Shown here in pieces: positions 1 to 64,000 of a DNA stretch of 64,000 nucleotides. Source of the DNA: Bradyrhizobium sp. NFR13 (lineage in GTDB: Bacteria > Pseudomonadota > Alphaproteobacteria > Rhizobiales > Xanthobacteraceae). Every line of letters begins with the position of its first letter. Position 1 is the first letter of the stretch. The translations under genes were made by a program, and so were the position numbers. The stretch lies in NCBI RefSeq assembly GCF_900114605.1, contig NZ_FOTP01000011.1:1-64000 (forward strand), read 5' to 3'. The notes below the pieces were generated by a model. It saw only the letters and a program-made list of their open reading frames with translations, did no database searches and was not told the origin of the DNA.

Positions 1-680
1 CCACGGCCCGAGATCGAGAACACGTCTTCCACCGGCATCAGGAACGGCTGGTCAACCGGACGCTCCGGCTGCGGGATGTAGCTGTCGACGTTCTTCATCA
101 GCTCCTGAATCGCATCGTGGCCGAGCGCACGGTTCGAGTCTTCGAGCGCAGCGAGCGCCGAACCCTTGACGATCGGAATGTCATCGCCCGGGAAGTCGTA
201 CTTCGACAGCAGTTCGCGGACTTCCATTTCCACGAGCTCGAGCAGTTCCGGATCGTCGACCATGTCGCACTTGTTCAGGAACACGACCAGCGCCGGCACG
301 CCGACCTGGCGGGCGAGCAGGATGTGCTCGCGGGTCTGCGGCATCGGGCCGTCGGCAGCCGACACGACCAGGATCGCGCCGTCCATCTGCGCGGCGCCGG
401 TGATCATGTTCTTCACATAGTCGGCGTGGCCGGGGCAGTCGACATGGGCGTAGTGGCGGTTGGCGGTCTCGTATTCGACGTGCGCGGTCGAGATGGTGAT
501 GCCGCGGGCCTTTTCTTCCGGCGCCTTGTCGATCTGGTCGTAAGCGGTGAACGACGCACCGCCCGTCTCGGCGAGCACCTTCGTGATCGCCGCCGTCAGC
601 GACGTCTTGCCGTGGTCAACGTGACCGATCGTACCAATGTTGCAGTGCGGCTTGTTACGTTCAAATTTTGCTTTGGCCAT
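1..680 (-). CDS. tuf: Elongation factor Tu, N-terminal 226 residues (runs off the window edge)
   Basis: EF-Tu is the GTPase that delivers aminoacyl-tRNA to the ribosome. The reading frame starts [12 protein letters not shown] at 680. It shows the P-loop [10 protein letters not shown] near residue 19, the switch region with [13 protein letters not shown], and the guanine-specificity motif NKCD near residue 136. An AGGTGG ribosome site lies just before the ATG. Only the G domain and the start of domain 2 are here; the rest lies beyond base 1. Nothing is unusual and identity is near certain. Confidence 0.98.
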
Positions 681-854
681 AGATCCACCTGTTAAGCCAC
701 GCCCGTGCGCAGCACCAAACCGGCGGCTGGTTACAAGGGAAAACGGCCCTGTTCAAGCCCGAACTTCTGGGCCAAGCTCGTCCAACCATGCCGGCGAGCC
801 CCCTATGTAAGCCGGCAAATGACAAGATCAATCAAAGCACTATCGGGAGCCCCC

Positions 855-2096
855 ATGAACGCCCAAACTGCCGCAAAATACGCCATTTCCCTCGAGACCC
901 CTGAGCTGCCGCAGGCCCGGCCGGAAACGCTGGGATTGTCATCAAACCGTCTTCAAATCATGTCGGACGCGTTCAAGCGCGAGATCGACAAGGGGACCAC
1001 GCCGGGCGTCACCATGCTGGTCTCCCGCCGCGGCCAGATCGGCTATTTCGAGGCCTTCGGCAAGCAGACCCCGGACGGCGCCTCACCCAATTCTTCTATT
1101 CCAATGAGCCGCGACAGCCTGTTCCGCATCTTCTCGATGACCAAGCCGATCGTCTCGCTGGGCATCATGCAACTGGTCGAGGACGGTTACATCCTGCTCA
1201 ACGACCCCCTCGCCAAATACATCCCGGAATTCGCCGACACCAAGGTAGGCGTCGAGCGCAACGGCGCGCTTGAACTGGCGCTGCCGCTGCGTCCGATCAC
1301 CATCCAGGACCTGCTGCGCCACACCTCGGGCATTTCCTACGAGATCACGGGCAACGGCATGGTGCAGCGGATGTACCAGAAGTCGAACCTGCGCAATCGC
1401 GACATCACCAATGAAGAACACGCGAAGATCGTCGCCGGCCTGCCGCTGATCTGCCAGCCCGGCTCCGAGTGGAATTACAGCCGCTCCACCGACATTCTCG
1501 GCCGCGTCATCGAAGTCGTGTCCGGCAAGTCGCTCGGCTCCTATCTCACCGAGCGCATTCTCGCCCCGCTGCGGATGGCAGAGACCGGCTTCCACACAGC
1601 AAGCGCGAACAAGGACCGTATCGCCCAGCCCTTCCCCACCGATCCCTGGACCGGCGATAAAGTCGCGCTGTTCGATCCGCTGGAAATTCCGAAGATGGAA
1701 TCCGGTGGCGGCGGCCTCGTATCAAAGACGATGGACTATGCGCGCTTCTGCCAGATGCTGCTCAATGGCGGCACGCTGGATGGCAATCGCGTGATCGGCA
1801 GCCGCACGCTGCACTTGATGGCGTCCAATCACCTCAGCCCCAATGTGAAGCTGGAGACGCATCTCGTGCCGCCGGGCCACAGCTTCGGCCTCGGCTTCGC
1901 CGTGCGGACGGATGAGGGTCACGCGCCCTATGCGGGATCGAAGGGTCAGTTCTTCTGGAGCGGCGTCGCCGGTACGTTCTTCTGGATCGATCCGCAGGAA
2001 GAACTGTTCGCGGTGTTCATGTCGCAGGGTCCGGGCCAGCGGGAATATTTCAGGACGCTGATCCGGAGCCTGGTCTACGCGGCGGTGGAAGACTAG
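855..2096 (+). CDS. Serine hydrolase, beta-lactamase / family VIII esterase type
   Basis: A 413-residue protein of the class C beta-lactamase fold, a family that includes esterases and lipases acting through a serine nucleophile. The SxxK motif is SMTK with Ser94 and Lys97. The second motif Tyr sits in WNYSRS near residue 205. No clear signal peptide is seen, so it is probably cytosolic. The frame is open further upstream to 705, but the ATG at 855 fits the family's N-terminus (an upstream extension would begin in the leader region of the divergent tuf). Substrate is unknown. The nearest relatives I would expect are short-chain esterases rather than drug-hydrolysing beta-lactamases. Confidence 0.85.
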   Translation: MNAQTAAKYAISLETPELPQARPETLGLSSNRLQIMSDAFKREIDKGTTPGVTMLVSRRGQIGYFEAFGKQTPDGASPNSSIPMSRDSLFRIFSMTKPIVSLGIMQLVEDGYILLNDPLAKYIPEFADTKVGVERNGALELALPLRPITIQDLLRHTSGISYEITGNGMVQRMYQKSNLRNRDITNEEHAKIVAGLPLICQPGSEWNYSRSTDILGRVIEVVSGKSLGSYLTERILAPLRMAETGFHTASANKDRIAQPFPTDPWTGDKVALFDPLEIPKMESGGGGLVSKTMDYARFCQMLLNGGTLDGNRVIGSRTLHLMASNHLSPNVKLETHLVPPGHSFGLGFAVRTDEGHAPYAGSKGQFFWSGVAGTFFWIDPQEELFAVFMSQGPGQREYFRTLIRSLVYAAVED

Positions 2097-2189
2097 GACG
2101 CTCGACGAACAACACACTCGCCATTCCCCGCCACTCCAATGGAATGGCTGAGGATGAGCGTAAGTCGGCACAGGCGACTGAAGCTCAGA

Positions 2190-2286
2190 CCCGGAATCTC
2201 GACATGGCCTGGCGCTGTCGGAGACTCTCATGTCGAGATTCCGGGTTCGCATGCGCAAAGATGCGCACGCGCCCCGGAATGACAAC
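2190..2286. repeat. Intergenic palindromic repeat, copy 1
   Basis: Perfect 17-bp inverted arms (2190-2206 and 2229-2245, centred on CCGGAATCTCGACATG and its complement) are followed by GCGCCCCGGAATGAC. Related copies lie at 16742-16882 and 27940-28087. All sit between genes, so this is a dispersed REP/BOX-like element rather than a single-gene terminator. Confidence 0.75.
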
Positions 2287-2313
2287 GAAGCCGCGCGTTG
2301 CACAGCTTCGTTG

Positions 2314-3081
2314 TCAACTAATCGTCGCGCCGCCGTCGATCACCATGGTCTGGCCGGTCATGAAATTTCCGGCTGCCGAGCCCATAAACACCGCAGCGCC
2401 GGCGATCTCGTCGGGGATGCCGATGCGCAGCAGCGGCGAGCGCGCGGTGGACTTCTTCAGCGTATCTGGATCGTCCCACAGCGCCTTGGCAAAATCGGTC
2501 TTGATCAGGCCCGGCGCGATGCAGTTCACGCGGATATTCTGCGGCCCGTATTCGCAGGCGAGATTGCGCGCGAGCTGCATGTCCGCCGCCTTCGACACGC
2601 AATAGGCGCCGATGGTCGTCGAGCCCTTCAGGCCGCCGATAGATGAGACGATGATGATCGAGCCGTCCTTGCGCGCGATCATCTCCGGCACCACCATCGA
2701 GATCAGCCAGTTATTGGCGACGATGTTGTTGCTCAGGATCTTGCTGAACTGATCGTCGGAGATGCCTGCCAGCGGCCCGTAATACGGGTTCGACGCAGCA
2801 TTGCACACCAACACGTCGATCTTGCCGAACGCCTTCCTGCTTTCGTCGACGAGGTTCTGCAGGTTTTCCTTGCTTGAGATATTCGCGGCGATGGCTACCG
2901 CAGTCCCCGCGCCGAACTGCGCGTTGATCTCCTTCGCCACCTCGTCGCAGACATCCTGCTTGCGCGACGAGATCACCACCTTGGCGCCGTGCTCGGCCAT
3001 GCGTTCGGCAATGGCGCGGCCGATGCCACGCGTCGAGCCGGTGATGACGGCGACTTTTCCGGTCATGTCGAACAGGTTCAT
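2314..3081 (-). CDS. SDR family NAD(P)-dependent oxidoreductase
   Basis: A classical short-chain dehydrogenase of 255 residues. The nucleotide-binding TGSTRGIG motif is at about residue 14, NAAS at 94-97, and the catalytic triad is Ser147, Tyr160, Lys164 (YCVSK). Family members oxidise alcohols or reduce ketones in the cytosol; the substrate here cannot be told. The C-terminal GQTMVIDGG ending is typical of FabG-like members. It lies on the same strand as the histidine phosphatase upstream but is separated from it by a repeat element, so co-transcription is uncertain. Confidence 0.9.
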   Translation of the reverse strand: MNLFDMTGKVAVITGSTRGIGRAIAERMAEHGAKVVISSRKQDVCDEVAKEINAQFGAGTAVAIAANISSKENLQNLVDESRKAFGKIDVLVCNAASNPYYGPLAGISDDQFSKILSNNIVANNWLISMVVPEMIARKDGSIIIVSSIGGLKGSTTIGAYCVSKAADMQLARNLACEYGPQNIRVNCIAPGLIKTDFAKALWDDPDTLKKSTARSPLLRIGIPDEIAGAAVFMGSAAGNFMTGQTMVIDGGATIS

Positions 3082-3142
3082 GTGTGTTTCTCCCTAAATG
3101 TTGATTGTTTGAGTTTCTGTAATTTCAGTAGCGTGCTGTCGT

Positions 3143-3254
3143 CCCCTCGCCCCGCCCTTAGCGGGGAGAGGGCTAGGGAGAGGGTGCCTCCGCACACTCC
3201 GGAGCACGCGGAGAGCCCCTCTCCCTGACCCTCTCCCGCAAGCGAGAGAGGGGA
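3143..3254. repeat. CCCTCTCC-type intergenic repeat
   Basis: This stretch is made of CCCCTCGCCCCG, GCGGGGAGAGGG, CCCCTCTCCCTGACC and GCGAGAGAGGGG blocks that can fold on each other. It fills the gap between two genes. A related sequence occurs at 17518-17676. I recognise it as a dispersed low-complexity repeat of this bacterial group (from memory). It does not look coding, although short frames run through it. Confidence 0.6.
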
Positions 3255-3258
3255 CACA

Positions 3259-4002
3259 TCATGCGAGCTTTGTCGCCGACGGCCCGACTTCCGGTCCCGC
3301 TGGCTGATGCATTGCTGCATGCGAGGGATCGGCGATCCATGGCTGCTGGTTGACCATCGGAATGCGCCAGCCGCTGTGACCGTCGCTGGCGAGATGATCG
3401 AGCCGCGTCACCGAACAATTGTCGATGGTGAAAGCGAGACCGCGATCCGGCTGATCGTTGAGCGCAAGCCCGATCGCCGCCTTGATCGTGCCACCATGCG
3501 CCACCGCGACGATGTCCTTGCCGGCGTGCTCGGCATTGATGCGTTCGATGCCGCGGCGGACGCGGTTGTAGAGATCCATGAAGCTTTCGCCATTCGGCGA
3601 TGGCTCGTCGATGGGCGCAAACCAGTAGCTGCCGACATTGATGGGACGGCTGGCGAAGAACGCGGCGCGGTTCATGCCCTGCCAGTCGCCGAGATGCTGT
3701 TCGGCGAAATCGGTTTCATGCGGCATCGTGTCGGGTTTTGGAAAGCCCGCGGCCCAGATGGCGCTTGCGGTCTGATGCGTGCGTTTCAGATTGCTGGAGA
3801 ACCACACGGCATTGCGCGGCAGGATCTTGCTGACGGCGCTGAACACCACAGTGTCGCTGCAGTCGCAGTCCATGTCCTTCTGGCCGTAGATGTTGCCGCC
3901 GTCCCCCCGCACCGGTGCGTGTCGCACCCACCACCACCGCGTCGCCGTCGCACCCTGTGGGACTGTATGCTGCGCCACGAACGGTTTCTCGGCGTTGGAC
4001 AT
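3259..4002 (-). CDS. Histidine phosphatase family protein (phosphoglycerate mutase-like)
   Basis: A 247-residue protein of the branch-1 histidine phosphatase superfamily. The phospho-acceptor motif reads VRHAP in place of the usual RHG. LKRTHQTA carries the second arginine, ETDFAEQHLGDWQG the acidic residue, and VAHGGTIKA the second histidine, so the catalytic core is intact. The substrate is unknown; relatives act on phosphosugars or cobalamin intermediates. I chose the ATG at 4002 because GAAGGG sits 8 bases upstream, whereas the GTG at 4011 overlaps that site. Confidence 0.85.
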   Translation of the reverse strand: MSNAEKPFVAQHTVPQGATATRWWWVRHAPVRGDGGNIYGQKDMDCDCSDTVVFSAVSKILPRNAVWFSSNLKRTHQTASAIWAAGFPKPDTMPHETDFAEQHLGDWQGMNRAAFFASRPINVGSYWFAPIDEPSPNGESFMDLYNRVRRGIERINAEHAGKDIVAVAHGGTIKAAIGLALNDQPDRGLAFTIDNCSVTRLDHLASDGHSGWRIPMVNQQPWIADPSHAAMHQPAGPEVGPSATKLA

Positions 4003-4168
4003 CGTGACCACCCTTCAATACTGTTTCATGTGTCGTACGTCAGAGCGCGCAATGCCTCAAGCGTAGACTGACGCAGGACATTGAACACGTCGAATTTGAA
4101 TTCCATGCGGCGGTACACCGCACAAAAAAACGTCAGCGAAATAGACAGAATTGGTCAGGGAGAATCGT

Positions 4169-4954
4169 ATGGGCCGCCTCAACGGAAAATCCGTCATCAT
4201 CACCGGCGCAGGCAGCGGCATCGGCCGCGCCGCAGCGCAACTGTTTGCGAAGGAAGGCGCGAAGCTCATCATCGTCGACCGTAGCGAGAGCGTGCATGAG
4301 ACCGCGAAACTCGTGAGCGACGCAGGCGGCACCATCGAGGCGGTGACCGCCGATGCCGGTTCCGAGAGCGACGTGAAAGCCTTCATCGACAAGGCCGTGT
4401 CCAAATACGGCAAGCTCGACGCGATCTGGGCCAATGCCGGCGTGTCGGGCGGCCTCGTGCCGCTGCTGGAACAGACCGTCGAACAATGGCAGGAAATCCT
4501 GCGCATCAATCTGATCGGGCCGTTCCTCGCGATCAAGCATTCCATGCCGCATATGGTGAAACAGGGCCACGGCTCGATCGTCCTCACCGCCTCTGTCGCA
4601 GGCCTGAAGTCCGGTGCATCCGGTCATCCCTATGCGTCCAGCAAGGCCGGCGTCATCAGCCTGGTGCAGACTACGGCCTATTCGCTCTCCGGCACCGGCG
4701 TGCGCATCAATGCCGTGTGCCCCGGCCTGATCGAGACCGGCATGACCAAGCCGATCTTCGACAACGCCAAGGAGCGCGGCACGCAGGGCAAGATCGGCCA
4801 GCTTAATCCGCTGAAGCGCGCCGGCCAGCCGCATGAGCTCGCGGCGATGGGATTGTTTCTGGCGAGCGACGAAGCATCCTATGTGAACGGCCAGGCCATC
4901 CCGGTCGACGGTGGCCTGACCGCGTCGATGCCTTATGCGGGCAAGCCGATTTGA
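4169..4954 (+). CDS. SDR family NAD(P)-dependent oxidoreductase
   Basis: A 261-residue short-chain dehydrogenase. TGAGSGIG is at residues 12-19, NAG at 89-91, and the catalytic residues are Ser142, Tyr155, Lys159 (YASSK). It is probably NAD-dependent, since an Asp (VDRSE) ends beta-2. The ATG at 4169 follows CAGGGAGA; a TTG 18 bases earlier lacks a ribosome site. It converges on the EamA genes, with a hairpin between them. Substrate unknown. Confidence 0.9.
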   Translation: MGRLNGKSVIITGAGSGIGRAAAQLFAKEGAKLIIVDRSESVHETAKLVSDAGGTIEAVTADAGSESDVKAFIDKAVSKYGKLDAIWANAGVSGGLVPLLEQTVEQWQEILRINLIGPFLAIKHSMPHMVKQGHGSIVLTASVAGLKSGASGHPYASSKAGVISLVQTTAYSLSGTGVRINAVCPGLIETGMTKPIFDNAKERGTQGKIGQLNPLKRAGQPHELAAMGLFLASDEASYVNGQAIPVDGGLTASMPYAGKPI

Positions 4955-4965
4955 GTTGCATCACT

Positions 4966-4991
4966 GTAGCGCGGCGCAATCGCCGCGCTAC
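4966..4991. terminator. Hairpin between convergent genes
   Basis: An 11-bp perfect stem, GTAGCGCGGCG / CGCCGCGCTAC, with a CAAT loop between two convergent genes; it overlaps the stop codon of the EamA gene at 4988. No long U tract follows on either strand, so termination by it alone is uncertain. Confidence 0.5.
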
Positions 4992-5899
4992 ACGCCATCC
5001 GGCGGAGCGTTGGACGAATTCGCTGCCAGCAAACGGTCGCGGACACGCTCGCGATGAAATGTGTAGATGCCGGACAGCACGATGACGCTCGCGCCGAGCA
5101 CCATCATGGCGTCGGGCACCTCGCCGAAGACCAGATAGCCCAGCAGCATCGCGTAGAGCATCTGCGAATAGCGCATTGGCGCAACCGACGAGACGTCGCC
5201 GACACGCAGCGCAAGGATGACGCACTGGAAGCCGATCAGCGTCATCACTGCCGCCAGCGCAAGCAGCGCGAGCGCATGAAAGGATGGTGCGCGCCAGTCG
5301 CCATGCATCACGGTCAGCGCCGCGCCCGCCAGCGTCACCGCAACGGCGGTTAGAAAGGTGACGAACAGTGTCGGGATGTCGGCCGGTATCCGCTTGGTGA
5401 CGAGATCGCGCGTGGCGTAGAACAACACCGACAGCAGCGCCACCAAAGTGAACTGGCTGAAACCCTCGGCGCCCGGCCGCACGATGATCAGCACGCCGAC
5501 GAAGCCCGCGGCAATCGCCAGCCACCGCCGCCACCCCACCGGCTCGCCCAGGATCAGCACCGCACCGCAAGTCATCACCAGCGGCAGCGATTGAACGATG
5601 GCCGTCACATTCGCCAGCGGCAGATAGGACACCGCCAGCAGGAACAACGCCGAGCCGCCGATCTCCCCGCAGATGCGCAGCGACACCGGCCATGCGAGCA
5701 GCACGCGTAACGGCCGCAGCGCGCCCTGATGCGCCGCGAGCGCACCGATCAGCACGCTGGCAAATAGCCCGCGCAACATCATCACCTGACTGAAATGCAT
5801 CTGCACGGTCAGAAATTTGGCAATGGCGTCGTTGACGCTGAAACTTGCCATGGAGACAGCCATCAGCAGGCTGCCGCGCAGATTGGGAGAGAGAGGCAA
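4988..5899 (-). CDS. EamA-family (DMT) transporter, paralogue 1 of 3
   Basis: About 303 residues, ten predicted membrane helices in two EamA repeats. DMT proteins of this type export small metabolites or amino acids across the inner membrane. It is clearly homologous to the next two genes over its whole length, from SPNLRGS at the N-terminus to VIVLSGIYTFHRERVR. The TTG start at 5899, preceded by AGGA, aligns with the ATG starts of the paralogues; a longer TTG start at 5947 would add 16 residues absent from them. It is the last gene of the tandem set. Confidence 0.85.
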   Translation of the reverse strand: MPLSPNLRGSLLMAVSMASFSVNDAIAKFLTVQMHFSQVMMLRGLFASVLIGALAAHQGALRPLRVLLAWPVSLRICGEIGGSALFLLAVSYLPLANVTAIVQSLPLVMTCGAVLILGEPVGWRRWLAIAAGFVGVLIIVRPGAEGFSQFTLVALLSVLFYATRDLVTKRIPADIPTLFVTFLTAVAVTLAGAALTVMHGDWRAPSFHALALLALAAVMTLIGFQCVILALRVGDVSSVAPMRYSQMLYAMLLGYLVFGEVPDAMMVLGASVIVLSGIYTFHRERVRDRLLAANSSNAPPDGV

Positions 5900-6078
5900 A
5901 ACAATCCTGGGTGAGTACGAGCCGAGCAAACAGGCTGAGCAGAGCAAGACTCAGGCCAGATGATTGCGCGTCATCTGCACCAAAACGGACAAGCGAGCCA
6001 GATGACTCACGCGTCCCTGCCATTCACTATGCGCTGGCCTGATGTCGCTCTGACCGTCCTCTTCAGGGAAGGGGCAGT

Positions 6079-6996
6079 TCACAACCCCTCCGTCGGCAGC
6101 GCGGATGCCTTCGCCGATACGAGTTGCTGGCGATTACGGATGCGCTCGCGATGGAACGCATAGAGACCTGAGGCCACGATCACCGATGCGCCGAGGATCA
6201 TCGCCGCATCGGGGGCATCGCCAAAGATGAGATAGCCCAGCAGCATCGCCCACAGCAGCTGCGTGTAGCGAAACGGCGCCACCGCGGAGATGTCCCCGGC
6301 CCGCAGCGCCATGATCACGCATTGATAGCCGATCAGCACCAGCACGGCGGCGAGCAATAGCAGCGCCAACGCGTCGTTCGACGGCGGTGTCCAGCCGCCG
6401 AGCGGCACCATGATCGCACCACCGACGACGGCAACGACGCAGGTGGTCAGCAGCGTCACGAACAGCGACGGGATCTCCTTCGGAATCCGGCTCGTGGCGA
6501 GATCGCGGATCATGCAGAAGCCGACGGAGATCATCGCCAGCAGCGAGAACTGATTGAAGCCTTGCACCCCCGGGCGTACCACGATCAGCACGCCGATGAA
6601 TCCGGCGAGGATCGCCGCCCAGCGGCGCCAACCGACGGGCTCGCCGAAAACCACTGCCGCGCCGAGCGTGATCGCCAGCGGCAGCGACTGGAAGATCGCC
6701 GATGTGTTGGCGAGCGGCAGATAAGTGATAGAGGCGAGGAACGTGACCGTGCCGCCGATCTCGCCGAACACCCGCAGCGCCACCGGAAGCCTGAACAGGA
6801 TGCTCACGGGCCGCAACGCCCGCTGATAATAGGCAAGCCCGAACACCAAAACGCCTGCGATGATGCCGCGCACCAGCATCACCTGGCCGAAATTCATCTG
6901 CGCGGTGAGAAATTTCGTGACGGCGTCATTCAGGCTGAAGCCGGCCATGGCCACAGCCATCAGCACGCTGCCGCGAAGATTGGGAGAGAGAGCCAT
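6079..6996 (-). CDS. EamA-family (DMT) transporter, paralogue 2 of 3
   Basis: A 305-residue integral membrane protein with two EamA repeats and about ten helices. It begins MALSPNLRGSVLMAVAMAGF, matching its neighbours, and ends with HRERIRNRQQLVSAK. It lies 17 bp downstream of paralogue 3 and 179 bp upstream of paralogue 1, all in the same direction, so the first two are likely co-transcribed. Substrate unknown; export of amino acids or other small polar solutes is the family norm. Confidence 0.87.
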   Translation of the reverse strand: MALSPNLRGSVLMAVAMAGFSLNDAVTKFLTAQMNFGQVMLVRGIIAGVLVFGLAYYQRALRPVSILFRLPVALRVFGEIGGTVTFLASITYLPLANTSAIFQSLPLAITLGAAVVFGEPVGWRRWAAILAGFIGVLIVVRPGVQGFNQFSLLAMISVGFCMIRDLATSRIPKEIPSLFVTLLTTCVVAVVGGAIMVPLGGWTPPSNDALALLLLAAVLVLIGYQCVIMALRAGDISAVAPFRYTQLLWAMLLGYLIFGDAPDAAMILGASVIVASGLYAFHRERIRNRQQLVSAKASALPTEGL

Positions 6997-7013
6997 GTTT
7001 TACGCCTTCGCCA

Positions 7014-7931
7014 TCACAGCCGGTCCACCGGCATGCTGGATACCTTGGCGGCCAGCAGCAGTTCGCGATTCTGGATGCGCTCGCGCTGGAACGCATACAG
7101 GCCGGACGCCACGATAACCGAGGCGCCGAGGATCATGGCGCCATCGGGCCTGTCGCCGAACATCAGATAGCCGAGCAGCATGGCCCAGAGCAGTTGCGTG
7201 TAACGGAACGGCGCGACAGCGGAGATATCACCAACGCGCAGCGCCATGATCACGCATTGATAGCCGATCAGCACCAGCACCGCGGCCACTGCCAGCAGCA
7301 GGAGCGCTGAAGCCGACGGCTCGGCCCAGCCGCCAAGCGGGACCATCAGCCCGCCTCCGACCAGCGTCATCACGACGGTCGTCAGCAGCGTCACGAAGAG
7401 CGCAGGAATATCCGCCGGAATTTTCTTGGTCGCGAGATCACGCAGCGCATAGAACGCGACCGCGCCGAGCGCCAGCAAGGTGAACTGGTTGAAGCCCGCC
7501 GCGCCCGGCCGCACGATGATCAGGACGCCGGCAAAGCCCGCGGTGATCGCCAGCCAGCGGCGCCAGCCGACCCGCTCGCCGAGGATCAACACCGCGCCGA
7601 GCGTAATCGCCAGCGGCTGCGACAGAATGATCGCGGCCACATTGGCCAGCGGCAGATGCGTGATGGCCTGCAGAAACAGAACAGTGCCGCCGACCTCGCC
7701 TATGATGCGCAGCGCCACCGGCGCCGCGAACAGCACGCGTAGCGGTCGCAGCGCTCCGCGATGCGCTGCCAATGCAGCAATCAGCAGGCTCGCAACGATG
7801 CCGCGCAGCAGCACCAACTGCCCGAAATTCATCTGTGCGAGCAGGAATTTGGACATCGCGTCGGTGACGCTGAAGCTGGCCATGGCGGCGGCCATCAACA
7901 GGCTGCCGTGAAGATTGGGAGAGAGCCCCAC
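7014..7931 (-). CDS. EamA-family (DMT) transporter, paralogue 3 of 3 (first transcribed)
   Basis: A 305-residue protein with the same ten-helix, two-repeat architecture as the two genes below it (MGLSPNLHGSLLMAAAMASF at the start; GEVGGTVLFLQAITHLPLANV and LWAMLLGYLMFGDRPDGAMI shared almost word for word). It is the promoter-proximal gene of the set. Because all three keep full length and no frame damage, the duplicates are likely functional and may differ in substrate. Confidence 0.87.
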   Translation of the reverse strand: MGLSPNLHGSLLMAAAMASFSVTDAMSKFLLAQMNFGQLVLLRGIVASLLIAALAAHRGALRPLRVLFAAPVALRIIGEVGGTVLFLQAITHLPLANVAAIILSQPLAITLGAVLILGERVGWRRWLAITAGFAGVLIIVRPGAAGFNQFTLLALGAVAFYALRDLATKKIPADIPALFVTLLTTVVMTLVGGGLMVPLGGWAEPSASALLLLAVAAVLVLIGYQCVIMALRVGDISAVAPFRYTQLLWAMLLGYLMFGDRPDGAMILGASVIVASGLYAFQRERIQNRELLLAAKVSSMPVDRL

Positions 7932-8030
7932 GTGCGTTTCCAGGTCGATCGTAGCGGCAGCAATTCCCAGCGGCCGGCCCTTCTTGGCGGGGCATCTTGA
8001 AGGCGATCACAAAGCTGAAGCGATCATGAG

Positions 8031-8060
8031 AAAGGCGCGATCCATCGACTGGATCGCGCC
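8031..8060 (-). terminator. Terminator of the acyl-CoA dehydrogenase / phosphotransferase operon
   Basis: An 11-bp perfect stem (GGCGCGATCCA / TGGATCGCGCC) with a 5-base loop starts 10 bases past the phosphotransferase stop codon. On the minus strand it is followed by TTTCT, a short U-rich tail. Confidence 0.65.
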
Positions 8061-8070
8061 GCGTTATCGT

Positions 8071-9132
8071 CTATTTCGCGCCGGCGAGCTGCGCGTATTT
8101 CCACGAGGCCTGCGCCAGCGGCACGGTGCGCTTGGCGGATTCCATTGCCTTGGCTGACGACGCGGTGCCGTCGCGAACGCGGCCGGCGATGCCCTGCAGA
8201 ATGCCGGTGAGCCGGAACAGGTTGTAGCAATAGTACCAGTTGAGGTCCGGCACGGTCTTGCGGCCGGCATAGTCGCAATAGATCTTCGCGGCCTCATCCA
8301 TGGTGGGAATGTTGAGCGCCTTGAAGTCGAGCCCATCGAGGCCCGGCATGATCCACTGCATCAAGAGATAGGTGAAGTCGGCCATCGGATCGCCCAATGT
8401 CGACAGCTCCCAATCCAGAACCGCCTGCACCTTCGGCTGCGTGGCGTTGAACACCATGTTGTCGATGCGATAGTCGCCATGCACCACCGACACCCGCTCC
8501 TGCTCCGGAACGGTGGTCGGCAGCCACTCGATCAGCCGTTCCATTTCCGGAATGAGCTGCGTCTCGGAAGCGCGGTACTGCTTGGTCCAGCGATCGACCT
8601 GGCGCGCAAAGTAATTGCCGGGACGGCCGAAGTCACCCAGCCCGATCTTCTCCGGATCGTAGCTGTGCAGTTGCGCCAGTGTTTCGATCTTCGCCGTGAA
8701 GATCGCGCGGCGGTCTTCCTTCGGCACCGATGGCAGCGCCGGATCCCAGAAGATCCGGCCATCTTCCATCGACATGATGTAGAACGCCGAACCGATGACG
8801 GCGTCATCGGTGCAGAGTGCGTAGGCCTTGGCGACCGGGAAGCCCTGCTTGCCGAGCGCCGCGATCACCTTGTATTCGCGATCGACGGCATGCGCCGATG
8901 GCAGAAGCTTGCCGAACGGCTTGCGCCGCATCACGTAGGATTGCTTCGGCGTATTCAGCCGATAGGTCGGGTTGCTTTGTCCGCCCTTGAACTGCAGGAC
9001 GGTCAGCGGCCCCTCATAGCCTTCCACATGCTCGCGCATCCAGGCCTCGAGGCTCATCTCGTCGAAGCGATGCCGCTCCTCCACAGGCCTCGTGCCGTTA
9101 TACTCGTCGTCGCGCTTCACACCATCGGTCAC
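8071..9132 (-). CDS. Phosphotransferase family protein (APH / ACAD10-like kinase)
   Basis: A 353-residue aminoglycoside-phosphotransferase-fold kinase. The Brenner motif is HGDYRIDN, followed by the metal-binding DWELSTLGDP. FKGGQSNPTYRL forms the nucleotide loop. In animals this domain is fused to an acyl-CoA dehydrogenase (ACAD10/11), where it phosphorylates 4-hydroxyacyl-CoA; bacterial neighbours often pair the two genes as here. It lies 22 bp downstream of an acyl-CoA dehydrogenase on the same strand. By inference it acts on a hydroxy-acyl-CoA rather than a drug. Confidence 0.87.
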   Translation of the reverse strand: MTDGVKRDDEYNGTRPVEERHRFDEMSLEAWMREHVEGYEGPLTVLQFKGGQSNPTYRLNTPKQSYVMRRKPFGKLLPSAHAVDREYKVIAALGKQGFPVAKAYALCTDDAVIGSAFYIMSMEDGRIFWDPALPSVPKEDRRAIFTAKIETLAQLHSYDPEKIGLGDFGRPGNYFARQVDRWTKQYRASETQLIPEMERLIEWLPTTVPEQERVSVVHGDYRIDNMVFNATQPKVQAVLDWELSTLGDPMADFTYLLMQWIMPGLDGLDFKALNIPTMDEAAKIYCDYAGRKTVPDLNWYYCYNLFRLTGILQGIAGRVRDGTASSAKAMESAKRTVPLAQASWKYAQLAGAK

Positions 9133-9154
9133 GTCAGTCTCCGCTTAGCGTTTC

Positions 9155-10390
9155 TTAGTGCTTTGCCTCATTGGCATACTTGCGCAGTTCGAGCCGCGCA
9201 ATGGCACGGTTGTGCACTTCGTCCGGACCGTCGGCGAGACGCATGGTGCGCATCGACGCATAGTCACGGGCAAGACCCGCATCGTCGGACACGCCGGCGG
9301 CGCCGTAAGCCTGGATCGCATTGTCGATGATCTTCAGCGCCATATTCGGGCCGGAGACCTTGATCATCGCGATTTCGAGCTGGGCAGTCTTGTTGCCGAC
9401 CTTGTCCATCATGTCGGCGGCCTTGAGGCAGAGCAGACGGTTCATCTCGATATCGGTGCGGGCTTCAGCGATGCGCTGCTCCCAGATCGAATATTCGATG
9501 ATCTTCTTGCCGAAGGCGGTGCGCGACGACAGCCGGCGCACCATCTTCTCCAGCGCTTCCTCGGCCTTGCCGATGGTGCGCATGCAGTGATGGATGCGAC
9601 CCGGACCGAGACGGCCCTGCGCGATCTCGAAGCCGCGGCCTTCGCCGAGCAGGATGTTGCTGGCGGGCACGCGGACATTGTCCAGCTTCACTCGCGCATG
9701 GCCGTGCGGCGCGTCGTCGAAGCCGAACACCGGCAGCATCTTCTCGATTGTCACACCCTTGGCATCGCGCGGCACCAGGATCTGCGACTGCTGCTGATGC
9801 TTCGGCGCGCTCGGATCGGTCTTGCCCATCACGATCATCACGGCGCAGCGCGGATCGCCCATGCCCGACGACCACCACTTGGTGCCGTTGATGACGTATT
9901 CGTCGCCGTCGCGCTTGATCGAGGTCTCGATATTGGTCGCGTCCGACGACGCCACATCCGGCTCGGTCATCAGGAAGGCCGAACGGATCTCGCCGTTCAT
10001 CAGCGGCTTGAGCCACTTCTGTTTGTGCTCCTTGGTGCCGTAGCGCATGAACACTTCCATATTGCCGGTGTCAGGCGCGGAGCAGTTGAAGACTTCCGAG
10101 GCCCAGCCGATATGGCCCATCTGTTCGGCGAGCAGCGCATATTCGAGATTGGTCAGTCCCGCGCCGTGGAATTCGTCGTCTTCATGCGACGACGGCGGCA
10201 TGAACATGTTCCACAGGCCTTCGGCCTTCGCCTTCTTCTTCAATTCCTCGACGATGGGGATCACCTTCCAGCGCTCGCCCTCTTCGTCCTGCTGACGATA
10301 GATCGGCACGGCCGGACGCACATGCTTGGTCATGAAGGAGGACACGCGCTCGAGCCATTCGCGCTGGCGGTCCGACATATTGAAGTCCAT
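9155..10390 (-). CDS. Acyl-CoA dehydrogenase family protein (ACAD10/11-like)
   Basis: A 411-residue FAD enzyme that introduces a double bond into, or dehydrates, an acyl-CoA. Family hallmarks are [15 protein letters not shown] (FAD and substrate binding), [22 protein letters not shown] and a C-terminal [16 protein letters not shown]. The ATG at 10390 follows GAGGA; a longer frame to 10429 has no ribosome site. With the kinase downstream it resembles the two halves of animal ACAD10/11, which break down 4-hydroxy fatty acids. The divergent TetR gene probably controls it. Confidence 0.9.
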
Positions 10391-10540
10391 GGGGCGATCC
10401 TCTTTGTTTCTTGAAATCTTTGGCGGCACTGTTGTCCCGTCGCTGGATCACCGCAAGAGCAAAATTGTCTCTGCAAATGCGACACAGATCCGCGCGGGGG
10501 CGAAGGCGCTGAGCAGATGCAATATGCCATCAGGCGCACA

Positions 10541-10586
10541 TTGACATTTCCCGACGCTCAAACGATAGTTTCATACACGCGTTTGA
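10541..10586 (+). promoter_or_regulatory. Promoter and probable operator of the TetR gene
   Basis: TTGACA (10541-10546), a 17-base spacer and GATAGT (10564-10569) form a fair sigma-70 promoter facing the TetR gene. Over it lies CAAAC-GATA-GTTTC (10559-10572), which fits the PsrA-type fatty-acid repressor pattern (G/C)AAAC-N2-4-GTTT(G/C). A wider inverted repeat TCAAACG / CGTTTGA (10558-10564, 10580-10586) spans it. A repressor bound there would block its own promoter and could affect the divergent operon. Confidence 0.5.
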
Positions 10587-10646
10587 AAAGCAATCACCCC
10601 CGTTGCGCGCCCATTGCATGGGGCCATGTTGCTCAGGACTTTTGCC

Positions 10647-11318
10647 ATGGCAGCAGACAACACACGAACCGCCATCATCACCGCAGCCGAGCGGCTCTAT
10701 GCCGAACGCGGCTTTGCGGATGTGACCATGCGCGACATCGTGGCCGCGGCGGACGTCAATCTCGCGGCGGTGAATTATCATTTCGGCAGCAAGGACGAAC
10801 TGATCGCCGAACTGTTCGTGACGCGCAGCCTCGCCACCAATCGCGAGCGCCTGCGTGAATTGAAGGCGGCGGAGGAAGCCGGCGACGGCCGCGCCGATAT
10901 CAATGCGATCTTTGCCGCCCTCGTGGGCCCGACACTGCGCGGCTGCCTCGGTCCGGAAAAGCAGCGCTCGGACGCCGCGCGCTTCATGATCCGCGCCTCG
11001 ATCGAGAGCGTAGCCCCGATCCGCAAGATCAAGAATCGCGAGGTCGATCACCTCAAGCGCTTCGCCGCGGCGATGCGCCGGTCCCTGCCCGATCAGGACC
11101 CCGCCGACATCTTCTGGGCGCTGCATTTCGCGCTGGCCATGGCGCACCAGACCATCCGCGACAGCGAACGCCTGACGCGCATGTCCGACGGGCTGTGCGA
11201 CCTCAACGATGTGCAGGCGATCACCGATCGCGTGGTCGCGGTCGCGGTCATGGCGTTGACGGGGAAACCGGCCAAGGCCCCGCTGAAGGAACCGGCCAAG
11301 GCGAAAGCGCGCGCGTAG
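10647..11318 (+). CDS. TetR/AcrR family transcriptional regulator
   Basis: A 223-residue repressor. The N-terminal helix-turn-helix is AAERLYAERGFADVTMRDIVAAADVNLAAVNYHFGSKDEL (residues 10-50, quoted in outline: TMRDIV and VNYHFGSK are diagnostic). The C-terminal region is a ligand-binding helical domain. The ATG at 10647 has AGGA 9 bases upstream; upstream in-frame starts do not. It is divergent from the acyl-CoA dehydrogenase operon, and the intergenic palindrome suggests autoregulation, with an acyl-CoA as a plausible ligand. The C-terminus is Lys/Ala rich. Confidence 0.88.
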   Translation: MAADNTRTAIITAAERLYAERGFADVTMRDIVAAADVNLAAVNYHFGSKDELIAELFVTRSLATNRERLRELKAAEEAGDGRADINAIFAALVGPTLRGCLGPEKQRSDAARFMIRASIESVAPIRKIKNREVDHLKRFAAAMRRSLPDQDPADIFWALHFALAMAHQTIRDSERLTRMSDGLCDLNDVQAITDRVVAVAVMALTGKPAKAPLKEPAKAKARA

Positions 11319-11341
11319 CAGCGCCAACCTCCTCACCTGTC

Positions 11342-11454
11342 GTTACCCGCGAAAGCGGGTAACCTAGTAAACACCGACGGATCGTTCAGCACTGGCGCCG
11401 GTGTTTACTGGGTTGCCCGGTCCCGCCGCGCAACTGCGCGTCAGGCCGGGCAAC
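11342..11454. repeat. Compound palindromic intergenic element
   Basis: Three nested palindromes occur in a row. GTTACCCGC-GAAA-GCGGGTAAC (11342-11363) is a 9-bp stem with a GAAA loop. AGTAAACACCG / CGGTGTTTACT pairs 11366-11376 with 11399-11409. GTTGCCCGG / CCGGGCAAC pairs 11412-11420 with 11446-11454. It fills the gap after the TetR gene and may end its transcript. The CCCGCGAAAGCGGG core is a common REP-type motif in this group. Confidence 0.6.
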
Positions 11455-11533
11455 GACAGCGAGAGGAATCCGATCGTGCCTCTACCGCTTCCGCGATTCG
11501 CAGCGTATTCCGGGAGCGGATCGGGACCCCAGC

Positions 11534-12265
11534 ATGAGCGCACAGGACGCCATCGACTTCGTGTCGGACAATATCACGGAAGTGGGCACGCTGATGCGCT
11601 CGCTGTCCGGCCGCTATGAGGGCATCTTCGGCAATCTGCGCGCCGCCTATGGCGTCGCCTTCGAACAGGCCGGCAGCATCGCGGACGCCGCCCGCGACGC
11701 GTCCGCCATTGCGGACGCCGCCACCGCAAGTTTTCGCGACAACATCCCGAACCAGCCGGGCAATGCCTGCAGCAGCGGCTGCGCCGCCTGCTGTCATCTC
11801 TACGTCCAGGTGCCGCCCGGCACGGCAACTGTGATGGCGCAGCATATCGTTGCGCATTTCACGCAGGACGAACGGGCGGCACTCCGCGCCCGCCTCGAAG
11901 TCGCTGCGGCTGCCGCACGCGATGCCGCCGACGTGATGAAACTTCGCATGCGCTGCGCGCTGCTCGGCGCCGACAACCGCTGCACGGTCTACGAGGTGCG
12001 CCCGCTCTCCTGCCGCGCCTTCACGTCACGTTCAGTGGCGCGCTGTCACGACGTGGTGTTCGGCGATGTGCCTGAGGGCACCGGTGTCGAACAGAACGCC
12101 GCGCATTTCCGCATCCACATGGAAGCGACATTTGCGCTGGAGCAAGCCGCGCGCAATCGCGGCCTGCCGGATGCGCAGAAGGGACTGGCGCAGGCGCTGC
12201 TGGATGAGATGACATCCTCGGACGCAGCGACCCATCCCGACCAGTGCCTCGCCGCGCAGAAGTAA
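11534..12265 (+). CDS. YkgJ-family cysteine cluster protein
   Basis: A 243-residue protein with the zinc- or iron-binding Cys pattern of the YkgJ family: Cys79, 83, 86, 87 (CSSGCAACC), then Cys141, 150, 160 and 171 (RCALL, NRCTVYEVRPLSCR, ARCHD). Residues 1-75 are an extra Ala-rich helical part without recognised function. Family members bind a metal cluster; some act in flagellin lysine methylation, but no such neighbour is seen here. No signal peptide. Function unknown. Confidence 0.8.
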   Translation: MSAQDAIDFVSDNITEVGTLMRSLSGRYEGIFGNLRAAYGVAFEQAGSIADAARDASAIADAATASFRDNIPNQPGNACSSGCAACCHLYVQVPPGTATVMAQHIVAHFTQDERAALRARLEVAAAAARDAADVMKLRMRCALLGADNRCTVYEVRPLSCRAFTSRSVARCHDVVFGDVPEGTGVEQNAAHFRIHMEATFALEQAARNRGLPDAQKGLAQALLDEMTSSDAATHPDQCLAAQK

Positions 12266-12385
12266 GACTGCAGGAACACGCGTGTTCCCGATCACCGCAC
12301 CGTGATGCAGGCCAGCGTAATCATCGCGATCCCCGAACGTAACTCTGACGGCACCACGCCAGAGCGTTACGTGAAAGGACGAAAT

Positions 12386-13000
12386 ATGAGAGCGTTTTCT
12401 GCTGTAGTCACCGGGCTGGGCATTGCCCTGCTGAGTGCAGCCACCATTCCGGCCGCAAGCGCAGCCGAGACGGTTCGCGTGCGCGGCACGGTCGAGAGTG
12501 TCGACGGCGCGAAGTTGACGGTCAAAACCCGCGAGGGCAATTCGACCGCGATCAAGCTGAACGACAACTGGAAAGTCACCGGCGTGGCCAAGGCCTCGCT
12601 CAACGACATCAAGCCCGGCGACTTTGTCGGCATCGCCTCGTTGCCCAAGTCGCGCGGCGGCGACGGCGCCCTCGAAGTCCTGATCTTTCCGGCGGGCATG
12701 AAGGGCACCGGCGAAGGCAGCTATCCCTGGGATCTGAAGCCGAACAGCACCATGACCAACGCCACCGTCACCAACGCCGTCAAGGACGTCGACGGCCGCA
12801 ACATCACGGTGACCTTTCACGGCAAGGAAAAGACCATCTCTGTCGCGGATAACACGACTGTCGTGACCTTTGCACCCGCCGCGCAGGCCGACCTGAAGCC
12901 GGGCACGACGGTGTTCGTGCCGTCGCAGAAGGCGGACGACGGAACACTTTCCACCGGCAACGTGGTCGCCGGCACCAATGGCGTCGTGCCGCCGATGTAA
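12386..13000 (+). CDS. Exported protein of two OB-like repeats (DUF5666-like)
   Basis: A 204-residue secreted protein: a signal peptide ends at about residue 27 (AASAAET). The mature part has two beta-rich stretches that read RVRGTVESVDGAKLTVKTREG and, later, VTNAVKDVDGRNITVTFHG, each followed by LKPGT/IKPGD phrases typical of DUF5666 periplasmic proteins. The ATG at 12386 follows AAAGGA. An imperfect inverted repeat (GTAAC-TCTG ... CAGAGC-GTTAC, about 12340-12372) lies just upstream. Function unknown. Confidence 0.7.
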   Translation: MRAFSAVVTGLGIALLSAATIPAASAAETVRVRGTVESVDGAKLTVKTREGNSTAIKLNDNWKVTGVAKASLNDIKPGDFVGIASLPKSRGGDGALEVLIFPAGMKGTGEGSYPWDLKPNSTMTNATVTNAVKDVDGRNITVTFHGKEKTISVADNTTVVTFAPAAQADLKPGTTVFVPSQKADDGTLSTGNVVAGTNGVVPPM

Positions 13001-13038
13001 AATGGCTGACGGCGCGACATCCGCACCGCCCAGGAGGA

Positions 13039-13206
13039 TCAGTCGAGCGGCTTGTCGTCTTCGGTCGAAGGCTCCGCTTCCGGCGAGCAGATGTCGCCGC
13101 CGCCGAACTGATCCTCCGGCGGCGGATAATCGCCAGGGATCGTGAGCGGGTCCGGCTTTTCGCCCGGATCTTCGGGCCCCTGCTCTGCCGGCTTGCGTCC
13201 GTTCAT
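13039..13206 (-). CDS. Small acidic, proline-rich hypothetical protein (55 aa)
   Basis: A 55-codon frame starting MNGRKPAEQGPEDPGEKPDP and ending EDDKPLD, with GGGAGA placed 8 bases before the ATG. It is rich in Pro, Glu and Asp and has a single Cys (DICSPEAE). No known domain is seen. The good ribosome site and position in an otherwise empty gap argue that it is real; such small disordered proteins are common in this group. No function can be given. Confidence 0.55.
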   Translation of the reverse strand: MNGRKPAEQGPEDPGEKPDPLTIPGDYPPPEDQFGGGDICSPEAEPSTEDDKPLD

Positions 13207-13363
13207 CTCGGTGTCTCCCTTTGCGAGCCAACGCTACCACGCGTGATCCATTGCATAAGCGCTTTTCCCGATTGAGACGACGGCTGATATCGCTCGGGTC
13301 CGTTGAACGAAAACACGTCCAGGACTGACCCAAGACCGACCGAACGGTCCTGGAGACGATGTC

Positions 13364-13732
13364 ATGAAGCGATTGCTGATTTTTCTTGTGCTGTTTCCCG
13401 CCGTTGCCACGGCGGCGTTCTACGTCGTGACCTACGTCCTGACGGGCGCGACGCAGGACAGCGGCACAGGGCCGGTTCTCATCTATCTCGTCTTTATCGT
13501 GCCCGGGCTGCTCGTCGCCCTGCTCGACTGGCTGGTCGCCAGATCATCCGTTCCTGCCGTCATCATCACGACGCTTCTGACCTACGGGGCAATGGTGCTG
13601 GTGATGGCCTTGCTACTTGGATGGAGCAAACAGGTCCTGGCGCTCGGCCTCATCTGTGCCATTCCGGCCGGCTTGTGTTCGTGGCTGTCCAGCCGTAGCG
13701 ACGACGCAGCACAGGCGTCGTCGCCGGCATGA
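13364..13732 (+). CDS. Small integral membrane protein, unknown function
   Basis: A 122-residue protein with about four hydrophobic segments (residues 3-27, 38-60, 66-86, 90-108) and a polar C-terminal tail SSRSDDAAQASSPA. GGAGACG precedes the ATG. It converges on the next gene, with a 9-bp hairpin (CGACGACGC / GCGTCGTCG, 13699-13723) inside the last codons that may help end transcription. I do not recognise the family with certainty. Confidence 0.6.
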   Translation: MKRLLIFLVLFPAVATAAFYVVTYVLTGATQDSGTGPVLIYLVFIVPGLLVALLDWLVARSSVPAVIITTLLTYGAMVLVMALLLGWSKQVLALGLICAIPAGLCSWLSSRSDDAAQASSPA

Positions 13733-13738
13733 CGCGTC

Positions 13739-14866
13739 CTAGCTCCGCGCCGCGATCAACTGCCGGATGAACTCCGGCGCCTTCGCGCTGGGAAGCCACC
13801 GCGTCACCGCGATCATGTCGGCATCGCGATCGATCCAGATCATGTTGCCGCCGGCCCCGAGCGCATAGACCGCCGTCTCCGGCGCAGCCTTGTTGGCATG
13901 CGGCCCGCGGTTCAGCCACCACAGGAAACCGTAATTCGGCTGCTGCGCAGACTGCGCCCACATCGCATCGATCCAGCCCTGCGATAGCAGCCGCTTTCCA
14001 TTCCAGTCGCCGCCGCGCGCCATCAACAGGCCGAAGCGCGCATGGTCCTCCGCGCCGATGAACATCCCGCCGCCCCAATGGCCGCCGCCCGGCACCGACT
14101 GCATCCGCTGGCCGTCGATCTCGACGAAGGAATTCTCATAGCCGACCCACTCCCAGTCCCTGGACGCGCCGATCGGATCCATGATGCGCGCACGCAGCAC
14201 ATCCGGCAGCGGCCGCTTGAACAGATGCAGCAGGCAGAGCGACAGCAGGTTCACGCGCACATCGTTATATTCGTAGAAGCTGCCCGGCGTTTGCAGTTCG
14301 CGCAGCTCGCCCTTGCGGCTGTTGTCGGCATTCGGCGCGACCAGACGGTTGTGATCGATCTGGTCCGGCTTGCCGAACAACCCGCCGCGCCATTCGCTGG
14401 TCTGCTGCAGCAGATGCCGCCAGGTGACCTTTGCATTATGCGCATCGGCGAACAGCGGCCCCGGCACGCGCGTGGCGACCGGCTCGTCGATATCCCCGAT
14501 CAGCCCGTCATCGACCGCGAGGCCCGTCAGCGTGGCGAGATAGCTCTTGGCGATGGAGAAGGTCATATCGGGTCGTGCGATCTCGCCCCACGCCGCCAAC
14601 ACGCGGCCATTCTGCAGCACCATGCCCGCCGATCCGCCGCGCTCGCGCACCACCCCCAGCACCGCGCTCCACGGCCCGGTCTCATTCCAGTCCACATTCG
14701 GCGCGTAGCGGCCGTCTTCGTAATAGAAGCCACGTGGCCACGGCGTTTCATTGGCCTGCGCGAAGGACACGGCTGCGGCGAGCTTGTCCGGGGCATAGCC
14801 GGCGGCGCGCGGATCGATCTTGTCCCAGGCGTTTCCGCTGGCCGGGAAATAACGTGACTCTGTCAT
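13739..14866 (-). CDS. Serine hydrolase, beta-lactamase superfamily
   Basis: A 375-residue class C beta-lactamase-fold protein, distinct from the one at 855. The nucleophile motif SxxK is SIAK (FSIAKSYLATLTGLAVDDG) near residue 104; the second motif is YND (FYEYNDVRVNLLSLCLLH). A Gly-rich SVPGGGHWGGGMFIGAEDHARFGLLM stretch lies before the C-terminal lobe. No signal peptide is evident. Family members include esterases, amidases and peptidases; the substrate is unknown. Confidence 0.85.
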   Translation of the reverse strand: MTESRYFPASGNAWDKIDPRAAGYAPDKLAAAVSFAQANETPWPRGFYYEDGRYAPNVDWNETGPWSAVLGVVRERGGSAGMVLQNGRVLAAWGEIARPDMTFSIAKSYLATLTGLAVDDGLIGDIDEPVATRVPGPLFADAHNAKVTWRHLLQQTSEWRGGLFGKPDQIDHNRLVAPNADNSRKGELRELQTPGSFYEYNDVRVNLLSLCLLHLFKRPLPDVLRARIMDPIGASRDWEWVGYENSFVEIDGQRMQSVPGGGHWGGGMFIGAEDHARFGLLMARGGDWNGKRLLSQGWIDAMWAQSAQQPNYGFLWWLNRGPHANKAAPETAVYALGAGGNMIWIDRDADMIAVTRWLPSAKAPEFIRQLIAARS

Positions 14867-14949
14867 GGGGTATCAAGCTCGGTTGGGACAATACGCCACG
14901 GTTATTGACCGGATAGGAGGCGGCGGCAACCGATTGCGGCGCGAGTGGC

Positions 14950-15060
14950 TTTGGGGAGCAAGCGTAGCCCTCATGAGCGCAGCGATATTCGGGGATTTGC
15001 CGACACACCCTACCCGCACATCGCAAACGCTCATGCGAGCTACGCTCGCTAGATCAGCCA
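14950..15060. repeat. Degenerate AGCGTAGCCCTCATGAGCG-type intergenic repeat
   Basis: The gap holds GCAAGCGTAGCCCTCATGAG, CGCAGCGATATTCGGGG and, inverted, CTCATGCGAGCTACGCTCGC. I associate this wording with dispersed intergenic repeats of Bradyrhizobium relatives (memory, unverified). No coding signal is seen in it. Confidence 0.4.
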
Positions 15061-15087
15061 ATATCGTAACATCGCGAGATGTTTTGC

Positions 15088-15456
15088 TTAGAACGGAATG
15101 ATCTCGTCAAGATCTCTAATAATTGAATCAAGCGCGGCGTCCGAACCCAAAGCCTTTCGGCGGGCCTGCTCAAAAAGCTCATGCATCACTTTATACGCTT
15201 CATGCCCACCCATGGTTGCGGCCAGATCAGTATCTGATATTTCCTCAATAACGTCGCCGCTCCCATTAACAATTCGAAGGTGGTAATCGTATGTATCCGG
15301 GAGTTCTCGCGAATTACTTTGCCGAAGCAGGACGCTATACTTCGAGAATGCTACCAACACGACAGATTGATCTGACGTAGGTCTCCATTCGAGTGAACCA
15401 CTCGCGGTTAAGGCTGCCAATCTCTGCACTAGTTGCTGATGTTTTCCGACGGCCAT
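15088..15456 (-). CDS. Hypothetical protein (122 aa)
   Basis: A soluble-looking protein (MAVGKHQQLVQRLAALTASG ... DEIIPF) with alpha/beta character and a charged C-terminal half. I recognise no domain. Its ATG lies one base after the stop codon of the upstream gene (TAACATG), so the two are almost surely translated as a pair. Codon use and GC content are clearly lower than the surrounding genome, suggesting acquisition. Confidence 0.65.
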   Translation of the reverse strand: MAVGKHQQLVQRLAALTASGSLEWRPTSDQSVVLVAFSKYSVLLRQSNSRELPDTYDYHLRIVNGSGDVIEEISDTDLAATMGGHEAYKVMHELFEQARRKALGSDAALDSIIRDLDEIIPF

Positions 15457-15457
15457 G

Positions 15458-15952
15458 TTAATTTCCCGTTTTCAGCATTTTGAGTTCTGTAAGTACCGCG
15501 AGAAGGTTGTCTATATCTACATTTACGGACGCGTTCATTTTCGCTGTATTTGGAGCAGCCTGGCCCGCAAGCGCCTTTTCAGCATTGTTCTCGAGTACAA
15601 TCAGATTTGAGAGGACCGTCTGAACCGCCGTTAGCTGACTTTCCGTAAGCTTTGTTTCGCCCGTTTTGGCGGTAACAAGAATACGGCGGATGGTGCCGTA
15701 ACGGTCGAGAAGCAAAGCCCAATCCGATGACCGGTGCATTCGCTTGAGTTCAGTCAGCGCAGAAATCGCGGCGGTGAAATCGACAACCGTATCCATCAGG
15801 CGGATACTGTCGCGGGCAGACTTAGCTGCGTTTTCGGCTCTCTCAGCGGCACCTTTTGAGCGGAGAACCCCTACGACTGTCACTGTAAAGCCAATCAATG
15901 ATACCGCGATTCCTGCGACGCCACTGAGATCCCCAATTCGGTTGATCTCCAT
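15458..15952 (-). CDS. Hypothetical membrane-anchored protein
   Basis: From the ATG at 15952 the protein has 164 residues: an N-terminal membrane helix (GVAGIAVSLIGFTVTVVGVL), then a long helical, probably coiled-coil cytosolic part (SKGAAERAENAAKSARDSIRL ...). The frame continues upstream to a TTG at 16090, so a longer product is possible. No family recognised. It is coupled to the 122-residue protein downstream and lies in the low-GC stretch beside tRNA-Gly. Confidence 0.6.
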   Translation of the reverse strand: MEINRIGDLSGVAGIAVSLIGFTVTVVGVLRSKGAAERAENAAKSARDSIRLMDTVVDFTAAISALTELKRMHRSSDWALLLDRYGTIRRILVTAKTGETKLTESQLTAVQTVLSNLIVLENNAEKALAGQAAPNTAKMNASVNVDIDNLLAVLTELKMLKTGN

Positions 15953-16094
15953 CCAAGTCAGAAACTGGGCATAAGAACTTGGGTCGGCCAACAGTCGCCC
16001 TCCGGTTGAAACTCCTATAATGCAACTTCTAGATTTGGCAAATGGTGTTACCGACAGATTGCGGCTTTGGCGAATGTAAGCTTGGATCAACGCT

Positions 16095-16430
16095 TTAAAA
16101 TTTGGACGGTCGGCGACCTAGACCGTCGAGGTATTTCGCTGACCGCCTAAACGCAGCCAGTTCACGCTCAGCCATTTCACGATGCTTGTCGTCGACAGCG
16201 TTCCGTACTCTCTCTTCAGGAATACCTATCAGCTTCTCTTCAGTCGAAAGCTCATCGCCATCATCATGGCGGCGGGCTCTTTCATTGGCATCACGACCTG
16301 GCTCGACCAGCCCCGCCAAAGCATCAGTCGCAAAAGTTCCTGCTGTAGCGAGAACTGATTCTGCTTCAAGGACTAAGAAGATTCCCGCAGAAAAAGTGCG
16401 CGAAATAAGCGCGCCAGCGAAAGATATCAA
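16095..16430 (-). CDS. Doubtful hypothetical protein next to tRNA-Gly
   Basis: An open frame with an N-terminal hydrophobic stretch (LISFAGALISRTFSAGIFLVL) and a charged, helical tail ending GLGRRPSKF. The frame runs back through the tRNA gene, so those residues are not real; the first plausible start after the tRNA is a TTG at 16430 with no good ribosome site. GC is low like its neighbours. It may be a real gene with an unclear start or a remnant. Confidence 0.35.
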   Translation of the reverse strand: MISFAGALISRTFSAGIFLVLEAESVLATAGTFATDALAGLVEPGRDANERARRHDDGDELSTEEKLIGIPEERVRNAVDDKHREMAERELAAFRRSAKYLDGLGRRPSKF

Positions 16431-16505
16431 AGCGACAACGCGTCCATTGACGTCGACCTGACACCGTTTACCTGTTGATTCACAGCTTTTTTGGGGATTT
16501 TGTGC

Positions 16506-16579
16506 TGGAGCGGGTGGAGGGAATCGAACCCTCGTATTCAGCTTGGAAGGCTGCTGCTCTACCATTGAGCTACACCCGC
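16506..16579 (-). tRNA. tRNA-Gly (anticodon TCC)
   Basis: The minus strand reads GCGGGTGTAGCTCAATGGTA at the 5' end, an anticodon loop CTTCCAA, GGTTCGATTCC in the T arm and CCACCCGC closing the acceptor stem. The 7-bp acceptor stem pairs 16573-16579 with 16510-16516; the discriminator base is T and CCA is encoded (16506-16508). Confidence 0.97.
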
Positions 16580-16741
16580 GCGCGGCATCAGGTAACACGT
16601 CGCGCGGCGGGTCTCAACCTCAAGTGAGGTCACATCCCCTGCCCGCTGCGACCGGCGGATTACGGTTGGATTTCAAGGGGATGGCGTGTGGACATGGGAT
16701 TTGCGGGTGAAGGCCGGCCGTAGATGCCGGGCCGCCTTGCT

Positions 16742-16882
16742 CGTCATTCCGGGGCGTATGGAAGCGGCGAAGCCGCTGAAATGCGAGCCCGGAATCTCGT
16801 GGTGTTTTGCGCTGTCTGGAGATTCCCATGCTGAGATTCTGGGTTCGCGTGCGCGAAGGCACGCCCGCGCCCCGGAATGACG
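16742..16882. repeat. Intergenic palindromic repeat, copy 2
   Basis: Outer arms CGTCATTCCGGGGCG (16742-16756) and its complement (16868-16882) are a perfect 15-bp inverted repeat. Inside are AGCCCGGAATCTCG and GAGATTCTGGGTTCGCG, matching the cores of copies 1 and 3. It begins about 160 bp downstream of the tRNA gene. Confidence 0.75.
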
Positions 16883-16949
16883 AACTTTGGGCGGCGAGAC
16901 AGCGCTCAGATATTTTTCCTATATCCCGTTGACAATATCCCTTTCTTGA

Positions 16950-17515
16950 TTATATTCCTCTCCGTCCGGCCCCGATGAGAGGAGCGAGCGCGATCGTCAC
17001 GTTCGCGGGGCTGGATGCGGTGGACGCCGGAGATGCGGCGTTACGCGGTTTGGGGGTGACGTCTGTCTTCGGGCAGGACGGATCTGCGCCAGCACTGCCA
17101 CTGGCAAGGACACGGCCGACCTTGAGATGGAAAGACCCCTGGACAGTGTGACGGACGACCAAATCGAAACGCGTCCGGCTTAAGTGCTTGAGGCTACCCT
17201 GTCCCTCCGCCCTGGGACACTAATTTTGGTGATGGGGCCGTTCGCCAAGGCAGATGTGCAGGCAACCGAAAAAACACCGCAGGCGGAACGCCGGGCACTT
17301 CGCCCAGCGCGTCCGAAAGTCCTGATGCACTCTATAGATTGCGGAAGACCGCATCGCATCAGGCCCAAGGGTGCAACGGGCACCCGGCGTTCCGCACGCC
17401 CTCTCGATTGAGGGTGGGAAGGAATGCGCAAAACTCGGACGCCATTGGCGCCGCGAGAATGCGAGCGCGTGGCTCTTTGAAATTTTGGAGATGCGATGGC
17501 GCACGGACGCCAGAG
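16950..17515. other. Non-coding gap with degenerate repeat-like sequence
   Basis: Between the tRNA and metQ no credible gene is seen: all frames are short, lack ribosome sites and overlap. The segments around 16975-17170 and 17370-17500 (for example GGGCACCCGGCGTTCCGCAC and CTCGATTGAGGGTGGGAAGG) resemble degenerate intergenic repeats I have seen in Bradyrhizobium-type genomes. This is recall, not a search. Confidence 0.4.
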
Positions 17516-17517
17516 GA

Positions 17518-17676
17518 ATCCCTCCCCCCGCGCGAAGCGAAGCTTCGCTAGGCGGGGAGGGTCGGCCGAGCGAAGCGGAGGCCGGGGTGGGGGTTGCCCC
17601 ACGTGAGGGCGCCGCTTGTGGCGCCCCCACCCGACCGGCCAAGCGGCCGGCCACCCTCCCCGCAAGGGGGAGGGAA
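17518..17676. repeat. CCCTCCCC-type intergenic repeat
   Basis: The block starts with CCCTCCCCCCGCGCG, contains AAGCGAAGCTTCGCTAGGCG and GGGGAGGG, and ends with CCCTCCCCGCAAGGGGGAGGG (a short stem-loop, 17654-17674). It is related in composition to the element at 3143-3254. It lies directly downstream of the metQ stop codon and may serve as its transcript end. Confidence 0.55.
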
Positions 17677-17686
17677 AAGAAGGACT

Positions 17687-18469
17687 TTACCAGGTAGCGA
17701 GCACCGAGCCCTTGAACTTCTCGTCGATGAACGCCTTCACTTCCGGCGACTGATAGCTTTCCACCAGCGTCTTCACCCAGGGCTTGTCCTTGTCCACCGC
17801 GCGCACGGCGATGATGTTGGCGTATGGGCCCTTCGGATCCTCGCGCAGGATCGCGTCCTTCACCGGATCGAGGCCGGCCTGGGTCGCGTAATTGGTGTTG
17901 ATCCCGGCGACGTCGACGTCAGGCAGCGTGCGCGGCAGCTGCGCGGCATCGACTTCGGTGATCTTCAGCTTCTTCGGATTGTCTGTGATGTCGAGCAAGG
18001 TCGGCTTGAAGCCGGTGCCATCCTTCAGCTTGATGATGCCCTTGTCGCGCAGCAGGATCAGCACGCGGCCGCCATTGGTCGGATCGTTCGGGATCGCCAG
18101 CGTGGCGCCGGACTTGACCTCGTCCCAGGTCTTCACCTTCTTCGAATAGATGCCCATCGGGAAGTTGATGGTGTTGCCGACAGCGACGATCTTGTACTTG
18201 CGATCGGCCACCTGGTTGTCGAGATAGGGCTGATGCTGGAACGAATTGGCCTGCAGGTCGCCGGCCTCCAGCGCCGCATTCGGCACCACGTAATCGGAGA
18301 ATTCGACGATCTGGATGTCGAGGCCCTTCTTGGCGGCGACGGCCTTGGCAGCTTCCAGCACCTGCGCATGCGGACCGGGGGTCACGCCGACCTTGATGGT
18401 CTCGGCTGACGCAGCACCGGTGAGCGCGGCGAAAGCGAGGATGGAGAGAAGATAGCGACGAAGAGACAT
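17687..18469 (-). CDS. metQ: MetQ/NlpA-family methionine-binding protein
   Basis: A 260-residue periplasmic binding protein of the NlpA family that delivers D/L-methionine to MetNI. A signal peptide (MSLRRYLLSILAFAALTGAASA) is followed by ETIKVGVTPGPHAQVLE. The typical lipobox Cys is missing, so it should be soluble in the periplasm. Later landmarks are FSDYVVPNAAL, ANSFQHQPYL and the C-terminal YQSPEVKAFIDEKFKGS. The ATG at 18469 gives the cleanest signal peptide. It is the last gene of metN-metI-metQ, 58 bp after metI. Confidence 0.88.
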   Translation of the reverse strand: MSLRRYLLSILAFAALTGAASAETIKVGVTPGPHAQVLEAAKAVAAKKGLDIQIVEFSDYVVPNAALEAGDLQANSFQHQPYLDNQVADRKYKIVAVGNTINFPMGIYSKKVKTWDEVKSGATLAIPNDPTNGGRVLILLRDKGIIKLKDGTGFKPTLLDITDNPKKLKITEVDAAQLPRTLPDVDVAGINTNYATQAGLDPVKDAILREDPKGPYANIIAVRAVDKDKPWVKTLVESYQSPEVKAFIDEKFKGSVLATW

Positions 18470-18527
18470 TGTGTTTTCCATTGTGAGTAAACGAGTGTGA
18501 GCGGGCCCGCTGACGCGAGCGACCGTT

Positions 18528-19193
18528 TCAGGAATGTCGCGTGCGCTTGTCGAGGCGGCGCGAGATGAAGTCGCCAAGGCTCTGCACGCCCTGCACGAGA
18601 CAGATCAGCACGGCGACAACGGTCGCCATGACTTCCGGCATGAAGCGCTGATAGCCGTAGCGGATGCCGAGATCGCCAAGCCCACCGCCGCCGACGGCGC
18701 CGACCATGGCGGAATAACCGATCAGGCTGACGGTCGCCAGCGTGAGCGCCAGCGTCACCGCCGGCATCGCTTCCGGCAACAGCACCTTCCAGACGATCTG
18801 CAGTGGGCTGGCGCCAAAGGCGCGCGCGGCTTCGACGAGGCCCTGATCGACTTCGCGGATCGCGCCTTCGATGACCCGCGCGATGAACGGCGTCGCCGCG
18901 ATGGTCAGCGGCACCACGGCGGCGCTGGTGCCGATCGAGGTGCCGGCGATCAGGCGCGTCAGCGGCACGATGGCGACGACGAGAATGATGAAGGGCGTCG
19001 AGCGCGTGGCATTCACCACAAGACCGACGATGCGGTTGACGTTGGGTGCCGGGAACAGCTCACCGGCGCGGCTGGTGGCGAGAAAGATGCCGAGCGGCAG
19101 TCCGGCCAGCGTGCCGAAAATGCCGGCCAGCGCCACCATGGTGAGCGTGTCCAGCGTCGACCACAGGATCATGTTGATCAGTTCAGGCGACAT
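18528..19193 (-). CDS. metI: Methionine ABC transporter permease
   Basis: A 221-residue inner-membrane protein with about five helices and the EAA loop [22 protein letters not shown] that contacts the ATPase. [19 protein letters not shown] and [26 protein letters not shown] are strong MetI signatures. Its start overlaps the 3' end of metN by 11 bp, indicating translational coupling. Confidence 0.92.
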
Positions 19194-20304
19194 AGCCGAG
19201 ATGCTCCACGGTGTTGCGGGTGGCAGTGAGATCGGCGATCAGCTTCGCCTGCAGCTCCGGGTCTGCAGCGACGGAGGCGATCAGCGTGCCGAACGGATGG
19301 TCGGCGACATATTCGATCTGGCCATGCATGATGTTGAAGTCCACGCCATAGGCACGCGTTAGCCGTGAGAGTACGGGCTCATCGGCATCGGCGCCGGTGA
19401 AGGCGATGCGGATGACGGCCTGACGGCCGGGCGCATAGTCCGCAAGCAGCTTGGCCTGCAGCCATTCCGGCACATTGCCGCCGGTGACTTCGCCGACGAA
19501 GCGCTTGGTCGTCGCATGCGTGGGCTTCGAGAAGATCTCGTAGGTCGTGCCCTGCTCGATAATTTGCCCGCCTTCCATCACGGCCACGCGCTGCGCGAGC
19601 TTCTTCACCACCGACATTTCGTGGGTGATGAAGAGGATGGTGAGGTTGAGATCGGCATTGATCTGCTTGAGCAGCGCGATGATCTGCGCCGTGGTCTCAG
19701 GATCGAGCGCGGAGGTCGCCTCGTCCGACAGCAGCACCTTCGGCTTGGTGGCGAGCGCACGCGCGATACCGACGCGCTGCTTCTGGCCGCCGGAGAGTTC
19801 GGCCGGATAGCGGTCGCGCTTGTCGGCGAGGCCGACCATGTCGAGCAGCGGCTCGACGATTCCCGGGATCGCTTTGCGCGGCGTGCCGGCAATCTCCAGC
19901 GGCAGCGCGATATTGTCGAAGGCGGTGCGCGACGACAGCAGGTTGAAGTGCTGGAAGATCATGCCGATGGAGCGGCGCGCCTGGCGCAGCGCCTTCTCGT
20001 CCAGCGATCCGATGTCGAGGCCGTCGACGGTGACCTTGCCATGGGTCGGCTGTTCGAGCCCGTTGATGAGGCGGATCAGCGTCGACTTGCCGGCGCCGCT
20101 CTTGCCGATCACGCCGACAATGGCCCCTTCGGGCACCACGAGGTCGATATTGTCGACCGCCTTCACCTCGGCGGAATCGTTCCGCGACGGGAAGATCTTG
20201 CTGACGCCATCGAAGGAGATGATGGCACGCCCTTGTTGGCCAGGATCTTGCGGATCAAGAATTGGCACGGGCGCTCCGGTCGGCTTGGACAGGGGAGCGT
20301 TCAT
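19183..20304 (-). CDS. metN: Methionine ABC transporter ATP-binding protein
   Basis: A 373-residue ABC ATPase: Walker [11 protein letters not shown]-loop FQHFNLL, signature [15 protein letters not shown], Walker [14 protein letters not shown] and a switch His (FITHEM). The last 80 or so residues form the NIL domain ([18 protein letters not shown] ...), which binds methionine and shuts the transporter off when the cell is replete. A 30-residue N-terminal extension precedes [10 protein letters not shown]. First gene of the metNIQ operon. No SAM riboswitch was found upstream. Confidence 0.93.
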
Positions 20305-20446
20305 TGAATGACGTTTCTGCGCAGTTGTGAAGCACGGGGCCGGCCTGCGTGTCGCGGGCGCCGTGGCTGCAACCTACTGATTTCGGGCATTATTTCAACC
20401 GCACTGCACAAATGAGGAAAATCCAGCGGTTTCAATGGCCTGCGGG

Positions 20447-20497
20447 AGTAAAAGAGTGCCGGGAGACGGCTGGTGACAGCGCTAATCGTCTCCCGGC
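20447..20497 (-). terminator. Rho-independent terminator after the sulfonate-binding protein gene
   Basis: An 11-bp perfect stem, GCCGGGAGACG / CGTCTCCCGGC (20458-20468, 20487-20497), is followed on the minus strand by CTCTTTTAC. It lies just downstream of the stop codon at 20512 and separates that gene from metN. Confidence 0.75.
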
Positions 20498-20511
20498 GAG
20501 TTTTCGGGAGC

Positions 20512-21474
20512 TCAGGAGCCCGGGGTCCAGGTCCAGACGATGTCCTTCACGTTGATCGCCTTCGGGATCAGGCCGAGCTTGTGGAAGCGATCCGCCGTTT
20601 CCTGCTGGGTGGCGATGATCCGGTCGTTGATCGGCACCACCGTGTAGTTCGACCGTTCGACGGCGCGCGTGGTGGCGGTCTTGTCGACACCGGTCGCCTC
20701 CTGCAGCCGCGTCGCGACTTCGGCACGATTGGCGTCGGCCCACTTTCCTTCATCGGCAAAGGTCTTGTTGAACAGCGCGACGATATCCGGATGCCTGGTG
20801 GTGAAATCCTTGTTGGCGAGGAAGAACGAAATCGAATCCTGCACGTCCTTGGAGAAGGCAATCACCCGCGCCTGTTTGCCCTCGGCGAGCGCCAGATATG
20901 GATCCCAGATCGACCACGCGTCGATATTGCCACCGGCGAATGCCGCCACCGCGTCGGCGGGGCCGAGATAGACCGGCGTGATATCCGCATAGGTCAATCC
21001 GGCCTTTTCCAGCGCAGCAATGATGGTGTTATGCGCGCTCGATCCCTTGCCGAAGCCGACCTTCTTGCCCTTGAGATCGGCGAGCGTCCTGATCGGCGAA
21101 TTCTCGGGAACGACGATGCCCTGATTGTAGCCGCGCGACGGGATGGCCGCGATATAGACGAGATTGGCGCGCGCGGCCTGCGCGAAGATCGGCGGGGCGT
21201 CGCCGGCATAGCCGAAGTCGACATTGCCGGTATTGATCGCCTCCAGGATCGGCGGGCCGAACTGGAATTCGACCCAGCGAACGCTGATGCCCTTTTCCTT
21301 GAATACTTTTTCGAGCGTCGCGCGCTGCTTCACCGCCGGGAAGATGCCCGCCTTCTGGAAGCCGATGCGGATTTCCTTCAGCTCCTGCGCCGCTGCTGGC
21401 GATGCGATCAAGCCGGCTGATACCAAAACTGCTGCGGACAGACCCGCAATGATGCTTCGTCTTGAATGCGACAT
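20512..21474 (-). CDS. SsuA-like aliphatic sulfonate-binding periplasmic protein
   Basis: A 320-residue ABC binding protein of the SsuA/TauA family, which captures alkanesulfonates for use as sulfur source. A signal peptide (MSHSRRSIIAGLSAAVLVSAG ... AAAQ) is followed by ELKEIRIGFQKAGIFPAVKQR. Family landmarks are FQFGPPILEAINTGNVDFG, GDAPPIFAQA, LKGKKVGFGKGSSAHN and GGNIDAWSIWDPYLA. No SsuB or SsuC gene is nearby, so it must work with a permease encoded elsewhere. A terminator isolates it from metN downstream. Confidence 0.88.
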   Translation of the reverse strand: MSHSRRSIIAGLSAAVLVSAGLIASPAAAQELKEIRIGFQKAGIFPAVKQRATLEKVFKEKGISVRWVEFQFGPPILEAINTGNVDFGYAGDAPPIFAQAARANLVYIAAIPSRGYNQGIVVPENSPIRTLADLKGKKVGFGKGSSAHNTIIAALEKAGLTYADITPVYLGPADAVAAFAGGNIDAWSIWDPYLALAEGKQARVIAFSKDVQDSISFFLANKDFTTRHPDIVALFNKTFADEGKWADANRAEVATRLQEATGVDKTATTRAVERSNYTVVPINDRIIATQQETADRFHKLGLIPKAINVKDIVWTWTPGS

Positions 21475-21815
21475 TGTGTTCTTGCTCCAGATGTCGCCGG
21501 CATTCCAAGCGCCGGCGCGATGGTGCAAGGCTAGGCGCAATCGGGAAGATTGTGCTTTCAAAGGTCGTCGGTCGCCGGCAACATTTGCGATCCCGGCATG
21601 CGCGGCCATAGCAGCTTCATCTCCGGGACAACGCGATGTTTCGGCCCTGTTCCCGGCAGTTCACCCGAGACAGAGAACGTTTAAGCTGCGCAATCGAACC
21701 GCCGCAGCATGCCTGCATCGTCGTGCCTCGAACTACAGTTGGCCATTTCATTGACTGGAACCGGCCGCTCTCTCACCTTTGCTGACGTCCAGTAACACCA
21801 GCAAAGCAGCGCATC
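21475..21815. other. Divergent intergenic region between two SsuA-like genes
   Basis: This 341-bp gap separates two divergent sulfonate-binding protein genes and should hold both promoters. I see no gene. AT-richer stretches occur around 21735-21790. No confident operator or riboswitch could be picked out by eye. Confidence 0.4.
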
Positions 21816-22808
21816 ATGCTTCCGATCCTTCTCTCTCACTTCATCGATCGCTTCGTGTTCAGACGCACCAGAGCGCTGCAGCTCGCGGCGGTGGCGTCCA
21901 TGCTGTCGGTATCGTTTGCCTGCGCGCAGACACCGGACACGGTGCGCATCGGCTATCAGAAATCGTCGACGCTGATCGCCGTGCTGAAGACCAATGGCGA
22001 GCTGGAGAAGGCGCTGGCGCCGCTTGACGTGAAGATCTCGTGGCATGAATTCACCAGCGGCCTGCCGCTGCTCGAGGCGATCAATACCAACAATGTCGAT
22101 TTCGGCGCCGATGTCGCCGACACCGTGCCGCTGTTCGCACAAGCGGCCGGCGCCAAGCTCGCTTACATTGCGGAGGAAGCCGCTTCTCCGGCCGCACAGG
22201 CCATCGTGGTGCCCGCGGAATCGCCGCTGAAGAGCGTAGCAGACCTCAAGGGCAAGAAGGTCGCAGTGACCAAGGGCGCCGGCAGCCACTTCCTGCTGCT
22301 CGCCGCGCTGAGCAAGGCGGGTCTGAACTTCAAGGACATCCAGCCAGCCTATCTGCCGCCGGCCGACGGCCGCATTGCCTTCGTCGGCGGCAATGTTGAT
22401 GCCTGGGTCGCCTGGGATCCGTTCCTCACCAGCGCGCAGCGCCAGAGCAATGCGCGCGTGCTTGCCGATGGCAGCAACGGCCTCGCCAGCTACAAGCGCT
22501 ACTACCTGTCGTCGGCCGCATATGCGGACAAGCGCGGCGACGTGCTGAACGTCATCTTCAAGAAACTGGATGAGACCGGCAAATGGGTGAAGGCGCAGCC
22601 GAAGGATGCCGCGAAACTTCTCTCCGGCCTGTGGGGCATCGATGCCGCCACCGTCGAGGAAGCCAACAGCCACCGCTCCTACAAGGTTGGCGCGGTGACG
22701 AAAGCCGGCCTGTCCGAGCAGCAGATCATCGCCGACGCCTTCTTCGCCGAAAAGCTCGTGCCCGTGAAGGTCAACGCCGCCGACGTGACGATCTGGTCGC
22801 CGAAGTAA
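21816..22808 (+). CDS. SsuA-like aliphatic sulfonate-binding periplasmic protein (second copy)
   Basis: A 330-residue paralogue of the divergent gene at 20512. A long signal sequence (about 37 residues, ending SVSFACAQ) precedes TPDTVRIGYQKSSTLIAVLK. It keeps FTSGLPLLEAINTNNVDFG, GADVADTVPLFAQAAG and FVGGNVDAWVAWDPFL. The extended N-terminus leaves a later ATG at 21900 possible, but that would leave too short a signal peptide. Twenty-seven bases downstream begins a MetQ-like gene on the same strand, so the two are probably one operon with no permease or ATPase. Confidence 0.87.
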   Translation: MLPILLSHFIDRFVFRRTRALQLAAVASMLSVSFACAQTPDTVRIGYQKSSTLIAVLKTNGELEKALAPLDVKISWHEFTSGLPLLEAINTNNVDFGADVADTVPLFAQAAGAKLAYIAEEAASPAAQAIVVPAESPLKSVADLKGKKVAVTKGAGSHFLLLAALSKAGLNFKDIQPAYLPPADGRIAFVGGNVDAWVAWDPFLTSAQRQSNARVLADGSNGLASYKRYYLSSAAYADKRGDVLNVIFKKLDETGKWVKAQPKDAAKLLSGLWGIDAATVEEANSHRSYKVGAVTKAGLSEQQIIADAFFAEKLVPVKVNAADVTIWSPK

Positions 22809-22835
22809 CGCCTCTCCCACCCGAAAGCTCATCTC

Positions 22836-23648
22836 ATGAAACGTCTTCTCTCGGCGCTCACCGCGGCCGCCCTCTCGCTCGCGCCCCTCGTAACTGCAAG
22901 CGCACAGTCCGCCCCCAAGACCGAACTCAAGGTCGGCTTCGTGCCCGGTCCTTACATCGACGGCTTCAAGGCCGGCGTGGAGCCCGAACTGAAGAAGAAG
23001 GGCTACACCGTCAAATACTACGAATTCTCGACCGGCCTCGAAGCCAACACCGCCGTGTTCAAGAACGATATCGACGCCAATGTGATGCAGCACGCGGTGT
23101 TCCTGACCTCCTACAACGAACGCCAGAAGACCGACCTCACCGGCATCATCACCGTGCCGACACCGCCGATGGGCCTCTACTCGACCAAGCACAAGAAAGC
23201 CGAAGACGTGAAAGCTGGCGCCACCGTGGTGGTGCCGAATGATCCCGTAAACCTGCAGCGCGCGCTGTGGATACTGCGCGATCTCGGCTGGATCGAGATC
23301 AAGGACAGCAAGCCGGTGGACGTGACCGAACTCGACGTGATCAAGAATCCGAAGGGCATCAAGATCGTCCCGCTGGAAAACGCCCAGGCCCCGCGCGCCC
23401 TCGGCGATGCCGACTTCGCCGCCGTGCAGGGCAATTTCGCGATCTATAGCGGGCTGAAGCTGACCGAGGCCTTCGCGCTGGAAAAGATGACCAAGCCCTA
23501 CACCAATGTCGTGGCCGTCCGCCGGGGCAATGCCGAGGCGCCGTGGGCGAAGGACATCGTTGCGGCCTATCAGTCGGACACGTTCAAGACCGCCATCCGC
23601 AACGACAAGTTCTATGCCGGCTTCACCCTGCCCGAATACTTCAACTGA
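22836..23648 (+). CDS. MetQ/NlpA-family periplasmic binding protein (second copy)
   Basis: A 270-residue NlpA-family binding protein: signal peptide MKRLLSALTAAALSLAPLVTA...SAQ, then KTELKVGFVPGPYIDGFKAG. It is distinct from the metQ at 17687 (the two share FSxxxxxNxAxxxxDxxAN and ALGDADFAAVQGNFAIYSGL-type phrases but differ widely). No permease or ATPase follows. It may feed the nearby MetNI or an unlinked transporter. Substrate is probably methionine or a related sulfur compound. Confidence 0.83.
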   Translation: MKRLLSALTAAALSLAPLVTASAQSAPKTELKVGFVPGPYIDGFKAGVEPELKKKGYTVKYYEFSTGLEANTAVFKNDIDANVMQHAVFLTSYNERQKTDLTGIITVPTPPMGLYSTKHKKAEDVKAGATVVVPNDPVNLQRALWILRDLGWIEIKDSKPVDVTELDVIKNPKGIKIVPLENAQAPRALGDADFAAVQGNFAIYSGLKLTEAFALEKMTKPYTNVVAVRRGNAEAPWAKDIVAAYQSDTFKTAIRNDKFYAGFTLPEYFN

Positions 23649-23730
23649 GTGCAACCTACACGCGCAGGCTGCCCTAGCGCGACGATCATACCGAACCGCG
23701 GATTTGACTCCCAGCGCGGCTCGGTTACGC

Positions 23731-23762
23731 TTTCCGGAGGCGTTATGAGACGCCTTCGGAAA
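23731..23762. terminator. Stem-loop just upstream of the amidase ribosome site
   Basis: TTTCCGGAGGCGT (23731-23743) and ACGCCTTCGGAAA (23750-23762) pair over 13 positions with one G-U pair and a 6-base loop. It sits between the MetQ-like gene and the amidase, ending 8 bases before the latter's ATG. It may end the upstream transcript or fold over the GAGGGAC ribosome site region; no U tract follows. Confidence 0.45.
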
Positions 23763-23770
23763 CGAGGGAC

Positions 23771-24445
23771 ATGAGAGATCGGGTCGTCGGGCTAGTGCTG
23801 GTTTTATGCGCGATCGCCACACCGGCGACCGCCCAGACGCTGTCAAGCTTCGAGATCGCCGCCCGCTCCCGCGGCACGCCCGACATTCCCGGCCTCAACA
23901 TGGTCTGGCTGAGGCCATGGACCGATCTCCGCCACGCCCGTGAATGGCGCAACATCGTCGTGCATCAGTCGGAAGGCGCGGTCGGCTCCGCCTGGCGTAA
24001 CGCTGTCGCGCAGATGCAGAAACCCGATCGTCGCGGCGTCGCCATCTGGATCGAAACCGACGGCACGGTTTACTGGTCGACGCCCGAATGGGCGGTACCG
24101 AAACATCTCAACCGCGGCAACCGCAACGACAACAAATATATCGACAACAGCGGGACCTATCAGCAGATCGACGATGACTCATCGATCGGGGTCGAGTTCG
24201 TCGGCAACTACCCCAATGTCCGCAAGCCGCCGACTGACGCGCAGATCGCGGCGTGGCGCGTGCTGGTCCGCGTGTTGCAGGCCCGCTACGACATCCCGAA
24301 CGAGCGCGTGTTCGCGCATAACTGGATCGAGTACAAGGATCGCCGCTATTGCGAGGGCTGCGAGCTTGCCAGGATCGCCCGGACCCAGGGAATCGAGACT
24401 GCGCAGCAGATAGGCCCTGCGCATCAAGCCGAAAGCGGCAAATAG
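23771..24445 (+). CDS. Secreted N-acetylmuramoyl-L-alanine amidase (Amidase_2 / AmpD fold)
   Basis: A 224-residue protein with a signal peptide (MRDRVVGLVLVLCAIATPATAQ). The zinc ligands of the type-2 amidase fold are visible: His in NIVVHQSEG and the C-terminal His in FAHNWIEYKDRRYCEGC. The middle contains HLNRGNRNDNKYIDNSGTY and SIGVEFVGNYP. The enzyme cleaves the lactyl-amide bond between muramic acid and the stem peptide in the periplasm. Whether it recycles wall or remodels septa cannot be told. Confidence 0.8.
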   Translation: MRDRVVGLVLVLCAIATPATAQTLSSFEIAARSRGTPDIPGLNMVWLRPWTDLRHAREWRNIVVHQSEGAVGSAWRNAVAQMQKPDRRGVAIWIETDGTVYWSTPEWAVPKHLNRGNRNDNKYIDNSGTYQQIDDDSSIGVEFVGNYPNVRKPPTDAQIAAWRVLVRVLQARYDIPNERVFAHNWIEYKDRRYCEGCELARIARTQGIETAQQIGPAHQAESGK

Positions 24446-24448
24446 ACC

Positions 24449-25270
24449 TTACGTCCCGACGCGCAGTGCCGCCCGCTGCTTGCGCAGATAGGCGATCACC
24501 GACAGGGCGGTGATGCGACCGGTCTTCGGATTCTCCGACGGGATATTCTCGATCTGCATCGAGAACCGTGCGGAATCCGAATCCACCTCGACACGATGAA
24601 CGTTGCGCGTCAGCGACGGATCGGCCCAGATTTCCAGCGTCGTGGCGTCGGGGCCTGCGCCTGCGAGCGACAGCGCGACGGCAACGTTGAGATTGGCGGG
24701 AAAGCCCTTGGCGGCTTCGCGCGCCGTGCCCGCGAAAATCTTCATCGGCTCGGTGATGCTGTCGATGTCGATCTTGTTCTCGACGATATAGGGCGCGCCG
24801 GCTAGGCCCTTCACCGGTTTGCGCGTCACCATGCGCACCGTGTTGATCTTGCCCTCGGCGGCAGCGGTCACGGCATCGAGCCCGATCAACGCCCCGGTCG
24901 GCACCACGATCTGCCCGCCATTGGCCTTGGCCAGCGCGATGAGATCGTCATTGAACAACAGCGCTCCGGCGCTCAGCACAATCGCGGTCTTGCCCTTGCT
25001 GACGAACGGCTTGACGATCTCGGGCAGCAACGCTGCGGGCGCGCATTCGATCACGATATCGGCGACATCAGCGAGGCCAGCGATGGGCAGCACCGGCGGC
25101 GCCTTGCCGAGGCCAGACAGGAACGCCTGATGCTTCTCCGGATTCTGCACGGCGACCGCCGCCAGAACCAGGCCGTCGATGCCGCGATCCAGGGCTTCGG
25201 CCACCTTGCGGCCGATCGGGCCGAGGCCAACAATGGCCACACGCGTGGCAGACTTTGCTTCAGTGCTCAT
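24449..25270 (-). CDS. Aspartate dehydrogenase
   Basis: A 273-residue NAD(P)-dependent L-aspartate dehydrogenase of the NadX/DUF108 family, which makes iminoaspartate or oxaloacetate plus ammonia. The Rossmann motif is VGLGPIGRKV (GxGxxG) near residue 15. Catalytic-domain phrases AGALIGLDAV, TRKP and NLNVAVALSLAG, and a conserved His in NVHRVEV, are present. I chose the ATG at 25270, which places the Rossmann motif at the right depth; the open frame upstream is spurious. No nadA or nadC is adjacent, so its link to NAD synthesis is open. Confidence 0.83.
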   Translation of the reverse strand: MSTEAKSATRVAIVGLGPIGRKVAEALDRGIDGLVLAAVAVQNPEKHQAFLSGLGKAPPVLPIAGLADVADIVIECAPAALLPEIVKPFVSKGKTAIVLSAGALLFNDDLIALAKANGGQIVVPTGALIGLDAVTAAAEGKINTVRMVTRKPVKGLAGAPYIVENKIDIDSITEPMKIFAGTAREAAKGFPANLNVAVALSLAGAGPDATTLEIWADPSLTRNVHRVEVDSDSARFSMQIENIPSENPKTGRITALSVIAYLRKQRAALRVGT

Positions 25271-25584
25271 CAGGTCTATCTCGTCCAATGATTTCGGGGG
25301 CACGCCACCACATCCGGAAACGGTTCTCCCCCGGAAAGGCCGCAATGTCCATGCGGTGATCTCCGCCAGTTTAGAAGGCTTCCGGCATCACGCCATCGTG
25401 CGGCACGTGCGACAATCCCGGGCTTGCACGTAAAAGGACGTTTCGCTACCCCTGCCGTGATTGCTGTCTCGGCGAGGCCGCACGTAAGCGTTAACGTGAA
25501 CCAACGCGCCGATCGAACCTGATCCAGGCTCGACCTGCGCGACTCCGCGTCAAACAGGCCGATCTGGATTCCCCGGGAATCCAC
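25271..25584. promoter_or_regulatory. Divergent intergenic region with possible Irr (iron control) box
   Basis: This 314-bp gap serves aspartate dehydrogenase and the siderophore-interacting protein. TTTAGAA-GGC-TTC at 25370-25382 matches the first 13 positions of the Irr iron control element TTTAGAA-N3-TTCTAAA known from Bradyrhizobium, but the right arm then diverges. A second imperfect inverted repeat, GCACGTAA-gcg-TTAACGTG, lies at about 25481-25499. Both are eye-found and unproven. Confidence 0.35.
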
Positions 25585-26421
25585 ATGACCGACACATCTT
25601 CAGACACAATTTCCACCGAGCGTCATCGCATCACGCGCGTCCGTCACGAGCTGAAGCGCCGCCTGCTGACCGTCAAGCGCGTGACGTCGGTGACGCCGCA
25701 CATGAAGCGCATCACCCTCACCGGCGACGACCTCCAAGGCTTCGTCAGCGCGTCCTATGACAACCACGTCAAGGTATTCTTCCCGCGCCCCGGCGAAGTC
25801 GAACCTTTGATGCCGGTCTTCAGCGAAGGCCGTGTGCTGGTCGACGAGAGCGCGCGGCCAATCGCGCGAGACTACACGCCGCGGCGTTATGACGAAACCG
25901 CGAAAGAACTCGACCTCGATTTCGCCATTCATGATGCGGGACCTGCCACGACCTGGGCCGCCGAAGCGAAGCCAGGCGATAAAGTCGGTATTGGCGGCCC
26001 GCGCGGCTCCTTTGTGGTGCCGGACGACTTCGACTGGTACCTGCTGATTGGCGACGAAACTGCCCTGCCCGCCATCGGCCGCCGACTCGAAGAACTGCGT
26101 CCTGCCACACGGGCCATCGTGATCGCAGAAGTCGCCGATACTGCCGAGGAGCAGATCTTCGCATCCAAGGCGTCCGTCACTATCAACTGGCTGCATCGTG
26201 GCCAGCAAGGCGCCGGCTCGACCACGCTGATGGAGGATGCTTTGCGCAGCCTCAAACTTCCCGTTGGAGACGGCTATGCCTTCATCGCCGGAGAATCCGA
26301 GGTAGCCAAGCGCCTCCGCAGGATTCTCGTCGACGAGCGCCAGCATCCCAAAGCATGGGTCAAGGCGTCAGGCTATTGGAAAGGCGGCGCAGAGAACTAT
26401 CATGAGCCGCATGACGACTGA
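25585..26421 (+). CDS. Siderophore-interacting protein (FAD-dependent ferric-siderophore reductase)
   Basis: A 278-residue SIP/ViuB-type flavoreductase of the ferredoxin-reductase fold. It releases iron in the cytosol by reducing ferric siderophore with NAD(P)H. Seen are the FAD motif RDYTPRRYD, GGPRGSFVVP, GDETALPAIGRRLEEL and the C-terminal SIP signature GESEVAKRLRRIL ... SGYWKGGAENYHE. An N-terminal 20-residue extension is polar. No siderophore receptor or synthesis genes are close by. Confidence 0.9.
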   Translation: MTDTSSDTISTERHRITRVRHELKRRLLTVKRVTSVTPHMKRITLTGDDLQGFVSASYDNHVKVFFPRPGEVEPLMPVFSEGRVLVDESARPIARDYTPRRYDETAKELDLDFAIHDAGPATTWAAEAKPGDKVGIGGPRGSFVVPDDFDWYLLIGDETALPAIGRRLEELRPATRAIVIAEVADTAEEQIFASKASVTINWLHRGQQGAGSTTLMEDALRSLKLPVGDGYAFIAGESEVAKRLRRILVDERQHPKAWVKASGYWKGGAENYHEPHDD

Positions 26422-26451
26422 CCGTCGCGTCCTGAACTAGCAGGAGATCTG

Positions 26452-27930
26452 GTGTCCCATCGTTTCACGCGCCGCGATTTTACCGGAGCGGCCGGCGCAC
26501 TGGCTGCCGGCCTCGCCGTCCCGACTGCGAAGGCCGAGGCTCAAACAGCCGCGACCACACCGGCGGCGCTTGCCAACGACCGGCATTTTCCGGCGGATTT
26601 TGTCTGGGGCACCGCAACGTCGGCCTATCAGATCGAGGGCGCCGTCTCAGCCGAAGGCCGCGGCCCCTCGATCTGGGACAGCTATTCGCACACGCCGAAC
26701 AAGATCCGTGGCGGCGGCAACGGCGACCACGCGGTGGATCATTTCCACCGCTACAAGGAAGACATCCAGCTGATGAAGGCGCTGGGCGCCAAGGCCTATC
26801 GCTTCTCCATGTCATGGTCGCGCGTGTTTCCGACCGGCGTGGGTACGCCCAATCCGCAAGGGCTGGATTTCTACAATCGTCTCATCGACGAGCTGCTCAC
26901 CAATGGGATCGAGCCATACGCCACGCTGTATCACTGGGATCTACCACAGCCGCTGCAGGATCGCGTCGGCGGCTGGGCGTCATCAGATACATCGAAGGCG
27001 TTTGGTGATTATGCCGCTTATGTGGCGCAACGGATCACTGACCGTGTGAAGAACATTTTCACGATCAATGAATGCGCGGTCTTCGTCGATTTCGGCTATG
27101 GCAGCGGCCCGGTCGAGCTCGCGCCCGGTCTGAAGCTGCCGCAACCGCAGCTCAATCAGATCCGCCATCACGTCGCGCTGGGCCACGGATTGGCCGTGCA
27201 GGCGATCCGTGCCAATGGACATGCCGGCACCAAAGTTGGCCTCGCCGAAAATATCGCGTCCTGCGTCCCGGCCATCGAAACACCGGCCAATATCCGCGCG
27301 TCTGAAATCGCAACGCGCGAGATGAATGGTGGCTATATGACCGTCATTCTCGAAGGCAGATATACCGATGCATTCCTGGCCTATGCGGGCAAGAATGCGC
27401 CGAGCTTCACGGCAGAAGAGCTGAAGATCATCTCCTCGCCCTTAGATTTCGTCGGCCTCAACATCTACATGCCGCACCATTACGTGGTGGCGAGTGATGA
27501 CCAGCATGGCTTCGCATTGGTGCCGTTCCCGACCTCGTTCCCGCGCATGGATTCAGACTGGCTGCGGATCGGGCCGGAAGCGCTGTATTGGGCGCCGCGC
27601 AATGTCGCCAAGGTCTGGAACGTCAAGCAGATCTATATCAGCGAGAACGGTACATCGGCCGCCGACCGGCCGGCTGGCGACGGTAAGATCCATGATCTCG
27701 ACCGCGTCATGTATCTCAGGAACTATCTCACGCATCTGCAGCGTGCGACGTCGGAAGGCATTCCCGTAGCGGGGTATTTCCACTGGAGCCTGATGGATAA
27801 TTTCGAATGGTCGGATGGCTATGAAAAACGCTTCGGTCTCTACCACGTTGATTTCGAGACGCAGAAACGAACGCCGAAGCTCAGCGCGGAGTTTTACCGG
27901 AGTTTGATTGCGGCGAATGCGCTGGTTTAG
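26452..27930 (+). CDS. Tat-exported GH1 beta-glucosidase
   Basis: A 492-residue family 1 glycoside hydrolase. Residues 1-32 form a twin-arginine signal (RRDFTGAAGALAAGLAV), unusual because most bacterial GH1 enzymes are cytosolic. The fold starts FPADFVWGTATSAYQIEGA. The acid/base is Glu207 in TINECAV (family norm is NEP) and the nucleophile is Glu398 in YISENG. The GTG start follows AGGAG. It would release terminal glucose or a similar sugar from beta-glycosides in the periplasm. It lies 30 bp behind the siderophore-interacting gene, probably by chance. Confidence 0.9.
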   Translation: MSHRFTRRDFTGAAGALAAGLAVPTAKAEAQTAATTPAALANDRHFPADFVWGTATSAYQIEGAVSAEGRGPSIWDSYSHTPNKIRGGGNGDHAVDHFHRYKEDIQLMKALGAKAYRFSMSWSRVFPTGVGTPNPQGLDFYNRLIDELLTNGIEPYATLYHWDLPQPLQDRVGGWASSDTSKAFGDYAAYVAQRITDRVKNIFTINECAVFVDFGYGSGPVELAPGLKLPQPQLNQIRHHVALGHGLAVQAIRANGHAGTKVGLAENIASCVPAIETPANIRASEIATREMNGGYMTVILEGRYTDAFLAYAGKNAPSFTAEELKIISSPLDFVGLNIYMPHHYVVASDDQHGFALVPFPTSFPRMDSDWLRIGPEALYWAPRNVAKVWNVKQIYISENGTSAADRPAGDGKIHDLDRVMYLRNYLTHLQRATSEGIPVAGYFHWSLMDNFEWSDGYEKRFGLYHVDFETQKRTPKLSAEFYRSLIAANALV

Positions 27931-27939
27931 TTCGCACCG

Positions 27940-28087
27940 TCGTTCCGGGGCGCGAGCGCCAGCGAGCGAACCTCAGCCACTCCAATTGGAGTGGCGGGGA
28001 ACCTTGAGATAGTTGAAACGCTGGTTAGCTCACATTTCGAGATTCCGGGTTCGCGCCGCGCTGACGCGTTATGCGCCCCGGAATGAC
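27940..28087. repeat. Intergenic palindromic repeat, copy 3
   Basis: CGTTCCGGGGCGC at the left end faces GCGCCCCGGAATGAC at the right end, with GAGATTCCGGGTTCGCG inside. It fills the space between two convergent genes, as expected for a transcript-end repeat. An inner palindrome CCACTCCAATTGGAGTGG is shared in part with the 2130 region. Confidence 0.75.
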
Positions 28088-28093
28088 AGTGCT

Positions 28094-28945
28094 TTACAGT
28101 AACTTTCCATCCGCCCCGAAGAACGGATGCGGGCCATCGAAGTCACCGATCGGCACCTGATGGGTGACCAGATGGCCGCCCTCCTCGCCGTCTGGAAACC
28201 AGACATGCAGGTGGAAAGCCGGCGGCTCGACGCGGAAGGACGGCGGACGCAATTCGGCGATGTCGAGATCGACCGCATGGTTCGGCGCCGGGCAGATGGT
28301 GGCAACGACGCCAGCAAATGTCGCGAGCGTCGCACGATGGACGTGGCCGGCAGCGATGATCCGGACCCGCGGATGTTTGCGGATGATGGCCGCGAGCTCA
28401 TCCGCATTGAACAGGTCCTGCACGTCCATGTGTTCGATACCCGTGCGGAACGGCGGATGATGCAGGAACAGCAAAGCAGGCCGCTCGCGCGATGATGCCA
28501 GCGTGGCGTCCAGCCACTCCAGCGTTGCCGCCTCGAGCGTGCCATGCGGTTTGCCTGGAACATGCGAGTCCAGCAGGATGATATCGAGCGGACCAACCGT
28601 CCGCGCCTGATCGAGCGGGCCCGACGACTTCGCATAGGCCCAATCAGGAAATGCCGCGCGCATCGTGCCGCGAGCGTCGTGATTGCCGGGCACGCCGATG
28701 AACGGGATCTTGAGTGGCGCCAGCAGTCGCCAGAGATGCTCGTATTCGCCGGGCGTCGGCGTATCGACAAGGTCACCGGAGATGACGACTAGATCGGGGC
28801 GCGGATCGAGCGCGTTCAGCTCGGCGACACAGCGCTCCAGCGCCTTTGCCGTATCGACCTTGCCATAGGCCAGCTCGCCCGGCGCCTTGATATGCAGATC
28901 GGAGATCTGCGCGATAATGGTGGGCTCGGAATCCGGCTTGGACAT
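28094..28945 (-). CDS. GpdQ/CpdA-like metallophosphodiesterase
   Basis: A 283-residue two-metal phosphodiesterase with all ligand motifs: DLH (SDLHIKAPGELAYG), GDLVD, GNHD, HHPP and GHVH. Similarity to Enterobacter GpdQ glycerophosphodiesterase looks strong (ISDxH ... YG; HHPP...MD). The ATG overlaps the stop of the ABC ATPase gene (TGATG), so it belongs to the five-gene ABC operon. No signal peptide, so it acts in the cytosol. Inferred role: hydrolysis of an imported phosphodiester. cAMP cleavage is the alternative. Confidence 0.85.
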   Translation of the reverse strand: MSKPDSEPTIIAQISDLHIKAPGELAYGKVDTAKALERCVAELNALDPRPDLVVISGDLVDTPTPGEYEHLWRLLAPLKIPFIGVPGNHDARGTMRAAFPDWAYAKSSGPLDQARTVGPLDIILLDSHVPGKPHGTLEAATLEWLDATLASSRERPALLFLHHPPFRTGIEHMDVQDLFNADELAAIIRKHPRVRIIAAGHVHRATLATFAGVVATICPAPNHAVDLDIAELRPPSFRVEPPAFHLHVWFPDGEEGGHLVTHQVPIGDFDGPHPFFGADGKLL

Positions 28946-30006
28946 CAATCTTCTTTCGGCAGCACACGAACCGCTTGAGGCGTGACCGACAGGCCGACGC
29001 GCTCCCCTGCACGCACATTGATGGTGTTCGGCGCGTCCACCGTCAACGGCTGGTTCGCCGCACCCGTCACCACGAGACGCTGGCGATCACCGATGAAGGC
29101 GACGCTTTCGACCGTGCCGCGCAGGAAGGCGTCCGCCTCGGCGACAATTCCGATGGTCTCCGGACGGATCATCGCCACGGCCGCAGCGTTGTCGGCGGCG
29201 TTATCAAGCGCCAGCCAGCCGCCGGGCAGCGTCAGCCGACCGCCCGCCACCGGCCCTTCGACAATATTGGCGGCGCCGACGAATTCAGCGACGAAACGGT
29301 TCTGGGGAGCAAAGTAGATTTCCCGCGGCGTACCGATCTGAGCGATGGCGCCCTTGCGCATCACTACAATGCGATCGCCGAGCTCCATCGCTTCGGCCTG
29401 ATCGTGTGTCACATAGATCGCGGTGATCCCGAGCGAACGCAGCAGGCTGTTGAGTTCACTGCGCAGCCGGTCGCGCAGCGAGGCATCAAGCGCCGTCAAC
29501 GGCTCGTCGAGCAGCAGCACGCGTGGACGCACGGCCACCGCGCGCGCCAGCGCAACACGCTGGCGCTGGCCACCGGACAATTGATCGATCCGGCGGTTTT
29601 CGAGCCCGCCGATATTGGTCAGCGCGACCATCTCGGCGACACGCGCCGCGCGCACGGATTTGTCGACGCCGCGGATCTTCAGCCCGTAGCCGATATTCTC
29701 GGCCACCGTCATGTTGGGAAACAGCGCATAGGACTGGAACACCATGCCGACATGACGCTGCTCGATCGGCACCGCGGTCATGTCGGTTGTGTCGAACAGC
29801 ACACGACCGCCCGCATCGGGCGTCTCCAGCCCGGCGATGATCCGGAGCATGGTGGTCTTGCCGCAACCGGAGGGGCCGAGCAGAACCAGCGTCTCGCCTG
29901 ACACGATATCCAGCGAAGCCGGTGCCAGCGCCTGCGTGCCATCCGGAAAGGTCTTGCCGCAATTCTGGATGTGAACGGACGCACCGTGTCCCGCAACAGC
30001 GCTCAT
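28945..30006 (-). CDS. ABC transporter ATP-binding protein (PotA/FbpC type)
   Basis: A 353-residue importer ATPase: Walker A GPSGCGKTT, signature LSGGQRQRVALARA, Walker B VLLLDEPLTALDA, switch THDQAEAMELGDR, and a C-terminal TOBE-like domain (from about residue 245). The start at 30006 overlaps the stop of the permease upstream (ATGA). The same frame continues far upstream, but that is shadow of the permease. Fourth gene of the operon, coupled to the phosphodiesterase. Confidence 0.9.
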   Translation of the reverse strand: MSAVAGHGASVHIQNCGKTFPDGTQALAPASLDIVSGETLVLLGPSGCGKTTMLRIIAGLETPDAGGRVLFDTTDMTAVPIEQRHVGMVFQSYALFPNMTVAENIGYGLKIRGVDKSVRAARVAEMVALTNIGGLENRRIDQLSGGQRQRVALARAVAVRPRVLLLDEPLTALDASLRDRLRSELNSLLRSLGITAIYVTHDQAEAMELGDRIVVMRKGAIAQIGTPREIYFAPQNRFVAEFVGAANIVEGPVAGGRLTLPGGWLALDNAADNAAAVAMIRPETIGIVAEADAFLRGTVESVAFIGDRQRLVVTGAANQPLTVDAPNTINVRAGERVGLSVTPQAVRVLPKED

Positions 30007-30788
30007 TTCGTCTCGCCCTTCTCGGCAAACATCTGCATCGCCACCAGAAGGGGCACAATCATGATGAAAAAGATCAGTGTGTAGGCGGATGCCACTTCGA
30101 GCCGCATCGACGCGTAACTGTCGGCGAGGCCGACCGGCAGCGTTTTGGTCAGCGGCGTATGCAGCATCCAGGTGAGATTGAATTCGCCAAGCGACAGCGT
30201 CACCACCATCAGCGATCCGGCGAGAATGCCCGGCATCGCATTCGGCACGATCACGTTGCAGAAACGCGTCCATGGCGAGGCACCGAGCGACGCCGCGCCC
30301 TCGTCCAGCGTCTTTATGTCCACCGAAGCGAATACCGCCATCACCGAGCGCACCATGAAAGGCATGGTGAAGACCACATGGCCTGCGAGGATGAACAGCC
30401 AGGACTGCCGGAAGCCGCCGAAGCCGCCATAGGTCAGCAGCAGCGCCAACGCGATGGCGAGGCCGGGGATCGCCAGCGGCAGCGTGATGATCTCCTCGAT
30501 CACGCGCGACAACCTCCCGCCCTTCACGTGTAGCCCATAAGCCGCGGGCACGCCGACCACAAGCGTCACCGCTAGGGTCGCGAAGGCGATCAGAAACGAC
30601 AACCCGATCTCGCCGGCGTAGAGGTTCCAGACCTGCACCACCCATTGCAGCGTGACGCCGGACTGGATGCCACGGAAGTAATTGACGGTGACACCGGCGG
30701 TAATCGACAGCACCACCGGCACGACGAGAAACGCCGCAACGAGCAACGTGAATCCGAGCTGGCTAGCGAAAATCAGGCGGTCGCGCAT
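30003..30788 (-). CDS. ABC transporter permease (second of pair)
   Basis: A 261-residue inner-membrane protein of the PotC/PhnV type with about six helices and the EAA loop DEGAASLGASPWTRFCNVIVPNAMPGILAGS. It begins four bases after the first permease's stop codon and overlaps the ATPase start, so the genes are coupled. It forms the membrane channel with the gene upstream. Confidence 0.88.
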   Translation of the reverse strand: MRDRLIFASQLGFTLLVAAFLVVPVVLSITAGVTVNYFRGIQSGVTLQWVVQVWNLYAGEIGLSFLIAFATLAVTLVVGVPAAYGLHVKGGRLSRVIEEIITLPLAIPGLAIALALLLTYGGFGGFRQSWLFILAGHVVFTMPFMVRSVMAVFASVDIKTLDEGAASLGASPWTRFCNVIVPNAMPGILAGSLMVVTLSLGEFNLTWMLHTPLTKTLPVGLADSYASMRLEVASAYTLIFFIMIVPLLVAMQMFAEKGETK

Positions 30789-30792
30789 CGGC

Positions 30793-31608
30793 TTACCCCG
30801 CCGCCGCGACAGCGCCGCCGCTCATCGAGCGGGCCAGTGCGAGGATCGCCCAGGCGATCACACCGAGTCCGATCGACAGCGCCGCCGAGATCGCGAAATT
30901 CGCCGCCAAGGTGAACTCGGTATAGATCAGCATTGGCAGCACATCGATGTTTGTCGCAAGTGTGAAGGCTGTGCCGAATGCGCCCATGGCTGTGGCAAAG
31001 GCAATCGCGCCCGAAGCGACGAAGGCGGGCCCGAGCGCCGGCAACACCACATCGCGCTGCACCGCCCACGGGCTCGCACCGAGCGAACGCGCCGCCTCCT
31101 CTAACCCGATATCGAGCTTCTGCACCGCGGCCATCACCGTGAGGATTACGCGCGGGATCGAGAAATAGAGATAGCCGAGAAACAGGCCGAAGATTGAATA
31201 AGCGAACACAACTTTCTCGCCCGTCACCGCAGCGGTGATAGCACCGATCAGGCCCTGACGTCCGGCCAGCAGAATGATCAGGAAGCCGACCACGACCCCA
31301 GGAAATGCCAGCGGGAAGGTCAGCATCGCGATCAGCACGGCGCGGCCGGGGAAGCGATGACGCTGCAGGAACAGGCCGGCGATGGTGGCAATCACCAGCG
31401 TGGCGATGGTCGTCGCCGCGGCGAGCACGACCGTATTGATCAGCGTGGCGCGATAGCGCGGCTCGGTGATGATCGCGAGATAGGCGGACACGCCGCGCGA
31501 TCCGCCGGCGCCCACGGCGAGCAATTGCGCCATCGGCAAGAGGAAGAAGGCTGCTGTCACCACCACGAGCGGCAGCAGGCAGATCCAGATGAAATTACGG
31601 TGCGACAT
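30793..31608 (-). CDS. ABC transporter permease (first of pair)
   Basis: A 271-residue inner-membrane protein of the PotB/PhnU type with six helices and the EAA loop EEAARSLGASPWAVQRDVVLPALGPAF. The ATG at 31608 (MSHRNFIWICLLPLVVVTAAFF) starts directly with a helix and is preferred over the frame extension. A strong hairpin separates it from the binding-protein gene. Confidence 0.88.
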   Translation of the reverse strand: MSHRNFIWICLLPLVVVTAAFFLLPMAQLLAVGAGGSRGVSAYLAIITEPRYRATLINTVVLAAATTIATLVIATIAGLFLQRHRFPGRAVLIAMLTFPLAFPGVVVGFLIILLAGRQGLIGAITAAVTGEKVVFAYSIFGLFLGYLYFSIPRVILTVMAAVQKLDIGLEEAARSLGASPWAVQRDVVLPALGPAFVASGAIAFATAMGAFGTAFTLATNIDVLPMLIYTEFTLAANFAISAALSIGLGVIAWAILALARSMSGGAVAAAG

Positions 31609-31614
31609 GAAACT

Positions 31615-31644
31615 ATGGTGCCCCTGCCCCCGCCGGGGCACCAT
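31615..31644 (-). terminator. Intercistronic hairpin between binding-protein and permease genes
   Basis: A 10-bp perfect stem, ATGGTGCCCC / GGGGCACCAT (31615-31624, 31635-31644), lies between the binding-protein stop and the permease start, with no U tract. Such hairpins in binding-protein operons usually shield the upstream mRNA from 3' decay or attenuate read-through. Confidence 0.6.
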
Positions 31645-31650
31645 TCTGCA

Positions 31651-32673
31651 TCAACGGACTTCGGCGAGATAGCGGTCGCTGAAGCCTTTCTGCGCCAGCT
31701 CCATCTTGCCCCAATCCACGCTCTTGGCGCGGGCATATTCGCTATCCGGCAGGAACTTGGCCTTCACGGCTTCCGGTAGTTCGATCTTGCGGGCTGGACG
31801 CAGGTAAGCATTGGTCCAGATCGCCTGGCCCTTGTCGGACAGCAGATAGTCCATGACCTTCTTGGCCTTGTCCTTATGCGGCGCGTTCTTCACAAGACCA
31901 ACCACATAGGGAAACACGACCGAGCCTTCGCAGGGAATGACGAATTCGAAATTGCCCTTCTCGGAATATTTGGCGCGATAGGCATTGAAATCATAGTCCA
32001 ACAGGATCGGCATCTCGCCGGAGACGACGCGGGCATAGGACGTCTGCTTCGGCACGATCGCGTCGTTCTTCTTCAAGTCCTTGAAGAAGGCGATGGCCGG
32101 ATCGAAATTCTGGTCAGTGCCGCCGAGCGCGAGATTGACGGCAACCGCGCCGACATAGCCGACGGCGGCCGACGTCGGATCGAGATAGCCGACCATGCCC
32201 TTGTAGTCGGGCTTGGCGAGATCCTTCCAGCACTTCGGCACCGGCTTGCCAGCGAGGGCATCCTTGTTGACGAAGAAGCCGAGCGTGCCGGAATGGATCG
32301 TGGTCCAGTAGCCTTCGGAATCCTTCAGGCCGGCATCCACCTGATCCCAGCCAGCGGGCTTGTAAGGCTCGAGCGCATCCTGCGCCTTGGCCTTCATGCC
32401 GAAGGTGACGCCGAAATAGCCGATGTCGCCGACCGGATTGGCCTTCTCGGCGAGGATCTGAGCCAGCGCCTGGCCGGAATTCTTGTTGTCATGCGGCATC
32501 TCGATCGAGAGGTCGGTCTTCACCGCCTTGATCATCGACGCCCAGTCGGCCCATTCCGGCGGACAGTTGTAGCAGATGACATCCGCAGCACGAGCGGGCT
32601 GCGATAGGACGGCGAGCGCCAGCGCGGACAGAGCAAATACCAAGCGGAACGGTTTCACGGCGATCGTCTCCAT
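31651..32673 (-). CDS. ABC transporter periplasmic solute-binding protein (family 1 type)
   Basis: A 340-residue binding protein with signal peptide (METIAVKPFRLVFALSALALAVLS ... ARA). Mature start is ADVICYNCPPEWADWASMI; the CxxC-like pair CYNC near the N-terminus is uncommon and could form a disulfide. Body is PotD/FbpA/PhnS-like (GYFGVTFGMKAKAQDAL, GTLGFFVNKDALAGKPVPKCWKDL, MDYLLSDKGQAIWTNAYLRP). It is the first gene of the operon with two permeases, ATPase and phosphodiesterase. Ligand unknown; a phosphorus compound is suggested only by context. Confidence 0.85.
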   Translation of the reverse strand: METIAVKPFRLVFALSALALAVLSQPARAADVICYNCPPEWADWASMIKAVKTDLSIEMPHDNKNSGQALAQILAEKANPVGDIGYFGVTFGMKAKAQDALEPYKPAGWDQVDAGLKDSEGYWTTIHSGTLGFFVNKDALAGKPVPKCWKDLAKPDYKGMVGYLDPTSAAVGYVGAVAVNLALGGTDQNFDPAIAFFKDLKKNDAIVPKQTSYARVVSGEMPILLDYDFNAYRAKYSEKGNFEFVIPCEGSVVFPYVVGLVKNAPHKDKAKKVMDYLLSDKGQAIWTNAYLRPARKIELPEAVKAKFLPDSEYARAKSVDWGKMELAQKGFSDRYLAEVR

Positions 32674-32868
32674 CCTGACGCAGGCTTGAAGGCCGGCGCA
32701 TAGAAGTCTGAGGGGAATGCGTGACGCCCCACTATAGGCCGCACATGAAACTTTTGCGACAAAGCCAACCCGCAGCGGATTTGTGCACCGCAACTCGTCC
32801 GAGACCCGTCGACAACGTCTCGTGGAAGATGTGAAATCGCGTATCGCCGCTGGTATCGGATTGCAGAT

Positions 32869-33282
32869 GTGAAAGAAACGCCCGAACGCGATCGAGGCCT
32901 GCTCGGTCTGGTCGAACGACTCATGAAAAGGCCGGGTGACCCTGAACCGATCAGGCCAGAGCCTGACGCGGACACCAGAGACGGTTTCGGTCCGGTCGTC
33001 GCGGAGGAGAATCCAGCGGCATCGCTGGAGCCGCAACTTGCGGTCGAGAGCACCCGTACGCTTGACCGCTCGGAAATCGCGGATGTGATCCTGCGCGCGC
33101 TAAAGGGTATCGATGGCTGTCCGACAGCCGGCTTCGAGGTGGTTGTCTACGGTACGCGACCCTGGAACGCCATGTTACGCATCACACCGGCAGCAGGATC
33201 GGTTCCGGACGCACGCGCCTGGCGCCAGCGCGTCCAGGACATGGTTCAGCTTTTGCGGCATCAGTACGAGTTGCGCGAATAG
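32869..33282 (+). CDS. Hypothetical protein (137 aa)
   Basis: A soluble protein starting at a GTG. Residues 1-60 are polar and proline-rich, probably disordered; residues 65-137 look folded (LDRSEIADVILRALKGIDGCPTAGFEVVVYG ... WRQRVQDMVQLLRHQYELRE). It is divergent from the binding-protein gene. I recognise no family. Confidence 0.6.
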   Translation: MKETPERDRGLLGLVERLMKRPGDPEPIRPEPDADTRDGFGPVVAEENPAASLEPQLAVESTRTLDRSEIADVILRALKGIDGCPTAGFEVVVYGTRPWNAMLRITPAAGSVPDARAWRQRVQDMVQLLRHQYELRE

Positions 33283-33291
33283 ACCGCAGAC

Positions 33292-33615
33292 CTAACCATC
33301 CATGCGCACCAGCACGACTTCAAACGGGACGCCGGGCCGTTGCTTCACGACACCTGAGCACGCCGCCGTCGTCGTTTTGGATGTCCCAACCAGATCAATC
33401 TCGACTTCATCGATGCCGAAGATCGCTGGCTGGCCCTCCGCATGCCGACGGGTCGCAATCGTCGCCGTGAAAGTATCGCCGTTCTGGATATAGGAGCCGC
33501 TATAGGCGATCACCGTATCGCCGCCCGACAATCGGCCATCAGCCAGCGTGATGATGCCCATGCCTTCCTTGTCGGGAATACGAAACCACGCCGAATAACG
33601 GCCATCCGGGAGCAT
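33292..33615 (-). CDS. Small beta-rich protein resembling GrlR
   Basis: A 107-residue protein whose layout (DGRYSAWFRIPDKEGMGIITLADGRLSGGD, then YSGSYIQNGDTFTATIATRRH, then a second beta half ending EVVLVRMDG) resembles the GrlR small beta-barrel family, first known as a regulator of a type III secretion activator. No type III genes are in the window, so a different partner is likely. Assignment is by eye and moderate at best. Confidence 0.5.
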   Translation of the reverse strand: MLPDGRYSAWFRIPDKEGMGIITLADGRLSGGDTVIAYSGSYIQNGDTFTATIATRRHAEGQPAIFGIDEVEIDLVGTSKTTTAACSGVVKQRPGVPFEVVLVRMDG

Positions 33616-33732
33616 GACGAAGCCTAACTGTAAGTTGCGAGGCGGCCAAGTACCATCAAGCCATCAGAAACACGTTAACGAGATCGGTCGCATTGTAACG
33701 ATCGATCTCGCCTTCTCCGATGTCATGCCGCG

Positions 33733-33981
33733 CTACTTGCCGCCCCCTATATTGCCGCCCTTGATATGGCCCAGCGAGTTGCTGCCATAGGCGGAATTGC
33801 CGTGATTGCCGCTCATCGCCGCATTGCCACGGAAGATTGCGGGACCTCGCATCTGGCCATAGGCCCCGTAATACCCGTGATGCGCCTTGTAGCCATGATG
33901 GACTTTCTTCGCAGAAGCCGCCGTTGCCGTGAAACTCGCGATCATCAGTGCAGCCGCCGCCGTTGCCAGAATCTTTTTCAT
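33733..33981 (-). CDS. Small secreted Gly/His/Tyr-rich protein
   Basis: An 82-residue protein: a signal peptide (MKKILATAAAALMIASFTATAASA) and a mature part of about 58 residues rich in Gly, His, Tyr and Asn (KKVHHGYKAHHGYYGAYG ... NIGGGK). GGAGGG lies 6 bases before the ATG at 33981, deciding the start over an upstream TTG. Likely periplasmic and disordered; the His residues could bind metal. Function unknown. Confidence 0.65.
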   Translation of the reverse strand: MKKILATAAAALMIASFTATAASAKKVHHGYKAHHGYYGAYGQMRGPAIFRGNAAMSGNHGNSAYGSNSLGHIKGGNIGGGK

Positions 33982-34199
33982 GTTCAACCCTCCGTGATGC
34001 CCTTCAGGAAAACGCCGCTCGCTACGTCTCGTTCCGGCACAGATCGTCGCAAAACATGGGCCTTACGATCCCCAGACCTTCTGTCTACGGGCCTGGTAAC
34101 GCTTTGCTGACCATACAAAATGGGTGGCCCCGCCCCCGATCGGTGGTAAGTGGGTGCTGCTTATTGCCTATCAAATAAATTACACCGCGTTCGGATAAC

Positions 34200-35345
34200 A
34201 TGTTGCTTGATCAATCCTCCATTTTTGCAGCGATCGGTCTATCTAGCGCTGCGCTCGCGCTCACATTGCTCGCAACCTGGCTCGTCGCGCGATCCGAGAC
34301 CTATCTGCTGACTTGGTCGATCGGTCTTGCGACCACGGTTGTTGCCGTCATCATCTATGCAGGCTTCGAGCAGTATGATTCGAGGCTACAGCTCGCTGCA
34401 TTCATATTGTTACTCGTCGGCTTCGGGGTGATCTATGCGGGCACCACGCAATTCTGCTCGAACCAGGCCCATTGGATCCGGGCCGCCCTCGTCACCACTG
34501 CAGGGCTCGTTCCGATGATCATCGGCTTTGCGCTTGGTTACACCGGCGTCGGCACGATGGCCGCGAATTTCGGCACGGGTCTTCTCGTTGCACTCTCGGC
34601 TGCGCAATATTGGAAAGCACGTGCCGAAGCACCGTTGCTGATGGTCGCAAATGCGCTGCTCTATCTCGTCACGGCCGCATCGTTCGTGGCTTGCGGTGTC
34701 GAACTCTGGCGCACCGGGCAATTCGTGCTGACCGATCGGCCGATGAATTGGGCAGAACAGTTCAATTCACTGATGGTGATCGTTGGTCTGACCGGGATCG
34801 GTGCGTTGTCCCTGACGATCAACCAGATCCGGACATCGAACCGGCATAAATCGGATGCGATGACCGATCCTCTGACCGGCCTGCTCAATCGGCGCGCGCT
34901 GTTTGGCGAAAAGGTAACGGAGACAGCATCCAATACTGCCATTCTGGTGATGGATCTCGATCACTTCAAGACGATCAACGATCAGTTTGGCCATGCCGCC
35001 GGCGACCGTGTGCTGCGCGCCTTTGCCGAGGTCATCTTCTCGAACATACGCGCCGAAGATGTTGCCGCGCGTCTGGGCGGCGAGGAATTCTGCATTGTCC
35101 TATCCGGGTCGAGCCCAAAAGCAGCGGCCGCTGTCGCCGAGCGCATCCGATCGACGCTGGAGACAAAGACATTCCCGACTTCCGCCGGTGTTATCCACGC
35201 CACGGTCAGCGTGGGGATCGCAATCCGGTCAACCGAGCCCGAAACGCTGCAGGCCTTGCTGAGCCGGGCAGATGCGGCGCTCTACCAAGCCAAGGCGGCA
35301 GGCCGGAATCGCGTGCAGATTTCTGATTTTCATCTGGCCGCCTGA
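34200..35345 (+). CDS. Membrane-bound diguanylate cyclase (GGDEF)
   Basis: A 381-residue protein. Residues 1-200 hold about six membrane helices (an unassigned sensor region, MASE-like). From residue 220 a GGDEF domain follows: DPLTGLLNRRAL, DLDHFKTINDQFGHAAGD and the active site GGEEF at 293-297. The inhibitory I-site RxxD is present as RAED at 284-287, five residues before the active site, so product inhibition by c-di-GMP is expected. No EAL domain. It should make c-di-GMP in response to a membrane signal. Confidence 0.92.
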   Translation: MLLDQSSIFAAIGLSSAALALTLLATWLVARSETYLLTWSIGLATTVVAVIIYAGFEQYDSRLQLAAFILLLVGFGVIYAGTTQFCSNQAHWIRAALVTTAGLVPMIIGFALGYTGVGTMAANFGTGLLVALSAAQYWKARAEAPLLMVANALLYLVTAASFVACGVELWRTGQFVLTDRPMNWAEQFNSLMVIVGLTGIGALSLTINQIRTSNRHKSDAMTDPLTGLLNRRALFGEKVTETASNTAILVMDLDHFKTINDQFGHAAGDRVLRAFAEVIFSNIRAEDVAARLGGEEFCIVLSGSSPKAAAAVAERIRSTLETKTFPTSAGVIHATVSVGIAIRSTEPETLQALLSRADAALYQAKAAGRNRVQISDFHLAA

Positions 35346-35418
35346 GCCACGCGACGCCCGGCTCCACGAAAAATTAAGCACTGGCTGGCAGCGTAAGGTT
35401 TTTCGGCAGAATGCCCCG

Positions 35419-35691
35419 ATGCCCGGTCAGAAAACCATCGCCATAGAGACGCTCAATCTGCTGCGCGCCTCAGAACCTCTCCCGAACGACAGCCACCTCA
35501 AGGCGGCGTCGATTATCGCATTTCCGCTCGGTCCCATCGAGGTCGAGCAAATCACGCCGCGGTTCTTCGCTTCCTTCGCCATCGAGAGCCTGCTGCGCTC
35601 GATCTGCTATCGTGAGGAAAAATGGCTGATCGACGCCCGGCACAACCATGCCATGCGAATGACGCTGAACTGGGTCGAGGCTGAAAGCTGA
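35419..35691 (+). CDS. Hypothetical protein (90 aa)
   Basis: A compact frame (MPGQKTIAIETLNLLRASEP ... MTLNWVEAES) with mixed alpha/beta character and three Arg/His-rich stretches. It lies 73 bp after the diguanylate cyclase on the same strand and ends 8 bp before the convergent GST gene. The ribosome site is weak. No family recognised. Confidence 0.5.
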   Translation: MPGQKTIAIETLNLLRASEPLPNDSHLKAASIIAFPLGPIEVEQITPRFFASFAIESLLRSICYREEKWLIDARHNHAMRMTLNWVEAES

Positions 35692-35699
35692 CGGCAGAA

Positions 35700-36320
35700 T
35701 TATCCCTCGGCCGGAACCGTATCTCGGAGTGACGGCCGCTCCGACACGGTTGCGAACCACTCGGTCAGCGTCGGCCGCGAGCTGCGCCAGTCGAATGATG
35801 CGAAACGGAAATCCAGATAGCCGAGCGCGCAGGCGATGGTGAGGCTGCCGATGCTGATGCGGGCGCCGAACACGGCGACGTCGCTTTCCATCTGATCGAG
35901 CGCTGCAGCGATCTTGGTCATCTGACCATCGATCCAGTCCGACGATCGCTGTGCATCGCTGCGACAGGTGTTCTCGTAGCGTGCCAGGAGCGCAGCATCG
36001 AGCAGGCCGTCGCCAAGCGCCTGTTCGGTGAGAACCTGCCAACGCTCCACTCCGCGCAGAAACAGCGAACCGTGTCCAAGGTCGTCGAGATATTCGCAGA
36101 TCACCCGGCTGTCGAACAACAGCGTGCCATCCGCCAGCTTCGCCGCCGGCACCTTGGCGAGCGGGTTAAAGGCCGCGATCCGTTCATCGCGCTTCAGCGG
36201 ATGCGCGGCACTCGTCAGCTTGACGATGCGATCCGCCAATCCCAGTTCAATCGCGCAGGCCATGACCTTCCGCACATAGGGCGATGTCGGCGCATAGAAC
36301 AGTTCGATCCTGTCGCTCAT
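35700..36320 (-). CDS. Glutathione S-transferase family protein
   Basis: A 206-residue GST. The thioredoxin-like N-domain shows the active-site region APTSPYVRKVMACAIELG, the cis-proline motif NPLAKVPA and the glutathione-gamma-glutamyl site LLFDSRVICEYL; the helical C-domain follows from residue 90. It probably conjugates or isomerises electrophilic intermediates. Its start overlaps the stop of the GlcG-like gene (ATGA), placing it last in the argE-like/qor/glcG/gst operon. Confidence 0.88.
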   Translation of the reverse strand: MSDRIELFYAPTSPYVRKVMACAIELGLADRIVKLTSAAHPLKRDERIAAFNPLAKVPAAKLADGTLLFDSRVICEYLDDLGHGSLFLRGVERWQVLTEQALGDGLLDAALLARYENTCRSDAQRSSDWIDGQMTKIAAALDQMESDVAVFGARISIGSLTIACALGYLDFRFASFDWRSSRPTLTEWFATVSERPSLRDTVPAEG

Positions 36321-36742
36321 GGCTTCTGATCCTCAGCATCGATAGCCGCCAGCGCGGCGCGTGCGACTTCGACGTCCTGCGCGCCGGTGCCAGATCCCAC
36401 GCCGACGGCACCGACACATTGGCCGTCAATCATGATCGGCAATCCACCTTCGAGATTGGTCAGGCGGCCACCGCCTGCGATGGCCAGCTTGATCTCGTCG
36501 GCGGGATTGAGCCGCGAGGTCGGCTGCCGATGCGATGCGGCCGTGATGGCCTTGGACATCGATGTTTCCCGCGACAGCAATTTGGCCCCGTCCATTCGGA
36601 CATAGGCCATCAGGTTACCGCCGTCGTCGACGATGGTGATGTTCTGCGGCACGCCGAGCTCTTCTGCCTTGGCGACGGCACCCGCCAGTGCCTTGAGCGC
36701 ACCGGCATGAGTCAGTTTGAGGGAGGGCCTAGTTATCGCCAT
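36317..36742 (-). CDS. GlcG/HbpS-family heme-binding-like protein (cytosolic)
   Basis: A 141-residue GlcG/HbpS (DUF336) protein without signal peptide. Typical phrases are ITIVDDGGNLMAYVRMDGA, SMSKAITAASHRQPTS and GGLPIMIDGQCVGAVGVGSGTGAQD. The family is often found inside catabolic operons for glycolate or aromatic compounds, with roles that remain poorly defined (heme, corrinoid or ring binding). It is coupled to the GST gene by an ATGA overlap. Confidence 0.85.
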   Translation of the reverse strand: MAITRPSLKLTHAGALKALAGAVAKAEELGVPQNITIVDDGGNLMAYVRMDGAKLLSRETSMSKAITAASHRQPTSRLNPADEIKLAIAGGGRLTNLEGGLPIMIDGQCVGAVGVGSGTGAQDVEVARAALAAIDAEDQKP

Positions 36743-36790
36743 GGGGCTGCTCCAGTATCGACATGCGGGTTTTGCGGTTAACAGTGTTGC

Positions 36791-37801
36791 TCATGCGGCG
36801 GCGCCTGCCGGCAGCAACAGCACTTTGCCGATGTTTTCATTGGCTTCCAGAATGCGGTGAGCTTGCGCGGCATCCCCGAGCGGCAACTGGCGCCAGATCA
36901 GCGGCCTCACCTCGCCGGATGCGACCAGCGGCAGCACCTCGGCACGGAGCGCGGCAGCGATTGCGGTCTTCTCCTCGTCGGACTTCGGCCGCAGCGTCGA
37001 CGACGTCAGATACAATCCCTTCCGCATCACCAGTCCGAGATCGATCGGCACAGTGCCGCCTTCCATAAAGGACAGGCTGACATGGCGCCCGCCCGGCACG
37101 AGGGCATCGAGATTGCGCGCCACATAGGACCCACCGACGATGTCGAGCACGACATCGACGCCGCGCCCGTTTGTGGCGTCGCGCGCTGCGACAACGAAGT
37201 CGTCGGTACGATAGTTGATTGCGATGGCGCCGAGCGCTTCCACCGCCTTCTTCTTGGCTTCGCTGCCGACCGTGACTATCGGCGTCGCGCCGCGAGCGAT
37301 GGCCATGCGGATCGCAATGGTGCCGATGCCGCTGGCGCCGCCATGCACCAGCACGGTCTCACCCTTCGCCAGCCGACCACGCTCGAACAAATTGTGCCAG
37401 ACGGTGAACAGCGCTTCGGGCAATGCAGCCGCTTCGTCCATCGGCAAACCCTCTGGCACCGCGAGACAATGCGACGCCTTGGCGATGCAATAGCGCGCAT
37501 AACCGCCGCCCTTGACCAGGGCCATCACCGCCTGCCCCTGCAATGCCGCGTCACCGCCGACCACGCGGCCAGCGACTTCGAGACCGAGCACGTCAGTGAC
37601 ACCCGGCGGTAGCGGCACGGCCCCAGTTCGCTGCATCAGATCCGGCCGATTGACACCGGCTGCCGCAACCTCGATCAGCACTTCGCCTGGGCCAGGCACA
37701 GGGACCGGTCGTTCGACTAGCGTCAGAACGTCAGGACCGCCTACTTGCGTTGCGATGATGGCCTGCATTGTCGACATGATCGTCGACACTTCGTTCTTCA
37801 T
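36791..37801 (-). CDS. NAD(P)H-quinone oxidoreductase (PIG3-like, medium-chain reductase)
   Basis: About 336 residues of the zinc-free MDR family. N-domain: GEVLIEVAAAGVNRPDLMQRTG; nucleotide-binding HGGASGIGTIAIRMA; C-part VDVVLDIVGGSYVARNLDAL and the PIG3-like ending AQAHRILEANENIGKVLL. It reduces quinones or enones using NADPH. Start uncertain: the ATG at 37801 overlaps the ArgE-like stop (ATGA) and is chosen for coupling, but 37777 or 37768 match family N-termini better. Confidence 0.87.
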   Translation of the reverse strand: MKNEVSTIMSTMQAIIATQVGGPDVLTLVERPVPVPGPGEVLIEVAAAGVNRPDLMQRTGAVPLPPGVTDVLGLEVAGRVVGGDAALQGQAVMALVKGGGYARYCIAKASHCLAVPEGLPMDEAAALPEALFTVWHNLFERGRLAKGETVLVHGGASGIGTIAIRMAIARGATPIVTVGSEAKKKAVEALGAIAINYRTDDFVVAARDATNGRGVDVVLDIVGGSYVARNLDALVPGGRHVSLSFMEGGTVPIDLGLVMRKGLYLTSSTLRPKSDEEKTAIAAALRAEVLPLVASGEVRPLIWRQLPLGDAAQAHRILEANENIGKVLLLPAGAAA

Positions 37802-38976
37802 GATACGCGTATCCACTCTTCACTTGGCCGACGCAGCAAATCCGCCAGCCTGTCCATCATCGCGTTCGCAGCCGCGAGTTCGTCGAAGCCGATCCATTCA
37901 TCAGCCTTGTGACCGCGGGCCATGTCGCCGGGTCCGCAGACAAGCGTGGGAATGCCTGCTTGTGCGTAGAGGCCTGCCTCGGTGCCGAAAGCGACGGTCG
38001 TCGGCGGCTTCGTGTCGCTGGCGAGATGCGCGATCAATCGCGTTGCCGCGTCCTTCGCATTGGTGTCGAGACCGGGATAGGCCGACAGTTCCTCGGAGAC
38101 AATGTCAGCCTCCGGCTCATTGGCGCGCAGCCGATCGCGCTCGCGCACAACCACATCATCGACCCGCGCAAGAATCTCGCCGGCGTCACGGCCTGGCATG
38201 GTGCGGATCTCGTATTCCAGCACGGCATGTTCCGGCACCAGATTGACGGCGCTGCCGCCATGCAGCGAGCCGACATGGATGGTGGTGAACGGCGGATCGA
38301 AAGCGGAATCGCCACCGCGCGCGACTTCCTCATCCGCGAAGCCACGCAGCGCATGCGCGATCGCCACCGCGGCATCGACCGCATTGGCCGCGCGATGCGG
38401 CATTGCCGAGTGGCCGGTGCGCCCCGTCACTGTGAGGCGGCGCGCAATCTTGCCTTTATGCGCGCGCACGACGCGCATGGTTGTCGGTTCGCCGACGATG
38501 GCGAGCACCGGTGGCGCTACGGACTCCATGAGCGCCCGCACGAGATCGGGCGCACCGCGACATCCAACTTCCTCGTCATAGGAAAATGCCAGATGCACGG
38601 GCGCCGCAATGGCCGCCTCCTTCAAGCGCGGCACGTTCGCAAGGACGACGGCAAGAAAGCCCTTCATGTCGGTCGCACCACGGCCATAGACGCGCTGATC
38701 ACGAATGACGCCTGCGAAAGGCGGTACGGTCCAGGCCTGTCCCTCCACCGGCACGACGTCCGTATGCGCTGACAGGACAACACCCGGTCGATCCGACGGA
38801 CCGATCGTCGCGAGCAGCGAGGCCTTGCGGCCATCCGGCGACGGCACACGACGCGAGGACACGCCCGACGACGCAAGTATCCGCTCGATATATACAACGA
38901 TATCGAGATTCGAATTCGCACTTATACTTTCGATACTGATCAGATCGCAAAGTATTTGAGCTATTCTCGCGATCAT
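37798..38976 (-). CDS. ArgE-like M20 amidohydrolase (N-acyl amino acid deacylase)
   Basis: A 392-residue zinc peptidase of the M20/ArgE family, which removes acetyl or similar groups from N-acylated amines. Metal motifs: HTDVVPV, GRGATDMKGF, SYDEEVGCRG, GEPT and the C-terminal GHKADEW. TGRTGHSAMPHRAANA lies in the lid. True ArgE genes usually sit with arginine biosynthesis; this one heads an operon with a quinone reductase, GlcG and GST and is divergent from DUF1028, so its substrate is probably a catabolic N-acyl compound. Its first 30 codons are AT-rich with rare ATA codons and overlap a motif array. Confidence 0.88.
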   Translation of the reverse strand: MIARIAQILCDLISIESISANSNLDIVVYIERILASSGVSSRRVPSPDGRKASLLATIGPSDRPGVVLSAHTDVVPVEGQAWTVPPFAGVIRDQRVYGRGATDMKGFLAVVLANVPRLKEAAIAAPVHLAFSYDEEVGCRGAPDLVRALMESVAPPVLAIVGEPTTMRVVRAHKGKIARRLTVTGRTGHSAMPHRAANAVDAAVAIAHALRGFADEEVARGGDSAFDPPFTTIHVGSLHGGSAVNLVPEHAVLEYEIRTMPGRDAGEILARVDDVVVRERDRLRANEPEADIVSEELSAYPGLDTNAKDAATRLIAHLASDTKPPTTVAFGTEAGLYAQAGIPTLVCGPGDMARGHKADEWIGFDELAAANAMMDRLADLLRRPSEEWIRVS

Positions 38977-38992
38977 CTATACTACCAATACT
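38924..38992. promoter_or_regulatory. ATACT motif array between the ArgE-like and DUF1028 genes
   Basis: Five ATACT units fall within 69 bp: forward at 38924-38928, 38933-38937, 38979-38983 and 38988-38992, inverted at 38951-38955. Two are part of a larger inverted repeat, AAAGTATT (38949-38956) and AATACTTT (38987-38994). The true gap between the divergent starts is only 39 bp, so promoters must reach into the ArgE-like coding region. A regulator-binding array is the simplest reading. Confidence 0.45.
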
Positions 38993-39015
38993 TTTACGAT
39001 TGCAGGAGCATCACG

Positions 39016-39669
39016 ATGACCTATTCCATCTCGGCACGTTGTCCGGAGACCGGCGCGTTCGGCATTGCCATTACGTCGTCCAGCATTGCCGTGCCGGCGC
39101 GCTGCGCCTGGGTGGGACCGCTCGGCCTCGTGGTGTCGCAGAACGTCACTGACCCCGCACTCGGCCCGACCGGTCTCGCGCTGCTGCGTCAGGGCCTCGG
39201 CGCGGGTGCGGTCCTCAACAATCTCACACTCGGCACGCCGCAGCCGGCATGGCGGCAGGTCGGCGTGATCGACCGCTACGGTCAGGTCGCCTGGCACTCC
39301 GGCGCGCAGGCCTTGCCGATTGTCGGCATTGCGCAAGGCGCCGGCTGTCTTGCGCTCGGCAATCTGCTGGTCGATGAGAAAGTCCCGAGCGTGATGGTCG
39401 CGCGGTTCGAAGCGACCGCCGGGCAACCGCTTGCGGAGCGGCTGATGTCGGCGCTGGAAGCCGGCCTCGATGCCGGCGGCGAGACCGACGACGAACATGC
39501 AGCGGGCCTGCATGTCGCCCACATGTTCGACTGGCCGGTGGTCGATCTGCGGGTCGACTGGCACGAGGCGCCGATCGGTGAACTCCGCGCACTGTGGGAG
39601 CGCTACCGACCGCAGCAGAAGGACTATGTCGCGCGCGCGATGAATCCGGGTGCCGCGCCGTCTTTCTAG
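39016..39669 (+). CDS. DUF1028 family protein (putative Ntn-hydrolase)
   Basis: A 217-residue DUF1028 protein, an Ntn-hydrolase-like superfamily whose nucleophile should be the residue after the initiator Met, here Thr2 (MTYSISARCPETGAFGIAI). Further family phrases: VVSQNVTDPALGPTGLALL, QVGVIDRYGQVAWHSG and CLALGNLLVDEKV. The ATG at 39016 follows AGGAG. It converges on the ABC ATPase with only 11 bp between. Activity of the family is not established; amide hydrolysis is the usual guess, and the neighbouring M20 deacylase fits that. Confidence 0.87.
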   Translation: MTYSISARCPETGAFGIAITSSSIAVPARCAWVGPLGLVVSQNVTDPALGPTGLALLRQGLGAGAVLNNLTLGTPQPAWRQVGVIDRYGQVAWHSGAQALPIVGIAQGAGCLALGNLLVDEKVPSVMVARFEATAGQPLAERLMSALEAGLDAGGETDDEHAAGLHVAHMFDWPVVDLRVDWHEAPIGELRALWERYRPQQKDYVARAMNPGAAPSF

Positions 39670-39680
39670 AGACGCACCGC

Positions 39681-40829
39681 TCACGGCGCCTCGCCTGGCG
39701 GAAACGCCACGATGTCGTCGGAGCCGATGGTCAATCCGATCTCGGCTCCGACCGGACAAGACGACAGCGCCGCAATACCCGGCGAACGTAGCAGAATCCG
39801 CTCACGCGCACTGCCGGGCGCGTCGATATAGAGATCGACATGGCCGCCTTGAAACACCTGCGCCGTCACGGTGCCCGGCAGCGATCCAGAAGCGCCGCGC
39901 GGTGTGACGGCGAGATGCTCCGGCCGCACGAAGACATCCACGGCATCACCGATCGCCACTCCGGCAGTGGGCGTTGCAGGAACATTGACACTCATGTCGC
40001 CAATAGAGACCACCGCGACATCGCCGCGCCGCGCAACCAGCCTTCCGTTGAGGACACTGGCGTCACCCACGAAGGACGCGACGAAGCGATCGGCTGGACG
40101 GCGATAGATATCGTCCGGCGCTGCAATCTGGCGGATGCGACCGGCCGACATCACAGCGATACGATCGGACATGGACAATGCCTCACCCTGATCATGGGTG
40201 ACAAAGATCGTGGTGACGCCGAGTTCGCGCTGGATCTGCTTGAGCTCGACCTGCATCGAACCGCGAAGATTCTTGTCCAGCGCCGAGAACGGCTCGTCCA
40301 GCAGCAGCACCTTCGGCTTGATCACCAGCGCCCGTGCCAGCGCGACGCGCTGCTGCTGACCACCGGATAACTGCCGCGGCTTGCGGTCGGCGAAGCCGGA
40401 CAGCTTGACCAGCGCCAACGCTTCCTCGACGCGACGTGCAATCTCCTTCTTTTCCACGCCGCGGGTCGTAAGGCCGTAAGCGACGTTTTTCGCGACGCTC
40501 ATATGCGGGAACAGTGCGTAGTTCTGAAACACGATACCGATCTCGCGCATATGCGCGGGCGTCTCGGTCACCAGAGCGCCTTCGATGAAAATCTCGCCAT
40601 TGTCGGCTTCGAGGAAGCCGGCAATGAGATTAAGCAGCGTTGTCTTCCCACAGCCGGACGGCCCCAGCAGGGTCATGAACTCGCTCGGCCGGATCTTCAG
40701 CCACGCCTCATGCAACGCGACGGAATCGCCGAAACGTTTGGTCACGCCATCGAGCTGGACCGCCGGGCGGATCTTGTCGCTCGCCACGGAGGGCATGTCG
40801 GCTGTCATCGGATCAGTGCGCATCAACAT
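39681..40829 (-). CDS. ABC transporter ATP-binding protein (PotA-like)
   Basis: About 382 residues; polyamine/opine-type importer ATPase with Walker A GPSGCGKTT, signature LSGGQQQRVALARALV, Walker B VLLLDEPFSALDK, THDQGEALSMSDR and a C-terminal TOBE domain (DVFVRPEHLAV). Its start overlaps the permease by 17 bp; alternatives at 40823, 40808 and 40796 exist. Last gene of the binding protein-permease-permease-ATPase operon serving the catabolic cluster. Confidence 0.9.
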   Translation of the reverse strand: MLMRTDPMTADMPSVASDKIRPAVQLDGVTKRFGDSVALHEAWLKIRPSEFMTLLGPSGCGKTTLLNLIAGFLEADNGEIFIEGALVTETPAHMREIGIVFQNYALFPHMSVAKNVAYGLTTRGVEKKEIARRVEEALALVKLSGFADRKPRQLSGGQQQRVALARALVIKPKVLLLDEPFSALDKNLRGSMQVELKQIQRELGVTTIFVTHDQGEALSMSDRIAVMSAGRIRQIAAPDDIYRRPADRFVASFVGDASVLNGRLVARRGDVAVVSIGDMSVNVPATPTAGVAIGDAVDVFVRPEHLAVTPRGASGSLPGTVTAQVFQGGHVDLYIDAPGSARERILLRSPGIAALSSCPVGAEIGLTIGSDDIVAFPPGEAP

Positions 40830-41628
40830 TCAGGATTTTCCCGAGGCCCAGGAAGGAATTTGCAATCGTGAGCAAGGTTGCCGTCACGACGATGTAGATG
40901 ACCGACAGCGCGGCCAGCGTGGGATCCGCAAATTCGCGGACGTAATTATACATGGCGACCGGCAGCGTCTGCGTCGCCTGACTGCTGACAAACAACGTCG
41001 CCGTGAACTCGTTGAAGGACAGGATCGCGGCAAACAGCCAGCCGCTCAGCAGGCCCGGAATCAGCAGCGGGATCGTCACCGTGAACAAAATTCGCAACGG
41101 TGTGGCACCGAGACTGGAGGCCGCCAGTTCAAGCCGCGTATCGAGATTTTCCAGCGAGATGTAGGTGCTGCGCATCACGAAAGGCAGCACCATCACCACA
41201 TGGGCGAAGATGACGAGCGGAAAACCGCGTCCGATCCCCGTCTGCGAGGCGAGAATGAGAATGCCGAGACCGACAGTGTAATGCGGGATGATCAGCGGCG
41301 ACAGCAGAATGCCTTCGAGAAAATCCCTGAGCGCAAATTTGTAACGATGAATGGCGAAAGCGAAAGCCGAGCCTACGACCACCGCGATGCTGGATGCCCA
41401 GACCGTCACGGTCAGGCCATTCCAAAACCCCTTGGCAAAGTCGGCATAGGAGAAAGCGCGCCAGAACCAGCGCAGCGACCAGGACTGCGGCGGAAATTGC
41501 AGGATCGCACGGTCGTTGAAAGCCGAGATCGCCACGACGACGCCGGGCAACAGCACGAACAGGAGGATGACGGCGACGAGGACGCGGCCGGACCAGCGCA
41601 GCGCGAGAGTTGCAGGTGAGCGCTTCAT
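40813..41628 (-). CDS. ABC transporter permease (PotC-like)
   Basis: A 271-residue inner-membrane protein with six helices; EAA loop LELAASSLGATPLRILFTVTIPLLIPGL. Starts in a 4-bp ATGA overlap with the upstream permease. The phrase LSPLIIPHYTVGLGILILASQ is typical of PotC relatives. Pairs with the gene upstream to form the pore. Confidence 0.9.
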   Translation of the reverse strand: MKRSPATLALRWSGRVLVAVILLFVLLPGVVVAISAFNDRAILQFPPQSWSLRWFWRAFSYADFAKGFWNGLTVTVWASSIAVVVGSAFAFAIHRYKFALRDFLEGILLSPLIIPHYTVGLGILILASQTGIGRGFPLVIFAHVVMVLPFVMRSTYISLENLDTRLELAASSLGATPLRILFTVTIPLLIPGLLSGWLFAAILSFNEFTATLFVSSQATQTLPVAMYNYVREFADPTLAALSVIYIVVTATLLTIANSFLGLGKILNVDAH

Positions 41629-42479
41629 GTCGTGCCCGCCATGCGTTCGAGCGGGCTCGCGGCCTTTTTCAGCAGCGCGATCACAGCCAAGGACAAAGCG
41701 AGGCCGATGATGGACAGGCTGGCGGCGAAGGGGAAATTGAATGACGAGAAACCGAGTTGATAGATCAGCGTCGAGACAGTTGCGACACGGCCGCCGCCGA
41801 TCAGTTGCGGTGTCGCGAACGCACTGAAGGTCCAGGCGAAAGCGGTGGAGAAGCCGGCCACGATGCCCGGCATCGACAGCGGCAGCGTGATGGTCAGGAA
41901 AATCCGGATCGGGCCGGCACCGAGGCTCTCGGCGGCCTTCTCGTAATTGCGGTCGATATGCGACAGCGCCGCGGCTAGCATGATGACCATGATCGGCATC
42001 GTCACATGCACCAGCGCCGCAACCACGCCGCCGGCGGTAAACATCATCTGCAGCGGACGATCCAGCAGACCGAGCTTGAGCAACAGCGAATTCAGGAACC
42101 CGTTATTGCCGAGCACGATCATCCAGGAATAGGTCCGCACCACTTCGCCAAGAAACAGCGGCGTCACAGACACGATCAGGATGAAGGACCGCAGCGCCGA
42201 ACTGTTGGTGCGCGTCAGCGCATAGGCCAATGGATAAGCGAGCAGCAAGGTGAAGAGCGCCGTCTCGAAGCACAGGAGCACCGTGTTCCAGAAGGCCAGC
42301 GCATAGAGCGGACGCAGCATGGCCTCGAAATTCGCCCATGTGAATCCGCCGACTTCGAGCGTACCGGGAATATAGGCCCGCACGCTGTACTGAAACACAG
42401 CCAGCATCGCCGCGATCAGCCCCACAGCGACGAGGCCGGCCGGCGAAACGAACCATCCCAGAAATGGACGTGTGTTCAT
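41625..42479 (-). CDS. ABC transporter permease (PotB-like)
   Basis: A 284-residue inner-membrane protein with six helices; EAA loop EKAAESLGAGPIRIFLTITLPLSMPGIVAG. TPLFLGEVVRTYSWMIVLGNNGFLN is a PotB-type signature. It follows the binding-protein gene after a 76-bp gap that holds a long hairpin. Confidence 0.9.
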   Translation of the reverse strand: MNTRPFLGWFVSPAGLVAVGLIAAMLAVFQYSVRAYIPGTLEVGGFTWANFEAMLRPLYALAFWNTVLLCFETALFTLLLAYPLAYALTRTNSSALRSFILIVSVTPLFLGEVVRTYSWMIVLGNNGFLNSLLLKLGLLDRPLQMMFTAGGVVAALVHVTMPIMVIMLAAALSHIDRNYEKAAESLGAGPIRIFLTITLPLSMPGIVAGFSTAFAWTFSAFATPQLIGGGRVATVSTLIYQLGFSSFNFPFAASLSIIGLALSLAVIALLKKAASPLERMAGTT

Positions 42480-42510
42480 GGATAAACTCGACGTCGTAAG
42501 CTCAAGACGA

Positions 42511-42549
42511 TGGATCGCGATCCGGCGGTAGCGACCGGATCGCGATCCA
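42511..42549 (-). terminator. Long intercistronic hairpin after the binding-protein gene
   Basis: A 15-bp perfect stem, TGGATCGCGATCCGG / CCGGATCGCGATCCA (42511-42525, 42535-42549), with a 9-base loop. No U tract follows. It lies six bases past the binding-protein stop and likely protects that message, giving more binding protein than permease. Confidence 0.65.
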
Positions 42550-42555
42550 GACTAT

Positions 42556-43593
42556 TTACGGAGCCATGATGTTCTCGGTGAACCACTTGCGCCAGGTGCC
42601 GGTCTTCTCGGCACGCAGCTTGGCGTCGATCACCAGCGTCTGCTTCGCCCACTGATCCGCGGTCGTGAAGACACCCGGCAATGCTGCGATCTCCGGCTTG
42701 ACCTTGGCGTTATCGACAACCGGACTGCCCTTCTTCAGCTCGGCGATCTTCGCCTGCACGTCCGGATCGAGCGCGGTGTTGATGAACTTGTAGGCCAGCT
42801 CCGCCTTGGTCGAGCCCTTGGTGATGCCCATAGTGTCGACGCCGAGCACGGCGCCTTCCTTCGGAATCGCCAGCTTGATCGGCACGCCCTGGTTCTGCAT
42901 GTAATAGGCATTCATCGACAGAACGACCTGCACCGGGGTTTCACCCGTCGCGAACAGCTGCTGGCTGTTGGCGTCGTTAGTGTAGAACGCCTTGTAGTTC
43001 GGCTTCAGCGCCTTCATCTTGGCTTCGCCGACTTCCCAGTTCGACGCATCGCCGCCAGAGAGCTTGGCCGCAACGACCATCACATGGCTCGGATCGAAAT
43101 CGGGCGACGAGATCATGCCCTTGAGCGCGGGATTCCACAGGCCTTCCCAGCTCTCGAAGCTCACGCCCTTGGGCAACTGATCGGGCAGATAGCCGATGGT
43201 GTAGACATAGGCCCAGGCGCCGATGTGATACGGGCTGATCTTGGCCTGCTCGACCAGATGGCTCGCATTCGGGATCTTCGCCATGTCGAGCTTCTCGAAC
43301 AGATTGTCGTTAGCATAGAGCCAACCGACATGGGCCGTCGTGAAGGTGACATCGCTCTCGGGCTTGGCAGCCGCGAGCTTGGCTTGGTTGAGACGGTCGA
43401 TGGTGCCGCCGGTGATGTATTCAACCTTCACGCCGGTCTCGGCAGTGAACTTCTTGGCGATCGCTTCATCGATCAGATCGCGGAAACTTCCACCCCAGGT
43501 GCTGACCACCAGCTTCTCCTGGGCGGATGCCTGCCCGCCGATCGCGAGCGTCGACAGCAACATCAATGCAGTAAACTTCAAGGCGCGCTTCAT
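42556..43593 (-). CDS. ABC transporter periplasmic solute-binding protein (PotD-like)
   Basis: A 345-residue family 1 binding protein with signal peptide (MKRALKFTALMLLSTLAIGGQASAQ). Mature start EKLVVSTWGGSFRDLIDEA is characteristic of spermidine/putrescine- and opine-type binding proteins. Other landmarks: GVKVEYITGGTIDRLNQAK, YVYTIGYLPDQLP, SMNAYYMQNQGVPIKLAIPKEG. First gene of its ABC operon, next to the RidA-monooxygenase genes on the same strand, so it probably imports their substrate. Ligand unknown. Confidence 0.87.
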   Translation of the reverse strand: MKRALKFTALMLLSTLAIGGQASAQEKLVVSTWGGSFRDLIDEAIAKKFTAETGVKVEYITGGTIDRLNQAKLAAAKPESDVTFTTAHVGWLYANDNLFEKLDMAKIPNASHLVEQAKISPYHIGAWAYVYTIGYLPDQLPKGVSFESWEGLWNPALKGMISSPDFDPSHVMVVAAKLSGGDASNWEVGEAKMKALKPNYKAFYTNDANSQQLFATGETPVQVVLSMNAYYMQNQGVPIKLAIPKEGAVLGVDTMGITKGSTKAELAYKFINTALDPDVQAKIAELKKGSPVVDNAKVKPEIAALPGVFTTADQWAKQTLVIDAKLRAEKTGTWRKWFTENIMAP

Positions 43594-43768
43594 CTCGAAT
43601 CCTCACAAGAATTATGACCCAGAAAGAAAAGCAAACATCGTGCCAGGCGATTGATAAATCTCAAGAATTTCCGCCTGACGGGCGCGTGCAACCACGCTCA
43701 TCGATCATGCGAAAGATGAAGCCGCAAACGTCCGATTGATCTCTGTAGTGCCGGCGAAAGACGCGTCG

Positions 43769-44179
43769 TTACGCCGGAATTTCCGCGATGATGTCGATTT
43801 CCATCAGGTATTCAGGCTTGGCGAGGCCCTGCACGATAATCCCCGTCGAAACCGGATAGACGCCCTTCAGCCATTTGCCGACAACGCGATAGACCGGCTC
43901 GCGATAGGCGCGATCGGTGATGTAGATGACGATCTTCACCACGTCCTCGAGCTTGGAGCCTGCCTCTTCAAGCAGCACCTTGGCGCATGTCATGGCATTC
44001 TCGGTCTGCGCAGCGGCATCGCCGATGCCGACAATCTTGCCGTCGAGATCCATGGCCGTCTGGCCGCGCACATAAACGGTGTTGTTGGCGCGAACGACCA
44101 TGCAGACATCGTTGTCGAGTGACTGTTCGGGATACGCATCCTTGGTGTTGAACTTGCGAAAACGCTGATGGGTGGTCAT
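43769..44179 (-). CDS. Rid-family protein lacking the catalytic arginine
   Basis: A 136-residue YjgF/YER057c/UK114 (Rid) protein. The fold is clear: TVYVRGQTAMDLDGKIVGIG, QTENAMTCAKVLLEEAGSKLEDVVKIVIYITD and a C-terminal strand LMEIDIIAEIPA. RidA deaminases have Arg in the FPARS position (R105 in E. coli); here it reads YPVST, with Ser111. The general Glu near the end is kept. It should therefore bind but may not deaminate imines in the RidA way. It lies 11 bp after the flavin reductase. Confidence 0.87.
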   Translation of the reverse strand: MTTHQRFRKFNTKDAYPEQSLDNDVCMVVRANNTVYVRGQTAMDLDGKIVGIGDAAAQTENAMTCAKVLLEEAGSKLEDVVKIVIYITDRAYREPVYRVVGKWLKGVYPVSTGIIVQGLAKPEYLMEIDIIAEIPA

Positions 44180-44190
44180 GAAGCAGATCC

Positions 44191-44694
44191 TCAGGCGGCG
44201 AGACGGCGGAATGTGCGATCGGAAAAGATCAGGGGCTGCGCAGCTTGGTTGCGAACGTTCAGCACCTCACCTGCGACGATGCGATGCGAGCCGAAATCGA
44301 ACACGCTGGCGACGCGGCAATCGAAATTGCACAGCGCGCCATCGAGCGCAGGCGCGCCGGTGAGCAGTTCTGACCAGTCACCGGCGAGAAAGCGATTGTC
44401 GCGCAGCTCAGGGATCAGTCCCGCAAAGCTGCTGGCGACACGCTCCTGCGCGTCGGACAGCACATTGGCGACGAACACGCCATTGGCGAGCAGCTTTTCG
44501 AGCCCGCGATTGTCGCGGTGAACGCTGAACACCACCGATGGCGGCTCCATCGATAGTGAGCACAGCGACGATACCGTGACGCCTGCACGCCCCGCTTCGC
44601 CATCCGTCGTCACCACCGCCACGCCCGAGGCCGTCATCCGCATGGCGTCGCGGAAGATATCGACCTCGACCAGAGGATGCGCCGATGCGCTCAC
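44191..44694 (-). CDS. Flavin reductase, small subunit of a two-component monooxygenase
   Basis: A 167-residue HpaC/RutF-type flavin:NAD(P)H reductase: MTASGVAVVTTDGEAGRAGVTVSSLCSLSMEPPSVVFSV is the family core, followed by FVANVLSDAQERVASSFAG and FDFGSHRIVAGEVLNVR. It makes free reduced flavin for the adjacent HpaB-type oxygenase. It starts with GTG inside the oxygenase stop codon (GTGA), with GGAG 7 bases upstream, so the two subunits are coupled. Confidence 0.92.
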   Translation of the reverse strand: MSASAHPLVEVDIFRDAMRMTASGVAVVTTDGEAGRAGVTVSSLCSLSMEPPSVVFSVHRDNRGLEKLLANGVFVANVLSDAQERVASSFAGLIPELRDNRFLAGDWSELLTGAPALDGALCNFDCRVASVFDFGSHRIVAGEVLNVRNQAAQPLIFSDRTFRRLAA

Positions 44695-46151
44695 GACTTC
44701 GCTCCGTCGATACGATCGGACAGACCTGCCGACTTCTTCACGAAGTCCAGCGGCCCGGCGAAATCGAAGCTGTTATAGACGGCCGCGAGATGATTGAAGT
44801 GCGGCGCCTGCGCAAACTGCACGAAGGTCAAACGATGACCTGCGTAGTCGGAATTCAGGAGGTCGCGCGCGAAAGCAAGCAGCTTGCGGCGATCATCGGC
44901 CTGCCACTGATCGTTCAGCGAATAGAACTTGTTCAGCCACTTTCCGCTGCCTTCAGCCTCGAACGCGTCAGCATTCGGCGTAATGCAGATCTGGCCGCCG
45001 CAGAGTTCCCGGGCGATATGCATCATTGCCGGAAGCTGCGAACAGGCGAACACGCGGCCGGCATAGAGCATCGACTGCTGCGGCATCAGAAGGCCGCCGG
45101 GGCTCTTCTCCGCCATGGCGATGGAGGCCGTGAGATGCGCGTTGATGCCTTCGCGGTAGCAGACGAGATCGGCCAGCTTCTCGCGCACCGACTGCAGCTT
45201 GTCGAGACCGGTCTGCTTGGCGTTCCACATGGCCGCACCGATCATCATGTCGGCGGTGTAGAGCAGACGCAGTACATAAGGGAATGCCGAATAGCGATGC
45301 AGCGTCGAACGCACGAACTGTGCAGCGCGGGTATGGCGATAGAAGAACACGTCTTCCCACGGGATCAGCACGTCGTCGAACACCACCAGCGCCTCGACCT
45401 CATCGAAGCGATTGGCGAGCGGATAATCCTTGGCGTTGGCGCTGCTGCGATTGGCGAAGCCACCGCGGCAGATGTGTTTCACGCCCGGCGCGCCCATCTT
45501 GACGATGCAGCCGACCGCGTAATCAGAGAGCTTCTCGTTGGCCCAGGCGCCGACGGTCGGCTTCAGATAGGCCTGATCGGCATAGGCCGCGGCGGTCTCA
45601 TATTTCGCGCCACGAATGATGATGCCGGCATCGGTCTCACGCGTGACGTGAACCATGAGATCCGGATCCTGCTGCTGCGGCGGCAGCGAGCGATCGCCCT
45701 TCGGATCGGTGTTGGCGGAGACGTGGAAGATGTCTTTCTCGATCACGGCACGGATGTGATGATCGATATTGGCGGCAAAGCGTGGATCGATCTCCGCCAG
45801 TACATCGCGGCCGTCGGTCAGCGACCACATCTCGCCGATGGTCTCGTCACCAACACGGGTAACGACGCCGCCAATGTCCTTCATCACGTGATCGACGGCC
45901 TTGATCTTGTCGTGCCAGTCCTTCTGCTCCGTCGGCGGCTTGTAGAAGACCGAATGTGTCTCGTTGTCTTCAACGTAAGTGAGGTCAGCGGCGTAACGCT
46001 CTTCACGCGCCATGTCATACATACGGGCCTTGACGTCGATGATCGGCTTCAGCGCCGGGTGCGTGGTCACGTCCTTGACGCGCTCGCCATCGATCCAGAC
46101 CTCGCGACCATCGCGAATGCCCTGTTTGTATTCTTCACCCGTGCGGATCAT
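44691..46151 (-). CDS. HpaB-family flavin-dependent monooxygenase, oxygenase subunit
   Basis: A 486-residue protein of the 4-hydroxyphenylacetate 3-hydroxylase family, which uses free FADH2 and O2 to hydroxylate a phenol-like ring. Signs: N-terminal RTGEEYKQGIRDGREVWIDGERVKDVTTHPA, then TDPKGDRSLPP, DPDLMVHVTRETDAGIIIRGAK and FDDVLIPWEDVFFYR. It lacks the Cys/His set of 4-hydroxybutyryl-CoA dehydratases, the other branch of the family. The operon with reductase and Rid recalls the Rut pyrimidine pathway, but the oxygenase is of a different family. Substrate unknown. Confidence 0.88.
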   Translation of the reverse strand: MIRTGEEYKQGIRDGREVWIDGERVKDVTTHPALKPIIDVKARMYDMAREERYAADLTYVEDNETHSVFYKPPTEQKDWHDKIKAVDHVMKDIGGVVTRVGDETIGEMWSLTDGRDVLAEIDPRFAANIDHHIRAVIEKDIFHVSANTDPKGDRSLPPQQQDPDLMVHVTRETDAGIIIRGAKYETAAAYADQAYLKPTVGAWANEKLSDYAVGCIVKMGAPGVKHICRGGFANRSSANAKDYPLANRFDEVEALVVFDDVLIPWEDVFFYRHTRAAQFVRSTLHRYSAFPYVLRLLYTADMMIGAAMWNAKQTGLDKLQSVREKLADLVCYREGINAHLTASIAMAEKSPGGLLMPQQSMLYAGRVFACSQLPAMMHIARELCGGQICITPNADAFEAEGSGKWLNKFYSLNDQWQADDRRKLLAFARDLLNSDYAGHRLTFVQFAQAPHFNHLAAVYNSFDFAGPLDFVKKSAGLSDRIDGAKS

Positions 46152-46197
46152 TGATCGGCTCCTGTTCGACTGGACGACAGGGTGCCGAAGGGCCTAT

Positions 46198-46218
46198 CAT
46201 AAGGAAAATATTTTTATG
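46198..46218. promoter_or_regulatory. LysR-type regulator box
   Basis: CATAA (46198-46202), 11 bases, then TTATG (46214-46218) make a perfect inverted repeat of the T-N11-A class. It lies in the 91-bp gap between the divergent HpaB-type and LysR genes, 25 bases from the LysR start. Confidence 0.65.
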
Positions 46219-46242
46219 TTTGGAGATGCATAGGAAAACACG

Positions 46243-47190
46243 ATGAGGTTCTCGCTCCGGGCCCTGCGTTATGTGGTTGAGACGGCAGATGCGGGCAGCG
46301 TGACGGAAGCCGCCAAGCGCCTGAACGTATCGCAGCCCTCGATTTCGGCCGCCCTCAGCCAGCTGGAGGCTGAACTCGGCGTCCAGATCTTCATTCGCCA
46401 TCTCGCCAAGGGCGTGACCCTCTCCCCCGCCGGCCAGCGGCTGGTAAACGACGCGAGACTGCTGCTCGCGCATGCGCGCGATTTTGCCCAGAGCGCCCAG
46501 TCGCTTGGCAGCACGCTGCACGGCGAGATCGTGGTCGGCAGCTTCTCGACGCTCGCCACGCGCTTCATGCCGGGACTGCTGTCCGGCTTTCGCGAGCGCC
46601 AGCCGGGCATCTCGGTGAAGCTGGAGGAAGGCGACCAGCAGGAAATCATCGACGGTCTGGTCTCCGGACGGACCGAACTCGCGCTCTCCTACTCCTTCGC
46701 TGTTCCCGACGAGATCGTCGGTGAGAAATTCTGCGAGCTGCCGCCCTATATCGTGCTGTCGGCAGATCACCCTCTGGCAAACCGGGCATCGATCAGCCTG
46801 ACCGAAATGCGCGACGAACCATTCATCCTGCTGGATCTGCCGCATTCGCGCGACTATTTCGCCAGCCTGTTTACGGCATCCGGCATCGAGCCGCGCATTT
46901 CCTTCCGGACCCGGTCATTCGAGCTGATCCGCGGACTGATCGGAAATGGCCAAGGATACTCGATCCACAATGCCGTGCCGCGCACCACCATCGGCTATGA
47001 CGGCAGTCGCGTCGCCGTGGTGCCGATCACCGAAAAATTGCCGGCAACGCATGTCATGGCGCTGCGTCTGAAGCGCCACGCGTTACGACCGGCGGTACAG
47101 ACATTCGCCGATTTCGCGCGCGACGCCTTTGCCGTTGGCGGCCAGTTCGCGCCGGGCTCAATAGCCCCGGCGCGGATCGACGCGGCTTAG
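46243..47190 (+). CDS. LysR-family transcriptional regulator
   Basis: A 315-residue LTTR. The winged helix-turn-helix is at residues 15-45 (SVTEAAKRLNVSQPSISAAL), followed by the linker helix and an effector-binding domain (HGEIVVGSFSTLATRFMPGLL; FCELPPYIVLSADHPLA). It is divergent from the monooxygenase operon and presumably activates it when the pathway substrate or product binds. Its last 33 bp overlap the convergent hydroxyacid dehydrogenase gene. AGGAAA precedes the ATG. Confidence 0.92.
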   Translation: MRFSLRALRYVVETADAGSVTEAAKRLNVSQPSISAALSQLEAELGVQIFIRHLAKGVTLSPAGQRLVNDARLLLAHARDFAQSAQSLGSTLHGEIVVGSFSTLATRFMPGLLSGFRERQPGISVKLEEGDQQEIIDGLVSGRTELALSYSFAVPDEIVGEKFCELPPYIVLSADHPLANRASISLTEMRDEPFILLDLPHSRDYFASLFTASGIEPRISFRTRSFELIRGLIGNGQGYSIHNAVPRTTIGYDGSRVAVVPITEKLPATHVMALRLKRHALRPAVQTFADFARDAFAVGGQFAPGSIAPARIDAA

Positions 47191-48087
47191 CAGTTCCTGG
47201 CCGGCGCGCAGCCGGCGCACATTCTCGCCGATCTGTTGCGCAGCCGACCCCGGTAGCGCGACCGATGCCAAATGCGGCGTGATCAGCACATTGTCCCTCG
47301 CCCAGAGCGGACTCTCGGGCGACAGTGGTTCGGAGGCAAACACGTCCAGCGTGGCCTCCGCGATATGCCCGGAGCGCAGCGCCGCGATCAAAGCCGGCTC
47401 ATCGACGATGCTGCCGCGAGAAACATTGATGAAGACCGCACCGCGCTTCGTCAGCGCCAGGCGCTCGGCATTCAGCAGCCCGCCTGTTTGCGGGGTCTGG
47501 GGCAACATGCAGACAATAATGTCGCTATCGCCCAGGATATCCGGCAAGGCGGACAGACCGGCAGAGGTCTCGATTCCCTCCACCGACTTCAGCGTGTTGG
47601 ACCAGCCGCGCACGCGATAACCTTGCCGGGCGCATTCGAGCGCCGCGGTCAGTCCGAGTTCGCCAAGACCCAGAATGCCGACGGTGATGGTCTCGGGATC
47701 GCGCGGGTGAATATAGTGCCAGCGGCGTTCGCGCTGGGCGCGCTCGAAGGCCGGAATGTCGCGTGCGTGCCGTGTCACCGCGAACAACACATAGCCAGCC
47801 ATCATCCGCGCCATCTTCGGATCGGACAGGCGCGTGATCGGAACCTCCGGCAAGTCGTCACGCCCGACCAGCGCATCGACACCGGCGCCGAGATTAACGA
47901 CGAGGCCAAGATTTGGATAGCGCGCAAAGAAACCATGCGGCGGCTTCCAGACAAGCGCCTGCCGTACACGGGTCGGATCGGTGATATCATCTGCCTGCCG
48001 CAGATCGATCCCCTCCACGGCCAGCGCCGCGCGCCACGTCTCGAAGTCATCGAAGGCACTGTGGAACGCCATCACCTCCGACGTCAT
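47158..48087 (-). CDS. D-2-hydroxyacid dehydrogenase (GhrA-like)
   Basis: A 309-residue NAD(P)-dependent dehydrogenase of the glyoxylate/hydroxypyruvate reductase A type. Rossmann motif GILGLGELGLTAA, then CMLPQTPQTGGLLNAERLA, NVSRGSIVDEPALIAAL (catalytic Arg), LDVFASEPL (Glu) and LITPHLASVA (His). It reduces 2-oxoacids such as glyoxylate or hydroxypyruvate. It overlaps the AroQ-like gene upstream by 4 bp, so the pair is coupled; in this setting it may handle a 2-oxoacid released by ring or chain cleavage. Confidence 0.9.
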   Translation of the reverse strand: MTSEVMAFHSAFDDFETWRAALAVEGIDLRQADDITDPTRVRQALVWKPPHGFFARYPNLGLVVNLGAGVDALVGRDDLPEVPITRLSDPKMARMMAGYVLFAVTRHARDIPAFERAQRERRWHYIHPRDPETITVGILGLGELGLTAALECARQGYRVRGWSNTLKSVEGIETSAGLSALPDILGDSDIIVCMLPQTPQTGGLLNAERLALTKRGAVFINVSRGSIVDEPALIAALRSGHIAEATLDVFASEPLSPESPLWARDNVLITPHLASVALPGSAAQQIGENVRRLRAGQELLSRVDPRRGY

Positions 48088-48539
48088 TGCGCGGCCTTTT
48101 CGGCGATCAGACGCGACACCGCTGTCAGCGCCAGTTCGTAGCCGAGCGCGCCGAGCCCGGCGATCACGCCGGTCGCCGCGCGTGACACATAGGAGTGATG
48201 GCGGAACGGCTCGCGCTTCCAGATATTGCTCATATGCGCCTCGATGATCGGGCCCTCGAAAGCGAGCAACGCATCGAGGATGGGGACCGACGAGTAAGTG
48301 AGACCGGCTGCATTGATGACAATCCCCCCGGCATTCTCCCGCGCCTCCTGAATCCAGTCGACCAGAACGCCTTCATGATTGGACTGGCGGAAGTCGATCG
48401 TCAGGCCGAGCGAAGCCGCGTGGTCTTCACAGCGCTTCTTGATCGAGACGAAACTTTCGCGGCCATAGGTGCCGCTTTTGTCCAGCCCATAAAGATTGGC
48501 GTTGGGACCATTGAGAAAATAGACAACTGGAGACGTCAT
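48084..48539 (-). CDS. AroQ-like protein (type II dehydroquinase fold) with altered active site
   Basis: A 151-residue protein plainly of the type II 3-dehydroquinase family: YFLNGPNANLYG, RQSNHEGVLVDWI, GGIVINAAGLTYSSVPILDAL, AHMSNIWKREPFRHHSY and ATGVIAGLGALGYELAL. Yet the lid loop reads LDKSGTYG where GTREPxxYG is normal, so the catalytic Arg is Asp20. The His of THTS is Tyr82. Tyr25, Asn76 and His102 are kept. It therefore probably catalyses something other than dehydroquinate dehydration. No shikimate genes are near; it is coupled to a hydroxyacid dehydrogenase. Confidence 0.85.
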   Translation of the reverse strand: MTSPVVYFLNGPNANLYGLDKSGTYGRESFVSIKKRCEDHAASLGLTIDFRQSNHEGVLVDWIQEARENAGGIVINAAGLTYSSVPILDALLAFEGPIIEAHMSNIWKREPFRHHSYVSRAATGVIAGLGALGYELALTAVSRLIAEKAAQ

Positions 48540-49403
48540 GGCCGCGCTTTCATGTGTCTGGAGAGCAATCGGGTATTCTCGAGAGGCAAGACCGGACCGG
48601 GAGAAAATACCAACGAACAAGCGAAGTCGGATGATCCCGGATGCTCAACCTTTCGCCAACAGGGCGCATGCAGCTCCGCATCGACGCAGCGCATCCGCAA
48701 ATTGAACCTTAGAGAGACCTGCTTCATTGCAGAAATCAAAAGAACCTATGCGGTTCGACGGATTTCAGTATGGTTCAGGGGTTGCTGTTGCCGCAGGCGG
48801 AAGCCCGGAGGCCGTGCAGTCCGTCGCCCGGTAAAAAATGAGCGAGGCGACCAATCGAAAGAAACCGGCCGGAAAAGTCGGTCCGGGCTACATGCGGTGC
48901 ACGGTCGGCATCCGGCTAGTGCATTGGTGCGTGTTTCAAGGAATCCCTGATTTCACGCCAGATGTTCACACACCAGGTTCTCGCTCTGTGGGTCAACACG
49001 TTTCTCAAGCTTCACTCTCGCTACCGCTCTATCTCCTTAGAGTGGCGAGCAAGAGTTGTGCCAACAACAATACTAAGAGAGCGGTGGCAGGTGTAAACTA
49101 ACGTGACAGCCCGCCTCCACCAGTGGCCCGCGTTTCTATTAGTCGTCCAGCATGCCGCGGTACTGAGCGGCACTGTTCGAATTATAGCTGCTTTGCCTTT
49201 TCGATCACGCTGGTCATCCAACTGCGCGAGGGTGGATCGCCGTTGCCACCGCTGTAAGCGGCCCCCCGGCTTTGCGCAGGTTGCCTCGGCGATCTGCAAG
49301 CATCTGACAGATCGACTGTATTTTAACCTATTCAATCTACAGTTGACCAAAGACTCGTCAGAAGTTGAGTAGTTCGGCGCGACGCCGCCAGACGGAACAA
49401 GAC
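48540..49403. other. 864-bp gap without a convincing gene
   Basis: GC is lower here than in flanking genes. Frames of 60-110 codons exist on both strands but lack ribosome sites and recognisable domains. It should hold the promoters of the AroQ-like operon and of the chemotaxis gene. A short inverted repeat, CCGCTCT / AGAGCGG, lies at about 49023-49085. I see no RNA gene or repeat family. Confidence 0.4.
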
Positions 49404-51371
49404 ATGCTTGCCAATCTGAGCCTGAAGGCCCGCATTACAGCAGCACTCGCAGCGTCTGCGGCAGCAACCGCCCTCGCCGTGCTTTTCGGGGCCATGTGGA
49501 TCATCGGTGGCATCGTCGATCGGGCCGATCGCAGTGAACTACAGGGCAATTACGATGCCCTGCAATCGCGATTGATGCAGGAATCCCGCCGGGCGGCGGC
49601 CATGAGCGCGGTGGTCGCAACTATTCCAGCGGTGCAGGACGCGGTCGCACGTAACGATCGCGAGGCGCTGCTGCAGTTGTTCGGACCGGGCTTTGCCCAG
49701 CTCAAGTCGGACTACGGCGTCGACCAGTTTCAATTCCATACGCCCGCAGGCTTGTCCCAGTTTCGTGTCCATCAGCCCGCCAAATTCGGCGACGACCTGA
49801 CCGGCTTCCGCAAGACGGTGGTCGTGGCCAACGCGACGATGAAACCCGTCGTGGGCCTGGAAGGCGGCGTCGCCGGCCTCGGCATCCGCGGTGTCGTGCC
49901 GGTTGCACAGAAAGGCAAACATCTTGGCACCGTCGAGTTCGGGCTGACGTTCGGACAGGGCTTCTTCGACGAGTTCAAGCGCGCGCGCAACGTCGATGTC
50001 GCGTTCTATCTCGCCGGAAACGAAGGCTTCAAGACATTCGGCGGCACGCTGGGCAACACGAGTTTCTTCGATGCCGACGCCTATCGCAGCGCGACGAATG
50101 GCAGTTTCATCGTCCGGCAGGGCGAGATGAAGACGACACCGGTCGTCGCCTTGCTGGGTCCGATCAAGGATTTCTCGGGTCAGTCCATCGGCGCCGTCGA
50201 GATCGTCATGGACAACAGCGAATATGCGGCGTCCATCGCGCATGCGCGTCTGCTGGCCGCCGGCATCGCAGCGATCTGTCTGGTGCTGGCTGTCGCCGGC
50301 GGCCTTCTGATTGCCCGCGGCATTTCGCGGCCAATTCTTGCTATCACGCAGGCGATGCGCGAACTCGCCGAAGGAAATCTGTCGGTTGTCCTGCCGCAAC
50401 ATCGCGGCAAGGACGAAGTCGGCCAGATGGCGCAGGCGGTCGAGGTCTTCAAGCAGAACGCCATCCGGGTGAGCCGTATCCAGGCCGATCAGGACGAAAG
50501 CAACGAGAGGGCGGAGCAGGAAAAGCGCGCCATCTTCGCCTCGCTCGCCGACAAGTTCGAGGGCAATGTCCGCAAGGTCGTCGACCACGTCTCATCGGCC
50601 GCAGCAGAGATGCAGAACACGGCGCAGTCGATGTCGTCGGTGGTCGAACAGTGCCGGGCACAGTCCGACGAAGTCTCCGGCGCGTCATTGTCGGCCTCCG
50701 ACAATGTGCAGACCGTCGCTGCGGCATCCGAAGAACTGTCGTCCTCGATCGGCGAGATCAACCGGCAACTGGCGCAATCCTCCGCTGCGGTCGGAAAGGC
50801 CGCCGACAGTGGACGGCGCTCGAATGCGCGCATGCAGAGTCTGGCCGCAGCGGCCCAGAAGATCGGCGAAGTCGTCGCGCTGATCAATCACATCGCCAGC
50901 CAGACCAATCTTCTGGCGCTGAATGCTACGATCGAGTCGGCGCGCGCCGGGGAAGCCGGCAAAGGGTTTGCCGTCGTGGCCGGTGAAGTCAAATCGCTGG
51001 CGACCCAGACCGCCAAGGCCACCGAGGATATCCGCGCCCAGATCGCGTCGATCCAGAACGAGACCAATGCCGCCGTTGACGAGATTCAGGCCGTCTGCTC
51101 CACCATCGACGAAGTCGACAAGATTTCATCGGCCATCGCCGCAGCCATTGAAGAACAGGGTGCCGCAACCCAGGAGATTGCCCGCAACGTCAATCAGGCA
51201 GCGGCGCGTACCGACGACGTATCTCGCAATATCTCCAGCGTGACATCAGGCATTTCCACGACCGGCTCCGCCGCGCAAGAGGTGCTGGGCTCGGCGACAA
51301 AACTCGCATCGCAATCGGAAGTGCTGCGCAACGAAGTCGACCGCTTCCTGGCGAGCATCAGGGCCGCTTAA
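49404..51371 (+). CDS. Methyl-accepting chemotaxis protein (Cache-type sensor)
   Basis: A 655-residue chemoreceptor. Membrane helix 1 is at about residues 10-37; a periplasmic Cache-like domain follows ([27 protein letters not shown] is typical of dCache_3). Helix 2 (residues 287-310) leads to a HAMP domain ([25 protein letters not shown]). The signalling tip is [40 protein letters not shown]. It relays a periplasmic chemical signal to CheA. The ligand cannot be read, but it stands between the catabolic and sox regions. It has no C-terminal CheR-binding pentapeptide. Confidence 0.92.
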
Positions 51372-51385
51372 GAAGTGACAGCGCT

Positions 51386-51775
51386 TTAGCTGCCCTTCTT
51401 GCCGTCCGCCGCGAACTGCTTCAGGAACGCGGTGAGATCCTTGATCTCCTGCTCGTTCTTGATGCCGGCAAAGCTCATCTTGGTACCGGGGATCTTGCCC
51501 TTCGGGTCCTTGATGTAGTCGGTGAACACCGCATCGTCCCAGGTCAGGCCGGAATTCTTGTTGGCGTCGGAATAATTATAGCCCGCGACGGTGCCGGACT
51601 TGCGCCCGAACAGCCCGTTCAGGATCGGCCCCACGGTGTTGTTCGCGGTCTCGCCGACCTGATGACAGGCGCGGCACTTGTTGAAGGACTTCTCCCCGGC
51701 GGCAACATCCTGCGCCATGGCATCGATGGTCAGCACGATCATCGAGACAGCAAGCAGCGAAGAACGAAACATCAT
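51386..51775 (-). CDS. Class I cytochrome c (c550-like)
   Basis: A 129-residue periplasmic cytochrome: signal peptide to about residue 22 (IDAMAQ), heme site CRACH (Cys34, Cys37, His38) and Met100 (PGTKMSF) as likely sixth ligand. GYNYSDANKNSGLTWDD is typical of mitochondrial-type c. It lies 70 bp downstream of soxD on the same strand, so it is a good candidate for the electron acceptor of the Sox system. GAGG precedes the ATG at 51775. Confidence 0.88.
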   Translation of the reverse strand: MMFRSSLLAVSMIVLTIDAMAQDVAAGEKSFNKCRACHQVGETANNTVGPILNGLFGRKSGTVAGYNYSDANKNSGLTWDDAVFTDYIKDPKGKIPGTKMSFAGIKNEQEIKDLTAFLKQFAADGKKGS

Positions 51776-51845
51776 TCGGGTCAAACCTCGATTGGGATGA
51801 ATGTTATGGCGTGGGCGGCTGCGCGCGGAGGATTGCAGCTGCGTG

Positions 51846-52547
51846 TTACTCGACCTTGGGCCCCGACTTGCCGTCAGGCGTAACGTCGATGGACATGGCC
51901 CGTCCGGTCACCTTCGGCACCGGGCGGCAATCCTTCATGCATGGATTCTTGTTCCAGAACTGCTTCTCGGACGTCTCGCGATCGTCTTCGAAAAATGCCG
52001 CAGCGTTCGGCATCTTGATGGACGTGAAGTTCTTCTCGTTGAGTTCGAATTTCTCGTCCTTGACGATGTCGTTCATGCTCAGGATGTAAGCCGTCAGCGC
52101 ATAGATTTCGTCATTGGTCAGCGACTGCGCATTGCCATAGGGCATCGCGCGCTTGATGTAGTCGAACACGGTGGAGAGATCAGGCCAGAACGAACCGACG
52201 GTCTTGTCCGGCCGGTCTGCCTTCAATGTCCCGGCGCCGCCGGCCAGCACCGGCCAGCGGCCGACGCCCTGTCCGAATTCGCCGTGACAGGACGCGCACT
52301 TCTCCTGAAACAGATCGTCGCCCTGCTTCACAGTGCCCTTGCCGACCGGAAGACCGCGCCCGTCCGGCCGCACATCGGTGTCCCAGGCCGCGATTTCCTC
52401 AGCGGTGGCCGCCCGGCCGAGCCCGAGCTTCGCGGAGGGCTTGGTGACGTCGCGGCCCGCCATCTGCTGGGCAGCGCTTGGCCCAGTCATGCCGCCGAGC
52501 AGACATGCCGCCAGCACCAGTGTCAGGGCGTTAGCCGATTTCGACAT
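51846..52547 (-). CDS. soxD: SoxD, c-type cytochrome subunit of sulfane dehydrogenase
   Basis: A 233-residue periplasmic cytochrome with signal peptide (to about residue 27) and one heme site CASCH (Cys84, Cys87, His88). Sequence TKPSAKLGLGRAATAEEIAAWDTDVRPDGRGLP is typical of SoxD N-termini. It takes electrons from SoxC during oxidation of SoxY-bound sulfane sulfur. This is the single-heme form; Paracoccus SoxD has two. Its start overlaps soxC by 17 bp. Confidence 0.92.
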   Translation of the reverse strand: MSKSANALTLVLAACLLGGMTGPSAAQQMAGRDVTKPSAKLGLGRAATAEEIAAWDTDVRPDGRGLPVGKGTVKQGDDLFQEKCASCHGEFGQGVGRWPVLAGGAGTLKADRPDKTVGSFWPDLSTVFDYIKRAMPYGNAQSLTNDEIYALTAYILSMNDIVKDEKFELNEKNFTSIKMPNAAAFFEDDRETSEKQFWNKNPCMKDCRPVPKVTGRAMSIDVTPDGKSGPKVE

Positions 52548-53808
52548 TTTCAGTCTCCCCGCCCGAACGCACCAGCCAGGTCTGAATGCCGTTATTGTGG
52601 TAGATCGAATTGACGCCGCGCACCTTGCGCAGATCGTCCTTCGACGGCTGCACGTAGCCGGTGGTGTCGATGGCGCGGGACTGGATCATCAGCTCCTGTC
52701 CGTTCCAGTCGAAATCCACATAGAAGCGCACGACGGATTTGTCGAAGACCGGGCCGTCGATGCGCGCGGTCTGCCAGTTGCGGCCGCCATCCATCGAAAC
52801 ATCAACGCGCTTCACGGTGCCGCGCCCGGACCAGGCCAGCCCGCTCAGCACGTTGCGGCCCTTGTGCTTCAGCGGCGCTTGCGGCGACGGATTGGTCACC
52901 ACCGATTTCGCGTCCATCACGAATGTATGCTTGCGGGAATTTCCGTCGGCCAGCAGATCCGTATATTTCGACGTCTCCTCGCGGGTCTGCCAAGGCTGGT
53001 CGCCGGCCTCGATGCGGCGCAGCCACTTGACCCACAGATTGCCTTCCCAGCCGGGAATGACGGCACGCAGCGGATAGCCCTGCTCAGGGCGCAGTGCCTC
53101 GCCGTTCATCGCGAAAGCGATCATGACATCGTTCAGCGCCTTCTCGATCGGCAGCGAACGATTCATGCCGGCGGAATCGGCGCCTTCCAGCATCAGCCAC
53201 TTGGCATTCGGCTTCAGCCCGGCCTCATCCAGCAACACTTTCAGCGGCACGCCGGTATACATCACGTTGTGGATCATGCCGTGCGTGAACTGACAGCCAT
53301 TGAGCTGGCTGCCGCGCCATTCCATGCCGGAATTGGCGGCGCATTCGAGGAAGTACACCTTGTTGATGCGCGGCATCCGCTTGATGTCGTCCATGGTGAA
53401 GACCAGCGGCTTGTCGACAAGCCCGTTGATCATCAGCCGATGATCGGCAGGATTGATCTCGGCGACGCCGCCGTGATGACGCTCGAAGCACAGGCCGGAC
53501 GGCGTGATGATGCCGTCGAGTTCGTGCAGCGGCGTGAAATTGACCGAGGACTCCGCCGATGCGGTGAGCCAGGGAACATCGCGGCGGATCACGTTCTTCT
53601 CGAATTTCGAGGGAACGCCATAAGGATGCTTGTCGACGCCGTCGCCGAGATAACGCTGCCAATCCTGCACTTCGGTAATCAGAGGTTCAGGCTTCGCAGC
53701 CTCCGCAAGTGCGGGGATCGCCGACAATGCTGCACCGGCACCGGCCAGACCCGCTGCGCCGAGAAAGCGGCGGCGATTGAGCGTTTCCGCTGATGTTCGA
53801 TCAGTCAT
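52531..53808 (-). CDS. soxC: SoxC, molybdenum-cofactor sulfane dehydrogenase subunit
   Basis: A 425-residue Mo enzyme of the sulfite oxidase family with a Tat signal (NRRRFLGAAGLAGAGAAL). The Mo-binding Cys is Cys156 in YFLECAANSGMEW. C-terminal dimer domain SGRGTVKRVDVSMDGGRNW. With SoxD it oxidises SoxY-cysteine-S-thiol to the sulfone stage, so cells should oxidise thiosulfate fully to sulfate without sulfur globules. It follows soxB by 38 bp. Confidence 0.95.
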   Translation of the reverse strand: MTDRTSAETLNRRRFLGAAGLAGAGAALSAIPALAEAAKPEPLITEVQDWQRYLGDGVDKHPYGVPSKFEKNVIRRDVPWLTASAESSVNFTPLHELDGIITPSGLCFERHHGGVAEINPADHRLMINGLVDKPLVFTMDDIKRMPRINKVYFLECAANSGMEWRGSQLNGCQFTHGMIHNVMYTGVPLKVLLDEAGLKPNAKWLMLEGADSAGMNRSLPIEKALNDVMIAFAMNGEALRPEQGYPLRAVIPGWEGNLWVKWLRRIEAGDQPWQTREETSKYTDLLADGNSRKHTFVMDAKSVVTNPSPQAPLKHKGRNVLSGLAWSGRGTVKRVDVSMDGGRNWQTARIDGPVFDKSVVRFYVDFDWNGQELMIQSRAIDTTGYVQPSKDDLRKVRGVNSIYHNNGIQTWLVRSGGETENVEIG

Positions 53809-53846
53809 ACGACAAGCTTTCCTGTCTCTACAATACGACGCCTGAA

Positions 53847-55544
53847 TCAGGCCCCGGTCACCTTGACCGCGGTGTTCGGTTCGATCCTGACGGTTGAGAC
53901 CTTCGCTACATGCGCCGCGACCACGTCCCAGATCGGGGGTCCCTGCGTATTCTCGTTGATGCTGGCCCAGCCCGAGACCGTGTAGGTCTTGCTGGCTTCG
54001 ATCGGCTTGCCGGACTTCAGGTGGGTCATCCCGGAAATGCGCGATCCCATCGGCTTGGAAATATCGATCGCGTAGCCCATGCCGCCGATGCGGACCATGT
54101 CGCCGCCACCCTGGAAGTACGGATCGGGGTGGAAGATATTGTCGGCAACGTCCTCCAGCACTTCCTTGATCTGGGTGCCGGTCATCTGGTTGCGATAACA
54201 GTTCGGATAGGTGATCGCGGTGGCGTTGGTGATATGCTCCCAGGTGATCGCATCGTCGGGGATCAGCGTGCCTCCCCAGCGGAAGCCGGGCGACAGCACG
54301 ATCTCCGCATCGCGCTCGGACATCATCGCGTTGCAGATCAGATCGTCGAAGGTGCCGTTGAAATTGCCGCGGCGATACAGCAGCGAATCCGTCTTGCCGA
54401 TCTCGCGCGCCAGATCCCCCGCGAAAGGTGCCCTCACCTTCTCCACCAGCGCAGTCATTGCAGGATCGGGTTTAATGGCATCGGCGAACACCGGCATCAG
54501 CTTGAAGCGGATATCCGAGACCTTCTTGTCCTTCACCTCGATATCGAGGCGCGACACGAACTTGCCGTGCGAGCCGGTTGCGACCAGCACCGTATTGCCA
54601 ACCTTGACCAGGCCGGGCATGGCATCATGGGTATGCGCCGTCAGGATAACGTCGAGGCCCTTCACGCGGCCCGCCAGCTTGCGATCGACGTCAAAGCCAT
54701 TGTGCGACAGCAGCACCACGATGGACGCACCGGCAGCGCGGGCTTCATCCACCTGCTTCTGGATGTCTTCCTCGCGAATGCCGAATTCCCAGTTCGGAAA
54801 CATCCAGCGCGGATTGGCGACGGCCGTACGTGGCAGTGCCTGACCGATCACGGCGACGGTGGCGCCGCCGCGTTCGAACATCTTGCGCGCCTCGAACACC
54901 GGCTCCTGCCATTCGTTGTCGCGAACGTTCTGCGCCAGGAAGGCGAAGGGCGCGCTATCGGCGATCTGCTTGACGCGTTCGGCGCCGTAAGTGAATTCCC
55001 AATGGCCGACCATGGCGTCGAGCTTCAGGGCCGACATGACGTCGACCATGTCCTGCGCCTTGGTCTGCAGTGACGTCCAGCTACCCTGCCAACTATCGCC
55101 GCCATCCAGCAGCAGCACCTTGTCGTCGCCGCGCTCGGCGCGCACGGCGCCTATCAGTGTCGCGATACGGTCCATGCCGCCCATGCGGCCATAGTTCTTC
55201 GCAAGCGCAACGAAGTCATCGGCGGTCAGCGCGAAGGCATCGGCGGAACCGGCTGCAATCTTGAAGTAGTTGCGAAACTCGGCGTCGGTGAGATGCGGCG
55301 GCATGCCCTTCACTTCGCCGACGCCGAGATTGACCGACGGTTCGCGGAAGTGCAGCGGCATCAGTTGCGCGTGGGCATCTGCGACATAGAGGATCGTCAC
55401 CGTGCCCAGCGGATCGAACCGCAGAATATCGGCCTGTGTCAGGCGCTGCTGTGCCGCAGCCCGACCCAGCGGGCCAAGGCCGCTGCCGATCGTGAGCGCA
55501 GACGCAGCCGCCGTCGCTTGCAGGAAATCCCGCCTCGATATCAT
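53847..55544 (-). CDS. soxB: SoxB, SoxY-thiosulfate sulfohydrolase
   Basis: A 565-residue dimanganese hydrolase of the 5'-nucleotidase family that frees sulfate from thiosulfate-loaded SoxY in the periplasm. A Tat signal (MISRRDFLQATAAASALTIG) is present. Metal motifs: VADAHAQL, LDGGDSWQGSWTS, GHWEFTYG, LLSHNGFD and LTAHTHDAM. Length fits the family. Third gene of soxYZBCD. The motif set is diagnostic. Confidence 0.96.
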   Translation of the reverse strand: MISRRDFLQATAAASALTIGSGLGPLGRAAAQQRLTQADILRFDPLGTVTILYVADAHAQLMPLHFREPSVNLGVGEVKGMPPHLTDAEFRNYFKIAAGSADAFALTADDFVALAKNYGRMGGMDRIATLIGAVRAERGDDKVLLLDGGDSWQGSWTSLQTKAQDMVDVMSALKLDAMVGHWEFTYGAERVKQIADSAPFAFLAQNVRDNEWQEPVFEARKMFERGGATVAVIGQALPRTAVANPRWMFPNWEFGIREEDIQKQVDEARAAGASIVVLLSHNGFDVDRKLAGRVKGLDVILTAHTHDAMPGLVKVGNTVLVATGSHGKFVSRLDIEVKDKKVSDIRFKLMPVFADAIKPDPAMTALVEKVRAPFAGDLAREIGKTDSLLYRRGNFNGTFDDLICNAMMSERDAEIVLSPGFRWGGTLIPDDAITWEHITNATAITYPNCYRNQMTGTQIKEVLEDVADNIFHPDPYFQGGGDMVRIGGMGYAIDISKPMGSRISGMTHLKSGKPIEASKTYTVSGWASINENTQGPPIWDVVAAHVAKVSTVRIEPNTAVKVTGA

Positions 55545-55558
55545 GATCCACCTATGAT

Positions 55559-55577
55559 CCCTTCCGCTATGGAAGGG
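55559..55577. other. Small hairpin in the soxZ-soxB gap
   Basis: CCCTTCC-GCTAT-GGAAGGG forms a 7-bp stem 14 bases before the soxB start. Near-repeats GATCTTCAATTCAGGATCTGCAA follow toward soxZ (about 55606-55630; quoted in part). It could be a processing site within the operon. Confidence 0.35.
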
Positions 55578-55646
55578 TGAATGTTCAGAAGAACGTCAGA
55601 TCCAGGATCTTCAATTCAGGATCTGCAATACAAAGTCTGCAATCCG

Positions 55647-55976
55647 TCAGGCCACGGTCAGCTTGTTGGTCGCGACATAGTCGGAGCCATCGTCATCCTT
55701 CCAGGTGAAGGTGAATTCTCCGGACTCGGCAGCCTTGTAGAAAAACGACTGATAGGGATTGGCCGAGATGGCGGGATTCCAGTCGGCCTCGAACACCGTC
55801 TTGCCGTTGAAGGCCGCAGTGAACTTGTTGATGATCTTGCGCGGCACGACCTTGCCGGCTGCATCCTTGCGCTGGCCCGATTCCATTTCGTGAGAGATCA
55901 GCGTCTTGATCTCGATCAGTTCGCCCGGCTTGGCCTGGGTCGGAACGCGAACGCGCGGGGTTGGTTTGGTTGCCAT
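55647..55976 (-). CDS. soxZ: SoxZ, partner of the sulfur carrier SoxY
   Basis: A 109-residue immunoglobulin-like protein without signal peptide; it is exported as a complex with SoxY. Typical sequence: TPRVRVPTQAKPGELIEIKTLISHEMESGQRKD and FTWKDDDGSDYVATNKLTV. GAGGA precedes the ATG. It follows soxY by 48 bp. Confidence 0.95.
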   Translation of the reverse strand: MATKPTPRVRVPTQAKPGELIEIKTLISHEMESGQRKDAAGKVVPRKIINKFTAAFNGKTVFEADWNPAISANPYQSFFYKAAESGEFTFTWKDDDGSDYVATNKLTVA

Positions 55977-56024
55977 GAGAAAGTCCTCGCCTGATAAATC
56001 TGTTCTGTGAACGAAGCTGCGCGA

Positions 56025-56489
56025 CTAGCCGCCGCAGCCGCCGATCGTGACCTTCACATTGGCCTTCGCCATGTGCAGCTTGCCGTTGGACATTTCGGCG
56101 ATGCAGACGATGTTCTGGGTTTCCGCAAGACGCATGCGCGTCGAGGCCGAGGCCTTGCCGCATGCCGGCGTGAACCGGTAGCTGACGACGGCCGGCAGCG
56201 GGTTGCCTTCCGCGAACACATGCACCGACTTGACATAGTCGGCATCGGTCATCGGGCTTTCGATATCGACATTGACCGGCACCACAAGGCCGTTCTCGGC
56301 AATCTCGGGCACGTCGAGCTTGATCTTGCCGCTTTCGAATTTCTTGTCGCCGTACAACTTCTTGATTTCGGCGGCGACGGCCTGCTCATCGGCCAGCGAC
56401 AGTCTGGGAGCGAGGATTGCTGCGAGACCGGCGATCGCGGCCATGGCCAGCGTTTCGCGACGGGTTTTCTCGACCGACTTCAGAACCAT
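56025..56489 (-). CDS. soxY: SoxY, periplasmic sulfur carrier
   Basis: A 154-residue protein with a Tat-type signal (KTRRETLAMAAIAGLAAILA) and the diagnostic C-terminal swinging arm GGCGG; the Cys at residue 152 carries sulfur intermediates through the cycle. AGGAGG precedes the ATG. First gene of the soxYZBCD operon, divergent from soxA across a region that holds a probable SoxR site. Confidence 0.97.
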   Translation of the reverse strand: MVLKSVEKTRRETLAMAAIAGLAAILAPRLSLADEQAVAAEIKKLYGDKKFESGKIKLDVPEIAENGLVVPVNVDIESPMTDADYVKSVHVFAEGNPLPAVVSYRFTPACGKASASTRMRLAETQNIVCIAEMSNGKLHMAKANVKVTIGGCGG

Positions 56490-56582
56490 GGGTGTATCCT
56501 CCTGCGGGATTTGGACGATCCCTTTACAATAGTATCGCTTGACGATTCCAAGTCTGATCTATCTTATCTGGGACATATCATT

Positions 56583-56602
56583 ATATTCTTTTTCTTGAAT
56601 GT
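56583..56602. promoter_or_regulatory. Probable SoxR operator, soxY-soxA intergenic
   Basis: ATATTC at 56583, then TTTTTCTT and GAATGT: an ATTC-N8-GAAT inverted repeat, the pattern described for SqrR/BigR/SoxR-type ArsR repressors. It matches the site at 60035-60054 at 14 of 20 positions. It sits 53-72 bp before the soxA start in the 165-bp divergent gap. Confidence 0.65.
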
Positions 56603-56654
56603 AAAGATCTGAAATGCACAAGTGCCGCAGAGACGGCGATGTGGGAGGGGACAG

Positions 56655-57479
56655 ATGAGGAAGACCGTCATTCGGTCAGCGGCAGCGGCCATTCTGGTAC
56701 TCTGCGCGGGGAGCTTCGGCAGTCATGCGCAGGACGCCAGCGAGAAAGAGATCGAACGCTATCGCGAGATGATCTCGGACCCGATGTCCAATCCCGGTTA
56801 TCTCGCCGTCGATCGCGGCGAAGCGCTGTGGGGCGAAGCCCGCGGCACCAAGAACGTCTCGCTGGAAACCTGCAATCTCGGTCTCGGCGCCGGCAAGCTC
56901 GAAGGCGCCTTCGCGCAACTGCCGCGCTACTTCGCCGATGCCGACAAGGTCATGGACCTCGAGCAGCGCCTGTTGTGGTGCATGCAGAACATTCAGGGCC
57001 TCGACACCAAGGATGTCATCGCGCGGCGCTTTTCAGGCCCGGGCCGTGCGTCGGACATGGAAGACCTCGTCGCTTACATCGCCAACAAATCGAACGGCAT
57101 GAAGATCGACATTCCGCTGAGCCATCCCAAGGAGCAGGAGATGGTGGCGGTCGGCGAAGCGCTGTTCTATCGCCGCGGCGGCGTCAACGATTTCTCCTGC
57201 GCGACCTGCCATGCCGACGAAGGCAAACGCATCCGGCTGCAGGGACTGCCGAACTTCTCCAAGCCCGGTAAACCGGCACAGGAAACCATGGGCGGCTGGC
57301 CGACCTATCGCGTCTCGCAAGGCGCGCTGCGCACCATGCAGCATCGGTTGTGGGACTGCTTCCGCCAGCAACGCTGGCCCGTGCCGGAATACGGCTCGGA
57401 CGTCATAACCGCCCTCACCTCTTTCCTGCAGAAACAAGCGGCAGCCGGCGAACTCAACGTTCCGTCGATCAAGCGATAA
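56655..57479 (+). CDS. soxA: SoxA, cytochrome c subunit of the SoxAX complex
   Basis: A 274-residue periplasmic cytochrome with signal peptide (to about residue 26). One heme site CATCH (Cys182, Cys185, His186). Cys235 in [12 protein letters not shown] is the active-site cysteine that takes the persulfide. The first heme site of diheme SoxA is gone: only Cys73 and Cys109 remain and could form a disulfide, as in single-heme SoxA proteins. SoxAX joins thiosulfate to SoxY. GGGAGGGG precedes the ATG. Confidence 0.95.
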
Positions 57480-57490
57480 GGAGCTCCGAG

Positions 57491-58114
57491 ATGAAACGCG
57501 TTTTGACACTCGCCGCGCTCGTTCTCGCAGCAGGCTTCTCGACGACGGCTGCATCAGCGCAAACCGCCAAGGCACCGAATCCTGCTCTGGTCGATGCCTA
57601 TATGAAATCCACCTTCGGCAAGGCGCCGCCGGAATGGCAGGCGCGCATCGAACCGGATGAAACGCTGAAGACCTGCAACGCCTATCACAATGAAGTTCCC
57701 AGCGCCGAGGCCGAGAAGATCACCGCGCGCGAAATGGCGCGGGTAGTCTATCCCGCCGACGGCAAATTCCTCGGCAACTGGAAGGAAGGCGCCAAGATCG
57801 CCAATAACGGCCGCGGCGGCCAGTTCTCGGATCCGCCTGACACTGTCAGCGGCGGCAACTGCTATGCCTGCCACCAGATGGAGCAGAAGGAAGTCAGCTA
57901 TGGCACGCTGGGGCCGAGCCTGACCAATTACGGCAAGGATCGCAAATACGATCCGCAGGAGATCAAGAACGCCTTCACCAAGGTCTACGACTCGCAAGCC
58001 GTATTCGCCTGCTCGAACATGCCGCGCTTCGGCGTCAACAAGGTACTGAGCGAGCAGCAGATCAAGGATATCGTGGCTTTCCTGTTCGATCCGGAATCGC
58101 CGGTGAACAAGTAA
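57491..58114 (+). CDS. soxX: SoxX, cytochrome c subunit of the SoxAX complex
   Basis: A 207-residue periplasmic cytochrome: signal peptide to about residue 24, heme site CYACH (Cys124, Cys127, His128), Met177 (CSNMPRFG) as distal ligand. The N-terminal 90-residue extension before the heme (APPEWQARIEPDETLKTCNAYHN) is of the longer SoxX type. AGGAG lies 8 bases before the ATG at 57491, 11 bp after soxA. Confidence 0.95.
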   Translation: MKRVLTLAALVLAAGFSTTAASAQTAKAPNPALVDAYMKSTFGKAPPEWQARIEPDETLKTCNAYHNEVPSAEAEKITAREMARVVYPADGKFLGNWKEGAKIANNGRGGQFSDPPDTVSGGNCYACHQMEQKEVSYGTLGPSLTNYGKDRKYDPQEIKNAFTKVYDSQAVFACSNMPRFGVNKVLSEQQIKDIVAFLFDPESPVNK

Positions 58115-58136
58115 CGCGAACCGGGAGGGGATCGAC

Positions 58137-58637
58137 ATGACGAAGAGAAACGTGTGGTTTGCCGTCGTCCTGTCGATGCTCGCATCGTCTGCAGCAAGGG
58201 CCGAGGAAGCCGTCGTCAGTTACAAGTCCCTCGGACTTGAGCTGGCGCTGGATGCCGCGCGTGCGGCGCTGAAGGAGTGCCAGAAGCGCGGCTATCAGGT
58301 AGCAGTGGCCGTGGTCGACCGCTTCGGCACACCGCAAGTCCTGCTGCGCGATCGCTTTGCCGGGCCGCACACGCCGCCGACGGCAACCGGCAAGGCATGG
58401 ACATCCGCGACCTTCCGCAACAGCACCACCGAACTCAATGCGATCAGCCAGCCCGGCATGATGCAGGCCGGGCTGCGCAATCTGCCGAATGTCGTGATCA
58501 TCGGTGGCGGCATGATGATTGAAGGCGGCGGTGCAATGCTGGGCGCCATCGGCGTCTCGGGCGCCCCCGGCGGCGATGCCGATGAGGCCTGCGCCAAGGC
58601 CGGCATCGCGGCGATCCAGGACAAGCTCGATTTCTGA
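58137..58637 (+). CDS. Periplasmic GlcG/HbpS-family protein in the sox operon
   Basis: A 166-residue DUF336 (GlcG/HbpS) protein with a signal peptide (to about residue 22, ARAEE). Seen: YQVAVAVVDRFGTPQVLLRDRFAG, KAWTSATFRN and MMIEGGGAMLGAIGVSGAPGGDADEACAKAG. It follows soxX by 22 bp on the same strand, so it is part of soxAX. Heme binding is known for HbpS; a role in protecting or loading SoxAX hemes is conjecture. The last five codons are duplicated as a 16-bp tandem repeat across the stop. Confidence 0.85.
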   Translation: MTKRNVWFAVVLSMLASSAARAEEAVVSYKSLGLELALDAARAALKECQKRGYQVAVAVVDRFGTPQVLLRDRFAGPHTPPTATGKAWTSATFRNSTTELNAISQPGMMQAGLRNLPNVVIIGGGMMIEGGGAMLGAIGVSGAPGGDADEACAKAGIAAIQDKLDF

Positions 58638-58661
58638 CAAGCTCGACTTCTGAACTGCCGG

Positions 58662-59249
58662 CTACGCCTGCTTCTTTAGCCACTCCGGAAATGGCGCCGT
58701 CTCGTAACCCTTCTGGCGCACGTAACGGAACATCGCCAGAAATTCCACGGGCTCCAGCAGACCGGGCATACGCGCGACTTCCCGCGCTTGCCCGCTTTTC
58801 GATGCCAGTCCCGCGACGGTCTCCGGAAAGAACTGGATCGTCGGCGTGAAGCGAATGCCATAGGCTTCGCCAAAGGCCTTCTCGCCGCGCTTGCGACCAT
58901 CGAAATCCGTCACCTCCCGCGCGCCGATGTGATTGAGATGCAGGATCTCGAAATTGTCGCGGATATAGGTCTCGATCTTCGGATCGGTCATGTAGCTTTC
59001 ATGCATGCGCTTGCAGGCGGGACAGCCCTTGAGCCCCCACATGATGGCGAAGCGCTTGCCCTTGGCGGTCGCGCCCGCCAGATCCTCGGAGAGATCGAGG
59101 AAGCTCTCCAGATACCAGTCCATCTGGTAGAGCCCGTCGTCGCCGAGCGTCGCTTTCGCGGATGCCGGCCCCGTTCGTAGTCCGAGCATGCCGATACCGA
59201 GCGCGGCAAGCGCATGCCGTCTGGTGATCACGCCAGTTATCTCAGACAT
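58662..59249 (-). CDS. soxW: SoxW, periplasmic thioredoxin
   Basis: A 195-residue thioredoxin-fold protein with Tat-like signal (TRRHALAALGIGMLG). The redox motif is CPAC (Cys76, Cys79; WGLKGCPACKRMHESYM), and the cis-proline is in RFTPTIQFFPE. It receives electrons from SoxV and keeps Sox proteins reduced. GGGAGG precedes the ATG at 59249. It lies 19 bp after soxV. Confidence 0.9.
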   Translation of the reverse strand: MSEITGVITRRHALAALGIGMLGLRTGPASAKATLGDDGLYQMDWYLESFLDLSEDLAGATAKGKRFAIMWGLKGCPACKRMHESYMTDPKIETYIRDNFEILHLNHIGAREVTDFDGRKRGEKAFGEAYGIRFTPTIQFFPETVAGLASKSGQAREVARMPGLLEPVEFLAMFRYVRQKGYETAPFPEWLKKQA

Positions 59250-59268
59250 TCGAACCTCCCTGTCCGCA

Positions 59269-60012
59269 TCATCCGATCGTGCCAAAGGCCGGAAAGGTCT
59301 CCAGCAACCAACCTGAAATGCGCGGCATCGCGCCAGTCAAAAACAGAACGCCGGTCAGGACAAGGCCGGCACCGATCACCTTCTCGATAGCCAGCATATG
59401 CTGACGCAGCCGCGCCATCAGCCGCATGAATGGTGCCGAAAACAACGACGCCAGCATGAAGGGAATTCCAATCCCCATCGCATAGGCCGCAAGCAGAAGC
59501 GCGCCCTGCGCTGGTGCGCCTTCGGCGCCTGCGACCATCAGAATGGCAGCCAGTACCGGCCCGACGCAGGGCGTCCATCCGAAAGCAAAGGCGAGTCCCA
59601 CCAGATAGGCGCCGAGAAAGCCCGCAGGCTTGCGCACGGCCTGAAAGCGCGCTTCGCGAAACAACAGCCCGATCCTGAAGATACCGAGAAAATGCAGCCC
59701 GAGAACGACGATCAGCAGACCGGCGATGAGACCGAGCGTGTCGAAATGAGCCGTGACCGCCCTGCCGATCAGCGATGCAGATGCGCCGAGCGCGACGAAG
59801 ACCGTCGCAAACCCCAATACGAATGCAAAGGACAGCGCGACCACGCGTCCATTCGGGCGCCAGCCGGCCTGACCACCGCGATCGTCGAGTTCATCCAGGC
59901 TGACGCCTGCCAGAAAGCAGAGATAGGGCGGCACCAGCGGCAGAACGCATGGCGACAGGAACGACAACAGCCCTGCGCCCAGCGCACCAAGGAACGATAT
60001 TGAGGACACCAC
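59269..60012 (-). CDS. soxV: SoxV, CcdA-type thiol electron transporter
   Basis: About 247 residues and six helices of the CcdA/DsbD membrane family. The two exchange cysteines are in LSPCVLPLVPPYL and WTPCVGPVLAA. It carries electrons from cytosolic thioredoxin to periplasmic SoxW and SoxS. I place the start at the tandem GTG codons (60012/60009) because an ATG at 60063 would cross the SoxR site and the soxS start; the ribosome site is weak. Confidence 0.88.
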   Translation of the reverse strand: MVSSISFLGALGAGLLSFLSPCVLPLVPPYLCFLAGVSLDELDDRGGQAGWRPNGRVVALSFAFVLGFATVFVALGASASLIGRAVTAHFDTLGLIAGLLIVVLGLHFLGIFRIGLLFREARFQAVRKPAGFLGAYLVGLAFAFGWTPCVGPVLAAILMVAGAEGAPAQGALLLAAYAMGIGIPFMLASLFSAPFMRLMARLRQHMLAIEKVIGAGLVLTGVLFLTGAMPRISGWLLETFPAFGTIG

Positions 60013-60034
60013 GGCGGATCCGGTTCTGGCATAA

Positions 60035-60054
60035 ATATTCGAATTCGTGTATAT
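60035..60054. promoter_or_regulatory. Probable SoxR operator, soxV-soxS intergenic
   Basis: ATATTC at 60035, then GAATTCGT and GTATAT, matching the site at 56583 at 14 of 20 positions. It lies in the 49-bp gap between the divergent soxV and soxS starts, where a bound repressor would block both. Confidence 0.65.
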
Positions 60055-60061
60055 GTAACAC

Positions 60062-60460
60062 ATGACGCGGAAATTGCCTCTGAAAACCTCGTTGATCGCA
60101 ACTTTGTTGGTGATGACCGCGGCGCTGTCGCCGCGCATCGCTGATGCGTCCGAACTCCTGATATTCGAGCGCGATGGCTGCGTCTGGTGCGCGCGCTGGA
60201 ATCGCGAAATAGCTCCGATCTACGACAAGACCGACGAAGCCAGGCTTCTTCCGCTGCGCCGCATCGATATGGATCGCGACAAATCACCTGGCGTGACACT
60301 GGCGTCGCCGGTGCGTTTCACACCGACCTTTCTGATCGTGGACAACGGCCGCGAGATCGGCCGCATCACCGGCTACATGAACGACGAAACCTTCTGGAGC
60401 CTGCTCGGGAAGTATGCTGCCAGACTGACCACCTCACAGCCCAACGCCAATCGTTCCTGA
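60062..60460 (+). CDS. soxS: SoxS, periplasmic thiol-disulfide protein
   Basis: A 132-residue secreted thioredoxin-like protein: signal peptide to about residue 29, redox pair CVWC (Cys40, Cys43), and cis-proline in VRFTPTFLIVDNG. In Paracoccus, SoxS reactivates SoxYZ by reducing its carrier cysteine. It heads the soxS-soxR-soxT-like operon and is divergent from soxV. Confidence 0.88.
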   Translation: MTRKLPLKTSLIATLLVMTAALSPRIADASELLIFERDGCVWCARWNREIAPIYDKTDEARLLPLRRIDMDRDKSPGVTLASPVRFTPTFLIVDNGREIGRITGYMNDETFWSLLGKYAARLTTSQPNANRS

Positions 60461-60495
60461 TCCTCTTCAAACATTCGCGGGACACGCGCGCTGCC

Positions 60496-60873
60496 ATGGC
60501 CTCCATCATTCCATCCGAACTCGAAGACGAACTGCGCGACGGCGCGGAGTACTCGCCCGAACTCGACCAGTTGATGCGCAAGGCCCGCAAGGCCAGCAAT
60601 TTCCTGAAGGCGATCTCGCACGAAAACCGCCTGCTGCTGCTGTGTCTGCTGGCAGAGCGGGAGCGGTCGGTATCCGAACTGGAGAACATCCTGTCGCTGC
60701 GGCAGTCAGCCGTGTCACAGCAACTCGCGCGTCTGCGCTACGACGGCATGGTGGAGACCCGCCGCGACGGCAAGACGATCTATTACAGCCTGGCCAATGA
60801 CGACGTGCGAAGCGTCATCTCGGTCATCTACGATATTTTCTGCGCCACACCGGCGCCGGCCAAGAAAAAATAA
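60496..60873 (+). CDS. soxR: SoxR, ArsR-family persulfide-responsive repressor
   Basis: A 125-residue winged-helix repressor: SHENRLLLLCLLAERERSVSELENILSLRQSAVSQQLARL spans the recognition helix (cited for orientation), followed by the wing TRRDGKTIYYSL. Cys50 and Cys116 are spaced 66 residues apart, as in the sulfide/persulfide sensor SqrR (Cys41, Cys107), so it probably lets go of DNA when the pair forms a polysulfide bridge. Its likely operators are at 56583 and 60035. Confidence 0.9.
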   Translation: MASIIPSELEDELRDGAEYSPELDQLMRKARKASNFLKAISHENRLLLLCLLAERERSVSELENILSLRQSAVSQQLARLRYDGMVETRRDGKTIYYSLANDDVRSVISVIYDIFCATPAPAKKK

Positions 60874-60942
60874 CGCCGCCGATCCGGCAGGCGGAGGCGC
60901 GCGGCCCGTAAGGCCAGCGCGCCTCACATCGGGAGGAAACCC

Positions 60943-62052
60943 ATGCAGAACATGTCTGCTTGGTTATCGACGCTGGCTGGCTTGGCCATCGGCGCCATCG
61001 CGGGATTTGCCGTGCGACGCGCGCGCCTTTGCACATTTGGCGCGATTGAAGATGCGTTGATGGGCGGAGACAACCGTCGCCTCAAGATTTTCGGGCTGTC
61101 GCTTGGCATCGCCATGCTGGGCACCCAGGCGCTGATCCTGTCCGGCTTTCTCGCGCCAGAACACACCACTTACGTTCCCCCTGCACTGCCTCTCATTGCC
61201 ATCGTCATCGGCAGCATCATGTTCGGCACCGGCATGGCGATGGTCGGCACTTGCGGCTTCGGCTCGCTGGTCCGGCTTGGCACCGGCGATCTCAGGAGCC
61301 TGATCGTGATCCTCGTGCTGGGCGCGACGGCCTACGCGACCTTGCGCGGATTGTTCGCCGATCTTCGCATTGGCGTGCTTGAACAGTTGTCGATCAGGAT
61401 GCCGGACGGCATACGCTCCGACTTCGCGTCGCTGCTGACGCAAGCGACCGGCCGCGATCTGCGCGTGCCGCTCGCCATCATCGTCGGCAGCGGCCTCTGC
61501 TGGCTGGCGCTCAGCGACAAACGCCTGCGCCGCGCGCCGCGCCTGCTCACTGCCGGTGTCGCACTCGGACTGCTCACGATTGCCGGCTGGATCGTCACGG
61601 TAGGATTGAACGACGATTTCGCGGGTCCGCCGCGCCCGCAAAGCCTGACATTCGTATCGACCATCGGAAAAGCACTGTATGCCGGAGTTCTGAATGTCGC
61701 GAACTTCGCCGATTTCGGAGTCGGCAGCGTGTTCGGTGTCATTGCCGGTGCATGGGCCGCCGCGTGGTTCGCGGCCGAACTGCGATGGGAAGCCTTCGAC
61801 GACGATCACGAAATGCGCCGCCATCTCGTCGGTGCCTGCCTGATGGGTATCGGCGGCATCCTGGCCGGCGGCTGCACCATCGGTCAGGGCATTACCGCGG
61901 GATCGATGCTGGCCCTGTCCTGGCCAATCGCAGTCGGTGGCATGGTGCTCGGCGCGCGGATCGGCATTGCAATCCTGGTCGATGGCTCGCCGCGCGACCT
62001 CATCCATCGCAACTGGATGCTGCTCGCGCGGAAAGCGCCGCCGTCCAAGTAG
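60943..62052 (+). CDS. YeeE/YedE-family sulfur transporter (SoxT-like)
   Basis: A 369-residue membrane protein with about nine or ten helices. The family's thiol relay is present: Cys in RRARLCTFGAIEDAL, in MVGTCGFGSLVRLGTGD and in AGGCTIGQGITAGS. The relative TsuA imports thiosulfate by passing it along such cysteines. GGGAGG lies before the ATG. It follows soxR by 69 bp. Inferred role: moving thiosulfate or a sulfane species across the inner membrane, maybe to inform SoxR. Confidence 0.87.
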   Translation: MQNMSAWLSTLAGLAIGAIAGFAVRRARLCTFGAIEDALMGGDNRRLKIFGLSLGIAMLGTQALILSGFLAPEHTTYVPPALPLIAIVIGSIMFGTGMAMVGTCGFGSLVRLGTGDLRSLIVILVLGATAYATLRGLFADLRIGVLEQLSIRMPDGIRSDFASLLTQATGRDLRVPLAIIVGSGLCWLALSDKRLRRAPRLLTAGVALGLLTIAGWIVTVGLNDDFAGPPRPQSLTFVSTIGKALYAGVLNVANFADFGVGSVFGVIAGAWAAAWFAAELRWEAFDDDHEMRRHLVGACLMGIGGILAGGCTIGQGITAGSMLALSWPIAVGGMVLGARIGIAILVDGSPRDLIHRNWMLLARKAPPSK

Positions 62053-62103
62053 TCATAGCGTTATCGAGCGACGTGGAGACCGGTTCGCGTCAAGAAAACG
62101 CGT

Positions 62104-62153
62104 CAAAACAAAAAGGCCAGAGCCCGGTTCTGTTTCAATCAGAACCGGGCTCT
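62104..62153 (-). terminator. Rho-independent terminator of the DsrE-like genes
   Basis: A 14-bp perfect stem, AGAGCCCGGTTCTG / CAGAACCGGGCTCT (62119-62132, 62140-62153), loop TTTCAAT. On the minus strand it is followed by GGCCTTTTTGTTTTG, a strong U tract. It may also stop the convergent YeeE transcript. Confidence 0.9.
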
Positions 62154-62157
62154 AGCG

Positions 62158-62610
62158 TCACGGCTTGAGGTAGCTCCAGCCGGCTTCCTGCAGCTCAATC
62201 AGCCTGACGGCGCCCGATGGCACCACCGTCGCCTCGGATACGACGCTGATCGCCTTGCCCTCACGCTTCTCCATGCCCTCTTTGGTATTTCCGCAGGCGA
62301 TGAATTTGACGCTGGACGGGAAGCTGGCATCGACGATCTGCTTGATGCGGTCCTTCACCGGCGAGGTGTCGTCGCGAAGCATGTGCAGACCTGGTCCATA
62401 AGTGACGATCTCGATCTGAACGTCCTCGCCCTTGGCCTTGTAGAACTCCATAACATTGGTCGCGTTGTTCAAGGCCAGATTCATTAGGGCAGGATCGTTC
62501 TGATTGACCTGAATGGCAACACGATGCTCTTTCGCGCCCGCGGCATGAGCGGACGACGCGATCAGCGCAAACAGGACGGCTCCGGCAATTGATCTCAACA
62601 ATGATCGCAT
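62158..62610 (-). CDS. Secreted DsrE-family protein 1
   Basis: A 150-residue DsrE/F-fold protein with a signal peptide (MRSLLRSIAGAVLFALIASSAHA). DsrE proteins move sulfur atoms through a conserved Cys, here in KFIACGNTKEGM. Other landmarks: NNATNVMEFYKAKGEDVQIEIVTYGPGLHML. AAGGAG precedes the ATG. Most DsrE proteins are cytosolic; export suggests a role next to the Sox reactions. It follows its paralogue by 30 bp. Confidence 0.85.
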   Translation of the reverse strand: MRSLLRSIAGAVLFALIASSAHAAGAKEHRVAIQVNQNDPALMNLALNNATNVMEFYKAKGEDVQIEIVTYGPGLHMLRDDTSPVKDRIKQIVDASFPSSVKFIACGNTKEGMEKREGKAISVVSEATVVPSGAVRLIELQEAGWSYLKP

Positions 62611-62640
62611 CTCAAAACTCCTTTTCTGGGATGTACAATT

Positions 62641-63114
62641 TCAGGGCCGCACGATCGTAAAACCGCGCTCTGTCAAATCCAGCAGATGGCCGACGCCGAC
62701 CTGCACTTCCACCGCATGCGGATTGATTGCCGGGCGTTTGCCGGTGTCGCGCTCGATTGTGTCCAGCGTATTGCCGCAGACGCTGAAGCGCACGCCCTGG
62801 GTCACCAGACTGTCGACCAGCGCACGATGTTCGTTGGTGTCGCGCAGCAGATCGATGCCAGGGCCGAAAGTGACCACCTCGACCGCCACCTTGTCAGGCC
62901 CATAGGCTTTCAGGAGATTGCTGGCGACGCTGAGAACGAGGCGCTCTTTCTTCGGATCGGAATCGGAGAGCTGCAATGCGATGAAATGCTCGGCGAAGGG
63001 CTTGTCGGGAGCGGCATCCTGTTTGGTGGGCCGTGTCTGCGCAACAAGCGGCGGCGTCGCACATAACACCAGCGCAAGAACCGACAGACAGAAAAACAGT
63101 CCTCGCTTAGTCAT
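62641..63114 (-). CDS. Secreted DsrE-family protein 2
   Basis: A 157-residue paralogue of the preceding gene with its own signal peptide (MTKRGLFFCLSVLALVLCATPPLVAQ). The conserved Cys is in VRFSVCGNTLDTIERDTG; NLLKAYGPDKVAVEVVTFGPGIDLLRD aligns with protein 1. The ATG at 63114 is preferred over a TTG three codons earlier. The two proteins may form a heteromer, as cytosolic DsrEFH do. It is 87 bp downstream of a YeeE transporter on the same strand. Confidence 0.83.
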   Translation of the reverse strand: MTKRGLFFCLSVLALVLCATPPLVAQTRPTKQDAAPDKPFAEHFIALQLSDSDPKKERLVLSVASNLLKAYGPDKVAVEVVTFGPGIDLLRDTNEHRALVDSLVTQGVRFSVCGNTLDTIERDTGKRPAINPHAVEVQVGVGHLLDLTERGFTIVRP

Positions 63115-63201
63115 CCCGCACAAAACCTCTGACGATCAGAGGATTGATTAGCAATCACCCTGCGCCGGCGCAATCAAACTCACAAAGCTATGTGGAGGTT
63201 C

Positions 63202-64000
63202 TTATTGCGCCGCAAACGCCGGACGCAGCGCCAGCCCACGGATCGCAACTGCAGCGCCCGCAAAGATGCCGGCGACAGCCACAAAGGACGACAGCGCGAG
63301 CGTCGACAGGCCAGTCAGCCCCTGCCCGATCGAGCAGCCATAGGCCATCGCGCCGCCGATCCCCATCAGCGCCGCGCCAGCCATCGAGCGGCCGGTATGA
63401 CGCGCGGATGAATAGCCCTCGAATTCAAACCGGCCTGTCAGCAGCGCGGTCAACAGACTGCCGACGAACACACCCGCAACAAGCGCAATTCCGAAATTCA
63501 GCGTCATGCCAGTCGACAGCATGATGAACTGCAACGTATCGGCAGCCGGCGACACGAATGTGAGCGACGCCACCGGAATCGGATCGAACTCATCGGCGCC
63601 AAGCCAGCCGGTGGCCAGCCAGCCCGCGATCACCAGCAGGCCCATCACTAATCCCGCGACGAGCTGCCCCGGCGAACGACGAAGCTCGCGACGCGACAAT
63701 GCGAAGACGAGGAGCGCGCCGCCGACAATCAGCGTTGCCGCGATACGCGCACTCGCTTCGTGCAGACCGAGCGCGCCGAGCAGCGACGGCACCGAATTCG
63801 CACCCGGCGTCATCTGCGTCCATTGCAGGATCGACAGCCGCATCGGCGCGAGCAAGCCTTTCAAGGTCATCTGCGCCGTGACGCCGATAATCGCGATCAC
63901 GACCAGCGACCGCAGATTTCCCTTGCCGAGCAACACCAGCGCACGGGACGCGCAACCATTCGACAGAACCATACCGAGGCCGAATAACAGTCCGCCGACG
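63202..64000 (-). CDS. YeeE/YedE-family sulfur transporter, C-terminal part (runs off the edge)
   Basis: The last 265 or so residues of a second YeeE/YedE transporter. The frame is open through base 4000 of the last kilobase (VGGLLFGLGMVLSNGCASRALVLLG), so the N-terminus lies beyond the window. The relay cysteines are in SNGCASRALVLLGKGNLRSL and MAYGCSIGQGLTGLS. About six helices remain. It is a paralogue of the gene at 60943 and is followed by the two DsrE-like genes, suggesting transport coupled to periplasmic sulfur carriers. Confidence 0.87.
   Translation of the reverse strand, partial: VGGLLFGLGMVLSNGCASRALVLLGKGNLRSLVVIAIIGVTAQMTLKGLLAPMRLSILQWTQMTPGANSVPSLLGALGLHEASARIAATLIVGGALLVFALSRRELRRSPGQLVAGLVMGLLVIAGWLATGWLGADEFDPIPVASLTFVSPAADTLQFIMLSTGMTLNFGIALVAGVFVGSLLTALLTGRFEFEGYSSARHTGRSMAGAALMGIGGAMAYGCSIGQGLTGLSTLALSSFVAVAGIFAGAAVAIRGLALRPAFAAQ

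Follow-up and report, generated by a model that had tools for sequence, protein, structure and literature searches.

A probable hin-like role for a conserved HpaB-type oxygenase locus of Bradyrhizobium sp. NFR13

Which compound do the genes at positions 35700 to 48539 of the window (the whole stretch of 64,000 nucleotides analysed, from contig NZ_FOTP01000011.1 of Bradyrhizobium sp. NFR13) serve to degrade? By analogy with known loci, we consider it probable that they import and degrade an imidazole-type carboxylic compound via hin-like chemistry, with an HpaB-family monooxygenase and its flavin reductase replacing the HinF-type single-component flavin monooxygenase (FMO) of the known pathway.

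Gene content and residue signatures

All genes named in a preliminary description of the region were found and match Pfam or NCBIfam models strongly, except that the two permeases are recognized by position and conserved order (Table 1). The DUF1028 gene lies on the + strand and runs towards the ATPase gene, while the M20 gene, 39 bp away, is transcribed divergently from it. That description missed this arrangement; by strand, the region therefore holds at least five transcription units. In the window DUF1028 and M20 are separated from HpaB, FRed and Rid, an order unlike that of hin-type loci, and a promoter and terminator scan gave matches at chance level.

Table 1. Features of the catabolic region, in window coordinates
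Feature	Position	Strand	Match and remarks
GST-family protein	35700..36320	-	Pfam GST_N_2 7.8e-16, GST_C_2 6.4e-11
GlcG/HbpS-like protein	36317..36742	-	Pfam HbpS-like 1.7e-32
PIG3-family NAD(P)H quinone/enone reductase (QOR)	36791..37816	-	TIGR02824 410 bits, cut-off 297
M20 deacylase, ArgE type	37798..38976	-	Pfam Peptidase_M20 1.1e-30; PRK07522 460 bits, cut-off 412; HinG counterpart by position; proposed deformylase
DUF1028 Ntn hydrolase	39016..39669	+	Pfam DUF1028 8.5e-60; HinH counterpart by position; proposed imidazolone (cyclic amide) hydrolase
ABC ATPase, PotA-like	39681..40829	-	Pfam ABC_tran 2.1e-37, TOBE_2
ABC permease 2	40813..41628	-	named from ORF position and conserved order
ABC permease 1	41625..42479	-	named from ORF position and conserved order
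Periplasmic solute-binding protein (SBP), PotD/PhnS-like	42556..43593	-	Pfam SBP_bac_8 5.5e-26
Rid protein	43769..44179	-	Pfam Ribonuc_L-PSP 4.2e-22; HinL counterpart by position
Flavin reductase (FRed)	44191..44694	-	Pfam Flavin_Reduct 3.6e-38; 4-bp overlap with HpaB, presumed partner
HpaB-family FADH2-dependent monooxygenase	44691..46151	-	Pfam HpaB_N 1.4e-84, HpaB 2.8e-53; proposed imidazole-ring hydroxylase
Operator-like palindrome CATNGG-N5-CCTATG	46229..46245	.	at LysR start; motif chosen post hoc and only suggestive
LysR regulator, divergent	46243..47190	+	profile match; nearest solved structures 3fzv and 6m5f
GhrA-like D-2-hydroxyacid dehydrogenase	47158..48087	-	Pfam 2-Hacid_dh_C 5.8e-49
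AroQ-like protein	48084..48539	-	Pfam DHquinase_II 2.9e-48; lacks REP-loop Arg and one active-site His

The oxygenase shares with HpaBC 4-hydroxyphenylacetate 3-monooxygenase its protein family and a flavin reductase encoded as a separate protein, but falls far below both NCBIfam HpaB equivalog cut-offs (209.8 bits against 480.2; 154 against 885.2), and no ring-cleavage dioxygenase is found among the window cluster genes. Of R100, Y104 and H142 of Thermus HpaB, which we take to be its phenol-binding residues, the Arg is kept as R99, while Tyr and His are replaced by E103 and S145; this R99/E103/S145 trio is shared by 95 of the 97 rows of the alignment, two of which are the window sequence. Cut-offs and site residues thus rule out a standard 4-hydroxyphenylacetate hydroxylase, which, if unlinked to the other genes, would have refuted the preliminary description. 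The Tyr/His loss is not decisive, because the chlorophenol monooxygenase 3hwc lacks both residues in the same alignment; an identity as chlorophenol monooxygenase was rejected on context and low similarity, the residues not opposing it.

An oxygenase with flavin reductase and Rid also recalls the Rut uracil pathway. Both accessory proteins have their best NCBIfam matches there, yet FRed is below the RutF and HpaC cut-offs (RutF, 127.4 against 254.75) and Rid below that of RutC (56.5 against 169.1), which rules out a Rut-type uracil pathway. RutA, moreover, is a luciferase-type enzyme, and the remaining rut genes were not seen in the window cluster. A sequence search of the PDB gave no match for Rid at 1e-12. 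The predicted structure of the DUF1028 protein has the Ntn fold and an N-terminal nucleophile, Thr2 superposing on proteasome Thr1, so that the protein models as a Thr-nucleophile Ntn hydrolase.

Taking type II DHQases to use a catalytic REP-loop Arg, an active-site His, and Tyr, Asn, second-His and Glu motifs, we find that the AroQ-like protein belongs to this family of 3-dehydroquinate dehydratases (AroQ) and keeps the four motifs, but has lost the Arg and the active-site His. Both are replaced in all 54 cluster members (one further mis-extracted row set aside): the Arg by Asp in 49, Thr in 2 and otherwise Gln, Glu or Ser, the His always by Tyr. A true DHQase or quinate route was rejected for this loss of active-site residues. 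The Arg is kept in 29 of 29 AroQ loci examined from other genomes of the class (48-61% identity to the AroQ-like protein), so these matches look like housekeeping AroQ; the class search gave no new gene context from matches outside the window type. The genome itself has two other AroQ genes, one of which keeps the Arg but not the His.

Conservation of the linkage

The gene set is conserved across many proteobacteria. Linkage was counted in the 45 full-length loci (at least 21 kb) with a window-type HpaB, many of them from the same genera; 24 of the 80 loci collected were shorter and left out of the count. AroQ-like protein and LysR were each found in 43, GhrA in 42, Rid in 40, SBP in 39, DUF1028 in 38, FRed in 36, GlcG in 30, M20 in 23, GST in 22 and QOR in 10. 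This count upholds the earlier view of a linked catabolic region, for which lack of conserved linkage had been named beforehand as refuting. The absence of M20 from 22, FRed from 9 and DUF1028 from 7 of the same loci speaks against a hin-like reading. AroQ and GhrA occur in none of the 11 other full-length loci, which lack a window-type HpaB, and neither of the genome's two other HpaB genes (26-27% identical) has Rid, DUF1028, M20, AroQ or GhrA within about 9 kb. HutD is linked in 12 of 80 loci.

Among loci chosen via DUF1028, HpaB accompanies 7 and FMO 2 of the 20 closer relatives (9/20 together), with Rid in 11; neither oxygenase was found with the 20 distant relatives. The remaining 11 closer loci, several ending at contig ends, have neither oxygenase and also count against a hin-like reading. 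Extra genes of single window-type loci (TctC, TauD in two, a mandelate-racemase-like gene, DctP and a PHB esterase) gave no substrate clue in a scan of ten ORFs, four of which were without match.

Likeness to hin-type loci and exchange of the oxygenase

The hinF-L-H-G genes serve the imidazole-4-acetate steps of Pseudomonas histamine catabolism. Two published accounts (PMC6467879, PMC8231116) give the hin order as HinF (FAD monooxygenase), HinL (enamine deaminase), HinH (amidase) and HinG (amidase, EC 3.5.1.8), with hinI clustered apart from them in P. putida. FMO, Rid, DUF1028 and M20 stand with a LysR gene in an order equal to hinF-L-H-G in one Mycolicibacterium and one Caballeronia plasmid, HinF/L/H/G being equated with these proteins by gene order and names. 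The oxygenase-Rid-DUF1028-M20 set with LysR is present in the window as in these FMO loci. With the hin pathway of histamine/imidazole-4-acetate catabolism in Pseudomonas putida U and P. aeruginosa (hinF-L-H-G, hinK, hinI) the window thus shares oxygenase, Rid and LysR and, by position, a DUF1028-type hydrolase and an M20-type amidase. It differs in having HpaB and FRed in place of a HinF-type FMO (best match in this genome 31% over 194 residues), an ABC importer of its own, and AroQ-like, GhrA, QOR, GST and GlcG genes; the known hin pathway uses none of AroQ, GhrA, QOR and GST, which thus tell against a hin-like reading. Neither aspartase nor enzymes converting histamine to imidazole acetate were found in the window cluster.

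Among solved structures, the window LysR is nearest to 3fzv and 6m5f (235 bits; the next match scores 94); these two we take to be HinK of P. aeruginosa. The motif CATNGG-N5-CCTATG, chosen after viewing sequences many of which are closely related, scores at least 9 of 12 in 50 of 76 LysR upstream regions, a level that about 9% of plain shuffles reach; across the whole window its 20 occurrences lie near the 13.25 expected by chance.

Histamine context is seen in several loci. In Pseudosulfitobacter the same genes lie with histamine and aldehyde dehydrogenases. Histamine dehydrogenase 6de6 is matched at 1253 and 1265 bits by the dehydrogenases encoded in the Parasedimentitalea and Pseudohalocynthiibacter loci. 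Against this, the Shinella histamine-dehydrogenase locus contains Rid-DUF1028-M20 with no HpaB or FMO within 20 kb, and that of Ideonella shows neither Rid nor DUF1028. NFR13 has no close histamine dehydrogenase (best 30%), which makes direct histamine use by the strain through such an enzyme unlikely; since aspartase is also absent from all 45 full-length window-type loci, an aspartate end point is unsupported for the window locus.

From sequence comparison, HpaB and its reductase appear to replace a HinF-like FMO in two operon types. Four Rhodococcus loci combine histamine dehydrogenase (1034 bits to 3k30 in the one checked), FRed, HpaB, Rid, DUF1028 and M20, and full-length FMO homologues in these genomes reach only 42-43% identity. 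Conversely, the operon with AroQ-like, GhrA, QOR, GST and importer genes recurs on Klebsiella, Rhizobium, Pantoea and Roseivivax plasmids with FMO present and HpaB absent in the stretch read (4/4); the window SBP is 65.6% identical to its Klebsiella plasmid counterparts. No FMO of at least 50% identity was found in the 45 full-length window-type loci. Simple replacement does not predict the four loci with both HpaB and FMO (L069, L078, L090, L093), nor the two HpaB genes of some loci.

Proposed pathway and competing readings

In the imidazole reading that we favor, the SBP and ABC genes would bring in the substrate, and HpaB, given FADH2 by the flavin reductase, would hydroxylate the imidazole ring to an imidazolone. 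The DUF1028 hydrolase would open this cyclic amide, giving an N-formimino amino acid from which Rid, by C=N hydrolysis or tautomer assistance, may yield an N-formyl amino acid and ammonia; M20 would remove formate, and the HinK-like LysR may sense a pathway acid. AroQ-like, GhrA, QOR, GST and GlcG would form a second module for the side chain or product. As the AroQ-like protein has lost two of its DHQase residues and plain histamine clusters lack this module, the substrate is likely to differ from imidazole acetate.

In the preliminary description M20 strips an N-acyl group ahead of oxidation. Its neighbors in hinF-L-H-G-like loci, Rid and DUF1028, suggest instead that it is most likely the last enzyme to act, as a deformylase of N-formyl amino acids. 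M20 passes the acetylornithine-deacetylase model TIGR01892 (379.1 against 297.7), contrary to this assignment, but the Caballeronia FMO locus has an M20 that passes too (420.7), and the model therefore cannot tell ArgE from FMO-locus M20. The earlier statement that no described pathway matches fails for the oxygenase-Rid-DUF1028-M20 core, which fits hin by order and names, and holds for the HpaB version and the AroQ/GhrA/QOR/GST module: among the matches listed from the open-access literature (titles and abstract starts) none describes this gene set, that version or that module, and DUF1028 as a search word returned no papers in the literature searched.

Should the imidazole reading be right, a DUF1028 branch would gain a function (a Thr Ntn hydrolase acting on imidazolones) and the HpaB family imidazole hydroxylation; a catabolic operon of rhizobia and, in FMO form, of about 100 Klebsiella plasmid records would be explained, and an AroQ relative marked that seems to have left shikimate metabolism.

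It is possible, though we think it unlikely, that the window operon degrades external imidazole-4-acetate itself to aspartate, with AroQ, GhrA, QOR and GST as detoxification or accessory functions; the odds of this reading overlap with those of the main one. The window HpaB is 67-68% identical to that of the Rhodococcus histamine clusters with the same R99/E103/S145, the LysR is nearest to 3fzv/6m5f, and the Aminobacter MSH1 locus has the whole gene set plus aspartase. Both oxygenase families are nevertheless split by context, window-type HpaB and AroQ-type FMO each clustering apart from the others, and the distribution of AroQ, GhrA and aspartase given above likewise opposes it. Oxidation of another N-heteroaromatic ring (pyrrole, oxazole, pyrimidine), also ending in an N-acyl amino acid, is clearly improbable: the Rut-like layout and best matches favor it, while the unmet RutF and RutC cut-offs and the linkage to HutD and histamine dehydrogenase, which points to imidazoles, do not. 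From the original proposal an imported, probably heteroaromatic compound hydroxylated by HpaB and reductase, with Rid acting on a C=N product, is retained; its N-acyl aromatic amine, deacylated by M20, ring-hydroxylated by HpaB and cleared of reactive imine by Rid, is highly improbable, since nothing points there beyond a general fit of gene families, the phenol-acting names of most solved HpaB relatives and the 3hwc residues, and Rid-DUF1028-M20 accompanies histamine dehydrogenase in several loci, with HutD linked as noted.

A very doubtful extension of the imidazole reading makes the AroQ-type operon a separate, undescribed route that would take a 2-hydroxy or 2-oxo acid of imidazole (imidazole-lactate or -pyruvate) to 2-oxoglutarate, with HpaB- and FMO-fold imidazole hydroxylases exchanged independently in the two operon types. 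GhrA, or in some loci an FMN alpha-hydroxyacid oxidase, would form the 2-oxo acid; ring opening and stripping would fall to HpaB or FMO together with DUF1028, Rid and M20; the AroQ-like protein, a recruited dehydratase fold, might eliminate the amine beta to the new ketone; and GST would isomerise and QOR reduce the double bond to give 2-oxoglutarate. The alpha-hydroxyacid oxidase of the Klebsiella locus is matched alike by lactate, glycolate and mandelate oxidases.

Gene content and layout of the cluster

All genes named in the preliminary description were found in the window by ORF calling and family profile matches, and are listed below in the units given by their strands. The window HpaB is 99-100% identical to those of three loci, two from T. 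robiniae and one from Tardiphaga sp.; judged by sequence, the window genome is Tardiphaga-like. The full-length ORF antisense to HpaB probably is the shadow of a GC-rich gene. Among the 80 fetched loci (best 80 of 219), the chemotaxis protein adjoining the cluster recurs just twice, both times in Tardiphaga, and therefore probably lies outside the system.

Gene units and neighbouring features of the window, and features of related loci
Feature	Position	Strand	Remark
AroQ-like, then GhrA		-	own unit
LysR		+	own unit
HpaB-flavin reductase (FRed)-Rid and SBP-permease-permease-ATPase		-	unit
DUF1028	39016-39669	+	own unit
M20-QOR-GlcG-GST		-	unit
ORF antisense to HpaB	44685-46154	+	full-length
Methyl-accepting chemotaxis protein	49365-51371	+	dCache_3 sensor domain
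Second ABC importer	28945-33036	-	SBP_bac_6 binding protein, permease, ATPase; ~3 kb from cluster
Sulfite-oxidase-type molybdopterin protein	52531-53808	-	Oxidored_molyb + Mo-co_dimer
FMO operon, locus L117	MN268580, 84361-96432		Klebsiella plasmid
FAD synthetase-like gene, locus L088	15487-16059		near HpaB
FAD synthetase-like gene, locus L085	12529-13503		near HpaB

Linkage of HpaB with Rid, DUF1028 and AroQ-like genes

With HpaB as query and one genome per species, 80 loci were fetched (the best 80 of 219 confirmed); the window proteins were mapped onto them by tblastn (E ≤ 1e-8, at least half of the query covered), with identity thresholds for eight families in the gene counts, and 24 loci under 21 kb were excluded from the counts. 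The window-type set was defined by locus number (L005-L061 and L066), in agreement with the HpaB tree order. The gene linkage raised in the preliminary description holds among its 45 full-length loci: AroQ-like 43, Rid 40 and DUF1028 38, counts that are not independent events, since many species come from shared genera (Ancylobacter, Bradyrhizobium, Xanthobacter). The remaining families follow with LysR 43, GhrA 42, SBP, ABC permease and ATPase 39 each, FRed 36, GlcG 30, M20 23, GST 22, HutD 11 and QOR 10. In none of the 45 did the counts record histamine dehydrogenase, aldehyde dehydrogenase, aspartase or FMO (the HinF-like single-component flavin monooxygenase, counted at ≥50% identity). The 11 other full-length loci, with a more distant HpaB, hold Rid (9), LysR (9), DUF1028 (8), M20 (7), FRed (6), histamine dehydrogenase (4), aldehyde dehydrogenase (3), aspartase (2), Rieske oxygenase (2) and FMO (1); AroQ-like and GhrA are found in none of them.

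The surroundings (~9 kb) of the two further HpaB genes in the window genome yielded no Rid, DUF1028, M20, AroQ or GhrA (0/2), and a 32% FRed lies near one of them. A search starting from DUF1028 matched 58 of 240 genomes of the class, from which 20 closer and 20 more distant matches were hand-picked down the match list. The closer loci hold the clade HpaB in 7, HinF-like FMO in 2, Rid in 11 and Rid together with M20 in 2; each of these is 0/20 in the distant loci. Neither oxygenase is seen in 11 of the 20 closer loci, several of the 20 being cut by contig ends, and this speaks against a simple reading of the linkage.

Exchange of oxygenases and probable relation to the hin pathway

We favour a hin-like imidazole breakdown in which HpaB and FRed would replace the HinF-type FMO. 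Two papers on the Pseudomonas pathway (PMC6467879, PMC8231116) describe hinFLHG as converting imidazole-4-acetate to aspartate, with HinF an FAD monooxygenase (EC 1.14.13.5), HinL an enamine deaminase, HinH an amidase, HinG an amidase (EC 3.5.1.8; PA5390, annotated as probable peptidic bond hydrolase), HinI an aspartase, and HinK a LysR protein responding to imidazole-4-acetate. The hinF-L-H-G order is that of LysR / FMO-Rid-DUF1028-M20 on plasmids of Mycolicibacterium arabiense and Caballeronia grimmiae, a likeness of order and names only. FMO, Rid, DUF1028, aldehyde dehydrogenase, histamine dehydrogenase and M20 are clustered in Pseudosulfitobacter; Parasedimentitalea has both FMO and HpaB with Rid-DUF1028-M20 and the dehydrogenase set, and Pseudohalocynthiibacter the set plus aspartase, ETF and an HpaB of 54%. 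The dehydrogenases of the latter two score 1253 and 1265 bits against the solved histamine dehydrogenase 6de6. Less consistent with this picture are a Shinella locus, in which histamine dehydrogenase and Rid-DUF1028-M20 stand with no oxygenase inside 20 kb, and an Ideonella locus, where Rid and DUF1028 are not seen.

In a first exchange, four Rhodococcus loci (L071, L072, L080, L083) pack histamine dehydrogenase together with FRed, HpaB, Rid, DUF1028 and M20 into ~13 kb; three of them also have aldehyde dehydrogenase, and one has aspartase. The dehydrogenase of L071, the one of the four compared with histamine dehydrogenase 3k30, reaches 1034 bits. Full-length FMO homologues in these genomes are only 42-43% identical (partial ones 45-47% over ~190 residues), whereas the cluster FMOs compared share at least 57% with each other. 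An FMO search of 12 genomes or records gave a match at 1e-20 in 8, of which two are close (64% and the query itself).

A second exchange concerns the window-type operon (AroQ-like, GhrA, SBP, permeases, ATPase, QOR, GST, Rid, DUF1028, M20): its copies on Klebsiella, Rhizobium bangladeshense, Pantoea and Roseivivax plasmids have FMO and, in the stretch read, no HpaB (4/4). The 12-kb Klebsiella segment is present over 80% or more of its length in 117 of 72,556 plasmid records and in none of 5,426 E. coli genomes, two of which have some match; Klebsiella makes up 103 of 200 plasmid records with any match. In L117 the operon is flanked by a VapBC pair and a mobile element, with a transposase on the other side. 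For such a nutrient-use operon on clinical Klebsiella plasmids we found no described role in the open-access literature.

By context, FMOs split into two groups (57-64% identity between, 63-81% and 67-89% within, ranges that barely touch), and HpaBs likewise, with PTVGAW or PTIANW near the active site. L049 is among the exceptions, and so is Aminobacter MSH1, where a second-type HpaB accompanies all of the AroQ set plus aspartase. Single loci hold both HpaB types in Bradyrhizobium (L013-L015) and Halotalea (L038), and HpaB with FMO in L069, L078, L090 and L093.

Proposed route and accessory genes

Following import, the substrate ring would be hydroxylated to an imidazolone and opened by DUF1028; Rid would then hydrolyse the C=N bond and M20 deformylate the product. 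Rid and DUF1028 are assigned by their protein families, and could share the ring-opening and C=N steps. A pathway for an imidazole 2-hydroxy/2-oxo acid, a less likely reading, would be one way to use most of the side-chain genes (AroQ-like, GhrA, QOR, GST), with GlcG left over.

L067, L068, L076, L077, L078, L079 and L084 have a Rieske ring-hydroxylating oxygenase adjacent to Rid, mostly with DUF1028 next; the L067 copy is nearest, below the cut-off, to glycine betaine monooxygenase GbcA, and the enzyme perhaps is an N-demethylase for methylated imidazoles. The FAD synthetase-like genes near HpaB in L088 and L085 (Bacillus badius, Aminobacter) would fit a high FAD demand.
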